Below are positions 1-64,000 of a stretch of 64,000 bases of DNA, piece after piece; positions within the stretch are counted from its first letter, which is position 1; every line of letters begins with the position of its first letter. The position numbers and the translations under genes were made by a program. The stretch is from Bacilli bacterium (GTDB lineage: Bacteria > Bacillota_I > Bacilli_A > RF39 > UBA660): contig JAQVKM010000002.1 of NCBI GenBank assembly GCA_028694645.1, forward strand, positions 1 through 64,000. The letters run 5' to 3'. The notes beneath the pieces are model-generated. The model was given only the letters and a program-made list of their open reading frames with translations. It was not told the DNA's origin and searched no databases.

Positions 1-8
1 CTCCAAAA
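1..8 (-). rRNA. 5' extremity of a 16S rRNA gene (partial, runs off left edge)
   Basis: Read on the minus strand, the last bases before the window edge are T-rich and end TTTGGAG. Many Firmicutes 16S genes begin TTTTTTGGAGAGTTTGATC. A tandem promoter and boxA-like leader lie at the correct distance upstream. Only a few bases are visible, so the identification rests on context. It could instead be another stable RNA gene of an rRNA operon. Confidence 0.6.
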
Positions 9-264
9 AAAAATAATTTATTTTATTTTTTAGAATTGTTTTGTTCCTAACTTTTGAATTGACTTTTTTGCTCAGTTTTCAAAGATCATTTGCCTTCTTT
101 CGTGAAAGCACTACTAATATATCAAATGAAACAACTCAAGTCAATACTTTATTAGTATTTTTTTAAGTTTTTTTACATTTGATATTCACTTTTTGCTTTT
201 TCGCTCAAAGTAGACTTAATATACCATTTTTTTTGATTTCATGTCAACCTTTTTTTGCCTTTTT
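9..264 (-). promoter_or_regulatory. rRNA operon leader with tandem promoters and boxA
   Basis: On the minus strand, P1 has TTGACA (242-247) and TATATT (218-223) with an 18-base spacer. P2 has TTGACT (139-144) and TATATT (116-121) with a 17-base spacer. Downstream, TGATCTTTGAAAAC (75-88) resembles the boxA antitermination element found in Bacilli rRNA leaders and spacers. A short hairpin CTTTC-GT-GAAAG lies at 96-107. The arrangement of two strong promoters, boxA and the 16S start is typical of Bacilli rRNA operons. No gene lies in this interval. Confidence 0.82.
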
Positions 265-798
265 TTAATTCTTTTTGATTTTTAAATATTCATCATAATA
301 AGCTAAGTTAACTTTATCATCAAAAGCCACAAAACCATCTTTATATAATTCTATTAAATCATTTAATCCATTTTTAATTGCTTTATCTAAATCATCTGAA
401 TAATTCATTATTTTTTTATGATATTTGTATTCCATTTTATCAAGTATCTTATATTCGCCTGTTGGAAATACTCTAAGATCTAAGTCATAATCAATATATT
501 TTATTGTATTGTCTTCTATGATAAATGGCGATGCAATATTACAATAATAGTATATGCCATCTTTTTTTAATTGTGCGATTATATTAAACCATTGATTTTT
601 AAAAAAATATAAAATTGCTGGTTCTTTTGTCTTCCACGCGCTACCTTCAGCTTTTCTCAATAATGTCTTGTTATTACCAAAAACAATGTAATCTTTTTTT
701 ATATCAAGAACAACTGCTTCATCACTTGCTCTTTCTATTTTTTGATTATGTTTATAACACTGAATTTGAAAATTATCTCCTATACATAATTTATTCAT
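265..798 (-). CDS. DUF402 nucleoside di-/triphosphatase (Ntdp/YgaC-like)
   Basis: This 177-residue soluble protein matches the DUF402 family of B. subtilis YgaC and S. aureus Ntdp, which are metal-dependent phosphatases acting on nucleoside tri- and diphosphates. Family-typical blocks are visible: QCYKHN near the start, REPAI-like KEPAILYF around residue 60, YYYCNIASP near 85, and the acidic YIDYDLDLRVFP block around 105 that supplies metal ligands. Length is normal for the family. The start has a GGTGAC-type ribosome site just upstream. It is divergently placed relative to nothing obvious and lies immediately upstream of the rRNA promoters, reading the same way. Function is inferred from family similarity. 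Confidence 0.9.
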   Translation of the reverse strand: MNKLCIGDNFQIQCYKHNQKIERASDEAVVLDIKKDYIVFGNNKTLLRKAEGSAWKTKEPAILYFFKNQWFNIIAQLKKDGIYYYCNIASPFIIEDNTIKYIDYDLDLRVFPTGEYKILDKMEYKYHKKIMNYSDDLDKAIKNGLNDLIELYKDGFVAFDDKVNLAYYDEYLKIKKN

Positions 799-850
799 TT
801 GTCACCTTCTTCATGTGTACATTATACTATTTTGAAGTAAAAAGGACAAG

Positions 851-878
851 AAAAAAGAAATCATTTGTATTTGATTCC
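851..878 (-). terminator. Rho-independent terminator of the S41 protease gene
   Basis: On the minus strand a GGAATCA/TGATTTC stem immediately follows the protease stop codon and is followed by a T-run. Confidence 0.6.
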
Positions 879-879
879 T

Positions 880-2121
880 TTATTTTGTTAAATATTCTAA
901 AGCACTTTGTAATTGATTGTCTGTTTCATTTGACGGATTAGTTTTATAGTTGTCACTTAATTCAATTTCAATATCCGGTTTAACTCCCACTTCATTAATC
1001 CATGTTCCGTTAGAAGTTAACCATTTTTTTGTTGTAAATTTATATTCTGTTCCATTTGATAAAGTTACTAATTCTTGAACTGTACCTTTTCCATAACTTG
1101 TTGTTCCAATTACTGTCGCTTTATATTGTTCCTGCATTGCTGAACTTAGAAGTTCTGAAGCTGATGCACTATTATTATTTTGTAAAATAACAATTGGATA
1201 TTTTTTTGTTGTTTTTCCGTTTGAATAATATTTTTTTATATCATCTTTTATTTGAATTTGATATATCACTTTATTTGAGTCTAATAAGCATGATAACATA
1301 TCAACAACAGCTGTCAAATGTCCTCCTGTATTATCTCTAACATCTATTATTAATGAATCGATATTTTTACTTTCAAGATCATTAACAGCGTCAACAAATT
1401 GTGATGCTGTATTTGCAGCAAATACAGATATATATATATAACCTACTTTTTTATTGTTTTTTTCAATTATTTCACTCGCTACTGATTGAAGTGTAACAAT
1501 TTCTCTAGTTATCGTCATCTCTATTTGTTGATTATCTCTTAAAACTTTTAATTTAAATTGTTCTTTATTATTTTCTTTAACATAATTAGATAAGGTTGTT
1601 GTTTTAGTATTAGATAAATTTGTATCATCTATTGATAAAATTATATCCATTGGTTTTAATCCTGCTTTTTGAGCAGGGGAATCATCAAAAACTTCATATA
1701 CAACTATATTATTTTCACTATCATTAACAATTTGAACGCCTATTCCACTATAACTTCCTGTTAATCTTATATTAAAATAATTTTCATTTTCAATTGAAAC
1801 GGAATAATCATCACCTAAAGATTCTACCATTCCATTAATAGCTCCAGAAAGTATTTTGCTTTTATCAATATCTTCATAATAATTGTTAACAATGTAATCA
1901 TAGTTATCAATAAATTCTTGTAGGTACTCATCACTAGTTATTTGATCGATTTTCCCGTTTTCAATTTTTCTTTTATATTCTTTGTTTGATATAGCGTATC
2001 CCATTACTAAGCTAACTAAAGAAGTAGCTATTAATAGAAATACTACTTCTTTTATACTAAAACTATTTTTAATGTCTTTTTTTTTAGATTTAATCATTCT
2101 TTTTTTTTCAATTAATTTCAT
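880..2121 (-). CDS. S41 C-terminal processing protease (CtpA/CtpB-like)
   Basis: This 413-residue protein has one N-terminal membrane segment (about residues 25-45), a PDZ domain (about 105-190, GIGVQI) and a C-terminal S41 peptidase domain. The nucleophile lies in NSASASELLSSAMQ (about residue 320) and the catalytic lysine in SYGKGTVQ about 25 residues later. Such proteases cleave C-terminal tails of extracytoplasmic substrates. In B. subtilis, CtpB cleaves SpoIVFA to release pro-sigma-K processing. With a pro-sigma-K gene in this window a sporulation role is plausible, but general CtpA function is equally possible. It is followed by its own terminator and preceded by a small membrane protein gene. 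Confidence 0.92.
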   Translation of the reverse strand: MKLIEKKRMIKSKKKDIKNSFSIKEVVFLLIATSLVSLVMGYAISNKEYKRKIENGKIDQITSDEYLQEFIDNYDYIVNNYYEDIDKSKILSGAINGMVESLGDDYSVSIENENYFNIRLTGSYSGIGVQIVNDSENNIVVYEVFDDSPAQKAGLKPMDIILSIDDTNLSNTKTTTLSNYVKENNKEQFKLKVLRDNQQIEMTITREIVTLQSVASEIIEKNNKKVGYIYISVFAANTASQFVDAVNDLESKNIDSLIIDVRDNTGGHLTAVVDMLSCLLDSNKVIYQIQIKDDIKKYYSNGKTTKKYPIVILQNNNSASASELLSSAMQEQYKATVIGTTSYGKGTVQELVTLSNGTEYKFTTKKWLTSNGTWINEVGVKPDIEIELSDNYKTNPSNETDNQLQSALEYLTK

Positions 2122-2140
2122 TTTATATCATCCTCTTTAA

Positions 2141-2596
2141 TTATTCTCCAAGTATTTTTAATATCTCGGTTACTCCTTCATAATGTTCAACAATTGTATC
2201 ATTTTTAATTTTAATCAAAGTTGATTGTTTAAATGTTGGAAATTTATTTTCAAAGTTACTTACATCACCATAATACTTTTTATTCATAGTATTATCTAAT
2301 GTTGCTGTATATAATTTAATATCATTATTTTGTTGATAATTATAAGAGGTTTCATACAACGCAGAATAATCATCTGTTAATTGTACTAAAACATAATATT
2401 CATCTTGATTTTGATTATATATACTTCCTATTAAAATTTCATCATATTGAATTTCTGTTGAAAGATTGTTTTCTTTTTTTGTTGTTTTATTTTGAGTTAA
2501 TAAAATTGTTATTCCATAAAAAATTAATATAATTATAATTATAATAGTTAAAGTTTTAATAATTTTTGCTATATTGTATTCTTCATATGTTTTCAT
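2141..2596 (-). CDS. Membrane-anchored thioredoxin-like protein lacking CXXC
   Basis: This 151-residue protein has an N-terminal transmembrane helix (about 13-33) and a probable extracytoplasmic domain. The C-terminal half (YGDVSNFENKFPTFKQSTLIKIKND) resembles the second half of a thioredoxin fold, where a cis-proline-type segment precedes 'TLIKI-G' and a final helix. There is no CXXC and no cysteine at all, so redox activity is not expected. It resembles in layout the protein at 40308-40826. The gene ends 19 bases before the S41 protease start, and the two may be cotranscribed. I do not recognise a named family; the fold is inference. Confidence 0.6.
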   Translation of the reverse strand: MKTYEEYNIAKIIKTLTIIIIIILIFYGITILLTQNKTTKKENNLSTEIQYDEILIGSIYNQNQDEYYVLVQLTDDYSALYETSYNYQQNNDIKLYTATLDNTMNKKYYGDVSNFENKFPTFKQSTLIKIKNDTIVEHYEGVTEILKILGE

Positions 2597-2625
2597 AATA
2601 TCACCAAAAAGATTATATCATAGTT

Positions 2626-2658
2626 AATAAAAAATAGATATATTTTTATATCTATTTT
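2626..2658 (-). terminator. Terminator of the ydcC-like gene
   Basis: A long AT stem AAATAGATATA/TATATCTATTT is followed on the minus strand by a T-run. It sits directly after the ydcC-like stop codon. Confidence 0.7.
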
Positions 2659-2665
2659 TGGCATA

Positions 2666-3655
2666 TTATTTTCCAACAGGAATTGCACTAATTGAATTTA
2701 CTACTTCCAACAATTGTTCTTGACTCATTACCTCTGATACCGCATAATATTCCACACCATTTGAAATCCAACTGGCTGAATTTTCAGTTACACTTCCAAT
2801 TGTGTCTATTAGTATCTCTGGTTCACCATAAACATTTGTCATTTCATATTCATCTTTAATGTCTAGTGTTTCTTCAATCAACATGAACGAATTTTCTCCA
2901 GCAAACGTTAATATTATTCTTTCTCCATTTTCTAAAGACAAAGTATCTTGGCTTTGTAAATAAGTATTTGTAGGCATATACATTGGATATATTATGTCTT
3001 CAATTGTTTTCATAGTTTGTTCTGTTTTAATTTCAGAATTCATGTTTTTATCAATATCGAAATGATTATCATTAAATGTAGCATCCATATCTATTTTATT
3101 AAAATTCATTTTCATTTTAACTATATCTTTTTCATTTAATACTTCCACTTTGCTAATAATACCTTTTTTATTTAAATATATTTTTTGTTTTGTTAAATTT
3201 TTTTTATTTGAATAATCAACTTTGGTTGTAATAACAAATCCATCATCACTAGTTTTTATTTCTTTTTTAGAATCATTTTCAATATCATTCAATAATGTTT
3301 GCAGCAAATATACTTGAGAATTATTATAAGGCCAATCACTTTGAAATTTAAAACTTTTATTAAGTGATGGCGTCAACACGAAAACTCCCTCTTCATTTTT
3401 CAATATTATTTGTTCATGATTATTAGTCTTGTTTTTTAAACTAACTCTAAATTTATCATCTTTTTCATATGCTACATCTACATCGTATACATAACTATCA
3501 TCGTTATTTAGTATTTCTAAATTACCTGTTATATGATATGCATTATTTTTTTCAATTGATTTTTTTAATGTATCAACAATATTTTTTTCGTTTTTATCAA
3601 AGCAACCTGTAAAAAGAAGAGCAAATAATATAATAGGAATAATTTTTTTTCTCAC
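2666..3655 (-). CDS. ydcC: Sporulation lipoprotein, YdcC-like (LolA-fold)
   Basis: This 329-residue predicted lipoprotein carries a signal peptide ending in the lipobox LLFTGC (Cys about 18). It strongly resembles B. subtilis YdcC, a sigma-E-controlled sporulation protein with a LolA-like fold, related in fold to clostridial GerS. Diagnostic stretches are ILKNEEGVFVLTPSLNKSF and QSDWPYNNSQ around residues 85-115. The C-terminal part (ILTFAGENSFMLIEE, ENSASWISNGVEYY) also follows YdcC. The lipoprotein would sit outside the mother-cell membrane or in the intermembrane space of the forespore. It has its own terminator. The exact biochemical role of YdcC is not established. Confidence 0.88.
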   Translation of the reverse strand: MRKKIIPIILFALLFTGCFDKNEKNIVDTLKKSIEKNNAYHITGNLEILNNDDSYVYDVDVAYEKDDKFRVSLKNKTNNHEQIILKNEEGVFVLTPSLNKSFKFQSDWPYNNSQVYLLQTLLNDIENDSKKEIKTSDDGFVITTKVDYSNKKNLTKQKIYLNKKGIISKVEVLNEKDIVKMKMNFNKIDMDATFNDNHFDIDKNMNSEIKTEQTMKTIEDIIYPMYMPTNTYLQSQDTLSLENGERIILTFAGENSFMLIEETLDIKDEYEMTNVYGEPEILIDTIGSVTENSASWISNGVEYYAVSEVMSQEQLLEVVNSISAIPVGK

Positions 3656-3760
3656 TTTCTCACCTCATATTAGATTTCATTTAATTATACTTGTTTTTTT
3701 ATTAAAATATGAATATTTTTGATTTTTTAGTTAATTATATTTATATAGAAAGGAGCTCAT

Positions 3761-3958
3761 ATGGAAACTATTCAAAAAATTTGTTTGGTAATTACGATTA
3801 TAGGAGGTCTTTTATGGGGGCTTGTTGGGCTTTTCGATTTAGATCTAAAAGTAATGTTAGGTGATATGTATATGATTGCTAGAATAATCTATATAATCGT
3901 CGGGATAACAAGTATTATTAATATTGGATTATTGTTTGATCATATTGAAAACAAATAA
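3761..3958 (+). CDS. Small DUF378 membrane protein (YuzA-like)
   Basis: This 65-residue protein has two transmembrane helices and the DUF378 pattern: LVITIIGGLLWGLVGLFDLD in helix one, then ARIIYIIVGI. The AAAGGAG ribosome site lies 6-7 bases before the ATG. Family members are common in Bacilli and their function is unknown. It is monocistronic, convergent with cdaR, and shares a bidirectional terminator with it. A weak promoter (TTGATT then TATATA) is visible about 40 bases upstream. Confidence 0.85.
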   Translation: METIQKICLVITIIGGLLWGLVGLFDLDLKVMLGDMYMIARIIYIIVGITSIINIGLLFDHIENK

Positions 3959-3984
3959 AAACTTCATCAATGATGAAGTTTTTA
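3957..3984. terminator. Bidirectional terminator between DUF378 gene and cdaR
   Basis: AACTTCATC-AAT-GATGAAGTT is flanked by A-run and T-run, so it can serve both convergent genes. Confidence 0.8.
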
Positions 3985-3986
3985 TC

Positions 3987-5342
3987 TTATTTCTCTACTA
4001 TTTTAATTTTAACCTTTTTAGTTTTTGGTGTATATGTTACTCTCGAATCACTACCTATAACTTCAACTTCAACTTCATATTCTCCTGCACCAAGACCTGA
4101 TAAATCTATATATGCAGAAACATCTTCAGCAGATATTGCATTTATAACACTACTAACTCCTTTTAAATTAACAGTTATTTTGGTAGCTGTTTCACTTGTT
4201 CCTTGAACTGTATAATTTTCTCCAAGATTTTCCCAAGTTATACCTACATTTTCTAAGTCACGGCTAGATATTTCACCTAATGCTACTCCCACTGTTATAT
4301 TTGTAAGAGAAAGTGATTTAATTCCTACTGGTTTTGTTAATTCAACTTTAAAATTTTTATCTTCTTTTAATCCTGTAACATCTATTTCTACAGGAATGTA
4401 TTTTAAGCTAGCTAAAGTTTCACTATCTCCATACACTGTAACTTTTGTTTCACTTAAATTAATTGAACTTATTGCTAAACCAAACGATACTTCCCCATTT
4501 GGAATTACTTTAATTGGTAATTCTTTGCTAGGAGATGCTATTTCCAAATTAACATCTATTGAAGCTGGAACAATTTCCACATCAACAACGTTTCCATCTG
4601 AATCATATGCTTTTAATGGAACATCTTTTAATGTTGCTGTTCCAATAACTTGATCAACAATATTTTTTATATCAACTAAAGCTTTAACCTCAGCTACTTG
4701 TTCTAATTGATGTTCAGCTCCTTTAATAACAACTTTATCAGTATCATAATTAACACTATCAATAACTAATTTTGAATCTAAACTGTCTTGATTTAATATA
4801 TCTACTGATATTGTTCTTGTTTCAGAAACTTTCGGATAAATAATAACTGTAGCAACTGAAGGATTTACCATATATTCAATTGACCCTGTGTTTTGAGTAT
4901 ATTTAATATTAACCTTATGAGTTCCTGGTTTTAAACCACTTAAATCAACTGTTACATCATGTGAAGATGTTTGCTTTGCTATATAAAGATCTGTTTTACT
5001 ACCAATTAAAGTAATATCAACAGTTTCCGGCAATCCCTCTACAACATATGCTTCTTCATTATAAATTACATTAACTGGTTGGCTTTTTAATACCTCCGCA
5101 GTATTATCATTAAAAATAAGAATTTTTTGGTCAATCATTATAAATATTGATACTGACAAAAATAATGAAATAAAAAGCAACGTGTTTGTTTTTGTTAACC
5201 AATTTTCCAATTTCTTGCCAGATCTATCAAATCTAGAAGTTACTGCTAAAACAATTTTTGTTATAGGAACGACTATTTTTTTATCTATAAATATAATTAT
5301 GCTTTTAAAAAAGTTTTTAATTGTTTTCAATAACTTTTTCAC
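3987..5342 (-). CDS. cdaR: c-di-AMP cyclase regulator CdaR (YbbR domains)
   Basis: The protein has a positively charged N-terminus, one transmembrane helix (LLFISLFLSVSIFIMI) and a series of YbbR repeats outside the membrane, as in CdaR, which binds and modulates the membrane cyclase CdaA. The ORF track starts at 5363 with MMRRK, but those codons lie on the AGGAGGAAG ribosome site. A GTG at 5342 (V-K-K-L-L) has ideal spacing, giving about 451 residues. The start overlaps the end of cdaA by about 26 bases, which indicates translational coupling. In many Bacilli glmM follows cdaR; here a convergent DUF378 gene follows instead, so glmM is elsewhere or absent. Confidence 0.92.
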   Translation of the reverse strand: MKKLLKTIKNFFKSIIIFIDKKIVVPITKIVLAVTSRFDRSGKKLENWLTKTNTLLFISLFLSVSIFIMIDQKILIFNDNTAEVLKSQPVNVIYNEEAYVVEGLPETVDITLIGSKTDLYIAKQTSSHDVTVDLSGLKPGTHKVNIKYTQNTGSIEYMVNPSVATVIIYPKVSETRTISVDILNQDSLDSKLVIDSVNYDTDKVVIKGAEHQLEQVAEVKALVDIKNIVDQVIGTATLKDVPLKAYDSDGNVVDVEIVPASIDVNLEIASPSKELPIKVIPNGEVSFGLAISSINLSETKVTVYGDSETLASLKYIPVEIDVTGLKEDKNFKVELTKPVGIKSLSLTNITVGVALGEISSRDLENVGITWENLGENYTVQGTSETATKITVNLKGVSSVINAISAEDVSAYIDLSGLGAGEYEVEVEVIGSDSRVTYTPKTKKVKIKIVEK

Positions 5343-6144
5343 TATCGTCTTCCTCCTCATCATCTATTAATATAGATTTCTTTGGTCGCAATTCTTCTAG
5401 CAAGGTCATCTTAACTTCATCTAATGTTAAATTATAGCTAAGTTCTCCATTCATTGCAATTGAAAGTCTACCTGTTTCTTCTGAAACTACTAGTGCGATA
5501 CAATCTCCAGTTTCAGATATTCCTAATGCTGCTCTATGACGAGTTCCAAGCCTTTTACTTATTTTTAAATTATCACTTGTTGGAAAAACTGCTCCAGCAC
5601 TACTTATTTTATCCCCTTGAATTATTACTCCACCATCATGTAGTGGGTTGTTTGGGAAAAATATAGAAATAAGTAGATCTGCTGATATATCAGCATATAT
5701 TTTTTTAGAACGAGTAATATAATCTGTTAAACTATTGTCTCGTTCAATTATAATCAAAGCGCCAATTCTTTCTTTTTTTAAAACTTCCATAGCTCCAACT
5801 ATTTCATAAACAACTTTTTCTCTTTCATCAACTGTAAGAATTTTATGTCTACCTAACAACTGACTTCTACCTAGATATTCCAACACATTTCTAATTTCTG
5901 GTTGAAATATTACAATTAAAGCTAAAGGCCCCCATGTAATTACATAATCAAGTAAATAACCAACTGTAACCAAATCAAATAAATCACTTGCTATCTTTAA
6001 AGCAAGTAATATAAGTATCCCTTTAAAAATTAAAATCATTTTTACATTTTTTCTTAAATTTTTCAAAATATAATAAAGTACTAGCCAAACTAGTAATACA
6101 TCTATTAACTTAGTAAATAGATTTACAATGCTATCAAATGTCAT
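5317..6144 (-). CDS. cdaA: Diadenylate cyclase CdaA (DisA_N domain)
   Basis: This is a membrane diadenylate cyclase that makes c-di-AMP from two ATP. Three N-terminal transmembrane helices (about residues 1-80) precede the DAC domain. The catalytic DGA-type motif appears as HDGGVII and SSAGAVFP (about 165-185), and the RHR motif as GTRHRAALG (about 200). Length (about 275) matches CdaA. The track begins at 6156, but ATGGAGGTAAAT there contains the ribosome site, so ATG at 6144 (MTFDSI) is preferred. It is coupled to cdaR. c-di-AMP controls potassium, osmotic and wall homeostasis in Bacilli. Confidence 0.95.
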   Translation of the reverse strand: MTFDSIVNLFTKLIDVLLVWLVLYYILKNLRKNVKMILIFKGILILLALKIASDLFDLVTVGYLLDYVITWGPLALIVIFQPEIRNVLEYLGRSQLLGRHKILTVDEREKVVYEIVGAMEVLKKERIGALIIIERDNSLTDYITRSKKIYADISADLLISIFFPNNPLHDGGVIIQGDKISSAGAVFPTSDNLKISKRLGTRHRAALGISETGDCIALVVSEETGRLSIAMNGELSYNLTLDEVKMTLLEELRPKKSILIDDEEEDDSEKVIENN

Positions 6145-6234
6145 ATTTACCTCCATCTATCTGTCTAACAAATTATATCATAGTTAATAAATATTTTAAA
6201 TAGTATTTACCAAAAACTATTCATAAAATAAAAA

Positions 6235-6260
6235 AAATACTTTATTATTTCAAAGTATTT
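6235..6260 (-). terminator. Terminator of spo0A
   Basis: AAATACTTT-loop-AAAGTATTT with a following T-run on the minus strand overlaps the spo0A stop. Confidence 0.7.
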
Positions 6261-7029
6261 ATATTCCTATTTTATTACCTTCTAATTTCAATTTATCAGC
6301 AATTGTAACAATAAATTCCGAATTAGTTGGCTTAGCTTTATCTATATCAACACTATGACCAAAAATTTCTTCCATGAGATTCCAATCCCCTCTATTCCAG
6401 CTTACTTCTATTGCATGACGAATAGCTCGTTCTACTCTTGATACAGTTGTATCAAACTTTAAAGCTAGTTCTGGATAAAGTTCTTTTGTTATTCCACCAA
6501 TAACATCTGGTCTTTCATATATAACTCCAATGGCTTCTCTTATATATTGATATCCCTTTATATGTGATGGAATTCCAAGTTCATGTAAAACTTTTGTTAT
6601 AGATATCTGTAAATTATTATAATAAAAATCTATATTTTTTCCTATTTTTTCTTCTCTTCTACATGCCTCAAGTATTCTTTTTTCCAAATCATCTAATTCA
6701 AAAGGTTTTAAGATAAAATAATTTGTTCCATAATCCGAAACTTGTCTAATTACATCACTAGCATTATAGCTAGTTGCAACAACAACTTTTTTAATTATGT
6801 TTTTTTTCTTCATTTCTTCTAATACATACAACCCATCTTTTTTAGGCATTATCAAATCCAAAATAATTAAATCTATTTCATCTTTTTTCTCTTCAATTAT
6901 TTTCATTGCTTCTAAGCCATCAGATGCTTCTAAATCAATACTTATTTCACTACTACTACTAAAATACTCCTTAACCATATCAATCAAGTTGGTATTATCA
7001 TCTACCATTAGTACTCTTATTTTTTTCAT
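6259..7029 (-). CDS. spo0A: Sporulation master regulator Spo0A
   Basis: This 256-residue response regulator has an N-terminal receiver domain (VDDN near residue 10, phosphoacceptor in LIILDLIMPKKDG near 57, KPFELDDL near 107). The Spo0A-specific C-terminal DNA-binding domain includes HIKGYQYIREAI, the recognition-helix region TVSRVERAIRHAIEVSW, and the C-terminal NSEFIVTIADKL. Spo0A phosphorylated through the phosphorelay, or directly by kinases, commits Bacilli and Clostridia to sporulation. No kinase or Spo0F/Spo0B gene is in this window. It is monocistronic with its own terminator. A TATAAT-like element lies about 45 bases upstream of the ATG, but no confident sigma-H promoter was recognised. 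Confidence 0.97.
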   Translation of the reverse strand: MKKIRVLMVDDNTNLIDMVKEYFSSSSEISIDLEASDGLEAMKIIEEKKDEIDLIILDLIMPKKDGLYVLEEMKKKNIIKKVVVATSYNASDVIRQVSDYGTNYFILKPFELDDLEKRILEACRREEKIGKNIDFYYNNLQISITKVLHELGIPSHIKGYQYIREAIGVIYERPDVIGGITKELYPELALKFDTTVSRVERAIRHAIEVSWNRGDWNLMEEIFGHSVDIDKAKPTNSEFIVTIADKLKLEGNKIGI

Positions 7030-7141
7030 TTTCTCTTCCTCTCTAGTAGTACTTCCTTAGCATGTATATATTATACAATATTATGAAATCATATACTAGA
7101 GTTTTTTTTATCTATTTTTGTTTTTATTTGTTAAATATTGT

Positions 7142-7170
7142 AAAAAAAAGAAATTACTTATGCAATTTCT
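7142..7170 (-). terminator. Terminator of the pgk-tpiA operon
   Basis: AGAAATT-loop-AATTTCT overlaps the tpiA stop and is followed on the minus strand by eight Ts. Confidence 0.75.
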
Positions 7171-7880
7171 TCTATTATATTAATAAATTCTTCTTCTATT
7201 GTTGAATTATCACCTACCATTATTCCAGATAATTCAGAAATTTCTTTTATTTTTTTTATATTGTTTTTATCTATGCTTCCACCATATAGTACTTTGATAT
7301 TATTGAAATTGAAATTATTTTTTACTATTTCTTTTATATATAGTATAGCTTCTTTTATGTCTTTAATTTCTGGTATTATTTTTGTCCCTATTGCCCATAC
7401 AGGTTCATATACTACATATATATTATCAAAATTTTCAACGTTTCTTAAAGCTATAGTTAACTGTTTTTTCAAAATTCTTGTTGTTTTTAACATGTTTTTT
7501 TCTTCGTTTGTTTCACCAATACACAATATAACTTTTAAATCATATTTTAAACATTCTAATATTTTTTTGTTTATATCACTATCTGTTTCATTAAAATATA
7601 TTCGTCTATCACTATGACCTATGATTATATATTCAATTCCCATAGAAGCTGCTTGTTTAGGTGAAACTTCTCCCGTATAAGCTCCTTCGCTTCTAAAAAA
7701 AACATTTTGTAATCCAACTTTATATTTTTGCTTTAAAAAATATGGAACATAAATACTTGTAGGACAAATCACAACATTTTGATTATCAATTTTTTTATTA
7801 ATTGTTTTTAAATATTTACTCATATCAGAAGTAATCATCTTCATTTTTAAATTACCAATAATTAAAAATTCTTTTTTCAT
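7158..7880 (-). CDS. tpiA: Triosephosphate isomerase, divergent
   Basis: The enzyme interconverts dihydroxyacetone phosphate and glyceraldehyde 3-phosphate. At 240 residues it is slightly short of the usual about 250. The catalytic Lys (GNLKM, usual GNWKM), His (GHSDRR) and Glu (YEPVWAIGT) are present, as is YGGS. Three normally near-invariant positions differ: Trp after Asn-11 is Leu, the Glu of GHSERR is Asp, and the C-terminal phosphate loop VGGASL reads VGDNST. It is the last gene of a unit with pgk, a flippase-like protein and a glycosyltransferase (3-base gap to the latter). Isomerase identity is secure by overall alignment, but reduced or altered activity is possible. Confidence 0.9.
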   Translation of the reverse strand: MKKEFLIIGNLKMKMITSDMSKYLKTINKKIDNQNVVICPTSIYVPYFLKQKYKVGLQNVFFRSEGAYTGEVSPKQAASMGIEYIIIGHSDRRIYFNETDSDINKKILECLKYDLKVILCIGETNEEKNMLKTTRILKKQLTIALRNVENFDNIYVVYEPVWAIGTKIIPEIKDIKEAILYIKEIVKNNFNFNNIKVLYGGSIDKNNIKKIKEISELSGIMVGDNSTIEEEFINIIEEIA

Positions 7881-7883
7881 AAC

Positions 7884-9104
7884 TCACCCACTTATTATTC
7901 TTTTAATTCTTCTTACAATATTATCTTTTTTATATTTATCACCTATTGCTGATTTATAAACATCCAAGATTTGTTCTGCATAATATTTCAAAGAATGTGA
8001 TTCAGATGTTATACGAGCTTGATTAGACATCGATTTTAGCTGTTCTTTATTATTTATTAAACTCTCAATACATTTTTTATATTCTCTTTTAGTTCTAAAT
8101 AGTTTTCCATTTAAACCATCAATTACAACATTAGTGAAACTTTCATCATTCATACAAACAACAGGTAGTGATGCTGCCATAGCCTCTATTACCGTAAGGC
8201 CCTGTGTTTCAGTTGATGATGCGGTTGCAAAAACATCAGCTAAAGCATAATATTCAGGTATTTTTTCCCATGGAACAGCATTCGTTAAAATAACATTTTC
8301 TTTTATATTATACTTTTCAATCATTTTATTATAATGATCATAATCCGGTCCGCTTCCAACTACCATAAGTTTTATATTGGGATATTTTTTCACAAGGGTA
8401 TGATGAGATTCTATTAATAATTCAATGTTTTTTTCTTTAGCTAATCTTCCAACAAATAAAATAACAAAATCTTGTTTTTTTATTTTCCATTTTTCTCTTA
8501 ACTTCATTAACAATTCTTTATTGATTTTTTCTTTATAAAATCTATTTATGTCTATTCCAGTTGGAACAATATGAACATTTTTATCTACCTTATATTTTTC
8601 TTTAAATAAATTATATGTCTTTTTGCTTGGAACTATCAGTTCTGAAGCTGTTTTATCACAATAAAATTTTGTTAAATATTCAACTATCTTTTTGCTTGAT
8701 TTATCAAAATGACCTCTTGTTATATAATGTACATAATCCTCATACATTGTATGATATGTATGTACTAAAGGAATATCTAATTGATGTGCAATTATTCTTG
8801 CAAATGTTCCTATACCAAATTCAGTATGCGAATGAATAACATCCAAATCCCATTTTTTAATTTTATTTATAACTCTAACCGGATAAATCCCTGTCAAACG
8901 ATAATCATATATTCCAATTGGAATACCAGGTATTCTAATGACATGATTATCATTTTCATATTTATAAGTCATATTGTCTGGATTTACAGTAACTATAAAA
9001 ACCTGATGGCCTTTTTGTTTTAGGGCCTTTTCCAACATTGATATACTTGTTGAAACTCCATTAATAAATGGAGGATATGTATCTGTAAAAATTCCAATTC
9101 TCAT
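7884..9104 (-). CDS. GT4 glycosyltransferase, probable glycolipid synthase
   Basis: This 406-residue GT-B fold glycosyltransferase has an N-terminal acceptor domain starting FTDTYPPFINGVSTS and a C-terminal nucleotide-sugar domain with VGRLAKEKN (about 220) and the EX7E motif in TETQGLTVIEAMA (about 295). It resembles the 1,2-diacylglycerol 3-glucosyltransferases of Acholeplasma and lactobacilli, which build membrane glucolipids and glycolipid anchors for lipoteichoic acid. Its neighbour is a flippase-like integral membrane protein, a pairing often seen for glycolipid synthesis. The start is one base after the flippase gene stop. The sugar donor and acceptor are inferred. Confidence 0.85.
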   Translation of the reverse strand: MRIGIFTDTYPPFINGVSTSISMLEKALKQKGHQVFIVTVNPDNMTYKYENDNHVIRIPGIPIGIYDYRLTGIYPVRVINKIKKWDLDVIHSHTEFGIGTFARIIAHQLDIPLVHTYHTMYEDYVHYITRGHFDKSSKKIVEYLTKFYCDKTASELIVPSKKTYNLFKEKYKVDKNVHIVPTGIDINRFYKEKINKELLMKLREKWKIKKQDFVILFVGRLAKEKNIELLIESHHTLVKKYPNIKLMVVGSGPDYDHYNKMIEKYNIKENVILTNAVPWEKIPEYYALADVFATASSTETQGLTVIEAMAASLPVVCMNDESFTNVVIDGLNGKLFRTKREYKKCIESLINNKEQLKSMSNQARITSESHSLKYYAEQILDVYKSAIGDKYKKDNIVRRIKRIISG

Positions 9105-9105
9105 A

Positions 9106-10107
9106 CTAGTCCTTCTTTCTGAAACTTAATACTGTCATTCCTATAATCATGCTAAGATAATATGTTAAAAATCTCCAAACCAACATAATTGCATTAAGTG
9201 ACCCACCTTTTATAAAATTACCATAAAAAGCTATAAAGCCATATTCAATACCACCTGTTCCTCCGGGTATTGGTACAAAAGCGCCTATAATCATAATATA
9301 TGCTGAAACGACTATCGATTCAATTGCATTAACATTATTGATGTTAGCTGCTAATATTACAAATAATGGTGTTATATAATAAAATATTAAACCTAATAAT
9401 TGAACTAAAAATAATAATATAAATTTTCTTTTATTTTGTAATAACAATTTAGCACCTTTATCAAATTCTATTAAATATTTATGCATACGAATATCAGATT
9501 CATTATGTTTTTTCATTATTTTTATTTTTTGTAAAAGTCCTACTAAAAATTTAATTATATATTTTTTTAATGCTTTAGTGTATGTTAATATAAATAATCC
9601 TACAATTACTAAAAAATTAACTAAGAAGCCCACAATTACTAATTTTTTTAATACTTCATTGTCAGCAAATAACCCTGTAAAGTGATTATATGCAATTGCA
9701 AATATACCTAATGCAACTAAAGCTAATTGATAAAGAATAAAGTTTTGAATAGATACATTTGCTGAATCCATTCCACTTAATTTATCTTTATTTAAACGAT
9801 ATATTTCATATGGTTGTCCACCTGTTGCAAAAGGAGTTATTGCATGAAAAAAAGTAGTTTCAATAGCCATTCTAAATGAAGATTTCAATTTATAATTTTT
9901 ATTAAATGTTTTAGCAATTATCCATGTTCCAACACTTTTGCAAAATAAAAATAAGAGATAAAAAATAAAAGCTAAAATTAAATATAAAACATTCATATTT
10001 AATATATTATTAATTATTGTGAAGCAATCATCTTTAAGTGAGAAATACAAAACTAAACCTGTTATTATTATTAGAATCAAATAATTTATAATATCTTTAG
10101 TTTTCAT
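9106..10107 (-). CDS. Flippase-like integral membrane protein (LPG synthase TM family, UPF0104)
   Basis: This 333-residue polytopic protein has about eight hydrophobic helices and belongs to the lysylphosphatidylglycerol synthase transmembrane / YbhN family. The characteristic PIPGGTGGIEYGF motif is near residue 285 and ATGGQPYE near 98. There is no aminoacyltransferase (MprF C-terminal) domain. Related proteins are thought to move lipids across the membrane. Its ATG overlaps the last codons of pgk by 11 bases and its stop is next to the glycosyltransferase start, so all three are translationally coupled. A role in translocating the glycolipid made by the neighbour is inference. Confidence 0.85.
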   Translation of the reverse strand: MKTKDIINYLILIIITGLVLYFSLKDDCFTIINNILNMNVLYLILAFIFYLLFLFCKSVGTWIIAKTFNKNYKLKSSFRMAIETTFFHAITPFATGGQPYEIYRLNKDKLSGMDSANVSIQNFILYQLALVALGIFAIAYNHFTGLFADNEVLKKLVIVGFLVNFLVIVGLFILTYTKALKKYIIKFLVGLLQKIKIMKKHNESDIRMHKYLIEFDKGAKLLLQNKRKFILLFLVQLLGLIFYYITPLFVILAANINNVNAIESIVVSAYIMIIGAFVPIPGGTGGIEYGFIAFYGNFIKGGSLNAIMLVWRFLTYYLSMIIGMTVLSFRKKD

Positions 10108-11287
10108 TTTCTTCTATTACCTCTATGCCTGGTAGTTTTTTTCCTTCTAATAATTCCAATGATGCTCCTCCTCCAGTTGATATGTGATCAAAACAATCTT
10201 TATATCCTAAATTTATGACTGCTGATGCAGTATCTCCCCCACCTATTATTTTTACTGCAGAAATATTTTTAAGTATTTCACATAATCCTCTTGTTCCTTT
10301 TGAAAAACTATCTATTTCAAAAATTCCAACAGGACCATTCCATATTACTGTTTTACTTTGTTCCAAATATGTTTTAAATAGTTTTAAAGTGTTATAGCCA
10401 ATATCAATTCCTATTTCATTTTCTTTTATTTCATTAATAAAACATTGTCTTGTTGCTGCACTATCTTCTATTTTTTCAACATTAACCGTATCAATAGGCA
10501 ATATTATTTTATCGGCATAATTTTCTAATACATATTTACAAAAATCAATATTTTCTTCATCAACTAAAGATTTTCCAATATTTATTTGACTTGCTTTTAA
10601 AAATGTATATGCCATACCACCACCTATTAAAATGTAGTCAGCTTTATTTACTAAATTTTTTATAACACCAATTTTATCACTAACTTTAGAACCGCCTAAT
10701 ATTACTACAAACGGTCTTTTTGGATTATTTATTATTGGTTGTAGATATTTTAATTCTTTTTCAATTAAAAAGCCTATTCCACTTGGAAGATATGTAGCTA
10801 TGCCAACGTTTGATGCATGAGCCCTATGACTTGTACCAAAAGCGTCATTGATATATATATCACCTAAACTTGCCCAATATTTTCCTAATCTTAAATCATT
10901 TGAACTTTCTTTTTGATCAATCAAATCTTCATATCTTGTATTTTGCATTAATAAAACATCACCACATTTTAAATCATTAATTGCCTTTTCAAGTTCAATT
11001 CCTCTTGTTGCATTAATAAAAATTATTTCTTTATTTAGTAATTTAGATAATCTTTCCGAAACTATTTGTAAATCATTTTTTATTTCATCCTCTTTAGTTT
11101 TTATTCTCCCTAGATGAGACATTAATATTACTTTTGCATTATTATTAATAGCATAATTAATCGTATCTAAGCTTTCTTTTATACGTGTATCATCTGTTAT
11201 CATTTGATTCTTAATTGGGACATTAAAATCAACTCTTATTATTACTTTTTTATTATTTAAGTCAAAATCTCTTATCGTCTTCTTCAT
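10097..11287 (-). CDS. pgk: Phosphoglycerate kinase
   Basis: This 396-residue enzyme transfers phosphate from 1,3-bisphosphoglycerate to ADP in glycolysis. The sequence shows KVIIRVDFNVP near the N-terminus, the substrate-binding SHLGR, FGTSHRAHAS, the GGSKVSDKIG nucleotide-binding loop (about 200), IWNGPVGIFE (about 315) and a C-terminal GGGDTASAV and STGGGASLELLEG. Length is normal. The gene starts only 8 bases after a pilin-like gene and is separated from gap by that gene and a terminator, so its transcription appears to start upstream of the pilin-like gene. Confidence 0.97.
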   Translation of the reverse strand: MKKTIRDFDLNNKKVIIRVDFNVPIKNQMITDDTRIKESLDTINYAINNNAKVILMSHLGRIKTKEDEIKNDLQIVSERLSKLLNKEIIFINATRGIELEKAINDLKCGDVLLMQNTRYEDLIDQKESSNDLRLGKYWASLGDIYINDAFGTSHRAHASNVGIATYLPSGIGFLIEKELKYLQPIINNPKRPFVVILGGSKVSDKIGVIKNLVNKADYILIGGGMAYTFLKASQINIGKSLVDEENIDFCKYVLENYADKIILPIDTVNVEKIEDSAATRQCFINEIKENEIGIDIGYNTLKLFKTYLEQSKTVIWNGPVGIFEIDSFSKGTRGLCEILKNISAVKIIGGGDTASAVINLGYKDCFDHISTGGGASLELLEGKKLPGIEVIEENEN

Positions 11288-11295
11288 TTAATCAC

Positions 11296-12147
11296 CTATT
11301 TATATTTTGTTAATATTATTACTGGTCTAATTCCATATAAATTAGAAACACTATTTTCACCAAAATATCCATTACTACCTACTCTAATAGCTGTAGTAGA
11401 TACTGTTCCCGCTGTTGATGTCCAATATGATGTTGAATAAATCCATGGATATGATGATGTTGTACATGTATTTGTACTTGTAGAACAGCCTAGTGCAACA
11501 AGATCTGATGAAGTTGCTAATTTTAGATTAGCGGAATCAACATAAATCCATTTACTTGTTGCCAAGCTCATTGCAGCTAAAACTCCATCGGCACTACATG
11601 TATTACTGGTTCCTGAAACACACCATGCAACATCGCTTCCGATATTTTCATTTAATATTATTTTTACAGTTTCTAAATTTGTTCCACTACTTTCCATGAC
11701 AATCCATTCTCTAACAACGCCATCCCCTGGATCATAAGTTATGATATCTCCAACTTCATAAGGGTGATAAACAGTTGTTTCAATTAATTCATAATCATAT
11801 GTTTTTTTAGAATTTGTGGTAACAATTATTGTGTAATTTGCTTCTTGAGACAATTTTTTACCAGTGTTTGGGTCAACTATTGTACTACTTAAAAAATCAG
11901 ATGCCAACAAATCTCCTAAATTTATATAAGCTTTTCCACCTTGATTTTTAAGTTCATAAAAATCAGCATGATTAACTCCTATATATGCCTCTGTTGCCAA
12001 AAAAATATCTTGTTTAAAACTATCATATTGATCATGTTTAGCTTTTTTTAACATACTAGTTACTGTTGGAACAGCTACCAACAATATTATTGCAGTCAAA
12101 GAAAAAACACCCAACAATTCTACTAAAGTAAACCCTCTTTTTTTCAT
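11296..12147 (-). CDS. Pilin-like surface protein with C-terminal lectin-like (DUF6273-type?) domain
   Basis: ATG at 12147 follows AGGTGATAGA and gives MKKRGFTLVELLG, a classical type IV prepilin cleavage/methylation motif with Phe and Glu+5, then a hydrophobic helix. About 283 residues. The body after residue about 140 (YEVGDIITYD, EWIVMESS, CSTSTNTC, SYWTST, NLYGIRPVIIL) matches the domain seen in the phosphoglycerate mutase extension (YGVRPVFNL, KYWWLSNT) and in 47229-48329. The family assignment to DUF6273 is uncertain. The longer ORF start at 12192 lacks a good ribosome site. It is the first gene of the pgk-flippase-glycosyltransferase-tpiA unit. No pilus assembly genes are in the window. 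Confidence 0.82.
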   Translation of the reverse strand: MKKRGFTLVELLGVFSLTAIILLVAVPTVTSMLKKAKHDQYDSFKQDIFLATEAYIGVNHADFYELKNQGGKAYINLGDLLASDFLSSTIVDPNTGKKLSQEANYTIIVTTNSKKTYDYELIETTVYHPYEVGDIITYDPGDGVVREWIVMESSGTNLETVKIILNENIGSDVAWCVSGTSNTCSADGVLAAMSLATSKWIYVDSANLKLATSSDLVALGCSTSTNTCTTSSYPWIYSTSYWTSTAGTVSTTAIRVGSNGYFGENSVSNLYGIRPVIILTKYK

Positions 12148-12217
12148 TCTATCACCTATTCTTATATATATCCATTTTATAACTTTTTTCAAATATTTAC
12201 AAGTAAAACCATAAAAT

Positions 12218-12242
12218 AAAACTGCTTATAATAAGCAGTTAT
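12218..12242 (-). terminator. Terminator between gap and the pilin-pgk operon
   Basis: AACTGCTTA/TAAGCAGTT hairpin with TTTTATTTTAT on the minus strand directly after the gap stop separates gap from the downstream unit. Confidence 0.75.
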
Positions 12243-12247
12243 CTATT

Positions 12248-13255
12248 TTATAAGAATTTTGCCAAATATTTGGCTGTTCTAACCATTTGATTTGAGTAGC
12301 CCATTTCATTATCATACCAAGCTACCACCTTAACTAATTGTTTGTTATCCACTTCTAATACTTCAGTAAGTAATCCATCAACTACTCCTCCATGCGTTGA
12401 TCCAATAATATCACTTGATACAATAGGATCTTCTGTATAGCCTAAAGTTTCATTACTCAAATTTTTAAACAAATTATTAATTTCTTCAATATTTGTATTT
12501 TTATTTAATTCTAAAGTTAAATCTACAACTGATCCTGTTGTTGTTGGAACTCTCAAAGCACTTCCACTTAATTTTTTGTTTAATTCAGGAATAACTAATC
12601 CTATAGCTGTGGCTGCTCCTGTAGATGATGGTACAATATTAGCTCCAGCTGCTCTACCACGACGTGATTTAGCTCCTTTTTTATGAGATATATCAAGCAA
12701 TGATTGATCATTTGTATAAGCATGAACCGTTGTCATATATCCTTTAATTATCCCAAATTCATCATTTAAAACTTTGCAAAGAGGGGCTAAACAATTTGTT
12801 GTACAACTAGCTGCACTTATTATTTGTTCGGTTCCATCTAATATCTCATGATTAACATTATATACAATTGTTTTTAATTCACCTTTAGCAGGTGCTGAAA
12901 TTATTACTTTTTTAGCTCCTGCTTCTATATGAGCATAAGCTGTTTCTTTGGTAGTAAAACGTCCTGTACATTCAAAAACTTCATCAATATTTAACTCTTT
13001 CCAAGGTAAATTTTTAGGTTCTGTCTGTGCAAAAATTTTAACTCTTCTATTTTTAATTATCAATTCATCATTTTCATAACTTATTTCATCTGTTTTATAA
13101 TTTCTATGAGATGTATCATATTTTAACAAATATGCTAATTGTTCTGCATCAGTTAAATCGTTTATAGCTACAACTTCAAAATCAGGATTTTCTTCCATAA
13201 TTCTAAATACTAATCTGCCAATTCTTCCAAATCCATTTATTGCTACTCTTATCAT
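12248..13255 (-). CDS. gap: Glyceraldehyde-3-phosphate dehydrogenase
   Basis: This 335-residue enzyme oxidises glyceraldehyde 3-phosphate with NAD and phosphate. The Rossmann motif INGFGRIGR is at the N-terminus, the catalytic Cys is in SAASCTTNCLAP (about 150), and the phosphate-binding SSTGAATAIG and C-terminal WYDNEMGYSNQM are intact. It belongs to the same strand as pgk and tpiA but is insulated from them by a terminator, so it can be expressed separately. Ribosome site AAAAGGAG precedes the ATG. Confidence 0.97.
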   Translation of the reverse strand: MIRVAINGFGRIGRLVFRIMEENPDFEVVAINDLTDAEQLAYLLKYDTSHRNYKTDEISYENDELIIKNRRVKIFAQTEPKNLPWKELNIDEVFECTGRFTTKETAYAHIEAGAKKVIISAPAKGELKTIVYNVNHEILDGTEQIISAASCTTNCLAPLCKVLNDEFGIIKGYMTTVHAYTNDQSLLDISHKKGAKSRRGRAAGANIVPSSTGAATAIGLVIPELNKKLSGSALRVPTTTGSVVDLTLELNKNTNIEEINNLFKNLSNETLGYTEDPIVSSDIIGSTHGGVVDGLLTEVLEVDNKQLVKVVAWYDNEMGYSNQMVRTAKYLAKFL

Positions 13256-13310
13256 TTTAATCTCCTTTTATCTATAATTAATTTTAACATTAATTACAAT
13301 AATATTCTAA

Positions 13311-14978
13311 TTATTTTTTAAAAAAACAACTACTTCCAATAAATTCTCTTAAAACAGAATCTTTAGGAACATCATCACTAGGTATAGGTAAAAAATTTCT
13401 TAAAAAATTAATAAGTCTTAATGCTTCACTATACATAGGGTCATCTTCTTCAACAGAAAATAACAATGGTTCAGCATATGTTTTTAATATTCCAAGTTCA
13501 TATATTAATGCTGAGTTAATCATCATATCTGCATCATCTTGATAAGGGAAAATATATTTTTCTTCTCCTTCTCTTATTGATTTCCACATGTTTAATGTTT
13601 GACTTGCACTATAAGATCTATATTTATTATCTCTAACAATTCGTCTTAATTTTCTAGTATCACTTGTATGAATACGATTATGTTTATCAATATTAAGTTG
13701 TGTTAATGGACTAATATAAATTTTAAATTTGCTGTTTCTTTCAATCGAACTAGTTAAATCTTCATTAAGTGCATGTAATCCTTCAACTATAATCATATCA
13801 TCTTTTTCTAACATTAAGTTTTTACCTTTATATTCTCTTTTTCCTAAAACAAAATTATATTCTGGAAGTTCAATTCTTTCTCCGCTTAATAATTTAGTTA
13901 AATGTTTATTAAATAAAGTCACATCAACACAATTTAATGATTCTGTATCTAATTCTCCATTTTCTAAAATTGGTGTTTTATCTCTGTCTAAGAAATAATC
14001 GTCTATTGATATAGAATGCGTTTTAATTCCTTTACTTTGTAGATAAACTGCTAATTTTCTAGCTGTTGTTGTTTTACCAGATGATGAAGGTCCAGCTATT
14101 AAAATAAGTTTTACATTACCACTAGATTCCAATATTTTATCTGCAACTTTTGATAATTGATTATTGTAATAAGTTTCTGAAATTCTAATCAATTCACTAT
14201 AATTACCAACTGAAACAATAGCATTCAAATCTGCTGCTGTTTCAACCCCTATTTTTTTTCCATGTTTAACATATTCATAATATGTATCAAATAACATTTT
14301 ATGATGTACATAATCTAATGTACATTCTGGATTATATGTATCTGGATATGATAAAACAAACCCATTATCTTTTATATATGTTAATTTAAAATCATCTATT
14401 TGTGATGTAGAGTAAGCTAGTTCACCATAAAAATAATCATATATATCATCTATTCTATATAAGTTTATATATGTGTTACTAATATATTTTAAAACATTAA
14501 CTTTATCAAATTGTTTTTTCTTTTTAAAATATTTAATAGCATCAAATCGAGGTACACTTACTTTATTTATTATTAAATTTTCTTTTACTATATCTTTCAT
14601 CATTTTTTCTATTTCTTTTACAGTTGATTTATCTATATCAACATTTTCTATTTCACAATAAAATCCTTTGTCAATAGAATAATTAACTACTATTTCTGCC
14701 TCTTCGCTCAAAAGTCTTTTTACAGCAACAATAAGTAGAAATTGGGCAGTTCTACCATATATTCCATTTCCTAACCCACTACTTCTATCAAAAAATTCTA
14801 CCGAACAACTTCTATTTATAGCTTCATTTAATTCTGTAATATTATTATCTATTTTTCCAATTAAAATTGGATAATTATAATTTTTTTTAAAATCTTGACT
14901 TATTTCATATAAAGTTGTTCCTGCCTCATATTCTCTTGTTTCTAAATTTTTATAATTTATTTTAATTATTCTTGCCAT
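13311..14978 (-). CDS. TGS/ThrRS-like domain fused to uridine kinase-like P-loop kinase
   Basis: This 555-residue protein has an N-terminal TGS domain (about 1-60) and a threonyl-tRNA-synthetase second additional domain-like segment (about 60-200), followed by a phosphoribulokinase/uridine kinase domain with the P-loop AGPSSSGKTTTARKL (about 295) and the downstream IDDYFLDRDKTP and VEGLHALN motifs. This architecture is a known nucleoside kinase family in Firmicutes. The substrate is probably uridine or a related nucleoside. The synthetase-like part lacks the catalytic core, so it is not a tRNA ligase. It is divergent from clpP, with a shared AT-rich intergenic region. Confidence 0.88.
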   Translation of the reverse strand: MARIIKINYKNLETREYEAGTTLYEISQDFKKNYNYPILIGKIDNNITELNEAINRSCSVEFFDRSSGLGNGIYGRTAQFLLIVAVKRLLSEEAEIVVNYSIDKGFYCEIENVDIDKSTVKEIEKMMKDIVKENLIINKVSVPRFDAIKYFKKKKQFDKVNVLKYISNTYINLYRIDDIYDYFYGELAYSTSQIDDFKLTYIKDNGFVLSYPDTYNPECTLDYVHHKMLFDTYYEYVKHGKKIGVETAADLNAIVSVGNYSELIRISETYYNNQLSKVADKILESSGNVKLILIAGPSSSGKTTTARKLAVYLQSKGIKTHSISIDDYFLDRDKTPILENGELDTESLNCVDVTLFNKHLTKLLSGERIELPEYNFVLGKREYKGKNLMLEKDDMIIVEGLHALNEDLTSSIERNSKFKIYISPLTQLNIDKHNRIHTSDTRKLRRIVRDNKYRSYSASQTLNMWKSIREGEEKYIFPYQDDADMMINSALIYELGILKTYAEPLLFSVEEDDPMYSEALRLINFLRNFLPIPSDDVPKDSVLREFIGSSCFFKK

Positions 14979-15095
14979 GTTATATCCCCTCTATCTTTTA
15001 CTATTATCATTTTATCAAAAAATTATTAATTTGTCACATTATTTATTGAATATTTTGTTGTAAATATTATTATTATAATTATTAGAGGTGATCAA

Positions 15096-15665
15096 ATGAA
15101 TTTAGTTCCTACTATTATTGAAAAAAGTAGCAACGGTGAAAAAGCATATGATATATATTCTAGATTATTAAAAGATAGAATAATTATCATTAGTGATGAA
15201 ATAAATGATGTCAATTCTAATATAGTTGTTGCCGAACTTTTATATTTGGATTCAATTAACAATGATGATATTAGCATTTACATTAATTCTCCTGGGGGTT
15301 CAGTTACAGCTGGGATGGCAATTTATGATACCATGAATTTTGTTAAAAGTGACATTTCAACAATATGTGTTGGTTTAGCTGCAAGCATGGCTGCTTTTTT
15401 ACTATCCAGCGGAAAAAAAGGAAAAAGATATGCTCTACCAAATAGTGAAATCATGATTCATCAACCATTAGGTGGTGTTCAAGGTCAAGCAACAGAAATA
15501 AAAATTGCTGCAGAACGTATTTTGAAATTAAAAGATAAATTGAATCATATATTATCTTTTAATACTAACAAATCATTAAAAATTATTGAAAAAGATACTG
15601 AAAGGGATTATTTTTTATCTTCGAGTGAAGCATTAGAATATGGTTTAATTGATAAAATAATATAA
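15096..15665 (+). CDS. clpP: ATP-dependent Clp protease proteolytic subunit
   Basis: This 189-residue serine peptidase subunit forms the tetradecameric chamber that works with ClpX or ClpC. The catalytic triad is visible: Ser in GLAASMAAF (about 94), His in MIHQPLGG (about 119) and Asp in [10 protein letters not shown] (about 168). The oxyanion segment [11 protein letters not shown] is intact. The AGAGGTGATCAA ribosome site fits the ATG. It is monocistronic and convergent with yqeH, sharing a terminator. Confidence 0.96.
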
Positions 15666-15692
15666 AAAAACTTATCGTAATGATAAGCTTTT
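15664..15692. terminator. Bidirectional terminator between clpP and yqeH
   Basis: CTTATC-GTAAT-GATAAG flanked by A-run and T-run at the convergent gene ends. Confidence 0.75.
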
Positions 15693-16684
15693 TATATTAA
15701 ACTTTTTCTCGTATATACATCAACACCATCTAAAGTATATACACTTACAACACCATCTTTACTCACTTTTATAAATCCAAGTCCAGTAATTACAATATCA
15801 TTATCTTTTTTTACATGTACAACAGTTTTTCTTAAATTAGTTTTTCTATCTTTAAAAACTCTTTCTATTTTTAAATTATTAGACATATAAAAAGTTAAAT
15901 TGTTATCTTCTAAAACTAATTTAGCTAAAGAATCTATAAAAATATATTGTTTTTCTTTAACTTGATATGTTATTGGTTTTATTTCTCTTTTAGGCAATAT
16001 TTTTTTTAATGTTTTTCCATCTAATAAATTAACTATACTTCCTCTTTCTAAAATACCAGGTGTATCTATCAATGTTAATTCATCACTTAATTCTATTTTA
16101 ATCATATCAATTGTTGTTGATGGCAACATACTTGTTGTAATACTCATTTCAAGAGAAAAATAATTATAAATTATTTTATTAATTAATGTTGATTTACCTG
16201 TGTTGCTATATCCTACTACATAAACATTTTTACTTTTTTTATATTTATTTATTTTTTCCATTAATAAATCTAAATTATAATTTTTATTACTGCTTATTAC
16301 AATTGAATCTACAAATTCAATTCCCATTTCTAAATTGTAATTTAATAATTTTTCATCTTTTATTAGTAATGGAAGTAAATCTCTTTTAGTATATACAGCT
16401 AAAACATCATTATCTAAATATTTTGTTATTTCTTTTAAATCTTTATTGATATTTAATAAATCAATTACTAAAACAACTAAATCATTTGTTTCATTTATTT
16501 TTTTTAAAATATTAATAAATTCATCATTACTTTTTTGTATAACTTGATATTCATTATAATTAATAATTCTAAAGCATCTTTCACATATTTTAGATTTATC
16601 ATAATTTTCTAATTTCACATATCCTTCTAAATTAACATTTTCACTTTGAAATATAGCTCCACATCCACTACATTTTTTCTTCAT
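15692..16684 (-). CDS. yqeH: Circularly permuted ribosome-assembly GTPase YqeH
   Basis: This GTPase is needed for 30S subunit assembly in B. subtilis. An N-terminal zinc-finger (CSGCG and CERCF) precedes a circularly permuted G domain: G4 TKRD (about 105) comes before G1 GYSNTGKST (about 165) and G3 DTPGI (about 210). The track start at 16699 is a TTG inside the ribosome site; ATG at 16684 follows AAGGAAGATATT. That start overlaps the yqeG end by about 17 bases, as in the conserved yqeG-yqeH pair of Bacilli. Downstream partners of the B. subtilis operon (aroE, yqeI, nadD) are absent here. Confidence 0.94.
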   Translation of the reverse strand: MKKKCSGCGAIFQSENVNLEGYVKLENYDKSKICERCFRIINYNEYQVIQKSNDEFINILKKINETNDLVVLVIDLLNINKDLKEITKYLDNDVLAVYTKRDLLPLLIKDEKLLNYNLEMGIEFVDSIVISSNKNYNLDLLMEKINKYKKSKNVYVVGYSNTGKSTLINKIIYNYFSLEMSITTSMLPSTTIDMIKIELSDELTLIDTPGILERGSIVNLLDGKTLKKILPKREIKPITYQVKEKQYIFIDSLAKLVLEDNNLTFYMSNNLKIERVFKDRKTNLRKTVVHVKKDNDIVITGLGFIKVSKDGVVSVYTLDGVDVYTRKSLI

Positions 16685-17195
16685 AATATCTTCCTTCAAA
16701 AAATAGTCCGTGTTTTTTTAATTTATTAACGATTCTTTTTTCATTTATTCTTCCAACCCTAGTCCAAAAAGGGTATACATCAGTAATTGGACTTACTAGT
16801 ATAGTCATTATCCCAACTCTATTTCCACCTAATATATCCGTATATAATTGATCTCCTATAATAGCTACTTCATTTTCAGAATATTTATATTTACTTAAAA
16901 CTCTATCAAAATTTTTTCTAAATGGCTTTCTTGCACATGCTACACACTCTACATCAAATTCGTTTTTAAAATTATTTAATCTTATTTTTGGACTATTTGA
17001 AAAAATAATTACATTGAATTTTGCTTTTAAATTTTCAATTAATGCTTTAACATTTTCTTCAACTTCTTTTCCACTATAAGAAATTAAAGTATTGTCTAAA
17101 TCAAATAAAAGACATTTTACTCCTTGTTCTTGTAATTTATCATAATCTATTGAATAAATATTTTTTCTATACATATCTGGTACATATTTTTCCAT
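16668..17195 (-). CDS. yqeG: HAD-family phosphatase YqeG
   Basis: This 175-residue protein is a HAD-superfamily IIIA phosphatase with the catalytic motif FDLDNTLISY (about 30), motif II in IIFSNS and motif III in AIIGDQLYTDILGGNRVG (about 115). Family members resemble mitochondrial phosphatidylglycerophosphate phosphatases, and B. subtilis YqeG sits next to yqeH exactly as here. A role in phospholipid synthesis is suggested by that family but not shown by sequence alone. The ORF starts with an ATG preceded by AGGAGTGATT. It is divergent from the tRNA-Trp promoter. Confidence 0.92.
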   Translation of the reverse strand: MEKYVPDMYRKNIYSIDYDKLQEQGVKCLLFDLDNTLISYSGKEVEENVKALIENLKAKFNVIIFSNSPKIRLNNFKNEFDVECVACARKPFRKNFDRVLSKYKYSENEVAIIGDQLYTDILGGNRVGIMTILVSPITDVYPFWTRVGRINEKRIVNKLKKHGLFFEGRYYEEKM

Positions 17196-17318
17196 ATAAT
17201 CACTCCTGCTATTTCAATTTTATCATAATTAATGTTGTTTATCAATTTTATTTAAGCAATATATGTAATAAATTAAATAAATTATTACCTTTTAAACAAA
17301 TATTTTATCAAAAAAATA

Positions 17319-17347
17319 TTGTGAATATAAATTATTTATGATATACT
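17319..17347 (+). promoter_or_regulatory. Promoter of tRNA-Trp
   Basis: TTGTGA (17319-17324) and TATACT (17342-17347) are separated by 17 bases, with the tRNA beginning 17 bases downstream. Confidence 0.72.
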
Positions 17348-17363
17348 TTATTTGTCTTTATTT

Positions 17364-17437
17364 AGGGGTATGATGCAATGGTAGCATGACGGTCTCCAAA
17401 ACCGTTCATTCGGGTTCAAGTCCTGATACCCCTGCCA
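17364..17437 (+). tRNA. tRNA-Trp (anticodon CCA)
   Basis: Acceptor AGGGGTA pairs with TACCCCT, D-stem ATGC/GCAT, anticodon stem ACGGT/ACCGT with loop CTCCAAA (anticodon CCA), and T-arm TCGGG-TTCAAGT-CCTGA. CCA is encoded after the discriminator G. A CCA anticodon reads UGG, in keeping with standard use of UGA as stop. Confidence 0.95.
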
Positions 17438-17450
17438 ATATATAAAATAC

Positions 17451-17480
17451 AAAACTTGATATTAATTATCAAGTTTTTTT
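17451..17480 (+). terminator. Terminator of tRNA-Trp
   Basis: AAAACTTGATA-TTAA-TATCAAGTTTT-type stem followed by Ts directly after the tRNA. Confidence 0.8.
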
Positions 17481-17506
17481 GTTATAATTGATTTAGAAGT
17501 GATGAT

Positions 17507-18166
17507 ATGCTATACGATTTAAAAATGAATAAATCAAATATAATTCTAAATGATGACTTTATTATTTATTATACACAACCCTTAAAAACATTTGCAGAAA
17601 TGAGCTTTAAAAATTTAAACATGAATAAAAAAATAATACTAAATTTTTTCAAACTAAATGAATTTAGAAAAGTAATGGTTATTCTTTTTGATGATATTAC
17701 ACAATTTAGAAACTATGTGTTAAGTTTAAGAGATACAAGTAACAAGTTACCAGAATATGCGACTAGTGTATTTGATAGAGGAGTGATAATTAGTTATATT
17801 GATTTAGAAAAAATAAAAGAAAGTGAAAATTTTATAAATAAAGTTAAAACAAATTTACACGAGTTTATTCACATTGTAAATAAAGAACAAATATATGAAA
17901 AAAGAATATTATGGTTAGATGAGGGATTAGCTGTTAATTTGGATGGAACAAGAGAATATTTAGAATATGGTGAAAATTTTAAAGAGTTTCTAAATACTAG
18001 AATATTAAACATCAAAAATTTGCCAAATATGAATGACTTAAATCATGGGAATAATTTTATAAATAATGATTATAATGGATATGATTTATCATATTTATGT
18101 GTAAAGTATTTAATTGATTTAGATAATATAGATGAATTCCAAAGAATTCTAAGAGATTATAACTAA
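17507..18166 (+). CDS. Gluzincin-type metallopeptidase, C-terminally truncated
   Basis: This 219-residue protein has a zinc-peptidase HEXXH motif, LHEFIHIVNKE (about 122), followed 18-20 residues later by WLDEGLAVNL, the third-ligand Glu pattern of peptidase MA-like proteins. No signal peptide is visible, so it acts in the cytoplasm or is released otherwise. The reading frame stops at TAA (18164-18166) but stays open for 24 more codons (GIEVGQTVLNNAINYYN) with normal-looking helical coding sequence, suggesting a recent nonsense change removing the C-terminus. The catalytic core is intact, so the product may still work. The substrate is unknown. Confidence 0.75.
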   Translation: MLYDLKMNKSNIILNDDFIIYYTQPLKTFAEMSFKNLNMNKKIILNFFKLNEFRKVMVILFDDITQFRNYVLSLRDTSNKLPEYATSVFDRGVIISYIDLEKIKESENFINKVKTNLHEFIHIVNKEQIYEKRILWLDEGLAVNLDGTREYLEYGENFKEFLNTRILNIKNLPNMNDLNHGNNFINNDYNGYDLSYLCVKYLIDLDNIDEFQRILRDYN

Positions 18167-18241
18167 GGAATAGAAGTTGGTCAAACAGTTTTAAACAATG
18201 CAATTAATTATTATAATAAAGAGAATATAATCAAAAAATAA
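18167..18241 (+). pseudogene. In-frame relic C-terminus of the metallopeptidase gene
   Basis: The 24 codons after the TAA remain in the same frame and encode an amphipathic helix-like end, then a second TAA at 18239-18241. There is no ribosome site or start codon for separate expression. This interval is best read as the former end of the upstream gene. Confidence 0.5.
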
Positions 18242-18353
18242 AATTTAAGAAATTCAATTGAATCCATGCCATAAATAAATCTTATCTGAATATTATATTC
18301 AATTTAACTTTTTAATGTGATATAATCGTAATAAGAAATTAGGAGATGACAAT

Positions 18354-19052
18354 ATGAAATTTGACTTAAAAAAATATGTAAATGAATTTTCGCTAGGAAT
18401 TGCTATTATATTAATTTATATCCTTTCTTCATATATGAATGGTTTATTAATTAATAAATTTAATTTATCAAGTATGCCTTTAGCTGTATACTTAATCTGG
18501 AATATTATATATGAAATTTTAATTTTAAGTATTATGTTATTATTATTTAATAAAAAATTAGAACATGATTTTGATGATATAAAAATTAATCATAAAAAAT
18601 ATTTTAGTGAAAATTTTAAATACTATTTAATTGGTATAGCTGTTATGCTTATTAGTAATGTAATTATTATGTATGTTTTTGAAGGTGGTATTTCTAATAA
18701 TGAATCAACCATCAGATCAATCTTACAAGTTAGCCCTGTTTATATTTTTATAACAGGAGTATTAATAGCTCCAATAATGGAAGAATTAGTTTTTAGACAA
18801 GCATTTAAAAATATATTTAAAAATAAATATTTATTTATTTTACTTTCAGGAATTGTTTTTGGAGGATTACATATCATAAGTAGTTTAAATGATATAACAA
18901 GTTTATTATATTTAATTCCTTATTGTTCACTTGGAATAGCATTTGCATATATATTATCTAAAACAGATAATATATTTACAACAATTGGATTACACACAAT
19001 GCATAATGGTATTTTAATATCTATTCAAATATTAGTTTTAATATTTAGTTAG
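18354..19052 (+). CDS. CPBP-family intramembrane glutamic/metallo protease
   Basis: This 232-residue polytopic protein of the CPBP (Abi/CAAX protease) family has the motif EELVFRQAF (about 144) and conserved His in FGGLHI (about 172) and LHTMHN near the C-terminus. Homologues cleave prenylated proteins in eukaryotes. In Bacilli they are linked to bacteriocin self-immunity and signalling, with substrates rarely known. The start has TAGGAGATGAC upstream. It is followed after 10 bases by a metallophosphoesterase gene and probably cotranscribed with it. Confidence 0.9.
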   Translation: MKFDLKKYVNEFSLGIAIILIYILSSYMNGLLINKFNLSSMPLAVYLIWNIIYEILILSIMLLLFNKKLEHDFDDIKINHKKYFSENFKYYLIGIAVMLISNVIIMYVFEGGISNNESTIRSILQVSPVYIFITGVLIAPIMEELVFRQAFKNIFKNKYLFILLSGIVFGGLHIISSLNDITSLLYLIPYCSLGIAFAYILSKTDNIFTTIGLHTMHNGILISIQILVLIFS

Positions 19053-19062
19053 GATGATTTAA

Positions 19063-19956
19063 ATGGAAGAAAAAATAGAACAAAAAAATGAACATAAAAA
19101 ATATCTTACTAAAGTTTTAATGATTTTTTTTATAATAATATTTATTATATGTAGTTTAATATTATATGCAAGATACATATCAACAAGTGGATTAATAATA
19201 AAAGAATATAAAATAACAAATAAAAATATAACTAATAATTTTCATGGACTAAAAATAGTCCACATTAGTGATATACACTACAAAACGACAGTAAACAAAA
19301 ATGATTTATGTAATCTGGTTGATAAAATTAATTTAACTAAACCTGATATTGTTGTATTAACTGGTGATTTAATTGATAAAAATATTAAATTAACAAAAGA
19401 TGATATTAATGATATAACAGAATGTATGTTAAAAGTATCCGTAACAATTGGCAAATATGCTATTATGGGTGAAAATGATTACACATATGAAAACTATACT
19501 ACATTGTTAAGTAATATTGAATTTACTAATTTAAATGATAATTATGATTTAATTTATAAAGATGATTTAAATTACATTTTAATATCTGGTGTTTCATCTT
19601 TATCAAATAAAGAAAAAAATTTAACAGAAAAAATGAAAAATATGTATGATTATTTAAATAGCGCTACAACAAAACCTGTTTACAATATTTTATTAGTACA
19701 TGAACCAGACACCATAAATGACATAAATACTGCTGATTTTAATCTTATTTTAGCTGGACATTCTTTAAATGGACAAATTAATATACCTTTCATTGGAGGA
19801 TTAATTATTCCTGATAATGCAAAAAAATACTATAAAGAATATTATAAAGTTAAAACAACTGATTTGTATATATCTGGTGGTGTTGGAACTTCTAATTTAA
19901 AATATCGTTTTTTTAATAAACCATCTTTCAATTTATACAGAATTACAAACAAATAA
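19063..19956 (+). CDS. YkuE-like membrane-anchored metallophosphoesterase with altered active site
   Basis: This 297-residue protein has one N-terminal transmembrane segment (about 18-42) and a calcineurin-like phosphoesterase domain. The first metal motif is normal (HISDIHYK, about 69) and LTGDLID is present. The usual GNHD reads GEND (MGENDYTY), and the usual GHTHGGQ reads GHSLNGQ, replacing a metal-ligand Asn and two His. LVHEPD is kept. Homologues include YkuE-type lipid or undecaprenyl-related phosphoesterases. With these substitutions, catalysis may be altered or lost. It lies just after the CPBP protease gene and is followed by a terminator. Confidence 0.85.
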   Translation: MEEKIEQKNEHKKYLTKVLMIFFIIIFIICSLILYARYISTSGLIIKEYKITNKNITNNFHGLKIVHISDIHYKTTVNKNDLCNLVDKINLTKPDIVVLTGDLIDKNIKLTKDDINDITECMLKVSVTIGKYAIMGENDYTYENYTTLLSNIEFTNLNDNYDLIYKDDLNYILISGVSSLSNKEKNLTEKMKNMYDYLNSATTKPVYNILLVHEPDTINDINTADFNLILAGHSLNGQINIPFIGGLIIPDNAKKYYKEYYKVKTTDLYISGGVGTSNLKYRFFNKPSFNLYRITNK

Positions 19957-19982
19957 AATTGAGAAAATATCTCAATTTTTTA
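19955..19982 (+). terminator. Terminator of the CPBP-phosphoesterase unit
   Basis: AAAATTGAGA/TCTCAATTTT stem followed by Ts. Confidence 0.8.
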
Positions 19983-20038
19983 GTTATTTTATCTATACGA
20001 ATATTAATACATACAATAATATATTATAGGTGATATGT

Positions 20039-20224
20039 ATGCCAAATGGATGCAATAATTGGTGGTTTGGAAGAGGAAAATGGTTATTTCTTTTATTTGT
20101 ATCAATAATGTTTTTGTTTTATCAATTAATATTAACTTTTTTCATTATAACAAGATTTAATTTATTTATTCTAATGATTTTATTTTTCTGGTGTTGTATT
20201 TGTATTATCAGAATAATATGGTAA
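20039..20224 (+). CDS. Small hydrophobic protein (hypothetical)
   Basis: ATG at 20039 (MPNGCNNWWFGRGKW) follows AGGTGAT and gives 61 residues with two hydrophobic helices. The ORF-track GTG at 20030 lies on the ribosome site. No family is recognised. Its 3' end overlaps the convergent ysxE-like gene by about 45 bases, which weakens the case, but the good ribosome site and a charged-then-hydrophobic layout support a real small membrane protein. A sporulation role is possible from neighbours but not shown. Confidence 0.5.
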   Translation: MPNGCNNWWFGRGKWLFLLFVSIMFLFYQLILTFFIITRFNLFILMILFFWCCICIIRIIW

Positions 20225-21085
20225 AACAAAATACCTAGTTTTATATATGTAATCAATTATTTTACTTATTATTTTACAATCTTGGTACTCAATATTTTGA
20301 AATTCCAACTTATCAGGTAATAAAAGTAAAATAAATAATAATTCTTTTTCTTCTTTTAATAAAGGATAATTTTGTTCATATCTTCTCAGTATTACTTCAA
20401 AATCATAATTTAATCCATGTTTTTTGTATAATTTATACAAATCAAATATCGGCATATCAATTTTAGCTTTATCCCAACTGATTAAGTATTTTTCATCATT
20501 TTTTAAAAAATGATCAATTTGTAAATTGTTGTGCAAAACGACTTGTCTTTGCCTTCTTAAATTTTTTACTAATTCATACCAATTGTTTATTTTATCTTTA
20601 CATAAAGCTATATTATCAAAAACAATGCTTATATTTCTAGCTAATAAATATTCTGAGGGACTCATATATGTTTTTGTTTCAATTAATGTAATTAAATCAT
20701 TATAGTAACTAAATAAATAATTAATATTGTTTGTTATATCTTCATATATTTTTTTATAATCTTCTATATCAACTTCTTTATAATATGTTGTCTTATTATG
20801 AAGTAAAGAAATTAAATCAATCATATCTAATATTTTTTGTTCATTCGGCATATCTATTTGTTCTATATATTCTGTTATTTCATAATTTTCATCTTCATTT
20901 ACTATTTTGGGATAATAATAAAAATTTCTTGATTTAAGATAATCAAAAATTTCTTTATTATCTCTTTTCTTTTTCTTAATAATATATTTAATATTATCAC
21001 TTTCAATTAAAGTTGTTTCACCAATCTTACGATATGATTTAGGTTTTAAATCATATTTTTTTAATATATTATTCAATTCAATCAT
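20180..21085 (-). CDS. ysxE: Spore coat-associated kinase-like protein YsxE
   Basis: This 301-residue protein belongs to the CotS/YsxE family, related in fold to aminoglycoside/choline kinases. The catalytic-loop region reads VVLHNNLQIDHFL (about 195), where a typical kinase has HGDxHxxN, and is followed by SWDKAKIDMPIFDLYKLY, equivalent to the metal-binding D motif. The His-Asn-Asn substitution suggests weak or no kinase activity. The gene overlaps the spoVID-like gene by 8 bases, reproducing the spoVID-ysxE pair of B. subtilis, where YsxE is a coat protein dependent on SpoVID/SafA. Assignment rests strongly on this synteny. Confidence 0.82.
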   Translation of the reverse strand: MIELNNILKKYDLKPKSYRKIGETTLIESDNIKYIIKKKKRDNKEIFDYLKSRNFYYYPKIVNEDENYEITEYIEQIDMPNEQKILDMIDLISLLHNKTTYYKEVDIEDYKKIYEDITNNINYLFSYYNDLITLIETKTYMSPSEYLLARNISIVFDNIALCKDKINNWYELVKNLRRQRQVVLHNNLQIDHFLKNDEKYLISWDKAKIDMPIFDLYKLYKKHGLNYDFEVILRRYEQNYPLLKEEKELLFILLLLPDKLEFQNIEYQDCKIISKIIDYIYKTRYFVLPYYSDNTNTTPEK

Positions 21086-21707
21086 TACTTGGAATAATTA
21101 TTTTATCTCCTAATTTTATTTCTTTTAAATCATTATATAATTCTAATTGTTCTAAATCAACTTCATATTTTTCAATTATGGATTCTATTGTATCATTTTC
21201 TCTTATTATATAAACACTGTAACTTTTATAAGTATCATTATCACTTAAACTATTAAAAATAGGATTATCAAATAAGTCTTCTTTCTCAATACATCTTGGT
21301 TGAATTATTTCTTGTGACTTTATTTCAGTAATATTATTTTGTATATCAAAATTTTCTCTTGTATCTTCTTGAATTATTATTTCTTTTTCTTCTAATTTAT
21401 CAATTAAAATTTCAATATTTATAATTAATATTTTATCATTTACTATTTCATAATAAAAATCATCAATAGTTATTCTTGCATCTTTAAGTATATATCTTTC
21501 ATCTAAACTAATTTCGAATGGTAATTCATAAAAAAACGGTTCTGTATTAATACTTGTTTGATTAATTTTATATTCTCCACTTATAATAAATTCTCCATAC
21601 ACAGAATTTTCTTTTTTATTTAAATTATGTTCTAAAGAAATACTTGTTATTTCAGCAACATTATCTTTAAAAATAATTTCTTTTTTAAATGGAATATTTT
21701 TTTTCAT
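21078..21707 (-). CDS. spoVID: SpoVID-like spore morphogenetic protein (N-domain plus LysM)
   Basis: This 209-residue protein is much shorter than B. subtilis SpoVID (575). It keeps the SpoVID N-terminal domain (about 5-110: PFKKEIIF, ISLEHNLN, GEFIISGEYK, FYELPFEISLD) and a C-terminal LysM domain (about 160-207, YIIRENDTIESIIEKYE), with only a short acidic linker. SpoVID directs coat encasement around the forespore and binds SafA/SpoIVA, while its LysM interacts with lipid II. The downstream overlapping gene is ysxE-like, as in B. subtilis. The compact linker suggests a minimal spore coat system. Confidence 0.88.
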   Translation of the reverse strand: MKKNIPFKKEIIFKDNVAEITSISLEHNLNKKENSVYGEFIISGEYKINQTSINTEPFFYELPFEISLDERYILKDARITIDDFYYEIVNDKILIINIEILIDKLEEKEIIIQEDTRENFDIQNNITEIKSQEIIQPRCIEKEDLFDNPIFNSLSDNDTYKSYSVYIIRENDTIESIIEKYEVDLEQLELYNDLKEIKLGDKIIIPSND

Positions 21708-21740
21708 ATAATCATCCTTTCACATTACTAAAATATATGA

Positions 21741-21768
21741 AAAAAAAAGATAAATATACTTTATCTTT
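21741..21768 (-). terminator. Terminator after the duplicated-domain gene
   Basis: AAAGATAAA/TTTATCTTT stem and a T-run on the minus strand separate 21767-23203 from spoVID. Confidence 0.75.
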
Positions 21769-23203
21769 AACAACTTACTAATTTTTTTATTTTTTTCAAC
21801 ATTTTTTTATTTTCTTTAACTAAACTATTAAAGTTTTCATCTTTTTCTCCATGAATATTATTATATAATATTGTCAATGTACGATTTAATATTTTTTTAG
21901 ATGAGAATAAAGAAGGATAATTATCTAAAAATAAATTCATTGTATATAAAAAGTTTTCATCAATAAATATTTTCTTTTTTATTTTTTTTATAAATTCTTC
22001 TTCATCACAAATATATGCTTTTATAACTTCATAATCATAATGTATTGAAAATCTCATTTCTTCTTCTGCTAATTCAGTATTTAAATCTTCATATATATAA
22101 TTAATAACATCATCAATAACTAATTCATGAATTTTCTTTTTATATGTGCTTTCTTTTCTATACATATTTACATTATCTAATTTTATTTGTTGCATTTTAG
22201 TTTTAAGTTCATTAGTTTTTATTTTAATAATTTCAGTATTATTTTGTTCACAAATAAAATCAATTAATTCATTTATTTTATGTTTATCACTATTACCAAT
22301 ATACTCATAACTCTTATCAATAAATACATTTAAAAATTCCATAAATTCTTCTGTCACAATATAATTTTTAAACTCTGATTTTTCTAAATCAATGTTACTA
22401 GCTATTATTTTTTTTATAATGGTAATATTAAATATTTGTTTAAAATCAATTATATCAAGTGAATTATCCATACTCTTGATATTTACTTTTTTTATTCTTT
22501 CAATTAATTCTTTATTTTCATTAATAAAATTTAAATACTTATTATCTTCTTTATTTTCTCTTGCCTCTTCACAAAGAGCAATGTTGTATTCAAGAACATT
22601 TATCGTTCTTTTTTTTATTTTGTCATCAAGAAAAATTTTAGGAAAATCATATAAAAATTTTTTTATTGATAATAAATAATATGGATTATTGCTAAACAAA
22701 TCATTTATACTATTAATAAAATTGTTTGAATCTAAAAAATATGATTGCATAACAGTAAAATCAAATCTTAATGATTTTTCAATTGTTTCTTTATATATAA
22801 TTTGATAATTGTTTTTTAAATAAAAATCTAAATCATTAAATTTGTGTGCGAATTCATTATAATATATTTCATAAGAATTATTAATTTTGTTAAGCAAAAA
22901 TCTTCCATATATTCTATAATATATTCCTTTTAAAATGTCATAATCTTCTCTTTCTTTATCTTTCTCTATTAACTTCCCAATATAATTAATTGTTTGGTTA
23001 ATATTATTTACAATATCAGAAGGATATATACTATTTTTAAATATTTTATCTAAATGATTATCAAAATAATTTAAATAATCAATTTGTAATAATATATCTT
23101 TTATTTCATTTAAGTCTTTATTTATATCTTTAGAAAAAAACAAATAATCATTTAATAAATCAAAATAGTATTCATTAATTTCTAATTTTAATTTCTTATT
23201 CAT
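21767..23203 (-). CDS. Unknown protein with an internal duplication
   Basis: I do not recognise this 478-residue soluble, Asn/Lys/Ile-rich protein. It contains two related helical modules, about residues 145-240 and 383-474. Each has a RF-start, a hydrophobic YF/YI segment, a 'FLYDFPKIF' or 'FLDNYPSLF' block, 'KKRTINVLEYNI' or 'LNRTLTILYNNI', and an ENKELIERIKK-type Lys-rich end. There is no signal peptide or membrane helix. The gene starts one base after the lon stop codon, suggesting cotranscription and translational coupling with Lon protease. Its terminator follows. Whether it is a Lon adaptor or substrate is unknown. Confidence 0.7.
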   Translation of the reverse strand: MNKKLKLEINEYYFDLLNDYLFFSKDINKDLNEIKDILLQIDYLNYFDNHLDKIFKNSIYPSDIVNNINQTINYIGKLIEKDKEREDYDILKGIYYRIYGRFLLNKINNSYEIYYNEFAHKFNDLDFYLKNNYQIIYKETIEKSLRFDFTVMQSYFLDSNNFINSINDLFSNNPYYLLSIKKFLYDFPKIFLDDKIKKRTINVLEYNIALCEEARENKEDNKYLNFINENKELIERIKKVNIKSMDNSLDIIDFKQIFNITIIKKIIASNIDLEKSEFKNYIVTEEFMEFLNVFIDKSYEYIGNSDKHKINELIDFICEQNNTEIIKIKTNELKTKMQQIKLDNVNMYRKESTYKKKIHELVIDDVINYIYEDLNTELAEEEMRFSIHYDYEVIKAYICDEEEFIKKIKKKIFIDENFLYTMNLFLDNYPSLFSSKKILNRTLTILYNNIHGEKDENFNSLVKENKKMLKKIKKLVSC

Positions 23204-23204
23204 T

Positions 23205-25514
23205 TTAATTCTCCTTTAATATTTTATATATATCTTTATAATTTTTAACTGGAACAAATTCTATGTTATTTTTTATTTCACTAGGAATTTCATCTAAATC
23301 TCTATAATTACCATCTGGAATAATTATTTTTTTTATTCCATTACGATAAGCTCCAATACTTTTTTCTTTTAACCCTCCAATAGCTAGGACATTACCGCGC
23401 AAAGTAATTTCTCCTGTAAAAGCCAAAGTTTTAGGTATTTTTAAATTTGTTAAAGCACTAATTAAACAAGAAGTTAAAGCTACTCCAGCACTTGGTCCAT
23501 CTTTAGGTATAGCTCCTTCTGGAACGTGTATATGTATATCATTTTGCATTAATAATTCATAATTTATTTTGAAATATTTATAATTAGCTTTAATATAATT
23601 TAATGCTATTAAAGCACTTTCTTTCATTATTTCCCCAAGTGAACCTGTTAATACAAGATTTCCATTACCTTTAAAATAATTAACTTCAATTGGTAATACA
23701 TCGCCTCCAAAGGAAGTATATGCAAGACCATTTACTATCCCTATTTCTGATGATAACTTATTTATAAAAGGATATTTTTCTTTACCTAAATATTCAATTA
23801 CCAATTTATTATCGATAATAAATTTGTTTACAAGAATTCTTTTTATAGCCAAAGTTGTAACAATTTTTCTTATTATTTTTGATAACAATCTATCTAATTC
23901 TCTAACCCCGGCTTCTTTCGTATAGCATCTTATTATTTTAAGTATTGTTTCATCTTTTATATCAATTCCTTTAAAATTAACTCCATGCTCTTTACAAATT
24001 TTAGGCAACAAATATTTTTTAGCAATATCTATTTTTTCATACTCTGTATAGCCCGATAACATAACTATTTCCAATCTATCTTTTAAAGCTTCTGGAATAT
24101 CTTCAATATAGTTAGCTGTTGCAATAAACATAACTTTAGATAAATCATATTCTTCTTCAATATAATTATCACTAAAATATTTATTTTGTTCTGGATCCAA
24201 TATTTCTAATAATACACTTGCAGGGTCCCCTTTATAATTTTTTGTCATTTTATCTATTTCATCAATTAAAAAAACGGGATTGCTACTTTTGGCTTTTTTC
24301 AAAGATGATATAATTCTTCCTGGATTTGATCCAAGATAGGTTCTTCTATGTCCTATAAGTTCAGCTTCATCATTAATTCCGCCTACTGATATTTTAACAA
24401 AATTACGATTCATAGCATTAGCTATTGAAAAAGCCAACGAAGTTTTTCCAACTCCAGGAGGTCCTACTAAACAAATAATTGGGCCACGTAAACTATTGGT
24501 CATTTGCTTAACTGCTAAATACTCCACTATTCTTGTTTTTACTTTTTCTAGTCCACTATGTGAAAAATCTAATTTTTCTCTAACATTTATTAAATCATCA
24601 TTATCTAAAGTATATTTATTCCAAGGTAACTCTATCATCCAATCAATGTAGCTTCTAATTATATTAGCTTCTGGGGAGGCTTCAGATAATGTTTCATATC
24701 TATTTACTTCATCATTGATTCTTTTAATTATTTTTTCACTTGCTTTTATTTCTTTAATTTTATTTCTAATTTTATTTATATCTTCATCTTTAATAGATGC
24801 TTCACCTAAATCTTGCTTAATTATTTTTATTTTTTCTCTTAACAAATAATTTTTTTGATTTCTATCTAAATCATTTTTAATTCTAGAATCTAATTCTCTT
24901 TCAATATTAAAACTTTCTTTTTCAATATATATATCTTTAAGTAACATTTCTAATCTTTCAACAGAAGAATTATTACATAAATATTGATTTAATCTATCTA
25001 TTGATAATTGCAAATATGGTGCTATTATATCTGTAATTTGATTTAAATCTGTTATATTTGAAATAAGAGATAAAACACTATTACTTACGTATGGAATAGC
25101 TTTAATATAATCTTCCATTTCTTTAATTAATTTTTTAATATAAACTTGTTCTTTTTCTTCATTAATTACTATTTTATCTTCATTTTCAATAATTGATTCT
25201 AAACTATCACTACTCAAGTATTCAATTACTTTAGCTCTATTTATTCCCGTTAATACTATTCTAATTTTACCATTAGGAAGTTCTATTTTATGAGATATTT
25301 TAGCTACTACGCCATATTTTTGTAATTCATTTATATTTGGATTTTCTTCTAATGTATCTAATTGTGTAACAACCAATATATTATTATTATGGAACATTGA
25401 AGCTATATCAATTATATTTTTACTAACATCATTATCAAACTCTAGTTTAATATCATTATTAGGTAATAAAATGATTCCTCTAAGGATAATCACAGGTAAA
25501 TTTATTTTAACCAT
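23205..25514 (-). CDS. lon: ATP-dependent Lon protease
   Basis: This 769-residue LonA-type protease has an N-terminal substrate domain (about 1-200), an AAA+ module with GPPGVGKTSLA (about 352) and Walker B VFLIDEID (about 420), and a C-terminal serine-lysine protease domain with the catalytic Ser in PKDGPSAGVAL (about 676) and Lys in KEKSIGAYRNG (about 718). It degrades misfolded and regulatory proteins in the cytosol. Length matches the family. The ribosome site GGAGGTG precedes the ATG. It heads a unit with the unknown duplicated-domain gene, close to spoVID-ysxE. lonA also lies in this general region in B. subtilis. Confidence 0.97.
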   Translation of the reverse strand: MVKINLPVIILRGIILLPNNDIKLEFDNDVSKNIIDIASMFHNNNILVVTQLDTLEENPNINELQKYGVVAKISHKIELPNGKIRIVLTGINRAKVIEYLSSDSLESIIENEDKIVINEEKEQVYIKKLIKEMEDYIKAIPYVSNSVLSLISNITDLNQITDIIAPYLQLSIDRLNQYLCNNSSVERLEMLLKDIYIEKESFNIERELDSRIKNDLDRNQKNYLLREKIKIIKQDLGEASIKDEDINKIRNKIKEIKASEKIIKRINDEVNRYETLSEASPEANIIRSYIDWMIELPWNKYTLDNDDLINVREKLDFSHSGLEKVKTRIVEYLAVKQMTNSLRGPIICLVGPPGVGKTSLAFSIANAMNRNFVKISVGGINDEAELIGHRRTYLGSNPGRIISSLKKAKSSNPVFLIDEIDKMTKNYKGDPASVLLEILDPEQNKYFSDNYIEEEYDLSKVMFIATANYIEDIPEALKDRLEIVMLSGYTEYEKIDIAKKYLLPKICKEHGVNFKGIDIKDETILKIIRCYTKEAGVRELDRLLSKIIRKIVTTLAIKRILVNKFIIDNKLVIEYLGKEKYPFINKLSSEIGIVNGLAYTSFGGDVLPIEVNYFKGNGNLVLTGSLGEIMKESALIALNYIKANYKYFKINYELLMQNDIHIHVPEGAIPKDGPSAGVALTSCLISALTNLKIPKTLAFTGEITLRGNVLAIGGLKEKSIGAYRNGIKKIIIPDGNYRDLDEIPSEIKNNIEFVPVKNYKDIYKILKEN

Positions 25515-25611
25515 TTTATTACACCTCCGCTAATTAACAATTGTTTTCTATTATATTATAAATGAATTAAAAAGTCCAATATTTTTTACTATTTTAATTA
25601 ATTTATTTAAC

Positions 25612-25638
25612 AAAAAAATGTTGAAAATTCAACATTTT
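25612..25638 (-). terminator. Terminator of the 25648-26295 gene
   Basis: AAATGTTGAA/TTCAACATTT stem and a T-run on the minus strand, directly after the stop codon. Confidence 0.8.
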
Positions 25639-25647
25639 AAAATATTA

Positions 25648-26295
25648 CTATTTATATACTTTTTGATTACTAATTTTTTTTCTTTCCTCAAATTTATCTT
25701 CTTCTAAATCAGTTAAATAATATTCAATTCCAAGTTTTTTTATAAAAAGGTAATTACTTGCTCCATACACACAAAAATATGTGTTCAATAATTTTTTAGT
25801 TGTTGTATAGTCTTCTAATTCTTTTTCAGTTAAGAAACTTGAAATACTACTATTGTTTTCATTTGCTTTATTGAGATTTAATTCTAACAAATCAAATATT
25901 CTTCTTCCAACATACCCTATTATTTTATGATTACAATTTTCTCTTATCATTGATGATTTTTTTAAATTAAAACTTGTAATAAATTTCAAATAAAATAATT
26001 TATTATTTTTCATTTTTTCACAATAATCAGATAATTCTTCATCTGATAAGTTTTTTTCCAATTTATGTTCTAAGGCATCTTTCAAAAGTAAATATTGTAA
26101 ATAACCTAAACGATATGACTTTTCATATAGTTTCAATAATTCAGATAAATTAATATAATCTCCAATATTTGTTATTTCTTTAGAATTTATTTTTTCTACT
26201 CTAAATAAATTTATTATGAATTTATTTTGCATTAATTCATCAATAAAATCTATTTTTATTGAACTATCAATATTATTATCTTTTTTCTTTTCCAA
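25648..26295 (-). CDS. Unknown protein, paralogue A of a tandem pair
   Basis: This 215-residue protein is unrecognised but is clearly related to its neighbour at 26419-26985. Shared blocks are a KLYEKSYRLGYLQYLLLKD-type helix (about 55), an LSDEELSDYCEKMKNN-type segment (about 85), and a C-terminal FCVYGASNYLFIKKLGIEYYL block (about 180) followed by acidic residues. It is predicted soluble and helical with no signal peptide. The two genes lie head to tail, each with its own spacing and possible promoter. Function cannot be stated. Confidence 0.7.
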   Translation of the reverse strand: MEKKKDNNIDSSIKIDFIDELMQNKFIINLFRVEKINSKEITNIGDYINLSELLKLYEKSYRLGYLQYLLLKDALEHKLEKNLSDEELSDYCEKMKNNKLFYLKFITSFNLKKSSMIRENCNHKIIGYVGRRIFDLLELNLNKANENNSSISSFLTEKELEDYTTTKKLLNTYFCVYGASNYLFIKKLGIEYYLTDLEEDKFEERKKISNQKVYK

Positions 26296-26418
26296 GTTTA
26301 TTCCCCCTAAATAGAAGTTATTATAGCAGAGATTTTATTTTTGTCAAAATTAGTAAACAGTGATCTTTCTTTATAACATCAATAAATAAATTTTACAAAA
26401 AAAAAATAAATAAATAAT

Positions 26419-26985
26419 TTATCTTATTTCATTCATACAACATCTTTTACACAGTTGTTTTTCTTCATCTTCTTTACATTTTTCATCAAAGAAACTTTCA
26501 ACACCCATTTTTCTACATTCAATAAATTTACTAGCTCCATCTACACAAGAATATACATTAAATATTTTATCTGGTATTTCCATATTCTTTATTGCTGTTT
26601 CATTTAAATCTTTTATATAACTTGATGCATTTTGTACTTCCAATAATATTAAATTTACATCATTAATATGTTTATATCTAGTTGCAAGGTCATCAATTTC
26701 TTTTGATTTTTTGTCTTTAGCAATATTACTACTAATGAATTCTTTAACTTTAGATAAGGTATTATTTCTTAATGATAAACAATAACAATTGATTTCATCA
26801 TCAGATAATTCACGTCCATTTGCTTTTTCTAAATATTCTTTTAAAATTGTATATTGTAATTTACCTACTAAATAGCTGATTTCATAACAACTTATAACTT
26901 CACCTAGATTAAAATTAGCAGCATTCCAATATTTTAATTGTCCTTTCATAAAATCATCCATAAATTCTATTTTATTTAATTCCAT
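26419..26985 (-). CDS. Unknown protein, paralogue B of a tandem pair
   Basis: This 188-residue protein is a divergent copy of 25648-26295, with matching CYEISYLVGKLQYTILKEY, ELSDDEINCYC and YSCVDGASKFIECRKMGVE segments. Unlike its sister it is rich in cysteine near the C-terminus (CKEDEEKQLCKRCC), a possible metal-binding end. No signal peptide or known domain was recognised. It precedes tRNA-Ala on the opposite side of a terminator. A ribosome site AAGGAGAAC precedes the ATG. Confidence 0.7.
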   Translation of the reverse strand: MELNKIEFMDDFMKGQLKYWNAANFNLGEVISCYEISYLVGKLQYTILKEYLEKANGRELSDDEINCYCLSLRNNTLSKVKEFISSNIAKDKKSKEIDDLATRYKHINDVNLILLEVQNASSYIKDLNETAIKNMEIPDKIFNVYSCVDGASKFIECRKMGVESFFDEKCKEDEEKQLCKRCCMNEIR

Positions 26986-27030
26986 ATTTAGTTCTCCTTA
27001 ATTAAGTTATATTAAACATATATTTTATAA

Positions 27031-27058
27031 AAAAACTAACTATTTCTAGTTAGTTAAG
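27031..27058 (-). terminator. Terminator of tRNA-Ala
   Basis: AACTAACTA-GAAA-TAGTTAGTT and a T-run on the minus strand lie just after the tRNA. Confidence 0.85.
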
Positions 27059-27066
27059 TTCAAACT

Positions 27067-27143
27067 TGGTGGAGAATAAGGGACTCGAACCCTTGACCTC
27101 CACGGTGCAAGCGTGGCGCTCTAGCCAACTGAGCTAATTCCCC
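27067..27143 (-). tRNA. tRNA-Ala (anticodon TGC)
   Basis: On the minus strand GGGGAAT pairs with ATTCTCC, D-arm AGCTCAGTTGGCTAGAGC, anticodon loop CTTGCAC (TGC), T-arm GGGTTCGAGTCCC, then discriminator A and encoded CCA. Confidence 0.97.
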
Positions 27144-27163
27144 AAGTTGTAACGAACGAATAA

Positions 27164-27193
27164 ATTATATCATATCAAAATTATGGTTGTCAA
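27164..27193 (-). promoter_or_regulatory. Promoter of tRNA-Ala
   Basis: Minus-strand TTGACA (27188-27193) and TATAAT (27164-27169) with an 18-base spacer, ending about 20 bases before the tRNA 5' end. Confidence 0.82.
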
Positions 27194-27201
27194 CTACATA
27201 A

Positions 27202-27232
27202 ATAAAAAAAATCACAAATTTGTGATTTTATA
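27202..27232 (-). terminator. Terminator of parE
   Basis: AAATCACAAATTTGTGATTT palindrome followed by a T-run on the minus strand overlaps the parE stop. Confidence 0.8.
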
Positions 27233-29135
27233 TTTTATAACTATCCTCTAAAGAGAATTCAACATTTTCTTCAATCCAATCTTTTCTAGGTTCAACTTTA
27301 TCTCCCATTAAAATACTAACTCTTTTTTCTGCTAAAGCAACATCTGTTATATTAACTTTAATTAAGCTTCGAGTTTTCGGATCCATTGTTGTTTCCCATA
27401 ATTGATCAGCATTCATCTCTCCTAGTCCTTTATATCTAGAGGTTTTTACTTGTTTATTTTTAAATTTTTCTAAAATTTCTTTTCTTTCTTCTTCTTCCCA
27501 AGCATAATAAAATTCTTTACCACCTTCTATTTTATATAATGGAGGTAATGCTATAAATAAATGTCCATGTTCTATTAATGGCTTCATATATCGATAAAAG
27601 AAAGTTAATAATAAAATTTGAATGTGAGCTCCATCATCATCAGCATCGGTCATAATAATTACCTTATCATAATTGATATCTGCAATATCAAAATCGCTAC
27701 CTACTCCTGCACCAATTGCATGAATTATTGTATTTATTTCTTCATTTTTTAAAATTTCTTCCATTCTCGTTTTTTCTGTATTTAATACTTTTCCACGCAA
27801 AGGTAATATTGCTTGAAATTTTCTATCACGACCTGTTTTAGCAGAACCGCCAGCTGAATCACCTTCGACTAAAAACAACTCATTTATTTTAGGGTTTTTA
27901 GACTGAGCCGGAGTTAATTTATCACTCATTGCTCTTTCTTTTTTATTTTTTCCTTTACCATTTCTTGCTTCGTCTCTTGCTTTTCTAGCTATTTCTCTAA
28001 CTTGTTTACTTTTTACCATTTTACTTAAAATGTTAGTAGCTATTTCTTTATTTTCTTCTAAAAAGAATTGTATTTTTTCTGAAACAATACTTTCTACGAC
28101 ATTACGAGCAATTGGAGTCCCTAATTTACCTTTTGTTTGACCCTCAAATTGCAGTAAATTTTCTGGAATTTGTAAACTTATAATTGCAGTAAGACCTTCT
28201 CTTGTATCAGAACCTTCAAAATTTTTATCTTTAGCTTTTAAATATCCATTACTTCTAGCATAATCATTAAATACTCTTGTTAATCCTGTTTTAAATCCAA
28301 CTTCATGTGTTCCACCATCATTTGTTTTAACATTATTTACAAATGAAATAATATTTTCAGAATATCCATCTATATATTGAAATGCAATTTCAACATTAAT
28401 ACCTTCTTTATTACCATCAAAATGAACTGTTTTATGTAAAACCGTTTTATCATCATTAATGTAATTAACAAAGGCTTCCAATCCATTTTCATAATGAAAA
28501 AATTCTTTTTTATTATCTGCTACATCTTCTACTTCTATTGTCAAACCTTTAAGTAAAAATGCACATTCTTGCATTCTTTCACATATTGTCGTAAAAGAAA
28601 AATGAATTGATGAAAAAATCTCATCATCTGGTTTAAATGTTACTTTCGTTCCTGTTTTAGCTGTTTTTTCAAGTTTTTTTAATGGAACAGCAACCTTACC
28701 ACCATTTTCAAATCGAATATAATATTCATATCCTTCTTTTTTGATGTTTACTTCCATCCATTTTGATAAAGCATTAACTACAGATGCTCCTACGCCATGT
28801 AAACCGCCAGATACTTTATACCCGCCTTCTTCAAATTTACCACCTGCATGCAAAATGGTATAAATAACTTCTGGAGTACTTTTACCACTAGCATGTATTC
28901 CAACAGGAACACCTCTACCTTCATCTTCAATAGTTATACTATCATCAGCATTTATTGTTACTTTTATTTTTTTACCAAAACCATTTATTACTTCGTCAAT
29001 ACCATTATCAACTATTTCCCATACTAAATGGTGAAGTCCTCTTTTATCTGTTGATCCAATATACATACCTGGACGTTTTCTTACAGCTTCTAGTCCCTCT
29101 AATATTTTTATTGAACTCTCATCATATTTTGCCAT
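27228..29135 (-). CDS. parE: DNA topoisomerase IV subunit B
   Basis: This is the ATPase subunit of topoisomerase IV, which decatenates chromosomes. From the ATG at 29135 (MAKYDESS, after GGTGATAAC) it is about 635 residues; the longer ORF start at 29180 has a hydrophobic, unlikely leader. The GHKL ATPase motifs RKRPGMYIGST, EIVDNGIDE and GGLHGVGASVVNALS are present, then the TOPRIM EGDSAGGSAK and DADDDGAH, and the C-terminal YKGLGEMNADQLWETTMDP. Similarity to B. subtilis ParE is stronger than to GyrB (for example RPGMYIGSTD and the FLLKGL segment). parC, its usual downstream partner, is absent: a terminator and tRNA-Ala follow. Confidence 0.93.
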   Translation of the reverse strand: MAKYDESSIKILEGLEAVRKRPGMYIGSTDKRGLHHLVWEIVDNGIDEVINGFGKKIKVTINADDSITIEDEGRGVPVGIHASGKSTPEVIYTILHAGGKFEEGGYKVSGGLHGVGASVVNALSKWMEVNIKKEGYEYYIRFENGGKVAVPLKKLEKTAKTGTKVTFKPDDEIFSSIHFSFTTICERMQECAFLLKGLTIEVEDVADNKKEFFHYENGLEAFVNYINDDKTVLHKTVHFDGNKEGINVEIAFQYIDGYSENIISFVNNVKTNDGGTHEVGFKTGLTRVFNDYARSNGYLKAKDKNFEGSDTREGLTAIISLQIPENLLQFEGQTKGKLGTPIARNVVESIVSEKIQFFLEENKEIATNILSKMVKSKQVREIARKARDEARNGKGKNKKERAMSDKLTPAQSKNPKINELFLVEGDSAGGSAKTGRDRKFQAILPLRGKVLNTEKTRMEEILKNEEINTIIHAIGAGVGSDFDIADINYDKVIIMTDADDDGAHIQILLLTFFYRYMKPLIEHGHLFIALPPLYKIEGGKEFYYAWEEEERKEILEKFKNKQVKTSRYKGLGEMNADQLWETTMDPKTRSLIKVNITDVALAEKRVSILMGDKVEPRKDWIEENVEFSLEDSYKI

Positions 29136-29195
29136 GTTATCACCAAATAGTATTATACCAAAAAAATGTAAAAATATCAAAAATATTTCTTTTTA

Positions 29196-29897
29196 TTAAT
29201 TCGTTTCTGTTTTATTTTTTATAAATTCTCTAAATAATTTAGTTAACGCTCTTTTTTCTATACGCGAAACATAACTTCTAGAAATTCCAAGAGAAGAAGC
29301 AATTTCTTTTTGTGTTATCTCTTTATTATTATTTAATCCATATCTTTTAACAATTATTTCTTTTTCTCTTTTATTTAATATATCAAAATACTTTTTTAAA
29401 TGTAAAATATTATTTTTATTATGTATGTCCATAGCATAATCCGGCTTTGGAGTTTTAAGGATATCTAAAAAAGTTATTTCGTTACCATCTTTATCAAATC
29501 CAATTTGTTCATTAAGACTTATATTTTTACTGTATTTTTTTGAATTTCTAAAGTACATTAATATTTCATTTTCTATACATCTTGCTGCATAAGTAGTCAG
29601 TTTTGTTCCATGTTTATATGAATAGCTGTCAACTCCTTTAATAAGTCCTATTGTTCCAATACTTATTAAATCATCTATATCTTCTTTGTTATGTTCATAC
29701 TTTTTTACTATGTGTGCCACTAATCTCAAATTATGTTCAATCAACTTATTTCTTGCTTCTTTATCACCTAATTGCGCCTTTTTTAAAATAATTTCTTCTT
29801 CTATCTTACTTAGTGGTTCTGGAAACACATTATTAGAATAAGCAGCTGTAAAAATATAAAAATCTTCAAACAAATACTTAAATATTTTTTTAAACAT
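29196..29897 (-). CDS. sigK: RNA polymerase sporulation sigma factor K (pro-sigma-K)
   Basis: This 233-residue sigma-70 family protein matches sigma-K: a hydrophobic pro-sequence of about 20 residues (MFKKIFKYLFEDFYIF), then NNVFPEPLS, region 2 with NLRLVAHIVKKYE and DLISIGTIGLIKGVDSY, and region 4 with REKEIIVKRYGL and ISRSYVSRIEKRAL. Sigma-K directs late mother-cell genes including coat proteins, after SpoIVFB removes the pro-sequence. The gene is uninterrupted, without a skin-type element. The pro-sequence implies that checkpoint processing is retained. It sits between parE and an ADP-ribosylglycohydrolase gene. Confidence 0.93.
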   Translation of the reverse strand: MFKKIFKYLFEDFYIFTAAYSNNVFPEPLSKIEEEIILKKAQLGDKEARNKLIEHNLRLVAHIVKKYEHNKEDIDDLISIGTIGLIKGVDSYSYKHGTKLTTYAARCIENEILMYFRNSKKYSKNISLNEQIGFDKDGNEITFLDILKTPKPDYAMDIHNKNNILHLKKYFDILNKREKEIIVKRYGLNNNKEITQKEIASSLGISRSYVSRIEKRALTKLFREFIKNKTETN

Positions 29898-29951
29898 ATA
29901 TCACACTCCTAATAAAGAATATGTTTTATATTAATATTTTTATTTTGTCCT

Positions 29952-29980
29952 AAAAAAAAAAGAATTAAAATTTTAATTCA
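29952..29980 (-). terminator. Terminator of the ADP-ribosylglycohydrolase gene
   Basis: GAATTAAAATTTTAATTC palindrome followed by ten Ts on the minus strand. Confidence 0.75.
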
Positions 29981-29986
29981 AAGTAA

Positions 29987-30763
29987 TTATTTAATCAATT
30001 TATATCCTAATTCCAAAACTTTTACAAATTGCTTTGGAATTTTTTCTTGTGCTTGCTTTATCAAAATATCATCAACCCCATATAATGCTTCTGCCATTCC
30101 ACCAACAATACAAGCATTAGTATCAGTATCTCCACCAAAAGATAAAATTTTTCTAATACTTTCTTCATAACTATTTGAAGTAAAAACAGAATATAAACAG
30201 TTATTAATAGTTTCAGTACAAGTTGTATTAAATTTTAAAAATAAAGATGGTTTTATATCTAAATTAAGTTTTGCTATTATTTCATCTTTACTATAACCAT
30301 TTCTTTTTAAAAATATTACTTGAGTTATTATAGTAGAACAATTTATGGCTTCTTTGCTATTATGTGAGGTGATTGTTGCTAATTTTGTATTATTTAATAA
30401 TTCTTGTTCATCATCAAATAAATAACCAATAGGTGCTATTCTCATCATTGCTCCATTGCCTATACTATTGCCGCTTTTTTCATTTTTTAACCATTTAATA
30501 AATTCAGGAGAAAAAGATGTATTAAAATAAGGTTTAAAATTGGGTTTATAGTCAATATATTTATTACCATATTCACGTAAATATTTTTCATAATTTTTAT
30601 CATTAATAATTGCATCCATAATAGCTATAGTCAAAATTGTATCATCACTAAAAAAACTACTTGAAGTTATTAATTCTTTGATATTTTTTAATCTTTTAAT
30701 TTTTTTTATTTGTTCATATTCATAGATTGAACCAATTATATCCCCAATTATAGACCCCCACAT
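29987..30763 (-). CDS. ADP-ribosylglycohydrolase (DraG/ARH-like)
   Basis: This 258-residue protein has the family's binuclear metal motifs: GDIIGSIYE at the N-terminus, SDDTILTIA (about 39), NGAMMRIAP (about 103), SHN (about 133) and the C-terminal GGDTDTNACIVGGMAEA (about 210). Such hydrolases remove ADP-ribose from proteins or other acceptors. Substrates range from dinitrogenase reductase to DNA and small molecules. No ADP-ribosyltransferase gene is in the window, so a toxin-antitoxin or defence pairing is not supported here. It is monocistronic between sigK and tRNA-Leu. Confidence 0.92.
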   Translation of the reverse strand: MWGSIIGDIIGSIYEYEQIKKIKRLKNIKELITSSSFFSDDTILTIAIMDAIINDKNYEKYLREYGNKYIDYKPNFKPYFNTSFSPEFIKWLKNEKSGNSIGNGAMMRIAPIGYLFDDEQELLNNTKLATITSHNSKEAINCSTIITQVIFLKRNGYSKDEIIAKLNLDIKPSLFLKFNTTCTETINNCLYSVFTSNSYEESIRKILSFGGDTDTNACIVGGMAEALYGVDDILIKQAQEKIPKQFVKVLELGYKLIK

Positions 30764-30791
30764 AAAATCACCTCTTTAAATATTTAAATAT

Positions 30792-30817
30792 AATAAAACT
30801 CTGATAATAATCAGAGC
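30792..30817 (-). terminator. Terminator of tRNA-Leu
   Basis: CTCTGAT-loop-ATCAGAG and TTTTATT on the minus strand just downstream of the tRNA. Confidence 0.75.
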
Positions 30818-30829
30818 TCGATATCTTTT

Positions 30830-30915
30830 TGGTACCGGCCAAGGGACTTGAACCCTCACAGTATTGCTACCAATGGATTTTGAGTCCATCGCGTCTACCA
30901 TTCCGCCAGGCCGGC
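30830..30915 (-). tRNA. tRNA-Leu (anticodon CAA)
   Basis: Long-variable-arm tRNA on the minus strand: acceptor GCCGGCC/GGCCGGT, D-arm TGGCGGAATGGTAGACGC, anticodon loop CTCAAAA (CAA), variable arm about TGGTAGCAATACTGT, T-arm GGGTTCAAGTCCC, discriminator A and encoded CCA. Confidence 0.95.
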
Positions 30916-30928
30916 AAATTACAAAATG

Positions 30929-30958
30929 ATTATATCATATATATAATCTCTTTGTCAT
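30929..30958 (-). promoter_or_regulatory. Promoter of tRNA-Leu
   Basis: Minus-strand ATGACA (30953-30958) and TATAAT (30929-30934) with an 18-base spacer. The -35 touches the scpB stop codon. Confidence 0.65.
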
Positions 30959-31515
30959 TAATTTTCTTTATATTTTGATTCATATAAATTCATTTCTAAA
31001 TCTTCTTTATCATCAATTTCTTCTATTTTTGGTAATTTATCTATATTATCCAAACCAAAGTAATCTAAAAAGTCTTTAGTTACTTCATACAAAATAGGTT
31101 TCCCAGCCGTATCAGCTCTTCCAATGTCCTTAATTAAATTTTTAGATAGCAATTTTCTTATTATATGACTACTATTTATTCCACGAATTTCATCAACTTT
31201 TACTCTTGTGACCGGCTGATTATAAGCTATAATAGCTAAAGTTTCTAAACTAGCTTGACTAAGTAAGCCTTCATCTTCTATTTCTATTAAAGCTTCATAA
31301 TACATTTTATGTTCTTTTTTAGTAGTTAATCTTAAATAATTCCCAAATACAGTAAGTGATAATCCTCTTGTTTCATTTTCATATGACATTTTCAATTCAT
31401 TAATTACTTCATTTAATTTTTGATCATCTATTTCAAGTAGTTCTTTTGCTTTTTCAATTGATAAGCCATCTTCCCCCACTACAAATAATAATCCTTCTAA
31501 AATTCCTTGTAACAT
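30958..31515 (-). CDS. scpB: Segregation and condensation protein ScpB
   Basis: This winged-helix protein of the SMC-ScpAB condensin complex compacts and segregates the chromosome. Typical blocks are LEGLLFVVGEDGLS near the start, LSQASLETLAIIAYNQPVTRVKVDEIRG (about 95-120) and GRADTAGKPILYEVT (about 140). ATG at 31515 has AAAGGAAG at good spacing, while the track uses an upstream GTG. The scpA stop lies 1-2 bases before, so the two are cotranscribed. The acidic C-terminal tail is normal. Confidence 0.95.
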   Translation of the reverse strand: MLQGILEGLLFVVGEDGLSIEKAKELLEIDDQKLNEVINELKMSYENETRGLSLTVFGNYLRLTTKKEHKMYYEALIEIEDEGLLSQASLETLAIIAYNQPVTRVKVDEIRGINSSHIIRKLLSKNLIKDIGRADTAGKPILYEVTKDFLDYFGLDNIDKLPKIEEIDDKEDLEMNLYESKYKEN

Positions 31516-31516
31516 A

Positions 31517-32242
31517 TTATTCACTTCCTTTTAAAGATAATACTATTTTATCAAAATTATCTTCTTGCTGTATTTCTAGTTCTCCTTTTTTAGCTAAATC
31601 TAAAATAGATAAAAAAGTGACCACTACATAATCTTTAGTAATTACCTCAAAAAGATCTTCAAAATTCATTTTTTTCTTTGTTTTTAGTATGTTTCTTATT
31701 TCTTTGCATCTTGCTGATACAGAATATTCTTTTTTTGTTATTTTTGTATGTATTGGTTTTTCTTCTTTTTTTCTTTCTAAAAATTTGTTGAATGCTTCTA
31801 ATAAAGCATTAATGTCAACTTCACCAAAATTAACAATTTTATTTTGGTCTTTATAATCATCCAAATTACTAGGTAATTTAGTATATATTTGTTTTCTTTC
31901 TTCTTCTAATTCTTTAAAATTGTTTGTTATTTCTTTATATTTTTTATATTCAATTAATCTTTTAATTAAATTTTCCTTTGGGTCTTCTTCATACTCATCT
32001 TCATTGATTTCTTTATTAGGTAACAAAAGTGAAGATTTTATTTCTATTAATTCTGCTGCCATAGTTAAATATTCACTAGCTATATCAAGATTTAAATTTT
32101 TCATTGCCATTATATATTCTAAATATTGATTTGTAATTTGTTCAATATTTATTTCTATAATATCAATATCTGATTTTTTAATCAAATGTAATAATAAATC
32201 CATTGGACCTTCAAATTGATTAATTCTTATTTTATAATCCAT
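31517..32242 (-). CDS. scpA: Segregation and condensation protein ScpA
   Basis: The kleisin subunit of the SMC complex. From ATG at 32242 (MDYKIR, after GGTGATTTT) it is about 241 residues, normal for the family. The N-terminal FEGPMDLLLHLIKKSDIDIIEINIE and EYLTMAAELIEIKSSLLLP segments are diagnostic, and the C-terminal winged-helix portion (VVTFLSILDLAKKGELEIQQ) binds the SMC head. The first eight residues of the longer ORF have no ribosome site. scpB follows directly. Confidence 0.95.
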   Translation of the reverse strand: MDYKIRINQFEGPMDLLLHLIKKSDIDIIEINIEQITNQYLEYIMAMKNLNLDIASEYLTMAAELIEIKSSLLLPNKEINEDEYEEDPKENLIKRLIEYKKYKEITNNFKELEEERKQIYTKLPSNLDDYKDQNKIVNFGEVDINALLEAFNKFLERKKEEKPIHTKITKKEYSVSARCKEIRNILKTKKKMNFEDLFEVITKDYVVVTFLSILDLAKKGELEIQQEDNFDKIVLSLKGSE

Positions 32243-32323
32243 AAAATCACCACTCAAGTATTTCAATTATAACATAAAGATGTAAGTAAAACAAATATAT
32301 GTTATAATATATTTGGTGATTTA

Positions 32324-32629
32324 ATGAAAAAATTTACAATGAAAAATGAACATTTTATTTGCGAAAATTGTAACAATGAAGTCTTTCCAGCTTTAAAAAC
32401 AGCTAGAGATCATTGTCCCTTTTGTTTATATTCAAAGCATGTTGATATAAATCCTGGGGACCGTTCTAACAGCTGTCATGGACTTTTGAAACCAATTGGA
32501 ATTGAAAAATTTAAAAACACTTATAAAATAATTTATAGATGTGACAAATGTCATCAAACGCATAAAAATATTATTACTGATGATGATAACATGGAGTTAA
32601 TAATTAATTTATCTGTTTTGCAAAAATAA
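32324..32629 (+). CDS. RNHCP-domain zinc-finger protein
   Basis: This 101-residue protein matches the RNHCP domain family: CENCNNEV, then ARDHCPFCLYSKHVD, PGDRSNSCHGLLKPIG and a second CXXC pair in CDKCHQTH. The cysteines probably bind two zinc ions. Family members are common in low-GC Gram-positives and their function is unknown. The start follows TTTGGTGATTTA. It is monocistronic and shares a terminator with the convergent 32657 gene. Confidence 0.9.
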   Translation: MKKFTMKNEHFICENCNNEVFPALKTARDHCPFCLYSKHVDINPGDRSNSCHGLLKPIGIEKFKNTYKIIYRCDKCHQTHKNIITDDDNMELIINLSVLQK

Positions 32630-32656
32630 AACGTTAGAAATTTCTAACGATTTTTT
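32625..32656. terminator. Bidirectional terminator between RNHCP gene and 32657 gene
   Basis: CGTTAGAAATTTCTAACG palindrome with A- and T-runs at either side. Confidence 0.8.
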
Positions 32657-33208
32657 TTAACCAATTAAACCAGAAATATATGGTAATGCAACTATAACAA
32701 TTAATAAAATCACACCCATTATTATAACAAACTTTAAAGCTGCATTATCTTTTAAAGAGCTTTTTACATTAGATAAATTTTCTTCAACTTTAATCGTTTC
32801 TTCTTCTTTATTAAGAACAATTTTAGCCGCTGGATTTTCCATTGGTTTATTTGCAGCCAACACTTTGATTTCTTCTTCCGAAAGAGAGGTTTCATCATTA
32901 ATTTCTGGTAATGTATCTTGATATACTGGTGTTTCTACTGCTTCTTCATATATTGGTTGTGTTTCTTCTGTTGTTCCACCAAACACTGGTGTTTCTACTG
33001 CTTCTTCATACATTGGTTGTGTTTCTTCTGTTGTTCCACCAAACACTGGTGTTTCTACTGCTTCTTCATACATTGGTTGAATTTCTTCTACAGAATCATA
33101 TATTGGTTGTACTTCATCAGTAGTATTTTCCTCATTCATATTTACTTCTTGATCATTATTATCTTCTAAATTTTGGAAAATATTTTCAAATTCTTTATTA
33201 TCTTTCAT
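32657..33208 (-). CDS. Acidic repeat protein with C-terminal membrane anchor
   Basis: This protein of about 183 residues (ATG at 33208 after GAGGTG) has no family I recognise. The N-terminal two-thirds is acidic and built from 20-residue repeats ending PVFGGTTEETQ / PMYEEAVE, encoded by near-identical 60-base units. The C-terminus has one transmembrane helix (LKFVIIMGVILLIVIVALPYISG), so it is tail-anchored with the acidic region probably in the cytoplasm. The gene is divergent from rnjA with about 150 bases between. It may be a membrane scaffold; no function can be assigned. Confidence 0.7.
   Translation of the reverse strand: MKDNKEFENIFQNLEDNNDQEVNMNEENTTDEVQPIYDSVEEIQPMYEEAVETPVFGGTTEETQPMYEEAVETPVFGGTTEETQPIYEEAVETPVYQDTLPEINDETSLSEEEIKVLAANKPMENPAAKIVLNKEEETIKVEENLSNVKSSLKDNAALKFVIIMGVILLIVIVALPYISGLIG
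32933..33090. repeat. Tandem 60-base coding repeat
   Basis: Lines starting 32941 and 33001 differ at only one position over 60 bases, and a third, partly diverged unit follows. The repeat stays in frame and encodes the 20-residue acidic motif. It is a likely site of copy-number variation by slippage. Confidence 0.85.
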
Positions 33209-33290
33209 AATACACCTCACCTATTCTAAATAAATTATATCAAAAACAAACTAAAAAAAAAAGCTATTTTTAACATATTAATAGTATTAC

Positions 33291-33319
33291 TAGACAAAAT
33301 AATAAAAAAAAGTTATAAT
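33291..33319 (+). promoter_or_regulatory. Promoter of rnjA
   Basis: TAGACA (33291-33296) and TATAAT (33314-33319) with a 17-base spacer, about 45 bases before the start codon. Confidence 0.65.
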
Positions 33320-33362
33320 TATATAGTTAGATTTTAATAAAAACAAAAGAAAGGAGATTTTA

Positions 33363-35039
33363 ATGAAATTATTTAACAATGATGACACTAAAGTTTTTGC
33401 CTTAGGCGGACTTGGTGAAGTCGGTAAAAATATGTATTGTGTAATGCATAATAATGAAATTATTATTACAGATGCGGGTATAACTTTTCCAGGAAATGAA
33501 TTAATGGGTGTTGACTACATTATTCCTGATTTTACATTTTTAAAGAAAAATGAAAGCAAAATAAAAGCTCTATTTATAACACACGGGCATGAAGATCATA
33601 TAGGAGGAATACCATTTTTATTAAATTCGGTTTCTATTCCAGCAATATATGCTCCTAATCAAGCTGTTGGATTAATAAAGAAAAAATTAGAAGATCGCGG
33701 AATTCAATATAAAAACTTATTTGTTTATGATGAAAATACAAAAATTAAATTCAAGAGTATTGAAATTGAATTTTTTAGAACTACACACTCAATACCAGAT
33801 TCACACGGAATTTGTATAACAACTCCTAATGGAACTATAGTTACTACAGGAGACTTTAAATTTGATTTTACACCAATTGGACCTATGGCAAACTTACATA
33901 AAATGGCTGAAATAGGAAAAAAAGGTGTAACATTACTACTTAGTGATAGTACAAATGCTTTAAGCGAAGGAATGAGTATGAGTGAATCTAAGGTTGATGG
34001 CGCTTTGCAAGAAATATTTGCTAGAGAAAAAGGAAGAATAATAATAGCTACTTTTGCTTCAAATATTTATCGTTTAAAACATATCGTGGATACATGTAAA
34101 AAAAATGGGCGTAAAATTGCAACTTTTGGAAGAAGTATGGATAATAATATTGAAATATCTATCGAAGGAGGATATATTAAATATAAAGAAATATTTGTAA
34201 CACCAGAAGAAGCTAATAACTTGCCACCTGATAAAGTATGTTTATTATGTACGGGAAGTCAAGGTGAACCATTAGCTGCTTTATCAAGAATAGCAGATGG
34301 AACACATAAACAAATAAAATTACAACAAGAGGATATTGTTATATTCTCATCTTCGGCTATTCCAGGTAATGCACTAAGCATATCTAGAACTATTAATAAA
34401 TTATGTTTAAAAGGAGTTCAAGTTTATACTAATACTTCCTTAAGTGATATACATACGTCTGGACACGGTAGCGAAGAAGAATTGAAATTAATGCTTAGAT
34501 TGATGAAACCAAAATATTTTATGCCTTTTCATGGTGAATATAGAATGTTAAAAAAACATGCTGATATAGCTACACTATGTGGAATACCAAAAGAAAATAC
34601 ATTTGCTTTAGGCAATGGTGATGTTCTTTCAATTTACAAAGGAGAAATCAAAAGAAGTGGAACAATTCAAGCCGGAGACGTTTATGTTGATGGAAACAGA
34701 ATTGGTGATATTGGCTCTGTTGTTATTAAAGATAGAAATATAATGGCAAATGATGGAATTATTGTTGTCATAGCTAATATAGATACGATTAATAATAAAT
34801 TATTAGGAAAAGTAAATATAACAACAAGAGGATTTGTTCAAGTAAACGAAAATGAAGAATTATTAAGAACAATTGAATTTATAGCTAAAAAAGCTATTTT
34901 ATCTAAATTAGATAAAGAAGTAAATTATTCTGAAATTAAAAATGAAATAGTCAATAGTATATCAAGTTATACATACAATATAACAGGCAGAAAACCTATT
35001 ATATTACCAGTAATAATGGACATTAAGAAAAATTCTTAA
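33363..35039 (+). CDS. rnjA: Ribonuclease J
   Basis: This 558-residue metallo-beta-lactamase/beta-CASP nuclease degrades and matures RNA with 5' exonuclease and endonuclease activity. Zinc ligands sit in HGHEDHIGG (about 75), TGDFKFD (about 165) and the later HTSGHGSEEE (about 365). FMPFHGEYRMLKKHA and the C-terminal domain complete the usual length. The AAAGGAGATTTTA ribosome site is strong. It is monocistronic with its own promoter and terminator. RNase J1 rather than J2 is suggested by intact catalytic residues. Confidence 0.96.
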   Translation: MKLFNNDDTKVFALGGLGEVGKNMYCVMHNNEIIITDAGITFPGNELMGVDYIIPDFTFLKKNESKIKALFITHGHEDHIGGIPFLLNSVSIPAIYAPNQAVGLIKKKLEDRGIQYKNLFVYDENTKIKFKSIEIEFFRTTHSIPDSHGICITTPNGTIVTTGDFKFDFTPIGPMANLHKMAEIGKKGVTLLLSDSTNALSEGMSMSESKVDGALQEIFAREKGRIIIATFASNIYRLKHIVDTCKKNGRKIATFGRSMDNNIEISIEGGYIKYKEIFVTPEEANNLPPDKVCLLCTGSQGEPLAALSRIADGTHKQIKLQQEDIVIFSSSAIPGNALSISRTINKLCLKGVQVYTNTSLSDIHTSGHGSEEELKLMLRLMKPKYFMPFHGEYRMLKKHADIATLCGIPKENTFALGNGDVLSIYKGEIKRSGTIQAGDVYVDGNRIGDIGSVVIKDRNIMANDGIIVVIANIDTINNKLLGKVNITTRGFVQVNENEELLRTIEFIAKKAILSKLDKEVNYSEIKNEIVNSISSYTYNITGRKPIILPVIMDIKKNS

Positions 35040-35049
35040 TGTTTTTTTC
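35018..35049 (+). terminator. Terminator of rnjA
   Basis: ACATTAAGAA/TTCTTAATGT stem with seven Ts, overlapping the rnjA stop. Confidence 0.8.
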
Positions 35050-35051
35050 AT

Positions 35052-35075
35052 AAAAAAAACTCTTAAAAGAGTTTA
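35052..35075 (-). terminator. Terminator of the gpmI-glycosidase unit
   Basis: AAACTCTTTTAAGAGTTT followed by a T-run on the minus strand, overlapping the glycosidase stop. Confidence 0.75.
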
Positions 35076-36083
35076 TTTTACTATCCAAGCTGTTGGAATC
35101 CATCTTTCTCCTGTCTTACTAACAGCACAAGGTTTATTAACGATATTCCCGTTTTCAACCATACTACTCGATGCTCCACCATCTAAATTGACAGCATTAT
35201 ATGCTTTATATCTAACTAGTATATCTGTAAGTTCAGACATTGTTACACCTAAACTATATCCTGGTTGTCTACCGTCTATAACAACAAATAAAACAATTCC
35301 ATCTTGTCTTTGCGCGATTGCTGTTCTAGATGAAGTTCCATAGCCACCATTTCCTTTAATAACAGATCTTTTCCCATTAACTATTAAAAATGGACCAAAA
35401 TCAACGGCATCTTCTATTCCCTGAGATAAAGCACTCGAAGAAGATTCTTTTGTAAGAAGAAGTTTATTATCAGATGTAAATCCAACAATTCCTCCTCCCC
35501 AACCAGTATCAGCTCCTTCAAATAATATTTTGGAATTTTGAATAACTGTTCCTGTAGGAGTTCCTCCATCTCCTTGACCATCAATATCAATGAATCCACC
35601 ACCATTGATAGCTAATAAAGCTTCATTTTCTTTAGCAATCGTTTGTAGAAACTGTCCTTGTTTTTTTAAATATTTTGTTGTTACTAATTCTATTCTTGAA
35701 GCATCATATATGGCCGCTACAAAACCTTTGTAACCTGTTCCACTAATTTCAAAAATTTTATAAACATCATCTTTATTATGTTTTAATATTTGTTTTTCAT
35801 ATTCTGATTCATACTTATCTGTTTCAATTATAGAATCAAAATTAATTTCATCCAAATTAGTATTTTCACCAACCTCTGAAATATAGTTTTCACTAAGAAC
35901 TTTATTAATTAAATCATCACTATAAAAAGTTCTAGCTAAATAATGATGGCTTTTTGTTGTCATTGCTGTTGTTATTAATAATGTTCTAAAATAAGAAATA
36001 GGACCATATGTAAAAAAGAGGAAGACACACATGAGAATATCTAAAATAAGAACAACAATTTTTATTCTACGATGCGTTTTCAT
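35073..36083 (-). CDS. Phosphodiester glycosidase family (NAGPA-like) membrane protein
   Basis: This 336-residue protein has an N-terminal transmembrane helix (about 8-30) and an extracellular NAGPA domain. The domain pattern AINGGGFIDIDGQG (about 160), DFGPFLIVNGK (about 228), SSRTAIAQRQDGIVLFVVIDGRQ (about 250) and VNLDGGASSSMVENG (about 300) is intact. Members hydrolyse phosphodiester-linked sugars or act on exopolysaccharide and wall polymers, and close Gram-positive relatives are annotated as exopolysaccharide-related. The gene starts 9 bases after the phosphoglycerate mutase fusion gene and is clearly in its operon. Confidence 0.88.
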   Translation of the reverse strand: MKTHRRIKIVVLILDILMCVFLFFTYGPISYFRTLLITTAMTTKSHHYLARTFYSDDLINKVLSENYISEVGENTNLDEINFDSIIETDKYESEYEKQILKHNKDDVYKIFEISGTGYKGFVAAIYDASRIELVTTKYLKKQGQFLQTIAKENEALLAINGGGFIDIDGQGDGGTPTGTVIQNSKILFEGADTGWGGGIVGFTSDNKLLLTKESSSSALSQGIEDAVDFGPFLIVNGKRSVIKGNGGYGTSSRTAIAQRQDGIVLFVVIDGRQPGYSLGVTMSELTDILVRYKAYNAVNLDGGASSSMVENGNIVNKPCAVSKTGERWIPTAWIVK

Positions 36084-36092
36084 TTATCTCTC

Positions 36093-38924
36093 CTATTCTA
36101 TTATAAATGGATTATCAATTGTTCCATCACCAGTTAAACTTACATTTTTATCAATATATATTGAAGGTCTGATTTTAAATTCGTCTGTTATTAATGATAA
36201 TCCTAAGCTGCCATCATTTTTAACATTATAAATCATATCTTCACTATTTGGAGTCATCAAATCATAATCAGCCAAATCATTTATAAATAAATCTATAACA
36301 TTAAGTAATCCTACTTTGGCTTCAATTGAACTTTTAAATATTTCTTGATAATCATAGTTGTTGTTCTCATTATAATTTCCTGTATACCAGGTACCATCAA
36401 CTATTATTTTTTGATTATTTAAACTATTATAAAAATTATTATTTAAATAATAAGCTAAACTAGTTTTATCATCTAAAGAAAAACTATTACTGTTATCTGA
36501 GTATTTTTTCGTAATATATTCATCGCTTACTTTTATATAATCTGAAGTAGCTAATTTGATTTTGTTATCATCAACTTTTATTACTTTCCATGTATAATCA
36601 CTATAAGAAACATAATCTCCTATTTTAATATTATTTTGATTATCAAACACATATGGATCTTCTTTTGTTCCTGTTCCACTAATATAATTTACACTAGCTT
36701 TAAGATTGAAAACAGGTCTCACTCCGTAACTATAATATGTGTTTTCACTAACTGAATTAGAATTAATTCCTCCTTCAGTAAAAACATACATTGGTTTATT
36801 TTCTTCAGTATTAGATAGCCACCAATATTTACTTATATTTAAATAACTTTCATTTCCTAGAGCTTCTTTATATTCTTGATATGTTAAAAGCCCTATTTTA
36901 TCTGTAACAGTATTGCCACATATACCAGTATTAATATCAATTTTATTTACACAAAATTTGCTGGCATAAATATAATCGTCAGGATTATTCAAAACATTAT
37001 AAAATATCCCTGTATTCTCTAATTCATTATCATTTAAATAATTTCTTATATATGAAGTTTCATAATTTCCAGTTCCCCAAACAATTGAAGATATTACATC
37101 ATCAGTTATTAATTTTATTGTTTTATTACTATTAATTTTAACAATTCTAAATAATATTCCTGAATAATAGATATAATTATTCTCAACATTTCCTTTAAAT
37201 ATATATTCATTTCCATCCTGATAAAGGCCATCACCAGAGGTTACTATTTCTTTTTTTAATATTTTGGATACTAAACTAGTATCCGTTATTTCTTCTGAAA
37301 TAATTGGATTTTCTTCACGATAATATTTTAAAAATCTAATTGTGTATATTGAAAATAAAGTAATCAAAAAAATTAAAGAACAAATAATAAATACTTTTTC
37401 ACTTTTAGATTTTTTTGTTTCTTTTTCTATTAATGATTCTCCTGTCATTTCTTCTGGCTTATCTAAATTCATTATTTCTAACATAGTAGGAGCAATATCA
37501 GATAATTTGCCATCTTTTAATTTACATTTATAATTTGTGATAATAAAAGGAACTTTACTTATTGAATGAGTCGTGATGGGTTTATCATTTTCATCTAACA
37601 TAAAATCACTATTACCATGATCTGCTGTTATAATAAGAACACCATTTTTTTCCTTTGTTTTCTTGTATAATTTACCTAAACAAACATCAACTACTTCTAG
37701 CGCTTTAATAGTTGCTTCCATATTACCAGTATGACCAACCATATCTCCATTTGCATAATTTAAAATAATAACATCATATATATTTTTATCCATTTCTTTT
37801 AATAATGTTTCTGTTATTTCATTTGCACTCATTTCTGGTTGTAAGTCATAAGTAGCAACTTTAGGTGAAGGTATTAAAATTTCATTTTTATTTTTTAATA
37901 CCACTTCTTTTCCACCATCAAAGAAATATGTCACATGAGCATATTTTTCTGTTTCAGCTATTCTTAGTTGATGCAAATTAAATTTTTCAATATAAGCTCC
38001 AAATGTATTTTCTAAATTTTGATGTTCAAATGCATTTATACATTTTACTTCTTCAGAAACAGGAAACATTGTAGCTAATTTAATATTATCCAATTTGATT
38101 GTTTCAAATGATGAAAATTTGTCATCAGTTATTGCTTTAAATATTTCTCTTAAACGATCAGGACGATAATTAAAAACAATAATTCCGTCATTATTTTCTA
38201 TTAAACCATTTTCTTCAACAATAAAAGGTTCTATAAATTCATCATATACTTCATTGTTATAACTATCTGTTATAATTTTTTCATAGTTTTTTTCTATTTT
38301 AGTTGTTCCAAGAACCATTGCATTATATGCTTTTTGTACTCGATCCCATCTATTATCTCTATCCATAGCGTAATATCTTCCTGAAATAGATGCAATTTTG
38401 CCTATACTTGTTTCTTTTATTTTTGCTTCTAGGAGTTTTAAATAAGTTAATGCATTATCTCTTTTTGTATCTCTACCATCTAAAAACAAATGAAGATATA
38501 AATTTTGAATATTATTTTCTTTACACATATCAATTAAACTTATCAAATGATCAATATGAGAATGAACCCCGCCATCACTAAGTAATCCACATATATGTAA
38601 CTTTGAATTATTTTTTTTACTATGATTAATAACTCTTAATATATTTTCATTACTAAAAAAAGTTTTATTTATAATACTATTATTAATTATTTCTAGCGGC
38701 TGATATACTATTCTACCAGCTCCAATATTAGCATGTCCAACTTCACTATTACCCATTTGATTTTCAGGCAATCCAACTTGCTTACCACTTGCTTCTAATA
38801 ATGAATGTGAATATTTTTTATATAAATAATTGAAATTCGGCATATTTGCTTTTTTAACAGCATTACCATGAATTTCTTTTCTAATTCCTACTCCATCTAA
38901 TATACAAAGTACTACTGGTTTCAT
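36093..38924 (-). CDS. gpmI: Phosphoglycerate mutase (GpmI) fused to membrane anchor and tandem extracellular domains
   Basis: Residues 1-500 form a complete cofactor-independent phosphoglycerate mutase: CILDGVGI, the phospho-Ser motif MGNSEVGHANIGAG (about 60), LSDGGVHSH, DGRDT, TADHGNSD and the usual C-terminal end LSDIAPTMLEIM...EMTGESLI. A Lys-rich linker (500-510), a transmembrane helix (about 511-530) and two related domains follow (about 563-760 and 765-943). Each extracellular domain shows a RIVKINSNKTIKLI-type N-strand, KYWWLSNT, SYGVRPVFNL and GTGTKEDPY/GDGTIDNPF-type ends. Normal GpmI is about 510 residues. Lys-rich residues before the helix predict the enzyme inside and the domains outside. 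It is cotranscribed with the phosphodiester glycosidase. Confidence 0.88.
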   Translation of the reverse strand: MKPVVLCILDGVGIRKEIHGNAVKKANMPNFNYLYKKYSHSLLEASGKQVGLPENQMGNSEVGHANIGAGRIVYQPLEIINNSIINKTFFSNENILRVINHSKKNNSKLHICGLLSDGGVHSHIDHLISLIDMCKENNIQNLYLHLFLDGRDTKRDNALTYLKLLEAKIKETSIGKIASISGRYYAMDRDNRWDRVQKAYNAMVLGTTKIEKNYEKIITDSYNNEVYDEFIEPFIVEENGLIENNDGIIVFNYRPDRLREIFKAITDDKFSSFETIKLDNIKLATMFPVSEEVKCINAFEHQNLENTFGAYIEKFNLHQLRIAETEKYAHVTYFFDGGKEVVLKNKNEILIPSPKVATYDLQPEMSANEITETLLKEMDKNIYDVIILNYANGDMVGHTGNMEATIKALEVVDVCLGKLYKKTKEKNGVLIITADHGNSDFMLDENDKPITTHSISKVPFIITNYKCKLKDGKLSDIAPTMLEIMNLDKPEEMTGESLIEKETKKSKSEKVFIICSLIFLITLFSIYTIRFLKYYREENPIISEEITDTSLVSKILKKEIVTSGDGLYQDGNEYIFKGNVENNYIYYSGILFRIVKINSNKTIKLITDDVISSIVWGTGNYETSYIRNYLNDNELENTGIFYNVLNNPDDYIYASKFCVNKIDINTGICGNTVTDKIGLLTYQEYKEALGNESYLNISKYWWLSNTEENKPMYVFTEGGINSNSVSENTYYSYGVRPVFNLKASVNYISGTGTKEDPYVFDNQNNIKIGDYVSYSDYTWKVIKVDDNKIKLATSDYIKVSDEYITKKYSDNSNSFSLDDKTSLAYYLNNNFYNSLNNQKIIVDGTWYTGNYNENNNYDYQEIFKSSIEAKVGLLNVIDLFINDLADYDLMTPNSEDMIYNVKNDGSLGLSLITDEFKIRPSIYIDKNVSLTGDGTIDNPFIIE

Positions 38925-38967
38925 TACATCATCTCCTATTATATTTTACCATATTTATTTATAATAA

Positions 38968-38999
38968 AAAACATTTAAAAATATAATTTTAAATGTTTC
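38968..38999 (-). terminator. Second hairpin upstream of gpmI
   Basis: AAACATTTAAAA/TTTTAAATGTTT stem with a T-run on the minus strand. It lies downstream of the 39045 gene's first terminator, so it is probably a back-up terminator. Confidence 0.5.
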
Positions 39000-39018
39000 A
39001 CATATATAATTAATTAAA

Positions 39019-39044
39019 AAAAATGATTATAAAATCATCTTTTT
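39019..39044 (-). terminator. Terminator of the 39045-39743 gene
   Basis: GATGATT-loop-AATCAT with eight Ts on the minus strand directly after the stop codon. Confidence 0.7.
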
Positions 39045-39743
39045 TTAGAATTTCCAAACATCATCATCTTCAGTATCATTTGATAATTCTTTATTTAAAG
39101 ATTCTATGCTTGGTAATTCAATATCTAAATCGTCATTATTACCAAGTAAATCATTGCTTATTTTTTCTTCAGAATCATCTTTTGGTAATTCAAAAGAATT
39201 CATTTCTGGTTCAAAATTAGTATCTTCATTTGTTTCGTTATTAAAATTACTTTCTTCCAATGATTCATTATCAACTGTAGTATCTTCTTTTTCTTCTTTC
39301 AATTCAAATGAAGGTTCTTCACTTGCTTCTAATGTATTTATATTATTATCTTCTTTCAATTCAAAGCTTGGTGTTTCTATATTAGATTCATCAAATTTGA
39401 TATCTTCTTCAATTTGATTATTTTCTAAATTATCCCCAATAATATTATCTTGTGTCTTTAATTCCATTTCATCATCGAATGAAGTCCCCAAATCCATTTC
39501 ATCTGTATCAAAAGCAGGTTCAATCATTTCTGTCATTTCATTTTCATTTAATTGAAAATCTAAATTTTGATCATCTTCAACTACATCTTTTTCTTCTTTC
39601 GTTATTTTTTTCTCTTTAATTTTCTTTTCTTTAACTGGTTTTTTACCAAAATCTGTTTTATCAGCAATATATCCAATTACAGTCATTATAATAACAACAG
39701 CTATTATAATAATCCAAATATAATTTTCTGATATAAATTCCAT
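39045..39743 (-). CDS. Acidic repeat protein with N-terminal membrane anchor
   Basis: This 232-residue protein has an N-terminal transmembrane helix (YIWIIIIAVVIIMTVIGYI), a short Lys-rich stretch (KKPVKEKKIKEKKITK) and then a long Glu/Asp/Asn-rich disordered tail with repeated 'SFELKE' motifs (about residues 125-185). The Lys-rich stretch after the helix predicts a cytoplasmic tail. No family is recognised. It is the topological mirror of 32657-33208 and, like it, could be a membrane scaffold. It has its own terminator and no obvious operon partner. Confidence 0.7.
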   Translation of the reverse strand: MEFISENYIWIIIIAVVIIMTVIGYIADKTDFGKKPVKEKKIKEKKITKEEKDVVEDDQNLDFQLNENEMTEMIEPAFDTDEMDLGTSFDDEMELKTQDNIIGDNLENNQIEEDIKFDESNIETPSFELKEDNNINTLEASEEPSFELKEEKEDTTVDNESLEESNFNNETNEDTNFEPEMNSFELPKDDSEEKISNDLLGNNDDLDIELPSIESLNKELSNDTEDDDVWKF

Positions 39744-39804
39744 AAATACCCTCCTCTATTCTTTTTATATAATAACATTAAATAAATTATTTATCAATAG
39801 TTTT

Positions 39805-40311
39805 TTATTGTTCTAAATAATTTTCACCCTTAAATGGTTCTGCTTGAAGTAAATCATTATACTCTTGTTGTCTAAGTGCCTCATATATTAATATAGCTAC
39901 AGTATTAGATAAATTTAAAGCTCTTATATTATTATTCATTGGAATTCTTAAGCAATGTTCTAAATCATTTTTCAATATTTCTTTAGGAATACCTGTACTT
40001 TCTTTACCAAAAATAAAATATATATTTTCAAATTTATCACTGTAATCAAACGAAGTATGCGGTTTCTTACCATATCTTGTTAGATAATAATAAGTTCCTT
40101 TATTTTTCTTTAAGAAATCATCAAAATTGTCATATACATTATAATCACAATTATCTATATAATTAACTCCACATCTTTTTACATACTTATCTTCAAGTGA
40201 AAAACCAAGAGGTTTTATCAAATGAAGTTTTACATCAGTTCCAGCACATGTACGCATTATATTACCAGTATTTGCTGGAATCTCCGGTTGATATAAAACA
40301 ATATTTATCAT
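39805..40311 (-). CDS. trmL: tRNA (cytidine/uridine-34-2'-O)-methyltransferase TrmL
   Basis: This 168-residue SPOUT-class methyltransferase modifies the wobble base of tRNA-Leu. Motifs are the N-terminal LYQPEIPANTGNIMRTC, FGKESTGIPKEIL (about 95) and IPMNNNIRALNLSNTVAILIYEALRQ (about 118-145), which form the knotted SAM site. Length is normal. The start overlaps the preceding gene by 4 bases. Confidence 0.95.
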   Translation of the reverse strand: MINIVLYQPEIPANTGNIMRTCAGTDVKLHLIKPLGFSLEDKYVKRCGVNYIDNCDYNVYDNFDDFLKKNKGTYYYLTRYGKKPHTSFDYSDKFENIYFIFGKESTGIPKEILKNDLEHCLRIPMNNNIRALNLSNTVAILIYEALRQQEYNDLLQAEPFKGENYLEQ

Positions 40312-40826
40312 TCAATTGCTCCATTTTCATCAATAAAGTTAATGACATCACTTGCTTTTTTACTTGTATCCACTGTATATAAAATATCATTTACTTTTCC
40401 TTCTTTAATTATTAATAAGTTAGGAATAATGTTTAACTCAATATTTTTTTGTTTTAGTTCATCAGTAAAATATTTTTCTTTAAACTTAGTATAAAAATCA
40501 CTATCAACATCCTTAGTATCTAAATATATAATATCCTTTTCATATTCCATAGCTATAATAAGTCTTTTTAATTGTTTTTCATAACTTTCATAATTAATAT
40601 CACTACTATTAGACAAGTAAATAATAACATCATGATTTTCAACAATATAGTTATCTATACTTTTTGAATCAATAATATCTAAAAAATCCATTCTAACATT
40701 TTTAAGTAATTCATATTCTTTTTTTTCATTATACATATTAGCTAGAAAAAGTGTAATAAATATTGTAAATATCACTATAAATAAGGCCAAAACATAATTC
40801 TTTGTTGGTATTTTTAATTCTTTCAT
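40308..40826 (-). CDS. Membrane-anchored thioredoxin-like protein lacking CXXC
   Basis: This 172-residue protein has one N-terminal transmembrane helix (about 10-30) and a predicted extracytoplasmic thioredoxin-like domain (about 55-168). The beta-strand VIIYLSNSSDINYESYEKQLKRL occupies the position of the active-site segment but contains no cysteines. The later IELNIIPNLLIIKEGKVNDIL matches a cis-Pro segment. The missing CXXC means it cannot act as an oxidoreductase; a binding role is possible. It overlaps trmL by 4 bases. Confidence 0.65.
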   Translation of the reverse strand: MKELKIPTKNYVLALFIVIFTIFITLFLANMYNEKKEYELLKNVRMDFLDIIDSKSIDNYIVENHDVIIYLSNSSDINYESYEKQLKRLIIAMEYEKDIIYLDTKDVDSDFYTKFKEKYFTDELKQKNIELNIIPNLLIIKEGKVNDILYTVDTSKKASDVINFIDENGAIE

Positions 40827-40887
40827 TTAATTCACCATCCTACCTATAATTCTATCATATATATATTCATTTATCAATTTTTTTATG

Positions 40888-40912
40888 AAAAAAACGATTA
40901 ATAATAATCGTC
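40888..40912 (-). terminator. Terminator of the Clp-like ATPase gene
   Basis: ACGATTATTATTAATCGT and a T-run on the minus strand overlap the stop. Confidence 0.75.
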
Positions 40913-41881
40913 TTGTCCTTTAATTTCATCAATTGTAACTACAGGAAGAATAATTCCAAATTCTTCTGTATATTTAGCAAATTTAATTCTGAAAGCATCT
41001 AATTCTTTGACTATACTATCTGGATATATTCTCTTACTCGTTTTAATTGCATTATAAACATCCAATATATCAACTTCATTTCTATTTGAAAACAAAGCTT
41101 GTGAAAAAGAAGCTGTTAAAACAGAAAAAGCAATGTCTGGATACATAGCCGATAATCCATATACTCTTTTAAATTCAGAAGTAGCACTAACGATAGATTC
41201 TATTAACATTTTATTAATAAATTCATTATATTTAAATTTACAATTTGTTTGTTTTTCTATTTTTGGTAATGATTCCATTAATATTTTAACTGTTACCTCT
41301 TCACTAGGTTCTAAAACTTCAATTCGTTCAAATCTTCTTAAAAAAGCACGATCTCTAATTATATAAGTGTCATACTCTTCAGTTGTTGTAGCTCCAATAG
41401 CTTTAATATCTCCACGATCAAGTCCTGGTTTTAATATGTTGGCCAAATCCATTGGTCCATCATTTTTTCCACCAATTAAAGTATGAATTTCATCTATGAA
41501 AACAATTGTTTTTTCCAGTTGTTTTAATTCATTAACAAATAATTGAATTAACATTTCTTCACGACCATTAATCATTATTTTACCAACTAAAGAAGTGGAA
41601 TTAATTTTAATTATATGATAATTTTTCAAAGCATCTGGAATTTCATTTCTTTGTATTAAATATGCAAGCCCTTCTACAATAGCGGTCTTTCCAATTCCTG
41701 CTTTACCAACTAATAGCCCCGATTTTTCGGGTGTTAATAAAACCATTATTAATCTTTTTATTTCTTGTTCTCTAGCTATTGCTGGATTTGTTATATATTG
41801 TTTTTTAGTTAAGTCTTCACCATATTTTTCAATAACACTAAATTTAACTTCAAAATTCATTATTTCCTTGTTTTCTTCCAT
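40898..41881 (-). CDS. Single-module Clp-type AAA+ ATPase (ClpC D1-like)
   Basis: This protein of about 327 residues (ATG at 41881, after the strong GGAGG site) resembles the first AAA module of ClpA/B/C only. It has NPAIAREQEIKRL, Walker A VGKAGIGKTA (about 60), Walker B FIDEIHTLIGG (about 125), GATTTEEYDTYI (about 165) and arginine-finger region FLRRFERIEV. The second AAA module and the ClpP-docking loop are missing, as is the N-terminal repeat domain. It lies 1-2 bases after a thioredoxin lipoprotein gene. Whether it works as an unfoldase for a protease or as a remodelling partner is unknown. Confidence 0.82.
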   Translation of the reverse strand: MEENKEIMNFEVKFSVIEKYGEDLTKKQYITNPAIAREQEIKRLIMVLLTPEKSGLLVGKAGIGKTAIVEGLAYLIQRNEIPDALKNYHIIKINSTSLVGKIMINGREEMLIQLFVNELKQLEKTIVFIDEIHTLIGGKNDGPMDLANILKPGLDRGDIKAIGATTTEEYDTYIIRDRAFLRRFERIEVLEPSEEVTVKILMESLPKIEKQTNCKFKYNEFINKMLIESIVSATSEFKRVYGLSAMYPDIAFSVLTASFSQALFSNRNEVDILDVYNAIKTSKRIYPDSIVKELDAFRIKFAKYTEEFGIILPVVTIDEIKGQDDYY

Positions 41882-41882
41882 T

Positions 41883-42296
41883 TTAGCCCTCCTCAATATA
41901 ATTAGCATCAACTAAAAATTTAATTAAATCCTCTTTATCTTTGTCCCCAACTAATTTAGATACTTTTTTACCTTCTTTGAAATAAACCGTAGTTGGTGTA
42001 CCAGCTACAAATGTTTTGTTTTCTACTTTAGCATATTCTTCATCTGTTAAATCAATTAAATTTAGCGCATATATTGTTAAATCATAATTTGAAATAACTT
42101 CATTTAACTTTGGTTCAAAAGCCTCACAATGTGTACATCCTGTTTGATATAAAAATATAATAAAGGTTTCATTATTGTTTACTTTTTCCATAAAATCTTC
42201 ATATGATATATCTTCATATTGCGCTTTTGTATAATCTGTATTAGTACATGCTGTTAAAATAAAACAGCTCAATATTATTAATATTATTTTTTTCAT
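41883..42296 (-). CDS. Thioredoxin-like lipoprotein
   Basis: From ATG at 42296 (after AAGGTGGTAGA) it is about 137 residues. A lipobox LTAC near residue 17 predicts a membrane lipoprotein. The extracytoplasmic thioredoxin domain has the active site QTGCTHCEAFEP (CXXC, about 56) and the cis-Pro region VAGTPTTVYF, so it is likely a redox protein acting on exported thiols. It is coupled to the single-module Clp ATPase gene. Confidence 0.9.
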   Translation of the reverse strand: MKKIILIILSCFILTACTNTDYTKAQYEDISYEDFMEKVNNNETFIIFLYQTGCTHCEAFEPKLNEVISNYDLTIYALNLIDLTDEEYAKVENKTFVAGTPTTVYFKEGKKVSKLVGDKDKEDLIKFLVDANYIEEG

Positions 42297-42332
42297 TTCT
42301 ACCACCTTTTATATTATATAATAAATAAAAAA

Positions 42333-42357
42333 GAAAAAAAAGATTTTTCATCTTTTT
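42333..42357 (-). terminator. Terminator of the LysM gene
   Basis: AAAGATG-loop-ATCTTT and a run of Ts on the minus strand; a weak stem. Confidence 0.5.
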
Positions 42358-42805
42358 ATCTGTTAATTTTAAATAATTGATCTTCTTTTAAATAAATATC
42401 TTGATTTTCTTTAACTAATTGTTCAATAGTGATATCAAGATTATTTAACACATCATTTAATGTATCTCCCATATTAGTCACATACATTCTTTTTTTATTA
42501 GGAATTTTAATTACCTGATCTGGATATATATAATCATCTTTATTTAATCCATTTATTTTATATAATGTATCTAAATCTGTATCATATTTTTTACTAATTG
42601 AGTATATTGAATCACCTTTTTTTACAGTATAATTTAAATATTCATCATTAACTAAATTATCTGGTACAATTATAAAACTACCTGGTTTTAATATCATATC
42701 ATCTGATATCCCATTAATTTTTTTTAATTCATCAATATCTGTATTAAATAAAACTGCAATATAATCCAATGTTTCATTAGACCCTACTTGATATATTTTA
42801 TACAT
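42356..42805 (-). CDS. LysM-repeat protein without signal peptide
   Basis: This 149-residue protein consists of about three LysM-type modules: IYQVGSNETLDYIAVLFNT (about 3-45), YTVKKGDSIYSISKKYDTDLD (about 58-103) and a degenerate third (about 107-148). No signal peptide or transmembrane helix is present. LysM proteins made in the mother cell (SafA, SpoVID) also lack signals, so a spore-coat or cortex role is possible, but a cytoplasmic or non-classically exported protein is not excluded. It is flanked by terminators and appears monocistronic. Confidence 0.8.
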   Translation of the reverse strand: MYKIYQVGSNETLDYIAVLFNTDIDELKKINGISDDMILKPGSFIIVPDNLVNDEYLNYTVKKGDSIYSISKKYDTDLDTLYKINGLNKDDYIYPDQVIKIPNKKRMYVTNMGDTLNDVLNNLDITIEQLVKENQDIYLKEDQLFKINR

Positions 42806-42830
42806 AATAACACCTCAATATAACATATGA

Positions 42831-42857
42831 AAAAATAAGAAACGCGTTCTTATTTTA
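42831..42857 (-). terminator. Terminator of the 42850-44130 gene
   Basis: AAATAAGAA-CGCG-TTCTTATTT-type stem and T-run on the minus strand. Confidence 0.7.
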
Positions 42858-44130
42858 TATATACATTAAATTTTATTGTTTTATTAAATTCTAATTCATT
42901 ATTACTTAATATAGTTTTTATACCTTCTAAATCACTATATCTTTTAATATTTTTACCTTCTTTAAAATAAACATAATCTTTAATATAAACAGCATCTAAT
43001 ATATTATCTGTTGTATATAAATATGTCATACTTACTGGGTTTTGAATAGTGCTACGATAAACATTATATTTGTCACCTGTTTTAATATAAATGTAATAAT
43101 AACCTGATTTAGATATTCCTGATTTATCAACTCTTGCATAGTTATTATTATTCCATATGTTATTTGTTGTATATTGATTAAATGTTATATCACTATTTTT
43201 AGCTTCATACGCATTAATTGTCTCAAAGTTACCATTGATATAACGTAATATACCTATATCGGCATTTCCTACTTCAATTATTGTTTTAGCTTTAATATCT
43301 AATTCATATTGTTTCAAAGTATTTCTATCAAATATGTATACATTATTATCAATAACGCCTTGTACATATGAATCCATACTTATATCATAATCATATGATA
43401 TTTTTGATTTAACATTTGTTATTATATCAATTACTGTAAATTCATTAAATTTATATTCTTTTGTGTAATCTGCAACAACATAATAATTCAATACAAAAGC
43501 TGATATTGATTTAACATAAACATCATTTTCAAATATTGAGTTATCATATATTTTTTGAGAATTTCTATTATTAATAGTATAAATGCCTTTATAATTTTCT
43601 AATGATAAAAAATGATTATTTAAAACATTATCATATAAAATTATTGAATCCTTTGTTGTAGCTATTCCAAGATCATTATCATAAGATGATGAGCTATAAC
43701 CTATTTCTGATAATGAAGATACAAAAGAATCAAGAGAGGCGTTTTTATTTTTAATATCATGATATAAATAGTATTCGCCACCTACTTTACACATTACATC
43801 ACTCAATATTTTATTACCAGTATATATTGGCAATATACATAAATGTGTATCATCACCATAATATTTTACATCTTTTATAATCCGATTTTGCATATTAAAA
43901 TTTTCAAACACTTCATAATCAAAAGAAACATCATTAACGGTAATATTGAAATAATAATTATTTGTTTCATTCTCTACATTTGTTGTAAAAACTTCTTTAA
44001 TTGAAAAAGTGTTATTGTTACTTTTTATTTGATAATTAACAGTACTACCCTTTTCAATAAATTTAAAAGCAAATTGGATTACTAAGTAAATTAAAAACAT
44101 TACAAAAAGCAATTTTAAGACTCTATTCAT
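42850..44130 (-). CDS. Secreted or membrane-anchored protein of unknown function
   Basis: This 426-residue protein has an N-terminal hydrophobic segment (about 5-24) acting as signal or anchor and a Tyr/Asn/Ile-rich extracellular body. Repeated short beta-hairpin-like patterns (for example YKGIYTINNRN, NNVYIFDRNTLKQYELD, GKNIKRYSDLEGIKT) suggest a beta-propeller or similar fold, but no family was recognised. It is followed by a terminator and precedes the LysM gene. A role in surface binding is inference only. Confidence 0.65.
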   Translation of the reverse strand: MNRVLKLLFVMFLIYLVIQFAFKFIEKGSTVNYQIKSNNNTFSIKEVFTTNVENETNNYYFNITVNDVSFDYEVFENFNMQNRIIKDVKYYGDDTHLCILPIYTGNKILSDVMCKVGGEYYLYHDIKNKNASLDSFVSSLSEIGYSSSSYDNDLGIATTKDSIILYDNVLNNHFLSLENYKGIYTINNRNSQKIYDNSIFENDVYVKSISAFVLNYYVVADYTKEYKFNEFTVIDIITNVKSKISYDYDISMDSYVQGVIDNNVYIFDRNTLKQYELDIKAKTIIEVGNADIGILRYINGNFETINAYEAKNSDITFNQYTTNNIWNNNNYARVDKSGISKSGYYYIYIKTGDKYNVYRSTIQNPVSMTYLYTTDNILDAVYIKDYVYFKEGKNIKRYSDLEGIKTILSNNELEFNKTIKFNVYIK

Positions 44131-44161
44131 ATTATCACCTACAATAATGATAACATATTTT

Positions 44162-45406
44162 TTATTTTTTATCTATAATTGTTTTTAAATATATTGCTTG
44201 TAAAAATTCATGAGGAAATAATATTACTAATTTATTTAATTTTTTTTCTTCATTGTTTTTTATACAATCATATATATATTTAATAGTAAATTTGTTACTA
44301 AATAAATTTTTAATATCTTTTTCTTCAATTAATTTATTTTTTTTTGAATCGCTGTTTATTAATAATAATTTACTTTTAAGTAATTTATTATATTGATTTA
44401 TTCTATATATTTTAGATTCATCTAAATTAAAAGACAAACCTATTTGCTCTATCATCTTATTCAATTCTTTTTTTATTACTTCATCATTAGAACTTAATAG
44501 TATTTTTTTATAAGAAGGTATCAACAATAACTTCTTATATAATTTACTATTTTGTAATACTAAATTGATATTTTCAATATAATAATCTTTATACTTCTTA
44601 TAATTTTTATTTAATTGATTGTTTCTAAATGTATACAAATTACCTTCAAAAAAATTAAATTCTTTCATTGTATCATTATAACCAAATTTAATTGCCTTTC
44701 TTGAAAAACTAGATTGAAAAACTAAAAACGACCCAATTTTATTTCTTGGTGAAATATATTTTATTTTAATATTTTCATCAATTATTTTTTTCTTTATACC
44801 TAACTCTCTTAAATCAACAGCTATTATCTCTGTTGCTCCCATTTTAATAGCTAAATTAATTGGCAAGTTATCATATATACCCCCATCTATATATTTTTGT
44901 TCATCTATTTTCTTCATTTTAAAAGCGGGAAAACAAGAGGAAGAAGCTAATAAATATGCGTGGAGTTTTTCACGTGGTATTTTATTCTTTGTAAGAATTA
45001 GTGGTTTTAATGTTTTAACATTAAAAGTCACTATTCCCATATCTATTTTTGAAGCATATATTTTTTTTAAATCAACATTATTAATTATTGTTTTTTCTAA
45101 ATTATTTACATTCATTCCACCTTTTATTATGTTTTTAAAATATGAAAATATAATAATCTTTTTACCTTCTTGTGTATTATAATCTTCTTTTATTTCTTCA
45201 TCAAAAATCATGTTAGAATTTAGATTATACCAAAGTTTAAGCCCTTTATGAAATGTATTTTGCGTCATAATAGCTGCATTCAAAGCTCCAACAGATGTTC
45301 CTGTTACAATGTCATAATGTATTTTTAATTTTTTAAGAGCTTTCCAAACACCAATTTGATAAGCTCCTTTTGATCCCCCACCAGATAAAACAATAGCTCT
45401 TTTCAT
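44162..45406 (-). CDS. Patatin-like phospholipase
   Basis: From ATG at 45406 (MKRAIVLS, after AAGGTG) it is about 414 residues. The patatin catalytic dyad is visible: the oxyanion GGGSKGAY (about 9-16), nucleophile GTSVGALNA (about 42) and the Asp in DGGIYDNLPI (about 175). The C-terminal half (about 230-414) is a Lys/Leu-rich helical region not typical of the smallest patatins. It probably hydrolyses acyl chains of membrane lipids from the cytoplasmic side. It is monocistronic and divergent from cotZ. Confidence 0.92.
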   Translation of the reverse strand: MKRAIVLSGGGSKGAYQIGVWKALKKLKIHYDIVTGTSVGALNAAIMTQNTFHKGLKLWYNLNSNMIFDEEIKEDYNTQEGKKIIIFSYFKNIIKGGMNVNNLEKTIINNVDLKKIYASKIDMGIVTFNVKTLKPLILTKNKIPREKLHAYLLASSSCFPAFKMKKIDEQKYIDGGIYDNLPINLAIKMGATEIIAVDLRELGIKKKIIDENIKIKYISPRNKIGSFLVFQSSFSRKAIKFGYNDTMKEFNFFEGNLYTFRNNQLNKNYKKYKDYYIENINLVLQNSKLYKKLLLIPSYKKILLSSNDEVIKKELNKMIEQIGLSFNLDESKIYRINQYNKLLKSKLLLINSDSKKNKLIEEKDIKNLFSNKFTIKYIYDCIKNNEEKKLNKLVILFPHEFLQAIYLKTIIDKK

Positions 45407-45541
45407 ATATTCACCTTCTAACATAATTATACACTTGTTTAGTAATTTTGAACAATTTAATTACTATATAGGTTATTTATTCACATCACTTTCATATTTT
45501 TGAATATGTTATATTGAATAATAAAAGAAGGGGTGGATTAT

Positions 45542-45961
45542 ATGTGTAATAATAATGATGGCAGTTGCATAGCTGAAGTCTTAACTGTAATATGTATTTT
45601 ACAACAAAATGCTAATTCATGTGATAGTTGTTTGGATACTTGTGATAGAGGATTTCTAGGTTGTAATACTTCATGTATGACATACAACACAAGACCAATA
45701 ATGATATATACTTGTTGCGGTAATGGTGTTCCATTTTCTATGCCAATAAGTAAAGATCCTGATGAACAAACAAAATCATCAATATTTAGAGTTGAAAAAA
45801 TAGATGGAAATTGTGCTACTTTCAGAGTTTTAGCTAGAAACGAAGACACAAGTGAATTGATATGTTCGCCATACGTTGCAACTAATTCATTTTTTACAAT
45901 GAACTTAAGTTGTATATGTGCAATAAGATGTTTAAATGATTGTTTTGTAGAATGTATTTAA
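45542..45961 (+). CDS. cotZ: CotY/CotZ-like spore coat or crust protein
   Basis: From ATG at 45542 (MCNNNDGSCIAEVL, after AAGGGGTGG) it is about 139 residues and rich in cysteine (about 18). It resembles the CotY/CotZ/ExsY family: an N-terminal CIAEVL segment, the central SIFRVEKIDGNCATFRVL block and the C-terminal MNLSCICAIRCL, corresponding to VDLSCFCAIQCL in Bacillus. These proteins polymerise through disulfides into the spore crust or exosporium basal layer. The track start at 45533 (GTG) lies on the ribosome site. It is monocistronic and probably under sigma-K, but I could not identify a convincing sigma-K promoter. Confidence 0.85.
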   Translation: MCNNNDGSCIAEVLTVICILQQNANSCDSCLDTCDRGFLGCNTSCMTYNTRPIMIYTCCGNGVPFSMPISKDPDEQTKSSIFRVEKIDGNCATFRVLARNEDTSELICSPYVATNSFFTMNLSCICAIRCLNDCFVECI

Positions 45962-45984
45962 AAACGAGGTAACTCGTTTTTAAT
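45959..45984. terminator. Bidirectional terminator after cotZ
   Basis: AAAACGAG-GTAA-CTCGTTTT stem with flanking A- and T-runs. Confidence 0.85.
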
Positions 45985-46300
45985 TTTCATATTCAATATC
46001 TATAATATCGTTTTTTGAAATAAGTTCATTATCAATTGTTATTAAACTATTATTATTTTGACCTATAATTTTTCTACTTATTTTTTTATCTTTTAAAGTT
46101 ATTATGACACTCGCTTTATAAACATATTTTGGAGAATTAAAAATATCTTTAATTTTCTGATTTATATTTTTACTTTTATATCTTGTATCACTATTTTTTT
46201 CTGTTTGTTCTTTTTCATTTTTTGTTACTGATATCTTAGTATTATTTGATAATTCTTTATCTATTTTATTAGCATAAATACTTGGAAGTTTTTTTCCCAT
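45980..46300 (-). CDS. Small conserved-looking protein of unknown function
   Basis: This 106-residue soluble, lysine-rich protein starts MGKKLPSIYANKID and has a C-terminal half (YVYKASVIITLKDKKISRKIIGQNNN) with alternating hydrophobic residues that look like a small beta-barrel or OB/SH3-like fold. No family is recognised. It is convergent with cotZ, downstream of the popT-like gene with about 40 bases between. Spore-related function is possible only by proximity. Confidence 0.6.
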   Translation of the reverse strand: MGKKLPSIYANKIDKELSNNTKISVTKNEKEQTEKNSDTRYKSKNINQKIKDIFNSPKYVYKASVIITLKDKKISRKIIGQNNNSLITIDNELISKNDIIDIEYEN

Positions 46301-46341
46301 AAATTCACCTCATTAAATAATATGTTTGATTATCATTATAA

Positions 46342-47136
46342 TTACATATTATCTAATTTTTTTGCAATAAAAAAACCTAATAAAATTAAAAATAATGTTA
46401 TTACAAAATTATTTCGATTAAGATATGTTACAACACTTTTAAGTAACATCAAAATTGAGTATGATGATAATAGCAAAATAATTTGATAAAATAAATTTTT
46501 ATGATTATCTAGCATTTTTGATATTAAAGATGAAATTATAAAAACTCCTAAAACAACTCCTAAAAAAAAGAATGATAAATTAATAATTTCAAAATTAATA
46601 TACATATTTAATATAAAATTATAGCTATCAATCATCATAAATATTGCTGTTCCAGATATTCCAGGAACAATCATAGTAATTGCGTCAATAAATCCTAATA
46701 TAGTAATATATATATACTTAAAAAAAGGAATATTTAATATAAAATTAAGCGATACATTAATATCTTTTATAATAAAAGATATTAATAATAGTATAATAAT
46801 TACACAAAATATTGAGTTTTTGGATTTAATTTTCTTAACTATATTTGGGATAATACCTATTATTAATCCTATTATAATTGCCATTGTATATAAATAATTA
46901 TTTTTTAAAAAATAATCAATCAATTTACTAAACAAAACCATAGCTAATAAGATTCCAATTGATATTTTAAAAAGAAAGGTAAAATTTTTTTTAAAATTAC
47001 TAAACAAATTATTAACTGATATAATCATTTGTTCATATAAACCTAATGAAATTGCTATTAAACTTCCACTTACACCCGGAATTATTTTTCCTATACCAAT
47101 AATAAATCCTTTTATTATAATGATTATACTATTCAT
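46342..47136 (-). CDS. popT: DUF368 membrane protein, probable undecaprenyl-phosphate translocase
   Basis: This 264-residue polytopic protein belongs to DUF368. The N-terminal GFIIGIGKIIPGVSGSLIAISLGLYE motif and the internally repeated GFIDAITMIVPGISGTAIFMM (about 153) are diagnostic inverted-repeat motifs. DUF368 proteins (PopT) and DedA proteins were shown to recycle undecaprenyl phosphate across the membrane for wall synthesis. About eight transmembrane helices are visible. It is divergent from the 47229 gene. The symbol is assigned by family. Confidence 0.88.
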   Translation of the reverse strand: MNSIIIIIKGFIIGIGKIIPGVSGSLIAISLGLYEQMIISVNNLFSNFKKNFTFLFKISIGILLAMVLFSKLIDYFLKNNYLYTMAIIIGLIIGIIPNIVKKIKSKNSIFCVIIILLLISFIIKDINVSLNFILNIPFFKYIYITILGFIDAITMIVPGISGTAIFMMIDSYNFILNMYINFEIINLSFFFLGVVLGVFIISSLISKMLDNHKNLFYQIILLLSSYSILMLLKSVVTYLNRNNFVITLFLILLGFFIAKKLDNM

Positions 47137-47228
47137 TTAATCACCTATTAATATTATTCAAATGTCATTATTTTATTGTATATTTATATTTTTTTTGATA
47201 TAATTTATTTAGTTTGGAGGGTTATTTA

Positions 47229-48329
47229 ATGGACTTTAAAAAAATAGGTAAAAATGTATATGTTTATTTTGGAGTAGGCTTTGGAGTTATGCTTTTCTTT
47301 ATTATTATAATATTAATACTTAGTGTTATGTTTGGAGGAAAGGTTTCAATTGAAGTTGCCAAAAAGAAAATACAAAACGCAGCTATAGTATATTATAAAA
47401 ACAATCAAGATGAATTACCAATTGTTGGAGAAAGTACTTTCATAACAATGGATAAATTAGTAGAAAAAAAATTAATTAAAAGTTTTGATAATTTATTAAA
47501 AAATCAAAATACATCTTGTGAGGCAAAAGTAACTGTTGAAAACAATAATGGATTTTATTTATATTCTACTGACTTAAATTGCGAAGATGATTATCAAACA
47601 ACATATTTGTATGAAAAAGTAAAATCAGATAATTTAATAACTACTGATAGTGATGGATTATACGAAATTAATAATTCTTTAGTATTCAGGGGAGAAGATC
47701 TTAATAATTATGTTTCTTTTGCTAATAAAATTTGGAGAATTATTAAAATAAACACTGATAACTCTATCAGATTAATTGAAGTAACTAGTGAGGAAAGTTT
47801 TGTATGGGATGATCGTTATAATAATGAGGTTGAGTCTAATACTGGAATTAATGATTATCGCGTTAGCAGAATAAAAGATACTCTTGAAACTTTATACAAT
47901 GATGAAAATAAATTTACAGAAGCTGACAAAGCATTCATTGTTGCGCAAGATATTTGTTTAGGTAAACAAGCAGAAAACAGTTCTATTCTTGATGGTTCAG
48001 TTGAATGTTCTGATGTTTTAGAAAATCAATATATATCAATGTTAGAAGTTTATGAATATGCTTTAGCTAGTATTGATAATAACTGTAACAGTTTAGATGA
48101 TAGAGAGTGTTCTAATTATAATTACATATCAGCATTTGATAAATCATTTTGGACAATCACTGCAAGTTCTGAAATAAGTGATAGAGCTTTTAAAATATCA
48201 ACTTATCCTGACTTAATAAGAACTGCTAATGCAACAGCTATTAATTTAGTAATTCATATTTCAAGTAATGCCATATATTTAGATGGTGATGGATCTTTTG
48301 ATAAACCATATACAATAAAAAATGACTAA
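47229..48329 (+). CDS. Bitopic surface protein with lectin-like domain, related to GpmI extension
   Basis: From ATG at 47229 (after GGAGGGTTATTTA) it is about 366 residues. A single transmembrane helix (about 15-38) precedes a short pilin-like coiled region (IEVAKKKIQNAAIVYYKNN) and the domain family described in this window: GLYEINNSLVFRGEDLNNY, IWRIIKINTDNSIRLIE, a Trp-rich SFWTIT segment and the terminal GDGSFDKPYTI. The match to the first extension domain of the phosphoglycerate mutase (GLYQDGNEYIFKGNVENNY, RIVKINSNKTIKLI) is strong. It is convergent with a thioester adhesin gene and shares a terminator. Confidence 0.8.
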   Translation: MDFKKIGKNVYVYFGVGFGVMLFFIIIILILSVMFGGKVSIEVAKKKIQNAAIVYYKNNQDELPIVGESTFITMDKLVEKKLIKSFDNLLKNQNTSCEAKVTVENNNGFYLYSTDLNCEDDYQTTYLYEKVKSDNLITTDSDGLYEINNSLVFRGEDLNNYVSFANKIWRIIKINTDNSIRLIEVTSEESFVWDDRYNNEVESNTGINDYRVSRIKDTLETLYNDENKFTEADKAFIVAQDICLGKQAENSSILDGSVECSDVLENQYISMLEVYEYALASIDNNCNSLDDRECSNYNYISAFDKSFWTITASSEISDRAFKISTYPDLIRTANATAINLVIHISSNAIYLDGDGSFDKPYTIKND

Positions 48330-48342
48330 GTCATTTTTTTAT
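48316..48342. terminator. Bidirectional terminator between surface-protein genes
   Basis: AAAAAATGAC-TAA-GTCATTTTTT overlaps the stop codon of the plus-strand gene and lies at the end of the minus-strand adhesin gene. Confidence 0.8.
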
Positions 48343-50343
48343 TTTATCTTTTATAATAATTAAAATTAACAAAACAATTATTATTAATAACCATATTATA
48401 TTATGACAGTAACACTTATTATTTTTACATGTTGTTTTTTCATTTAATAATTTGTTATTTTCATTTTTAATAATTTTACTATATTCATTATCATCTATAT
48501 AATTTAAATTAGAATCATCATTTTCTTTTATTAATCTTGATGAAAAATTATTTTCATATTCATCTATTTCTTGATTGAAATCATTATTTTCATTTTTTAA
48601 ATTATTTTGATATACATTGATATCATTCACTTCGTCTTCAAAAATTTTTTCTTTTTCTTGTTTAATTATATTCAATTCAAGATTTTGATGTTCATATTTG
48701 AAATAATAATTTGTAAATTTATTTTCATCATCAAACTGTGTTAATTCTTTTATATAATAAGAACCTAGCGGAATTTGAACTTCTGTTATTTCATTACTAA
48801 TTAATTTATAAATTAACTGATTATTTTTATAAACTAAAATGTCATTTAAATATATATCAGATGCAGCATATAAACCATATTCAATATTATCATAATTTTG
48901 ATTTTGACACGAGTCATTTAAATATATCTGTTTTTGAACATTAATTTTAATAGTACTTCTTTCTAAGTTTTTTTCAACAATAATGTTTTTAATAATTTCT
49001 TTTGTATATTTATCTATATAATTAATCAAAAAATTTGTAACTTCTTTTTCATCGTTAGTTATATAATAATTACCAACGGGTAATGTAGTAGTGAATTGAC
49101 CATTTTCATTAGTACTAATTGATTTTACAAATTGATTCTTTAAATATAATAAATTATAATTATTATCATATAAATTATCAGCAGCATAAATATAATAATT
49201 TTTATTATCATTTGGTACAATTAAATTATTATATTTGATTTTTTCTTGGTAATTTAATATTCCATATGGAATATCTAAATAATTAAATATTTCATAATAA
49301 TTATTATCTAATTCATTATCTTCTTTTATTTGGAAAACTGTATTGCTATCACTATATACATAGTTATTTGGTATATCTAAATTAAATATTTCATATGTTC
49401 CTTCACTCAGTTTAAAGTCAGATATAAATTCTCCTTTTTCATCTGTTTTAAATATATCATTTTCATTTATTTTGACAAATTGACTTGTATTTAAATTATA
49501 TATTTTAAAAGTTAATTTATCATTTATTAATTTTGAATTAGACATCGTTGTAATTTTTATTTTACTATTATATTCATTTGGTATTATACTTAAATTTTCT
49601 TCAACTATTTCATCAATAGCAAATGTAGCTAATGCTTGATAAGTTGAGCTTTCTTTATATCCATTTGTAGAAACACCACTTTTTATTCTTTTTACAAATT
49701 TAATATCTGCATTATTTAAATCAAGAATTTTGATATATAATTTGTTTTTTTCTTTCCATATTTCATTTTTACTATTATTAATAATTTCATAATTTCCTAA
49801 AACATTATTTACATCAGTTAATTCAATAATATCATTAATGTCTGGATTTATTTCTTTAACATTAAAATTTGGTTTTATTCTTGCTTCCTCTATTTTTTTT
49901 GATATCTCATTTTTATATCCATCTATTATTATTCTACTACTAGCTGAAGAAGAAGTTGTAGTCCAATAAACTCTTATTAAAGCTGGATTTTTTCTCCAAA
50001 TTAATTCTTGTGTTGCCATATAATAGTATATATTATTATTTATTTCATTATAACCATATGCTGAAGCTAATTTATAATAGTCTAACAACAATGGATCAAT
50101 ATTTAAAACCAAATTATCTTCTTTATAATTAGACCCAATTATTTTGAAGGGTTCTAAACAATATGCTATTTTATTATTTAAATAAATATATCCTAATTTA
50201 CCATTATAAATATGTAATGATGATTCTCTATTGCTATATATTCCTTCTTGATAATCAATTCTTAAATTAACATCTGAGGCTAAAACATCTTTTGATATAA
50301 ATATAATAATAAAAATAACTAAACTACATATAATTTTTTTCAT
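48331..50343 (-). CDS. Surface adhesin with thioester domain and SpaA-like repeats, TM-anchored
   Basis: This 670-residue protein has a signal peptide (about 1-23) and an N-terminal thioester domain (about 40-230): Cys in IAYCLEPFK (about 62) and Gln in YMATQELIWR (about 112) match the Cys-Gln thioester pair of Gram-positive host-binding domains. Several SpaA/prealbumin-like repeats follow (for example GEFISDFKLSEGTYEI, GQFTTTLPVGNYYI, VQIPLGSYYIKEL). The C-terminus has an Asn-rich stretch, CKNNKCYCHN, one transmembrane helix and a Lys tail, with no LPXTG. It is therefore predicted to be membrane anchored without sortase. Covalent attachment to host or surface amines is inferred from the family. 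Confidence 0.85.
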   Translation of the reverse strand: MKKIICSLVIFIIIFISKDVLASDVNLRIDYQEGIYSNRESSLHIYNGKLGYIYLNNKIAYCLEPFKIIGSNYKEDNLVLNIDPLLLDYYKLASAYGYNEINNNIYYYMATQELIWRKNPALIRVYWTTTSSSASSRIIIDGYKNEISKKIEEARIKPNFNVKEINPDINDIIELTDVNNVLGNYEIINNSKNEIWKEKNKLYIKILDLNNADIKFVKRIKSGVSTNGYKESSTYQALATFAIDEIVEENLSIIPNEYNSKIKITTMSNSKLINDKLTFKIYNLNTSQFVKINENDIFKTDEKGEFISDFKLSEGTYEIFNLDIPNNYVYSDSNTVFQIKEDNELDNNYYEIFNYLDIPYGILNYQEKIKYNNLIVPNDNKNYYIYAADNLYDNNYNLLYLKNQFVKSISTNENGQFTTTLPVGNYYITNDEKEVTNFLINYIDKYTKEIIKNIIVEKNLERSTIKINVQKQIYLNDSCQNQNYDNIEYGLYAASDIYLNDILVYKNNQLIYKLISNEITEVQIPLGSYYIKELTQFDDENKFTNYYFKYEHQNLELNIIKQEKEKIFEDEVNDINVYQNNLKNENNDFNQEIDEYENNFSSRLIKENDDSNLNYIDDNEYSKIIKNENNKLLNEKTTCKNNKCYCHNIIWLLIIIVLLILIIIKDKIKK

Positions 50344-50429
50344 TTTTTCCTCCTTTAAAAATTATAGTCGTTACTATATCCTGTTTAAAAATATATATCA
50401 AATGACTAATTATTAATTTCATAACTATA

Positions 50430-50485
50430 TTTTCCACAGTAATAATTAATAATAACTACAAAATTAAAATTTATCCTGTGGAAAA
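50430..50485. repeat. Widely spaced inverted repeat with DnaA-box-like arms
   Basis: TTTTCCACAG (50430-50439) and CTGTGGAAAA (50476-50485) are a perfect 10-base inverted pair 36 bases apart. Each contains TTTTCCACA, one mismatch from the DnaA box TTATCCACA. The 200-base gap between the adhesin and MazG-like genes holds this repeat and a terminator, and nothing else was seen. Confidence 0.5.
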
Positions 50486-50512
50486 AACCTAATTATTAAG
50501 TTTATAAATAAT

Positions 50513-50546
50513 AAAAAAAAATAAACTTGTTGATAAGTTTATTTTA
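50513..50546 (-). terminator. Terminator of the MazG-like gene
   Basis: AATAAACTT-ATCAAC-AAGTTTATT followed by nine Ts on the minus strand. Confidence 0.8.
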
Positions 50547-50873
50547 TATTACTTTTTCCAAATAGATTTTTTCATCAAATCCACCCTTTTTATCATGTTT
50601 TAAATTCATTTCATCAATTATATTTTCCATACTATTATTACTTAAGATATTAATGTATTTGATAACTTCAAATACATCTGCCGATTCTTCTAAAATACTT
50701 AAATCATTTTCTAATTCAATAGCTTCTAATAGCTCATTCATCTCTTCTTTTAATTTTTTAATTAATTCTATTTTATATTCATCATTATCCAGTTTTCTTA
50801 TAACCGGTATTTCATTATTTAATTTAATTTTATCAATAATTTTATCTCTAACTAATTTATTATAAATAATCAT
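50544..50873 (-). CDS. MazG-like NTP/phosphoribosyl-ATP pyrophosphohydrolase
   Basis: This 109-residue all-alpha protein starts YNKLVRDKI and shows the EExxE...ExxD pattern of MazG-like pyrophosphatases (KLKEEMNELLEA about 41, EESADVFEVI about 62). Such enzymes hydrolyse non-canonical or excess nucleoside triphosphates. The short length suggests a house-cleaning enzyme rather than HisE. It ends a three-gene run with a glycosylase-like and a CmpB-like gene. Confidence 0.88.
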   Translation of the reverse strand: MIIYNKLVRDKIIDKIKLNNEIPVIRKLDNDEYKIELIKKLKEEMNELLEAIELENDLSILEESADVFEVIKYINILSNNSMENIIDEMNLKHDKKGGFDEKIYLEKVI

Positions 50874-50874
50874 A

Positions 50875-51291
50875 TCATTTCCTCACTTTATAAGAATTTA
50901 TTTCGCTAATAGTATCCTCTATATAATTATTAATTTCTTTTCTTTTATAAACATAAATATAAGATGGGTGTTTTTTAATTATCAATTTATTATTAATTAA
51001 TTTTATTTTTTTCAATTCATTACCAACTATATTACCAAATCCTATAATTATATCTGGATTTATTTTTTTTATTTCTCTTAAAAATTTAGGTCTTTCTTTT
51101 ATAATTTCTAATTTAGTTGGATATCTTAATTTATTATCATCATTTAATGGTGCATATGAAACCAAATTCAATTTATAACAATGATCATCTAACGCATCAA
51201 TAATTTGATCAATTATTTCCCCACTTTTTGTTTTTTTATCAAAAGGTTTTAGATTTTTCTTATTAGATAATCCGACGAAAACAATTTTCAT
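50875..51291 (-). CDS. Uracil-DNA glycosylase-superfamily protein (tentative)
   Basis: This 138-residue protein begins FVGLSNKKNLKPFDKKTKSG and has VSYAPLNDDNK, PDIIIGFGNIV (about 94) and KHPSYIYVYKRK (about 117), which resemble the pattern of family-4/5 uracil-DNA glycosylase-like proteins (leading glycine-rich strand, GN- and HPS-type motifs). The usual water-activating residues cannot be placed with confidence and the iron-sulfur cysteines of family 4 are absent. The assignment is tentative. It is one base from the MazG-like gene, which fits a nucleotide-hygiene unit. Confidence 0.55.
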   Translation of the reverse strand: MKIVFVGLSNKKNLKPFDKKTKSGEIIDQIIDALDDHCYKLNLVSYAPLNDDNKLRYPTKLEIIKERPKFLREIKKINPDIIIGFGNIVGNELKKIKLINNKLIIKKHPSYIYVYKRKEINNYIEDTISEINSYKVRK

Positions 51292-51303
51292 TTTTTCCTC
51301 AAA

Positions 51304-51795
51304 CTAAACCAAAATTCTAATTATAATGTCAAAAATAAATAAAACTAGCAATATTAAAATAAATAAATCTGTTTTTTTAGAATTATATTTATCATAAATG
51401 TTTTTTATATGGGGTTCAACAAAATATATAAATATATATCCAAAAGTTCCCCATATTAATGAATATAGTAAACAAACTCTACCATCAATATTAAATAAAT
51501 AATTATGATAATTCCAAATAATATGATTGAAATATATCTCAGAAATATAAGCTGCAATATATTCAATTAATGTTGTAGCTAAAAATATTTTAAGATATGA
51601 ATATATTTTATTTGTTTTATTATTTGTAATAATCATTATTGTCACAAAACCAACTCCATATATTGGACAAAATGGTGGAATAACTCCCGGAAGAACTATT
51701 TTATTCCTAAATATAGGTGAATAAAGTAATTCAACAAACCATCCCATAATTGAAGTTAATAAAAATACATAGCTATAATATTTTATTTTTTTCAT
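51304..51795 (-). CDS. CmpB-type putative ABC transporter membrane protein (PF06541)
   Basis: From ATG at 51795 it is about 163 residues with four to five helices. The motifs GWFVELLYSPIF (about 17), GVIPPFCPIYGVG (about 36) and DGRVCLLYSLIWGTFGYIF (about 105-125) are diagnostic of the CmpB family, annotated as putative ABC-type permease in Firmicutes. The function is not known. It precedes the glycosylase-like gene by 12 bases. Confidence 0.85.
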   Translation of the reverse strand: MKKIKYYSYVFLLTSIMGWFVELLYSPIFRNKIVLPGVIPPFCPIYGVGFVTIMIITNNKTNKIYSYLKIFLATTLIEYIAAYISEIYFNHIIWNYHNYLFNIDGRVCLLYSLIWGTFGYIFIYFVEPHIKNIYDKYNSKKTDLFILILLVLFIFDIIIRILV

Positions 51796-51847
51796 AAATA
51801 CACTTCCTAAATCAAAAAACAACTATATTATATCACTTTGCACATAA

Positions 51848-51870
51848 AAAAACCATATATGGTTTTTAAA
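51848..51870 (-). terminator. Terminator of the LiaF-like gene
   Basis: AAAACCATATATGGTTTT palindrome followed by Ts on the minus strand. Confidence 0.8.
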
Positions 51871-52540
51871 TGTAAAATATACTTAAGCCAGATAAACTAA
51901 CTTTACCAGTTAAAGTCACTGTTTTTTCATAATTAATATTTCTGATATTTTTATCTTCAATACCACCTAATGATATTTCAACATTATTGATAACTTTCCA
52001 TTCTTTTGGAATGTATATTTCTACTCCTGAAAAAGAAATATCCAAATTAATAATAGCATTATCGCCTGAAATTTTAGCATTGTCAAAATAAACTTTTAAA
52101 GCCCCAAATGAACATGATAAGTTGGCTTTTTTTAAATCCTCAGTATTTACATATTTTATACTAGCTCCATAGCTAACTTTAAAATCTATTTCACTTTCAT
52201 CTTGTTCATTTATTATTTGATCAAATTTTTCATTATTACAATTATGATTTTTTCCAAAAATAATGGTAAATCCAATACTACATAAAGCTGCTGTTAATAA
52301 TACAGGTATTGGTGTTATGTCATTTAAATTTAATTGATTTGAATATATTATCATAAACAAAGCTACAGGGAAAAATATTCCCGCAAAGTTTCTTCTAAAT
52401 ATACTCTTAACAAAAATAGGTAATAACATTATTGTGAACAACAAACTAAATAAATTGATATTTGTAAAATATCCTAATTGATTAATTATAACAACAATTC
52501 CAGATGTTATAAAAAACAATCCCCAAAATATTTTTTTCAT
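51866..52540 (-). CDS. LiaF-like membrane protein (DUF5668-type N-domain)
   Basis: This 224-residue protein has four N-terminal hydrophobic helices (about 1-95) and a C-terminal beta-rich domain (about 120-224: FKVSYGASIKYV, LSCSFGALKVYFDNA, LDISFSGVEIYIPKEW, ISLGGIED) like LiaF and related envelope-stress proteins. It overlaps the LytTR regulator gene by ATGA and probably forms a signalling pair in which the membrane protein modulates the regulator. The signal is inferred as envelope stress by family. Confidence 0.85.
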   Translation of the reverse strand: MKKIFWGLFFITSGIVVIINQLGYFTNINLFSLLFTIMLLPIFVKSIFRRNFAGIFFPVALFMIIYSNQLNLNDITPIPVLLTAALCSIGFTIIFGKNHNCNNEKFDQIINEQDESEIDFKVSYGASIKYVNTEDLKKANLSCSFGALKVYFDNAKISGDNAIINLDISFSGVEIYIPKEWKVINNVEISLGGIEDKNIRNINYEKTVTLTGKVSLSGLSIFYI

Positions 52541-52989
52541 ATTTTCATCCTTTCTTTAAGTCTTTCTTTCAAAGATTTATTATATAATCTTGAAACATAA
52601 ACTTGCTTATAACTTTTATTAAATTTTATTAAACTAGAAGAGGTTATATTTTTATCAATTGCATATATATGATTAATATTAACAATAGCTGATTTTGATA
52701 TTCTAATAAAATTAATAGGTAAAATATTTTCTAATTCATATAGTTTATATTTAACAATATAAATATCATTAATAGTATGTGCACTTATACTATTATCTAT
52801 TGTTTCAAAAAAAAGTATATCGTTTATATCAAAAAAATATTGTGTTTCATTTTTATAAAAAATTAAATTATTTTTATTCATATTTTTTATATAATTTTCT
52901 ATTTTATTAATTATATAATTTTTTTTATTACATTTAATTATAATTTCATCATCAACTATTTGATTATCTTCCTCAATTAATACTTTCAT
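52537..52989 (-). CDS. LytTR-family transcriptional regulator
   Basis: This 150-residue regulator has only a C-terminal LytTR DNA-binding domain (about 50-145: NDILFFETIDNSISAHT, LYELENILPINFIRISKSAIVNINHI) preceded by a short N-terminal part without a receiver domain. The same layout with an adjacent membrane partner is common in Firmicutes. The stop TGA overlaps the LiaF-like start codon. No convincing LytTR direct repeat was found in the about 110-base upstream region. Confidence 0.9.
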   Translation of the reverse strand: MKVLIEEDNQIVDDEIIIKCNKKNYIINKIENYIKNMNKNNLIFYKNETQYFFDINDILFFETIDNSISAHTINDIYIVKYKLYELENILPINFIRISKSAIVNINHIYAIDKNITSSSLIKFNKSYKQVYVSRLYNKSLKERLKERMKI

Positions 52990-53105
52990 ATAATATCTCC
53001 TAACAAACTAATTATATAATATTTTATAATATATATCATTAATTTTCAAATAAGTGGTTATTTTTTTTATGCAAGATGCTTTTATTAATATATAAATACG
53101 AATTT

Positions 53106-53648
53106 TTATCTATTATTTAAGATAAATTGTTTTTCTTTTATATGCTTATTCATTTGATAATTATTTTTAATATTATCTATTTTTCTACTCTCTTCTGTAA
53201 TCTTTTTTTCATATCCTTCTATTTTATTCAACGAATAGTTAAGACTATTTTCAATTAATTCATTTTCATAATAATCATTATATATATTATTTTTAACACT
53301 AATATATAATGCTTTCAATACCTCTTGATCAACAAGGGTTAATAAAAAAGTCAAAGGTATACTTCCCCTAAAGTGCAAAAGATCTTCTGACACAACGTGT
53401 GGTAACATTACATATTCTAAAATATTATTATCTTCATGTACTACTATGTATGCACCAGTTTCTTTTAAAAATTCGTGATATTGATTCTTTCCTAAATCAA
53501 AAGTTACATCAATATTTTTTTCTTTTAATTTTTTAGAGATTACTTCTTTATAAATAACTATATCTTTATCATTAATTTTTCTTATTCCTATTCTGCTTAG
53601 TTCTATTAAAGCATTAACAACTAAATCTGTTAAATCCATTTTCATCAT
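53106..53648 (-). CDS. Unknown soluble protein
   Basis: This 180-residue protein starts MMKMDLTDLVVNAL (ATG at 53648 fits AAAGGA). It is predicted alpha/beta in the first half and strongly helical, possibly coiled coil, in the C-terminal half (about 120-175, SLNKIEGYEKKITEESRKIDNIKN). No family is recognised and no signal peptide is visible. It is flanked by a terminator upstream (fucO) and an AT-rich gap. Function is unknown. Confidence 0.6.
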   Translation of the reverse strand: MMKMDLTDLVVNALIELSRIGIRKINDKDIVIYKEVISKKLKEKNIDVTFDLGKNQYHEFLKETGAYIVVHEDNNILEYVMLPHVVSEDLLHFRGSIPLTFLLTLVDQEVLKALYISVKNNIYNDYYENELIENSLNYSLNKIEGYEKKITEESRKIDNIKNNYQMNKHIKEKQFILNNR

Positions 53649-53681
53649 AACTTATTCCTTTCAGTTATATATTTTTCCAAC

Positions 53682-53711
53682 AAAAAGACAAGAAAAAATC
53701 TTGTCTTTTAA
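53682..53711 (-). terminator. Terminator of fucO
   Basis: AAAGACAAGA/TCTTGTCTTT stem followed by Ts on the minus strand. Confidence 0.85.
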
Positions 53712-54866
53712 TTAAAATATATCATTATATATTTTTATAATATCTTCTACACTAGTTTCTCTAGGATTTCCACCAGTACAAACATCATTGAAAGCTTTTT
53801 CAGCTAATGAAGGTATATCTTCTTGGTTAGCTCCTATTTCTCTTAATGTTTGTGGTATATCAACTTCAATTGATAATGATTTTACTTTATTTACTAGTAA
53901 TTTAATAACCTCTTCATTCGATAAATTATTAACATCAAAATTCAAAGCTTCACATATTTCACGGTATCTATCTGCAACTTTAACCCCATTATATTCCATA
54001 ACGTGAGGTAATAATAAAGCATTAGCTACTCCATGTGGTGTATCATAAAATGCTCCTAATGAATGTGCCATAGAATGAACAATTCCAAGCCCTACATTTG
54101 AAAAACCCATACCAGCTATATATTGAGCTACACCCATTTTATCTATAGCTGATTGTTTTTTTTCAATTACTGCATCTTTAAGATTTTCAAAAATAATTTT
54201 AATTGCTTCTATATGAAACATATCTGTCATAGACCATGCAGCTTTTGTTATATATCCCTCAATAGCATGAGTTAAAGCATCCATACCTGTTGCTGCTATT
54301 AATTTTGAAGGCATATATGACATTAATTCAGTGTCTATAATAGATAAAACTGGTATATCATTAGGATCTACACATACCATTTTCTTAACACTTTGTTCAT
54401 CTGTAATAACATAATTAATTGTTACTTCAGCTGCTGTTCCTGCTGTTGTAGGAAGAGCTATTATAGGTAATGATTTGTTTTTTGTATTTGATAAGCCTTC
54501 TAATGAAACAACATCTGAAAATTCAGGATTAGTTATTATTATTCCAATTGCTTTAGCTACATCAATCGAACTTCCACCACCAATAGCCAATATATAATCA
54601 GCATTTATTTCTTTACAAAATAAAACACCTTCTTTAATACTTTCTACAGTTGGATTTGGTTTAATATTACTAAAAATACTATAAGATAAATTATTTTCAT
54701 CTAATAATGAAGTCACTTTTTTCGTTAATTGATTTTCAACTAAATTTTTATCACTAACAACTAAAGCTTTTTTAAAACCTCTTTTTTTAATTTCATCAGT
54801 TAAAACACTTCTAGCATTAAAACCAAAGTAAGATGTTTCATTTAAGATAATTCTGTTTATTGCCAT
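53712..54866 (-). CDS. fucO: Lactaldehyde reductase FucO-type iron alcohol dehydrogenase
   Basis: This 384-residue iron-dependent dehydrogenase reduces L-lactaldehyde to 1,2-propanediol, the last step of anaerobic fucose or rhamnose use. The NAD motif IGGGSSIDVAKAIG (about 97), PTTAGTAAEVTINYVIT, GMDALTHAIEGY (about 200) and the metal-binding His set in HSMAHSLGAFYDTPHGVANALLLPHVM (about 263-290) are intact, and similarity to E. coli FucO is strong throughout. No fucose or rhamnose genes accompany it, so substrate range is inferred. It has its own terminator. Confidence 0.9.
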   Translation of the reverse strand: MAINRIILNETSYFGFNARSVLTDEIKKRGFKKALVVSDKNLVENQLTKKVTSLLDENNLSYSIFSNIKPNPTVESIKEGVLFCKEINADYILAIGGGSSIDVAKAIGIIITNPEFSDVVSLEGLSNTKNKSLPIIALPTTAGTAAEVTINYVITDEQSVKKMVCVDPNDIPVLSIIDTELMSYMPSKLIAATGMDALTHAIEGYITKAAWSMTDMFHIEAIKIIFENLKDAVIEKKQSAIDKMGVAQYIAGMGFSNVGLGIVHSMAHSLGAFYDTPHGVANALLLPHVMEYNGVKVADRYREICEALNFDVNNLSNEEVIKLLVNKVKSLSIEVDIPQTLREIGANQEDIPSLAEKAFNDVCTGGNPRETSVEDIIKIYNDIF

Positions 54867-54911
54867 CCAAAAACCTCTCTTTCTTATCTATTTAATATTA
54901 CCACTTTTATC

Positions 54912-54943
54912 AAAAAAATAAACACTTATTATGTTTATTTTTG
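54912..54943 (-). terminator. Terminator of the second pilin-like gene
   Basis: AATAAACA-TAATAAG-TGTTTATT and a T-run on the minus strand, about 45 bases after the stop. Confidence 0.7.
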
Positions 54944-54988
54944 AAACTCAAAACAATTTTTACACTTTTAGACACTCAGATATTTATA

Positions 54989-55930
54989 TTATTTTACTAA
55001 ATAAACTTTTGGGGTAAAACTATATGCAACTGTTCCATACTCTACATAATTCCAATTGTAATAATATCCAAAATTATATGAGGCATTTGTTATAGTCAAA
55101 ATACCAGTAGTATTGTCATATGTAACTGCTGGGGTATTTGATCTAGTAATTCCTGGGTTATCTCCAACAGTCCAACCTTCTGAATGAAAACCAAGAGTTA
55201 ATTGTAATGCTCCATTCATCGTATAAATAAAATTTGAAGCGCTTAATGACTGATAATCACTAGCTGACAAACCATAAGTTGCATAGTTTGTTTTTAAATC
55301 AAAACTTGTTCCTGTTCCCAATTCAATAACCTTTTGTCCTAAACTTATTTGGCCTATTTTATTAGCTAAAGAAGCTAAATCCTCATTAACACTTGCTGTT
55401 ACACCTTTTGCTGCTAACGCATCAATTATAAGTTGTTTTTGAGTATTTATTTGATCTAGTTGTTCTTGTAAATCATCAACCAAATCTTGACTTACTAAAT
55501 TAACACTTAAATATGTATTTGTTGCTTCGTCATATGAACATGTTCCTGTTCCTGTTGTTACTTTTGTATTATTTATATTCTTAATGGCATAGTATTTTTC
55601 ATCTTGAATACATATTGCTGTTTTTCCATCTTTATATATTCTTACACTTCCAGTTCCTTTAAAGTCCCCTTTATATGTTAATTTGATATTATCAGTTGTT
55701 TCTCCATCATGTGTTTCATCAAATAAAAATACTTTATTTTCTCCTATAGTACTCAAATTCTTAGCATAATATAATGTTGCACTTTCTAACAGTCCATTTG
55801 CTGTAGCTCCAAGTGCACCTTTTTTTACTTTTTCTACTATTCCTAATATCATTGGTACTGATATTAATGCTATTAGAGCTAGTATTACTATAACAGCTAG
55901 TAACTCAATAAGCGTAAATCCTTTTTTCAT
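54989..55930 (-). CDS. Pilin-like protein with tail-fibre-like stalk
   Basis: From ATG at 55930 (MKKGFTLIELL; AGAGGG at proper spacing) it is about 313 residues. It has a canonical type IV prepilin motif and helix, then a domain containing two cysteines (CIQDEKYY, TGTCSYD), a coiled-coil segment (about 150-175, DDLQEQLDQINTQKQLI) and a short motif (ALAAKGVTASVNEDLASLANKIGQI) of the kind found in phage tail-fibre and collar proteins, then a beta-rich end. Such hybrids occur in gut Firmicutes surface proteins. No pilus assembly genes are in the window. Function is likely surface display or adhesion. Confidence 0.8.
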   Translation of the reverse strand: MKKGFTLIELLAVIVILALIALISVPMILGIVEKVKKGALGATANGLLESATLYYAKNLSTIGENKVFLFDETHDGETTDNIKLTYKGDFKGTGSVRIYKDGKTAICIQDEKYYAIKNINNTKVTTGTGTCSYDEATNTYLSVNLVSQDLVDDLQEQLDQINTQKQLIIDALAAKGVTASVNEDLASLANKIGQISLGQKVIELGTGTSFDLKTNYATYGLSASDYQSLSASNFIYTMNGALQLTLGFHSEGWTVGDNPGITRSNTPAVTYDNTTGILTITNASYNFGYYYNWNYVEYGTVAYSFTPKVYLVK

Positions 55931-56022
55931 AAACATCCCTCTATTCTTTTCAAATTATAACAAAATAGTTATCTTTTATCAATATAAAAATAAATATGTA
56001 ATAATTATTAATAAAAAAATAA

Positions 56023-56065
56023 TTGACAAAATAAATTAAATTGTGTACAATTTAATTGTATACAA
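56023..56065 (+). promoter_or_regulatory. gpx-ohrR promoter with overlapping OhrR operator
   Basis: TTGACA (56023-56028) and TACAAT (56046-56051) have a 17-base spacer. The palindrome TACAATTTAATTGTA (56046-56060) covers the -10 and, with flanks, extends to a 25-base imperfect palindrome (56041-56065). B. subtilis OhrR binds repeats of the same TACAATT-AATTGTA type. Binding here would block RNA polymerase until OhrR is oxidised. Confidence 0.85.
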
Positions 56066-56076
56066 GGAGGTAATTT

Positions 56077-56550
56077 ATGAATGTATATGATTTCAAAGTA
56101 AAAGACATGAGTAATAATGAAATATCATTAAGTGAATATAAAGGAAAAACTTTAGTTATTGTTAATACTGCAACTAAATGTGGATATACAAAACAATATA
56201 ATGGGCTAGAAGCTTTATATAAAAAATATAAAGATAAAAATCTAGAAATATTAGATTTTCCATGTAATCAGTTTTTAGGACAAGCTCCCGGTGACATTGA
56301 AGAAATACACAATTTTTGCACTGGTAGATTTGGAATAACATTTAAACAATTTGCTAAAATTGAAGTTAATGGAAAAAATGAAGACCCATTATATACTTAC
56401 TTAAAAAACAATTGTAATATTGAACAAGGAAAAAAAATAAGATGGAATTTTACTAAATTCTTAGTAGATAAAAACGGAAACATAGTTAATAGATATGATT
56501 CAAAAATAAATCCTGAAGAAATGGAAAATGATATTAAAAACATTTTATAG
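56077..56550 (+). CDS. Glutathione/thioredoxin peroxidase (Cys-GPx)
   Basis: This 157-residue peroxidase of the GPx family has a Cys (not selenocysteine) active site in NTATKCGYTKQYNGLE (about 37), the catalytic Gln in FPCNQFLGQAPG (about 70) and Trp in IRWNFTKFLVD (about 125). It reduces organic or hydrogen peroxides, in Bacilli usually with thioredoxin. The gene lies directly behind an OhrR-type operator and is followed by the ohrR gene, so peroxide control is very likely. Confidence 0.93.
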   Translation: MNVYDFKVKDMSNNEISLSEYKGKTLVIVNTATKCGYTKQYNGLEALYKKYKDKNLEILDFPCNQFLGQAPGDIEEIHNFCTGRFGITFKQFAKIEVNGKNEDPLYTYLKNNCNIEQGKKIRWNFTKFLVDKNGNIVNRYDSKINPEEMENDIKNIL

Positions 56551-56559
56551 GAATAAAAT

Positions 56560-56988
56560 ATGAATGAAGATAATTTAAAAATAAGTAATCAATTATGTTT
56601 CCCTTTATATGCTTGTTCAAAAGAAATAATTAAAAAATACAAACCATTATTAGACAATTTAGATTTAACTTACACACAATATATTGTCATGATGGTTATG
56701 TGGGAACAACAAGAAATAAATGTAACTAATCTAGGTAAAATATTGTATCTAGATTCTGGAACTCTAACACCTGTTTTAAAAAAGCTTGAAGAAAAAAAAT
56801 ATTTACTTAGATCAAGAAATAAATCAGATGAAAGAATTTTAAATGTTAAAATAACAAAAAAAGGTAATGATTTAAAAAACGAAGCTAAAGACATATATCA
56901 ACATATGTCTTCATGCATCAGTTTATCTAAAGAAGATAGTATTACTTTATATAATCTTTTATATAAAATATTAAATACAATATCATGA
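56560..56988 (+). CDS. ohrR: Organic-peroxide sensor OhrR (MarR family)
   Basis: This 142-residue MarR-family repressor contains the redox-sensing Cys in SNQLCFPLYA (about 13), the adjacent Tyr-rich YTQYIVMMVMWE and the winged helix LYLDSGTLTPVLKKLEEKKYLLR (about 60-85), as in B. subtilis OhrR. Oxidation of that Cys by organic peroxides releases it from DNA. The operator at its own promoter matches the OhrR consensus. The gene is 9 bases after gpx and 13 bases before the ABC permease start, so all four genes may share the signal. Confidence 0.92.
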   Translation: MNEDNLKISNQLCFPLYACSKEIIKKYKPLLDNLDLTYTQYIVMMVMWEQQEINVTNLGKILYLDSGTLTPVLKKLEEKKYLLRSRNKSDERILNVKITKKGNDLKNEAKDIYQHMSSCISLSKEDSITLYNLLYKILNTIS

Positions 56989-57001
56989 GAAGGTGATTAA
57001 A

Positions 57002-58156
57002 ATGAAACTAAGCTATAAAATAGCTAAAAGATTTTTAAAATCAAATAAAAATCAAACAGTATTAATAATACTTGGTATTAGTGTTGGTATTGCTGTACAA
57101 TTATTTATAAGTTTACTTATAACTGGATTACAAGAAAGCTTAATAAATAAAACTATAGGTAACAACTCTCAAATAAGCATTACTTCTTTCACACAAGATT
57201 ATATTAATAAAGAAGAAATTAATATAAATAATTTATATAACTTAGATGATAAAATTGAAGATATTACTTATTATCTTGATATTAATTCATTAGCGAATAT
57301 AAGCGATGACAACTTTAATTTAATAATTAGAGGAATTGATGATAGTTATGATTCGATTTATAATTTAAATAAACATATTACTAGTGGTAAAATTAAACGA
57401 GGAAATTATATTATATTAAGTGAAAACTATAAAAATAAATATAATTTAAAAATCAATGATGCGATTAAAATCCTAGCTAATGATCAAAGTACATTTGAAT
57501 TAAAAATTAGTGGATTTTATAAATATGGTGTTAAAGCTTTAGACGATACATTAAGTTTCATGAATTTAAATGATGCACAAAATTTATTTGATAAAAAAAA
57601 TAAAATAAGTTCAATACAAATTGGTATTAGTAATAAAAATATTTTTCAAGCCGATGAAATAAGTAAGAATATTGATAATTATTTATCTAATAATTATGAA
57701 ATTGATAATTGGAAGGAAAATAATGAAGATTTGTTAAGTGGACTTAATGGACAAAGCATATCTAGTATAATTATACAGATATTTGTTGTTGTTTCTGTTG
57801 TACTGGGAATATCTAGCGTTTTAGCCATTAGTGTTATGCAAAAAGCTAAACAAATTGGAATTTTAAAAGCAATGGGAATTAAAAATAAAAAAGCAGCTTC
57901 CATTTTTCTGATTCAAGGAATTATTTTAGGAACCTTAGGTGCTATTATTGGTATTATTTTAGGAATCATTTTATTACTATTATTTACAACATTTGCAACT
58001 AATCCCGATAACACTCCAATAGTTGAAATTACTATTACATATATAAGTATTATTACAGCCTTTTTAGTAGCTATCATATCTTCTATTTTAGCTTCTTTAA
58101 TACCAGCTTTAAAATCATGTAAATTAAATCCTATAGATATAATTAGAAATAACTGA
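57002..58156 (+). CDS. FtsX/LolE-type ABC transporter permease
   Basis: From ATG at 57002 (after GAAGGTGATT) it is about 384 residues. A first transmembrane helix, an extracytoplasmic MacB-type periplasmic-core-like domain (about 45-245) and three C-terminal helices (about 255-375) are visible, including VMQKAKQIGILKAMGIKNKKAASIFLIQG, typical for this permease family. With the downstream LolD-like ATPase it would form an exporter or mechanotransmission complex (MacB/LolCDE type). The stop is TGA. Substrate unknown. Confidence 0.9.
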   Translation: MKLSYKIAKRFLKSNKNQTVLIILGISVGIAVQLFISLLITGLQESLINKTIGNNSQISITSFTQDYINKEEININNLYNLDDKIEDITYYLDINSLANISDDNFNLIIRGIDDSYDSIYNLNKHITSGKIKRGNYIILSENYKNKYNLKINDAIKILANDQSTFELKISGFYKYGVKALDDTLSFMNLNDAQNLFDKKNKISSIQIGISNKNIFQADEISKNIDNYLSNNYEIDNWKENNEDLLSGLNGQSISSIIIQIFVVVSVVLGISSVLAISVMQKAKQIGILKAMGIKNKKAASIFLIQGIILGTLGAIIGIILGIILLLLFTTFATNPDNTPIVEITITYISIITAFLVAIISSILASLIPALKSCKLNPIDIIRNN

Positions 58157-58164
58157 GGTGCAAT

Positions 58165-58854
58165 ATGAAAAACATATTAGAAATTAGAAAAGTTAATAAA
58201 TTCTATGGCGATCAAATCAAAAATCAAGTTTTGTTTGATATTAACTTATTAATAGAAGAAGGCTCTTTTAACGCTATCATCGGTGCATCAGGTTCTGGAA
58301 AAAGTACTTTATTAAATATTATTGGTTCACTTGATGTACCAACATCTGGAGAAATACTTATAGGTGGAAGAATTGAAAGTCATATGACTAGTGATAGACT
58401 AGCTGAAATAAGAAATGAAGTTCTTGGATTTATATTTCAATTCCATTATTTGTTACCAGAATTTACAGCATTAGAAAATGTTTTAATTCCATATCAAATT
58501 AAACATGGAAAAATAACTAAAGAAGCTAAACAAAGAGCTTTAGAATTATTAAAGGAAGTTGGTCTTGAAAAAGTAGAAAATAATTTAGCGAGTAATTTAT
58601 CAGGTGGCGAGCAACAAAGAGTAGCAATTGCTAGAGCATTGATTAATAATCCTAAAATAATACTAGCTGATGAACCAACAGGCAATTTAGACTCTAAAAC
58701 AACAAACATAATATATGATATTTTAAGAAACATAAACAAAAAATATAATACTACTTTTTTGATAATAACTCATGATGAAAATATTGCAAAAAAAGCAGAT
58801 CGAATTATTGAAATAAAAGATGGCAAAATATTTAATGATACAAAAAAAGACTAA
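58165..58854 (+). CDS. LolD/MacB-type ABC transporter ATPase
   Basis: This 229-residue ATPase has Walker A GASGSGKSTLL (about 42), Q-loop FQFHYLLPEFTA, signature LSGGEQQRVAIARAL (about 145), Walker B IILADEPTGNLDS and the switch His in LIITHDE. It energises the FtsX-like permease encoded 8 bases upstream. The layout matches lipoprotein-releasing or MacB-like exporters of Firmicutes. It may be co-regulated with the peroxide-responsive gpx-ohrR genes. Confidence 0.93.
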   Translation: MKNILEIRKVNKFYGDQIKNQVLFDINLLIEEGSFNAIIGASGSGKSTLLNIIGSLDVPTSGEILIGGRIESHMTSDRLAEIRNEVLGFIFQFHYLLPEFTALENVLIPYQIKHGKITKEAKQRALELLKEVGLEKVENNLASNLSGGEQQRVAIARALINNPKIILADEPTGNLDSKTTNIIYDILRNINKKYNTTFLIITHDENIAKKADRIIEIKDGKIFNDTKKD

Positions 58855-58868
58855 TGTCTTTTTTATTT
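58842..58868. terminator. Bidirectional terminator after the ABC transporter operon
   Basis: AAAAAAGAC-TAAT-GTCTTTTTT overlaps the ATPase stop and faces the convergent CPBP-GNAT gene. Confidence 0.8.
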
Positions 58869-59873
58869 TATTATAATATCTTTATATTTTTCTTTGAACA
58901 GCTCTTTTTTAGCATAAGAACATGTAGGTAATATTTTTTTATTTCTTATAGTTGCATATTTTAGAACTTCATCAATTAATAGCAACCCTATTTTTTGACC
59001 TCGAAATTTTTCATTTACAAAAGTATGATTAATATTAATAATATCTGTTTCAATAAAAGTTATTTCTGCATCTGAATTTTCAAAACTACCTATATAAAAT
59101 TTATAATCTTTGTATTTTATTAAATTTTTTTTTTGCTTTAATAAGAATAATGAATATAACAAAAGAGGAACAAATGGAAGTAATCCATATATAAATGAAT
59201 TTATATCTAATGCATTAATTTTTAAAACATTTTTAGGTAACAAATCAGTAAAGCCACTAGCTATATCATATAAACTATGTAATATAATACAGATTGTAAT
59301 GTTAAATTTTGTTTTAATAAATATAGAAGAAAGTGCAATTCCAATAATAAATGCATATATAACTTGATATAAAATCAAACTAAATGGTATTCCACTTTTT
59401 AAATTCATAAAATGAATTAATCCAAAAAGTAAACTTCCAAATAAAACTAAAATTATTGTCTTTGTTTTGTTAAATTCTTTAATTAATTTATTTAAAATAT
59501 AACCCCTGAAAAATAATTCTTCATAAATTCCAACAAATATAGCATCAATAAACATTAGCAGGAGATTTAAATACATATTACTATTTATTGATATTAATTC
59601 AATATTAAATATAATATATATTATAAATAACCAACTAATAAAAAAATGCTTAATTTTAATTTTTTTATCTAAGTTTAAGTTGTTTCTTTTAATTAAATAA
59701 ATAGTTACTATAATTCCTATCATTCTAACTAATATTCCAATTAAATATTTAGAAGATATATTATTATCAATAGACAAAGTACAAGCTAATAGCTTTGGTA
59801 TTAAAAATAAAATTACATAATTAAAAATAAAAGTAATTAAAATAAAATATAAAGTTTTTTTTATTTTTTTCAT
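58863..59873 (-). CDS. CPBP membrane protease fused to a GNAT-type domain
   Basis: This 336-residue protein combines a CPBP intramembrane protease (about 1-245: YEELFFRGYI about 116, FGLIHF about 150, ILHSLYD about 197) with a C-terminal YjdJ/PF14542-like N-acetyltransferase domain (about 255-336: ITFIETDIININHTFVNEKFRGQKIGLLLIDEVLKYA, then LPTCSYAKKELFKEKY). The acetyl-CoA loop appears as RGQKIG. It would act at the cytoplasmic face. This combination is unusual. It is convergent with the ABC operon. Confidence 0.85.
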   Translation of the reverse strand: MKKIKKTLYFILITFIFNYVILFLIPKLLACTLSIDNNISSKYLIGILVRMIGIIVTIYLIKRNNLNLDKKIKIKHFFISWLFIIYIIFNIELISINSNMYLNLLLMFIDAIFVGIYEELFFRGYILNKLIKEFNKTKTIILVLFGSLLFGLIHFMNLKSGIPFSLILYQVIYAFIIGIALSSIFIKTKFNITICIILHSLYDIASGFTDLLPKNVLKINALDINSFIYGLLPFVPLLLYSLFLLKQKKNLIKYKDYKFYIGSFENSDAEITFIETDIININHTFVNEKFRGQKIGLLLIDEVLKYATIRNKKILPTCSYAKKELFKEKYKDIIIK

Positions 59874-59904
59874 ATTTCATCTCCATCTAATAAAAATTAT
59901 ATCA

Positions 59905-59932
59905 TAAAAAAAGAGATTTTACTCTCTTCTAC
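59905..59932 (-). terminator. Terminator of rlmCD-like gene
   Basis: AAGAGA-GTAAAA-TCTCTT followed by Ts on the minus strand. Confidence 0.75.
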
Positions 59933-59972
59933 TAAGATAATATATATTTAACATTTATTACTTTTTAATATA

Positions 59973-61175
59973 TTAAATTTTCAATAACTTAACTACGCAC
60001 TCCACATGATATGTCTTACTAAACATGTCCACTGGTGTTATCTCAACAATATTATATTTCTCACTTAATAAATTTAAATCTCTAGCCAGTGTAACTGGAT
60101 CACATGATACATAAACTATTTTGTCAACTTCTAAATTTAATAAATGTTGGACAACTGTTTTATCTAAACCACTTCTTGGTGGATCTAAAACAATAGTATC
60201 AATATTTTTTATTTCTTTCATATTTATTACATCATTACATTCAAATTTAATATTTGAAATATTATTTAATTCCTTGTTCTTATTTGCATCTTTTATAGCA
60301 TATTCATTTATTTCTACCCCATAAATATTTTTACAAATTTTACTTAAAAATATTCCTATAGTACCAGTTCCACAATATAAATCTAATAAGTTATCTGACT
60401 TATTAACATATTCATAAACCTTGCTATATAAATTAAATGCACCTTTAGTATTAACTTGAAAAAATGAATCAGGTGAAATATAAAATTTATATTCTCCTAT
60501 TTCTTCTATTATATATCCATTGCCAATTATATTTTTATATTTTTTATTTTCATAAATAACCAAAGATGTTACTTTATCTTCAAATAAAGATTTATCTATT
60601 TTATAATTACCATCTACTTTTAAAACAATCATAGAATCATTTTTACTGACTCTAATTAATATTTGATAAATACCTCTTAAATTATTTTTTTTAACTAAAT
60701 TTAATAATTCATTTATTTTATCGTCTACTATTAAGCATTTATCAATATTTATTACTTCATAAGTTTTTTTCTTGTAATAACCAACTTTTTCTTTAATGTG
60801 AAAAGTTGCTTTATTTCGATAGTTATATTCATTATTAGGAATTATTTTTTTTACTTTATTTATATCTATATGAGTAAATCTATTAATTATTTCTTTTACT
60901 TTATTTTCTTTATAATTTAATTCATCTTCATAAGAAATATGCAGCAAATCACATCCACCACATAACTTATTATATTTACAAATTGATTCCACTCTATTTG
61001 AACTTTTTTTTATAAATTCAACTACTTCACCTTCATTAATTTTTTTACTCTTTTTTATTAATTTTATTTTTACTACTTCACCAGGCAAGCAATCTGGAAT
61101 AAATGTTATTACATTATCTATAAAAGCTATTCCTCTACCCTGATGATCTAGTTTTTCTATTAAAACTTCTTTCAT
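59973..61175 (-). CDS. 23S rRNA (uracil-5-)-methyltransferase RlmCD/RumA-like
   Basis: From ATG at 61175 (MKEVLIEKLDHQGRG; AGGTGATAAA upstream) it is about 400 residues. It has a TRAM domain, an iron-sulfur cluster motif (CKYNKLCGGCDLLH, about 58), the SAM site LLDLYCGTGTIGIFL (about 270) and catalytic motifs VLDPPRSGLDKTV and VSCDPVTLARDL. In B. subtilis RlmCD methylates U747 and U1939 of 23S rRNA. Which sites it methylates cannot be told from sequence alone. Confidence 0.93.
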   Translation of the reverse strand: MKEVLIEKLDHQGRGIAFIDNVITFIPDCLPGEVVKIKLIKKSKKINEGEVVEFIKKSSNRVESICKYNKLCGGCDLLHISYEDELNYKENKVKEIINRFTHIDINKVKKIIPNNEYNYRNKATFHIKEKVGYYKKKTYEVINIDKCLIVDDKINELLNLVKKNNLRGIYQILIRVSKNDSMIVLKVDGNYKIDKSLFEDKVTSLVIYENKKYKNIIGNGYIIEEIGEYKFYISPDSFFQVNTKGAFNLYSKVYEYVNKSDNLLDLYCGTGTIGIFLSKICKNIYGVEINEYAIKDANKNKELNNISNIKFECNDVINMKEIKNIDTIVLDPPRSGLDKTVVQHLLNLEVDKIVYVSCDPVTLARDLNLLSEKYNIVEITPVDMFSKTYHVECVVKLLKI

Positions 61176-61200
61176 TTTATCACCTAATTTATTATACAAT

Positions 61201-61238
61201 AAAAAAAGTATATATACTAGTATATATATTTTTTTATC
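61201..61238 (-). terminator. Terminator of the carbohydrate-binding protein gene
   Basis: TATATATACTAGTATATATA perfect palindrome followed by Ts on the minus strand, between the stop and the rlmCD start. Confidence 0.75.
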
Positions 61239-61239
61239 A

Positions 61240-62973
61240 TTATCTTCTCATTTGACTACTACTTGTTCCAACCGTTGTATTAATACTATTTATTGTAAAT
61301 GTTGAATAATTTGTACCCCCACTATATCCACCTATCTCATAAATACCATTAGTTTCACTATTACTTGAACTACCTTTGGTAGAAATAGTATATGTATCTT
61401 TAGTTAATGAAGGAGATACTATTACTAAATTTTGATAGTTTTTACTAGCTTCATATGTAATAACTTCATTACCACTCGAATCCTTTATACTAACTAATGT
61501 ACCAGCTGAAATTGAACTAGTAAAATTTATCATAACTGAATAAATACTTGAACTAGAACTTGGCAACTGTGCCATACCAGATGATCCAGATGCTATTAAA
61601 GTTCCAACCGTTACAACGAAAGTTGAATCATAATCAAGCGCTCCATTCCCATTATCAGTTGGTCCATTTACAACAGTTACCCCACCAGTCATAGTTATTG
61701 ATCCGTTAGCATCAAGACCATCACCTGTAGAATTAATGTATATTGTTCCACCATTAATAGTTATTGAGCTACTACTACTACTTGAAGTTGTTGTTGCTCC
61801 TGTTCTATTAACAGCTGAAGAATCATTTCCTCCACCAGCATTTAACCCATCATCACTAGTAGTTACGCTTATTGTACCAGCATTAATAGTAATATTAGTT
61901 CCTTCTATACCTTCATAACTTTCTGTTACTGTTATTGTTCCATTATCTATTAAAACTGCATCATCAGCATGTATTCCATCATCTCCAGAAGCTATATCAA
62001 ATGTTCCATTTTTAATCCAAACATTGCTATTACTATGTATAGCATCATCTGATGAATTAATATTAAATTTACCATTTTCTATTGTTATTTTAGTACCTGC
62101 TTTTATCGATTTAGCACTCGAAGACTCCGTAGTTGAAGTTGAATTACCCCAAGTCCCCCATCCTGAATTTGATGAAGAACTATTTATACTGCTTCCTCCT
62201 CCGGTTGTTATATCAAAGTTCCCATCATATATAAATATTTCTGTTACAGCTGAAATACCATCAGTATCTGATTTTATTACAAATGTCCCTTTTTCAATTA
62301 TAATGTAACCTTTAGATGTATCTTCTTCGTTAGTTGATTTAATTGCATCACCACCTGATGTTATTGTATAATTACCATCATATATAACAACAGAATCTTT
62401 TCCTTTGATAGCTTCATCGACTGCATCTATAATATAAGTTCCACTTTCGAAAATTAAATCATCATTAGATACTATTGCATCCTGATAATTAGCATTTACT
62501 TTTAAAGTACCTGTTCCTTCAAATATTAAATCTGAAGTACTATATATAGCTCCTTCTAAAGTTTCATCATCATGACTTGATCCATCTTCTATATAATTTG
62601 TTGTACCATCAGCTAACTCAATATATATATTTTTAGCTGATGCAACATATATTGCTGGTCCATCTGATGATTTAATTGTTGCATTGTTCAAAACAATTTT
62701 TACATTATCTGTTGTATTTATGATAATATTACTATCATCAAGAGTTCCACTTATTTCATAAACACCACCCTTTGTTATAGATACATCTTCATCATCAAGC
62801 GATATATATGTTGTTTCATAAATACTCCAATCAATTTCTGTATCTGATTCATAATTTATATTAGAATCACTTGATACATCATCATCTGAATTATTTGAAT
62901 TTTCAAAATAAATTATTCCTCCAATTGAAAGAATCATTATAATGATAAACAATAATATTCCAAATTTTTTCAT
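61240..62973 (-). CDS. Cthe_2159-type carbohydrate-binding beta-helix protein (DUF4353)
   Basis: This 577-residue protein has an N-terminal hydrophobic anchor and an extracellular right-handed beta-helix built of repeated short strands with 'SSDDAIHSN', 'GDDGIHADD', 'SDDGLNAGGG', 'STGDGLDANG'-type calcium-binding turns. The family, Cthe_2159 of Clostridium thermocellum, binds polygalacturonic acid and cellulose-like polymers. In Firmicutes it is commonly adjacent to DUF4956 and VTC polyphosphate-polymerase genes, as here. A role at the cell surface together with those genes is inferred. Confidence 0.87.
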   Translation of the reverse strand: MKKFGILLFIIIMILSIGGIIYFENSNNSDDDVSSDSNINYESDTEIDWSIYETTYISLDDEDVSITKGGVYEISGTLDDSNIIINTTDNVKIVLNNATIKSSDGPAIYVASAKNIYIELADGTTNYIEDGSSHDDETLEGAIYSTSDLIFEGTGTLKVNANYQDAIVSNDDLIFESGTYIIDAVDEAIKGKDSVVIYDGNYTITSGGDAIKSTNEEDTSKGYIIIEKGTFVIKSDTDGISAVTEIFIYDGNFDITTGGGSSINSSSSNSGWGTWGNSTSTTESSSAKSIKAGTKITIENGKFNINSSDDAIHSNSNVWIKNGTFDIASGDDGIHADDAVLIDNGTITVTESYEGIEGTNITINAGTISVTTSDDGLNAGGGNDSSAVNRTGATTTSSSSSSSITINGGTIYINSTGDGLDANGSITMTGGVTVVNGPTDNGNGALDYDSTFVVTVGTLIASGSSGMAQLPSSSSSIYSVMINFTSSISAGTLVSIKDSSGNEVITYEASKNYQNLVIVSPSLTKDTYTISTKGSSSNSETNGIYEIGGYSGGTNYSTFTINSINTTVGTSSSQMRR

Positions 62974-62982
62974 TTTTCCTCC

Positions 62983-63645
62983 TTACAATTCTTGATCATT
63001 ATTATTATTCATGATAAGTATTTTTAAATTACCATTACGACATCTAATTTTATCAAGTAAATCCTTTTCATCATTAATATCTTTTAAAGATACTAAATAT
63101 GTAATTTCAAACATACTTCCCATATTTATAGTTTTCACTTGCTCTAATTTATAATCTTTTAGATATTTTTCAAATATATCATCGAATATATTTGTATAAT
63201 TTAAGTTTTCTGGAATGACAACTTTTAATATTTTATTATCACTTTTATTTTCCCCAAAATTAAGAACATGTAATAAATAAGAGAATATAGTTATGATTAA
63301 TGTAATTAATATAGCAAAAGCTATATATCCAGTTCCTACAGCTAATCCAATTGCCATTGCAAAAAATACATTCATTATTTCTCTAGAATTACCGGGAACA
63401 CTTCTAAATCTTATTAATCCAAATGTTCCTAAAATTGCAACACTTGTTCCTAAATTACCATTAACCATTAATATCACAGTAGCTACTAAAGTTGGTAAAA
63501 CAGTTAAAGTAACGACAAAGTTTTTACTATATCTACTTGTCTTCATATGTAGTATCGATACAAAAAATCCTAAGATAAGTGATGTTATTATACAAATAAC
63601 AAAACTTTTTATATCCAAACTACTTCCAATTATATTATTAAACAT
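62983..63645 (-). CDS. DUF4956 membrane protein
   Basis: This 220-residue protein has about four N-terminal helices (about 15-140), the family motif AILGTFGLIRFRSVPGNSREIMNVFFAMAIGLAVGTGY (about 70-110) and a C-terminal ferredoxin-like cytosolic domain. DUF4956 genes travel with VTC-domain genes. It starts one base after the VTC gene and is followed by the carbohydrate-binding gene. Its function is unestablished, although polyphosphate handling has been suggested by association. Confidence 0.9.
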   Translation of the reverse strand: MFNNIIGSSLDIKSFVICIITSLILGFFVSILHMKTSRYSKNFVVTLTVLPTLVATVILMVNGNLGTSVAILGTFGLIRFRSVPGNSREIMNVFFAMAIGLAVGTGYIAFAILITLIITIFSYLLHVLNFGENKSDNKILKVVIPENLNYTNIFDDIFEKYLKDYKLEQVKTINMGSMFEITYLVSLKDINDEKDLLDKIRCRNGNLKILIMNNNNDQEL

Positions 63646-63646
63646 T

Positions 63647-64000
63647 TTATTTCACCTCAATTGACTTTCTCTTATAAATGCTTCCATATTTTGAAAACGA
63701 TGTAGGAAAGATATTTAAAGCAGATAATATATTTGTAAACCATAGCGGAAGAGCATCTAAAGTTTTAACTTCCATTATGTATGTTTTATCCGTAAAATAT
63801 AAATTTCCACAATCACCTAATTCTAAATTCAAATCTTCTTCTCTACTTCGAATATTTTTATCAAAAGTTATTCTAAAACTCTTATTTTTTTTATCATAAT
63901 AAGATAATCGATCATATCCTAAAAACAAAACTGGTTTTAAATTATAATACTTAAAACAATAATCTATTTCTTCCATTATCTGTTTATTACATTCTGGATA
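63647..64000 (-). CDS. VTC-domain polyphosphate polymerase, partial (5' end off right edge)
   Basis: The ORF track begins at an internal ATG (63976), but the frame is open through the right edge (YPECNKQI precedes MEEIDYCF), so the window holds only the C-terminal part of the gene. The visible part matches the end of the VTC domain: LGYDRLSYY, RITFDKNIRSREED, YIMEVKTLDALPLWF and SKYGSIYKRK, including Lys/Arg and Glu residues of the tunnel. In yeast, Vtc4 makes polyphosphate from ATP. The bacterial homologue's activity is inferred. It is the first visible gene of the DUF4956 and carbohydrate-binding cluster. Confidence 0.85.
   Translation of the reverse strand, partial: YPECNKQIMEEIDYCFKYYNLKPVLFLGYDRLSYYDKKNKSFRITFDKNIRSREEDLNLELGDCGNLYFTDKTYIMEVKTLDALPLWFTNILSALNIFPTSFSKYGSIYKRKSIEVK

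Follow-up and report, generated by a model that had tools for sequence, protein, structure and literature searches.

A gene for a type IV prepilin lies directly before the phosphoglycerate kinase gene (pgk) in dozens of genera of an uncultured Bacilli/Mycoplasmatota family (gut bacteria, with Candidatus Faecisoma among the members), and this linkage is conserved far above chance. The window, the whole stretch of 64,000 nucleotides that was analyzed here, comes from a genome of this family and carries such a pair. As judged from the sequences compared, the conserved element is a pilin core of approximately 125 residues, the head domain being interchangeable. Based on gene order, orthology, purifying selection, the exchange of heads, and the presence of machinery genes, the best explanation was that an orthologous type IV pilin gene is the first gene of a pgk-(flippase-GT4)-tpiA unit and that this position couples its expression to glycolysis; we regard the prospects of this reading as evenly balanced.

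The gene map proposed in an earlier, sequence-only reading of this DNA held: gap, a hairpin terminator, the prepilin gene, pgk, and the genes for a flippase, a glycosyltransferase, and TpiA follow one another on the minus strand. The features of this locus were as follows.

12248..13255, minus strand: gap, type I glyceraldehyde-3-phosphate dehydrogenase (TIGR01534, 429.7 bits, over the cut-off)
12220..12240, minus strand: intrinsic-terminator-like hairpin in the interval between gap and the pilin gene (9-bp stem and T-rich tail, AACTGCTTATTATAAGCAGTT and TTATTTTATG)
12174..12202, minus strand: weak promoter-like site 3' of the terminator (TTGTAA-17-TAAAAT, 9/12)
11296..12147, minus strand: prepilin (the pgk-linked pilin) of 283 aa (PF07963 over the cut-off; confident pilin-like core model)
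11776..12147, minus strand: conserved pilin core, a long helix and small sheet common to other genera (profile A1, 166 bits)
11308..11769, minus strand: C-terminal head, distantly DUF6273-like/C-type-lectin-like (A2 profile matches at 11308-11544 and 11542-11769; PF19789 below the cut-off)
10097..11287, minus strand: pgk, phosphoglycerate kinase of 396 aa (PF00162, 474 bits)
9106..10107, minus strand: flippase-like membrane protein (PF03706, 133.5 bits; TIGR00374)
7884..9104, minus strand: GT4 glycosyltransferase (nearest NCBIfam model NF049988, alpha-monoglucosyldiacylglycerol synthase, 294.9 bits, below the cut-off of 400)
7158..7880, minus strand: tpiA, triosephosphate isomerase (PF00121, 223.4 bits)
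6259..7029, minus strand: spo0A, by synteny the neighbor after tpiA kept in most relatives (PF08769, 134.9 bits)

The start codon of pgk was located at 11287 and the pilin stop codon, which overlapped the pgk ribosome site (TAGGTGAT), 8 bp earlier; the tiny gaps and overlaps noted previously were also borne out, with the flippase gene overlapping pgk by 11 bp and the next two gaps being 1 and 3 bp. A uridine-kinase-like gene preceded gap. With PRK13962, the PGK part scored 510.9 bits, under the cut-off of that bifunctional model. Promoter-like sites of the quality listed above were no more frequent than in shuffled sequence, and since no Rfam family was found in 5000-16000, no known riboswitch heads the operon.

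The first gene after the gap terminator was a prepilin gene, as previously proposed: the ORF starts with MKKRGFTLVELLGV and scored 26.1 bits with Pfam N_methyl (PF07963; cut-off, 21.2). The AlphaFold2 model comprised a helix (residues 8-58) and strands at 72-76, 105-111, and 117-123, with a mean pLDDT of 87-97 per ten-residue block from residues 11 to 120, and solved type IV pilins matched the core by sequence over the N-terminal helix (best E = 8e-8). Scores with the NCBIfam equivalog models of ComGC, ComGD, and ComGE were approximately 19-22 bits, below the cut-offs of 49-75. The window's genome encodes a PilB-like ATPase (PF00437), a PilC-like platform protein (PF00482), and one prepilin peptidase (PF01478). 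According to profile searches, from which the genome-wide counts derive, this genome of 1.22 Mb contained 61 prepilin-type genes over the Pfam cut-off, an unusually large number; because prepilins are so abundant, one beside pgk is unsurprising here when taken alone, whereas its conservation across genera is surprising. A further prepilin in the window (54989-55936) had near-identical core copies elsewhere in the genome (L281, L287, and L290; 98% to L290).

The neighborhoods of pgk were examined in 35 family genomes, each from a different genus. A homologous prepilin gene was located directly before pgk in six genomes besides that of the window (G003, G006, G016, G030, G031, and G036); in G002, this position was taken by a form without the prepilin motif, and in G001 by a copy that a contig break divides. 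The best matches of the core profile in 386 family genomes were mostly adjacent to pgk. In a check in which the pilin played no part in the choice of loci, 80 named loci being fetched by pgk similarity alone, this pilin core was directly upstream of pgk in 24 of the 47 loci whose pgk was at least 58% identical to that of the window, versus 3 of 487 genes at other nearby positions (Fisher p = 1.5e-25), a test that is partly circular because the A1 core profile was built from pgk-adjacent copies, and, since the loci share ancestry, p-values given here overstate independence. At a loose threshold of 25 bits, there were 24 matches before pgk and 7 at other positions; this threshold and the tree described below lessen the circularity, but do not remove it. 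The expectation for a prepilin before pgk, from the prepilin density of the window's own genome, was about 5%. Among 67 adjacent cases, the median spacing between pilin and pgk was 8 bp (quartiles, -4 and 15), and 19 overlapped pgk. Where gap was immediately upstream (32 loci), a terminator-like hairpin separated it from the pilin gene in 16 cases, and in many loci the pilin gene and pgk stayed together with gap not directly upstream. The pilin before pgk was not found in about half of the near relatives, nor in any more distant family member examined, and in some genera (g29, g11, and g3) the ortholog was located away from pgk, showing that adjacency is not essential.

A possible, though on balance unlikely, account of this distribution is neutral: a pilin gene may have entered once and been retained because disruption of a compact operon ahead of pgk does harm, with no regulatory meaning. 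The gap-pgk-tpiA-spo0A-gpmI cluster is conserved with or without the pilin, unrelated genes precede pgk in other family members, and a single entry would be unsurprising given the number of prepilins in the window's genome; on the other hand, the pilin gene and pgk are still paired in many loci from which gap has separated, the very short spacing persists despite the exchange of heads, and selection has acted on the core itself.

This selection was apparent from substitution ratios: in 12 close pairs of relatives, the dN/dS value of the core was 0.05-0.21, which shows purifying selection. Of the 73 pgk-adjacent copies in a tree of 117 cores, 72 fell into one group (SH-aLRT, 93), and the pilin core of the window clustered with pgk-adjacent copies from other genera rather than with paralogs of its own genome. 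Adjacency to pgk required 12 changes on this tree versus 35 in shuffles, none of 500 of which was as low. The prepilin motif was kept in 64 of 67 adjacent orthologs. In G002, L220, and L221, the adjacent copy had no prepilin motif; its frame was still open (dN/dS of 0.15 in one close pair), with a 4-bp overlap with pgk in G002 and a distance of 4 bp in L220 and L221. Three pgk-adjacent orthologs without the motif (L220:5661-5996, L221:106-441, and L038:4044-4409) had a transmembrane helix and a conserved outer core, and a motif-bearing relative was present elsewhere in genus-mates of G002 (L122 and L125).

Open, conserved frames of this type, together with the overlap of 19 of 67 copies with pgk and of the window's pilin stop codon with the pgk ribosome site, are what would be expected if translation of the pilin frame were coupled to that of pgk and set the PGK output, with the ORF retained even after loss of the pilin function. 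We consider this quite unlikely: purifying selection on the amino acid sequence is not needed by pure coupling, many relatives lack the ORF, nearly all adjacent copies retain the pilin motif, and those without it may simply be membrane-anchored versions. Of these two rivals, neutral retention was stronger than a cis effect of the pilin frame on the translation of pgk.

In contrast to the core, the heads varied. No head was present in 43 of 67 pgk-adjacent pilins, and the remainder carried LamG (PF13385), one or two DUF6273-like domains (two in genera such as g2, g67, and g141), or GLUG. The window's pilin head scored 16.6 bits with DUF6273 (PF19789), below the Pfam gathering cut-off of 23.5, and its nearest relative among the sequences examined was a prepilin beside a PilB-like ATPase gene (E = 3e-8). 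The sequence-only reading had matched this C-terminal domain with the extension of GpmI. The two share a superfamily, since a broader profile includes both, but they are not a close family: BLASTP of the head with GpmI domain 1 gave 33% over 45 aa (E = 0.015 in a three-sequence database), a pairwise similarity that is not significant, and phmmer gave no match between the head and the GpmI tail. Models of the head and GpmI tail, which were of low confidence and did not resolve the head fold, had no significant Foldseek match, and a PDB sequence search with the head profile returned chance matches only.

The same reading had connected this extracellular domain family with glycolytic enzymes, a linkage to be compared with chance. 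A linkage far above chance was found in many genera for the pair of prepilin and pgk; it did not extend to the domain, given the 43 headless pilins and the LamG or GLUG heads of others. The genomes with DUF6273 heads at pgk were those with the most domains of this type (14-21 matches versus 0-10, p = 0.001, in a comparison that left out the window's own genome with its 8 matches and distant single head), which indicates that the domain at this locus reflects the pilin-head pool of the genome, not a link to glycolysis. A specific link between the DUF6273 head itself and glycolytic genes is therefore largely refuted and extremely improbable, even though 2 of at least 11 proteins with a domain of this superfamily in the window's genome are in or beside glycolytic genes and the pgk-linked pilin carries two such domains in several genera; most pgk-linked pilins are headless or otherwise headed, and both loci in the window descend from one cluster, as described below.

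The second of these loci, and one further protein with a DUF6273-like domain, were as follows.

36093..38924, minus strand: gpmI fused to a membrane/surface tail, 943 aa (TIGR01307, 663.8 bits, residues 2-499)
37338..37394, minus strand: transmembrane segment of the GpmI tail, residues about 511-529 (VFIICSLIFLITLFSIYTI from the translation; helix in a low-confidence model)
36099..37223, minus strand: two DUF6273-like domains of the GpmI tail (PF19789, 27.1 bits, over the cut-off; own profile, 176.8 and 122.1 bits)
35073..36083, minus strand: NAGPA-type phosphodiester glycosidase (PF09992, 136.6 bits; order as in L190, L220, and L221)
47214..48329, plus strand: membrane protein with a DUF6273-like domain (own profile, 109.1 bits; A2, 177.5 bits)

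The gene order in relatives was gap-pilin-pgk-(flippase-GT4)-tpiA-spo0A-gpmI-ext-NAGPA (L224 and L225; partly L190, L220, L221, and L226), in which ext is a separate gene, located after gpmI or spo0A and encoding a transmembrane segment and two DUF6273-like domains, and is followed by the NAGPA-type gene. In the window's genome, gpmI was 25 kb from the pgk cluster and fused to ext, with the NAGPA-type gene still next. The two loci were previously taken to be independent; because both belong to one cluster in relatives, they are instead fragments of one ancestral cluster. From these gene orders, the GpmI tail results from the joining of gpmI to ext, the gene that follows it in the cluster, and G142, in which gpmI and ext were separate genes 7 bp apart, had the unfused arrangement. 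A fusion frame of 944-965 aa was present in each of the four genomes sampled from genus g158, and an assembly artefact was rejected because these four genomes of another genus share the fusion. The fusion in the window's genome and in this one other genus makes a predicted membrane-tethered mutase.

A surface- or membrane-associated glycolytic arrangement, as suggested in the sequence-only reading, would have the pilin and GpmI tail hold enzymes at the membrane. The joining of GpmI to a transmembrane segment and outer domains in five genomes is consistent with it, as is the separate transmembrane/DUF6273 protein after gpmI or spo0A in other relatives; however, only GpmI is tethered, in two genera, and its frame is approximately 500 aa in nearly all other listed genomes of the family. 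Both PGK and TpiA are of the ordinary soluble type, and the head domain lacks conservation. No part of a mature type IV pilin lies in the cytoplasm, and so it cannot hold cytosolic PGK, which makes a physical enzyme assembly highly improbable; nothing points to such an arrangement.

Other prepilins of the window's genome were associated with diversity-generating retroelements (DGRs). Three DGRs with prepilin targets (G000:C14:16800-22500, L298; C14:146500-153800, L299; and C8:10000-17000, L300) comprised a reverse transcriptase and an Avd-like protein together with VR/TR repeats at a spacing of about 300-340 bp, and 14 of 15 VR/TR mismatches were at template adenines in both L298 and L300. A 4446-bp stretch with a prepilin and DGR was present twice, identically, on contig C14 (L298:1-4446 and L299:14-4459), which reflects either a recent duplication or an assembly effect. 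Three prepilins (L275, L277, and L284) had similar bodies and a strongly divergent 3' block of ~110 bp in the DUF6273-like head, as in DGR targets; no template repeat was identified for them. The pgk-linked pilin as a DGR target was unsupported, its 3' end having no match to the repeats of the three DGR regions examined.

In the preferred reading, that of a pilin coupled to glycolysis by its position, the pilin would be processed by the prepilin peptidase of the genome and anchored in the membrane through its N-terminal helix, and the PilB/PilC machinery would probably incorporate it into a pilus. The short outer core would carry the exchangeable head: none, LamG, C-lectin-like DUF6273, or GLUG. 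We infer a joint transcript with pgk and a regulatory purpose for it; the place before pgk would tie pilin expression to glycolytic activity and growth, such that a surface organelle is made while sugar is burned, and the neighboring glycolipid genes would be coupled likewise. A broader version, in which the membrane pilin and tethered GpmI form a lineage-wide device that links attachment at the surface directly to glycolysis, either through sensing or through bringing enzymes to the membrane, and in which the pilin-pgk pair is the fixed module and the outer head the exchangeable part, is very unlikely.

The genes of surface appendages usually lie with those of their machinery and are regulated apart from central metabolism. 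That a pilin has stayed before pgk in dozens of genera, even as its head was exchanged, suggests expression of part of the surface together with glycolysis in these gut bacteria. The locus may also serve as a marked site for following how surface domains are swapped on a constant pilin core, and the GpmI fusion, as predicted from its sequence, offers a rare and directly testable case of a glycolytic enzyme that is naturally tethered to the membrane. The pilin-pgk linkage appears to be undescribed: no description of a pilin gene before pgk or of the mutase fusion was found in the open-access literature searched, absence from which is no proof. The parts are of known kinds, and the new element appears to be the fixed linkage with changing heads.

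Among known systems, tentaclins are surface proteins with DUF6273/C-type-lectin-like tip domains (PMC10743442, in which the B. ovatus tip pilin 4EPS is cited). The present proteins resemble them in having a DUF6273-type domain on surface proteins and in the action of DGRs on other prepilins of the genome; the pgk-linked pilin differs in its 3' end, which did not match the DGR repeats examined, and in its DUF6273 score below the Pfam cut-off. With type IVa major pilins and PilA-type and ComGC-type prepilins, it shares the prepilin leader, G-F-T-L-V-E motif, long N-terminal helix, and small sheet, the matches among solved pilins including Geobacter PilA-N and PilE1 over the N-terminal helix. Unlike PilA/ComGC-type prepilins, it is encoded before pgk rather than in a pil/com operon, has exchangeable C-terminal heads, and scored under the ComGC/D/E cut-offs. 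The Bacillus-type glycolytic operon has the order cggR-gapA-pgk-tpiA-pgm-eno. Relatives of the window's genome similarly keep gap, pgk, tpiA, and gpmI in that order, but the genes for the pilin, flippase, GT4, Spo0A, and surface ext/NAGPA proteins are interleaved, and a uridine-kinase-like gene, not cggR, is located before gap.
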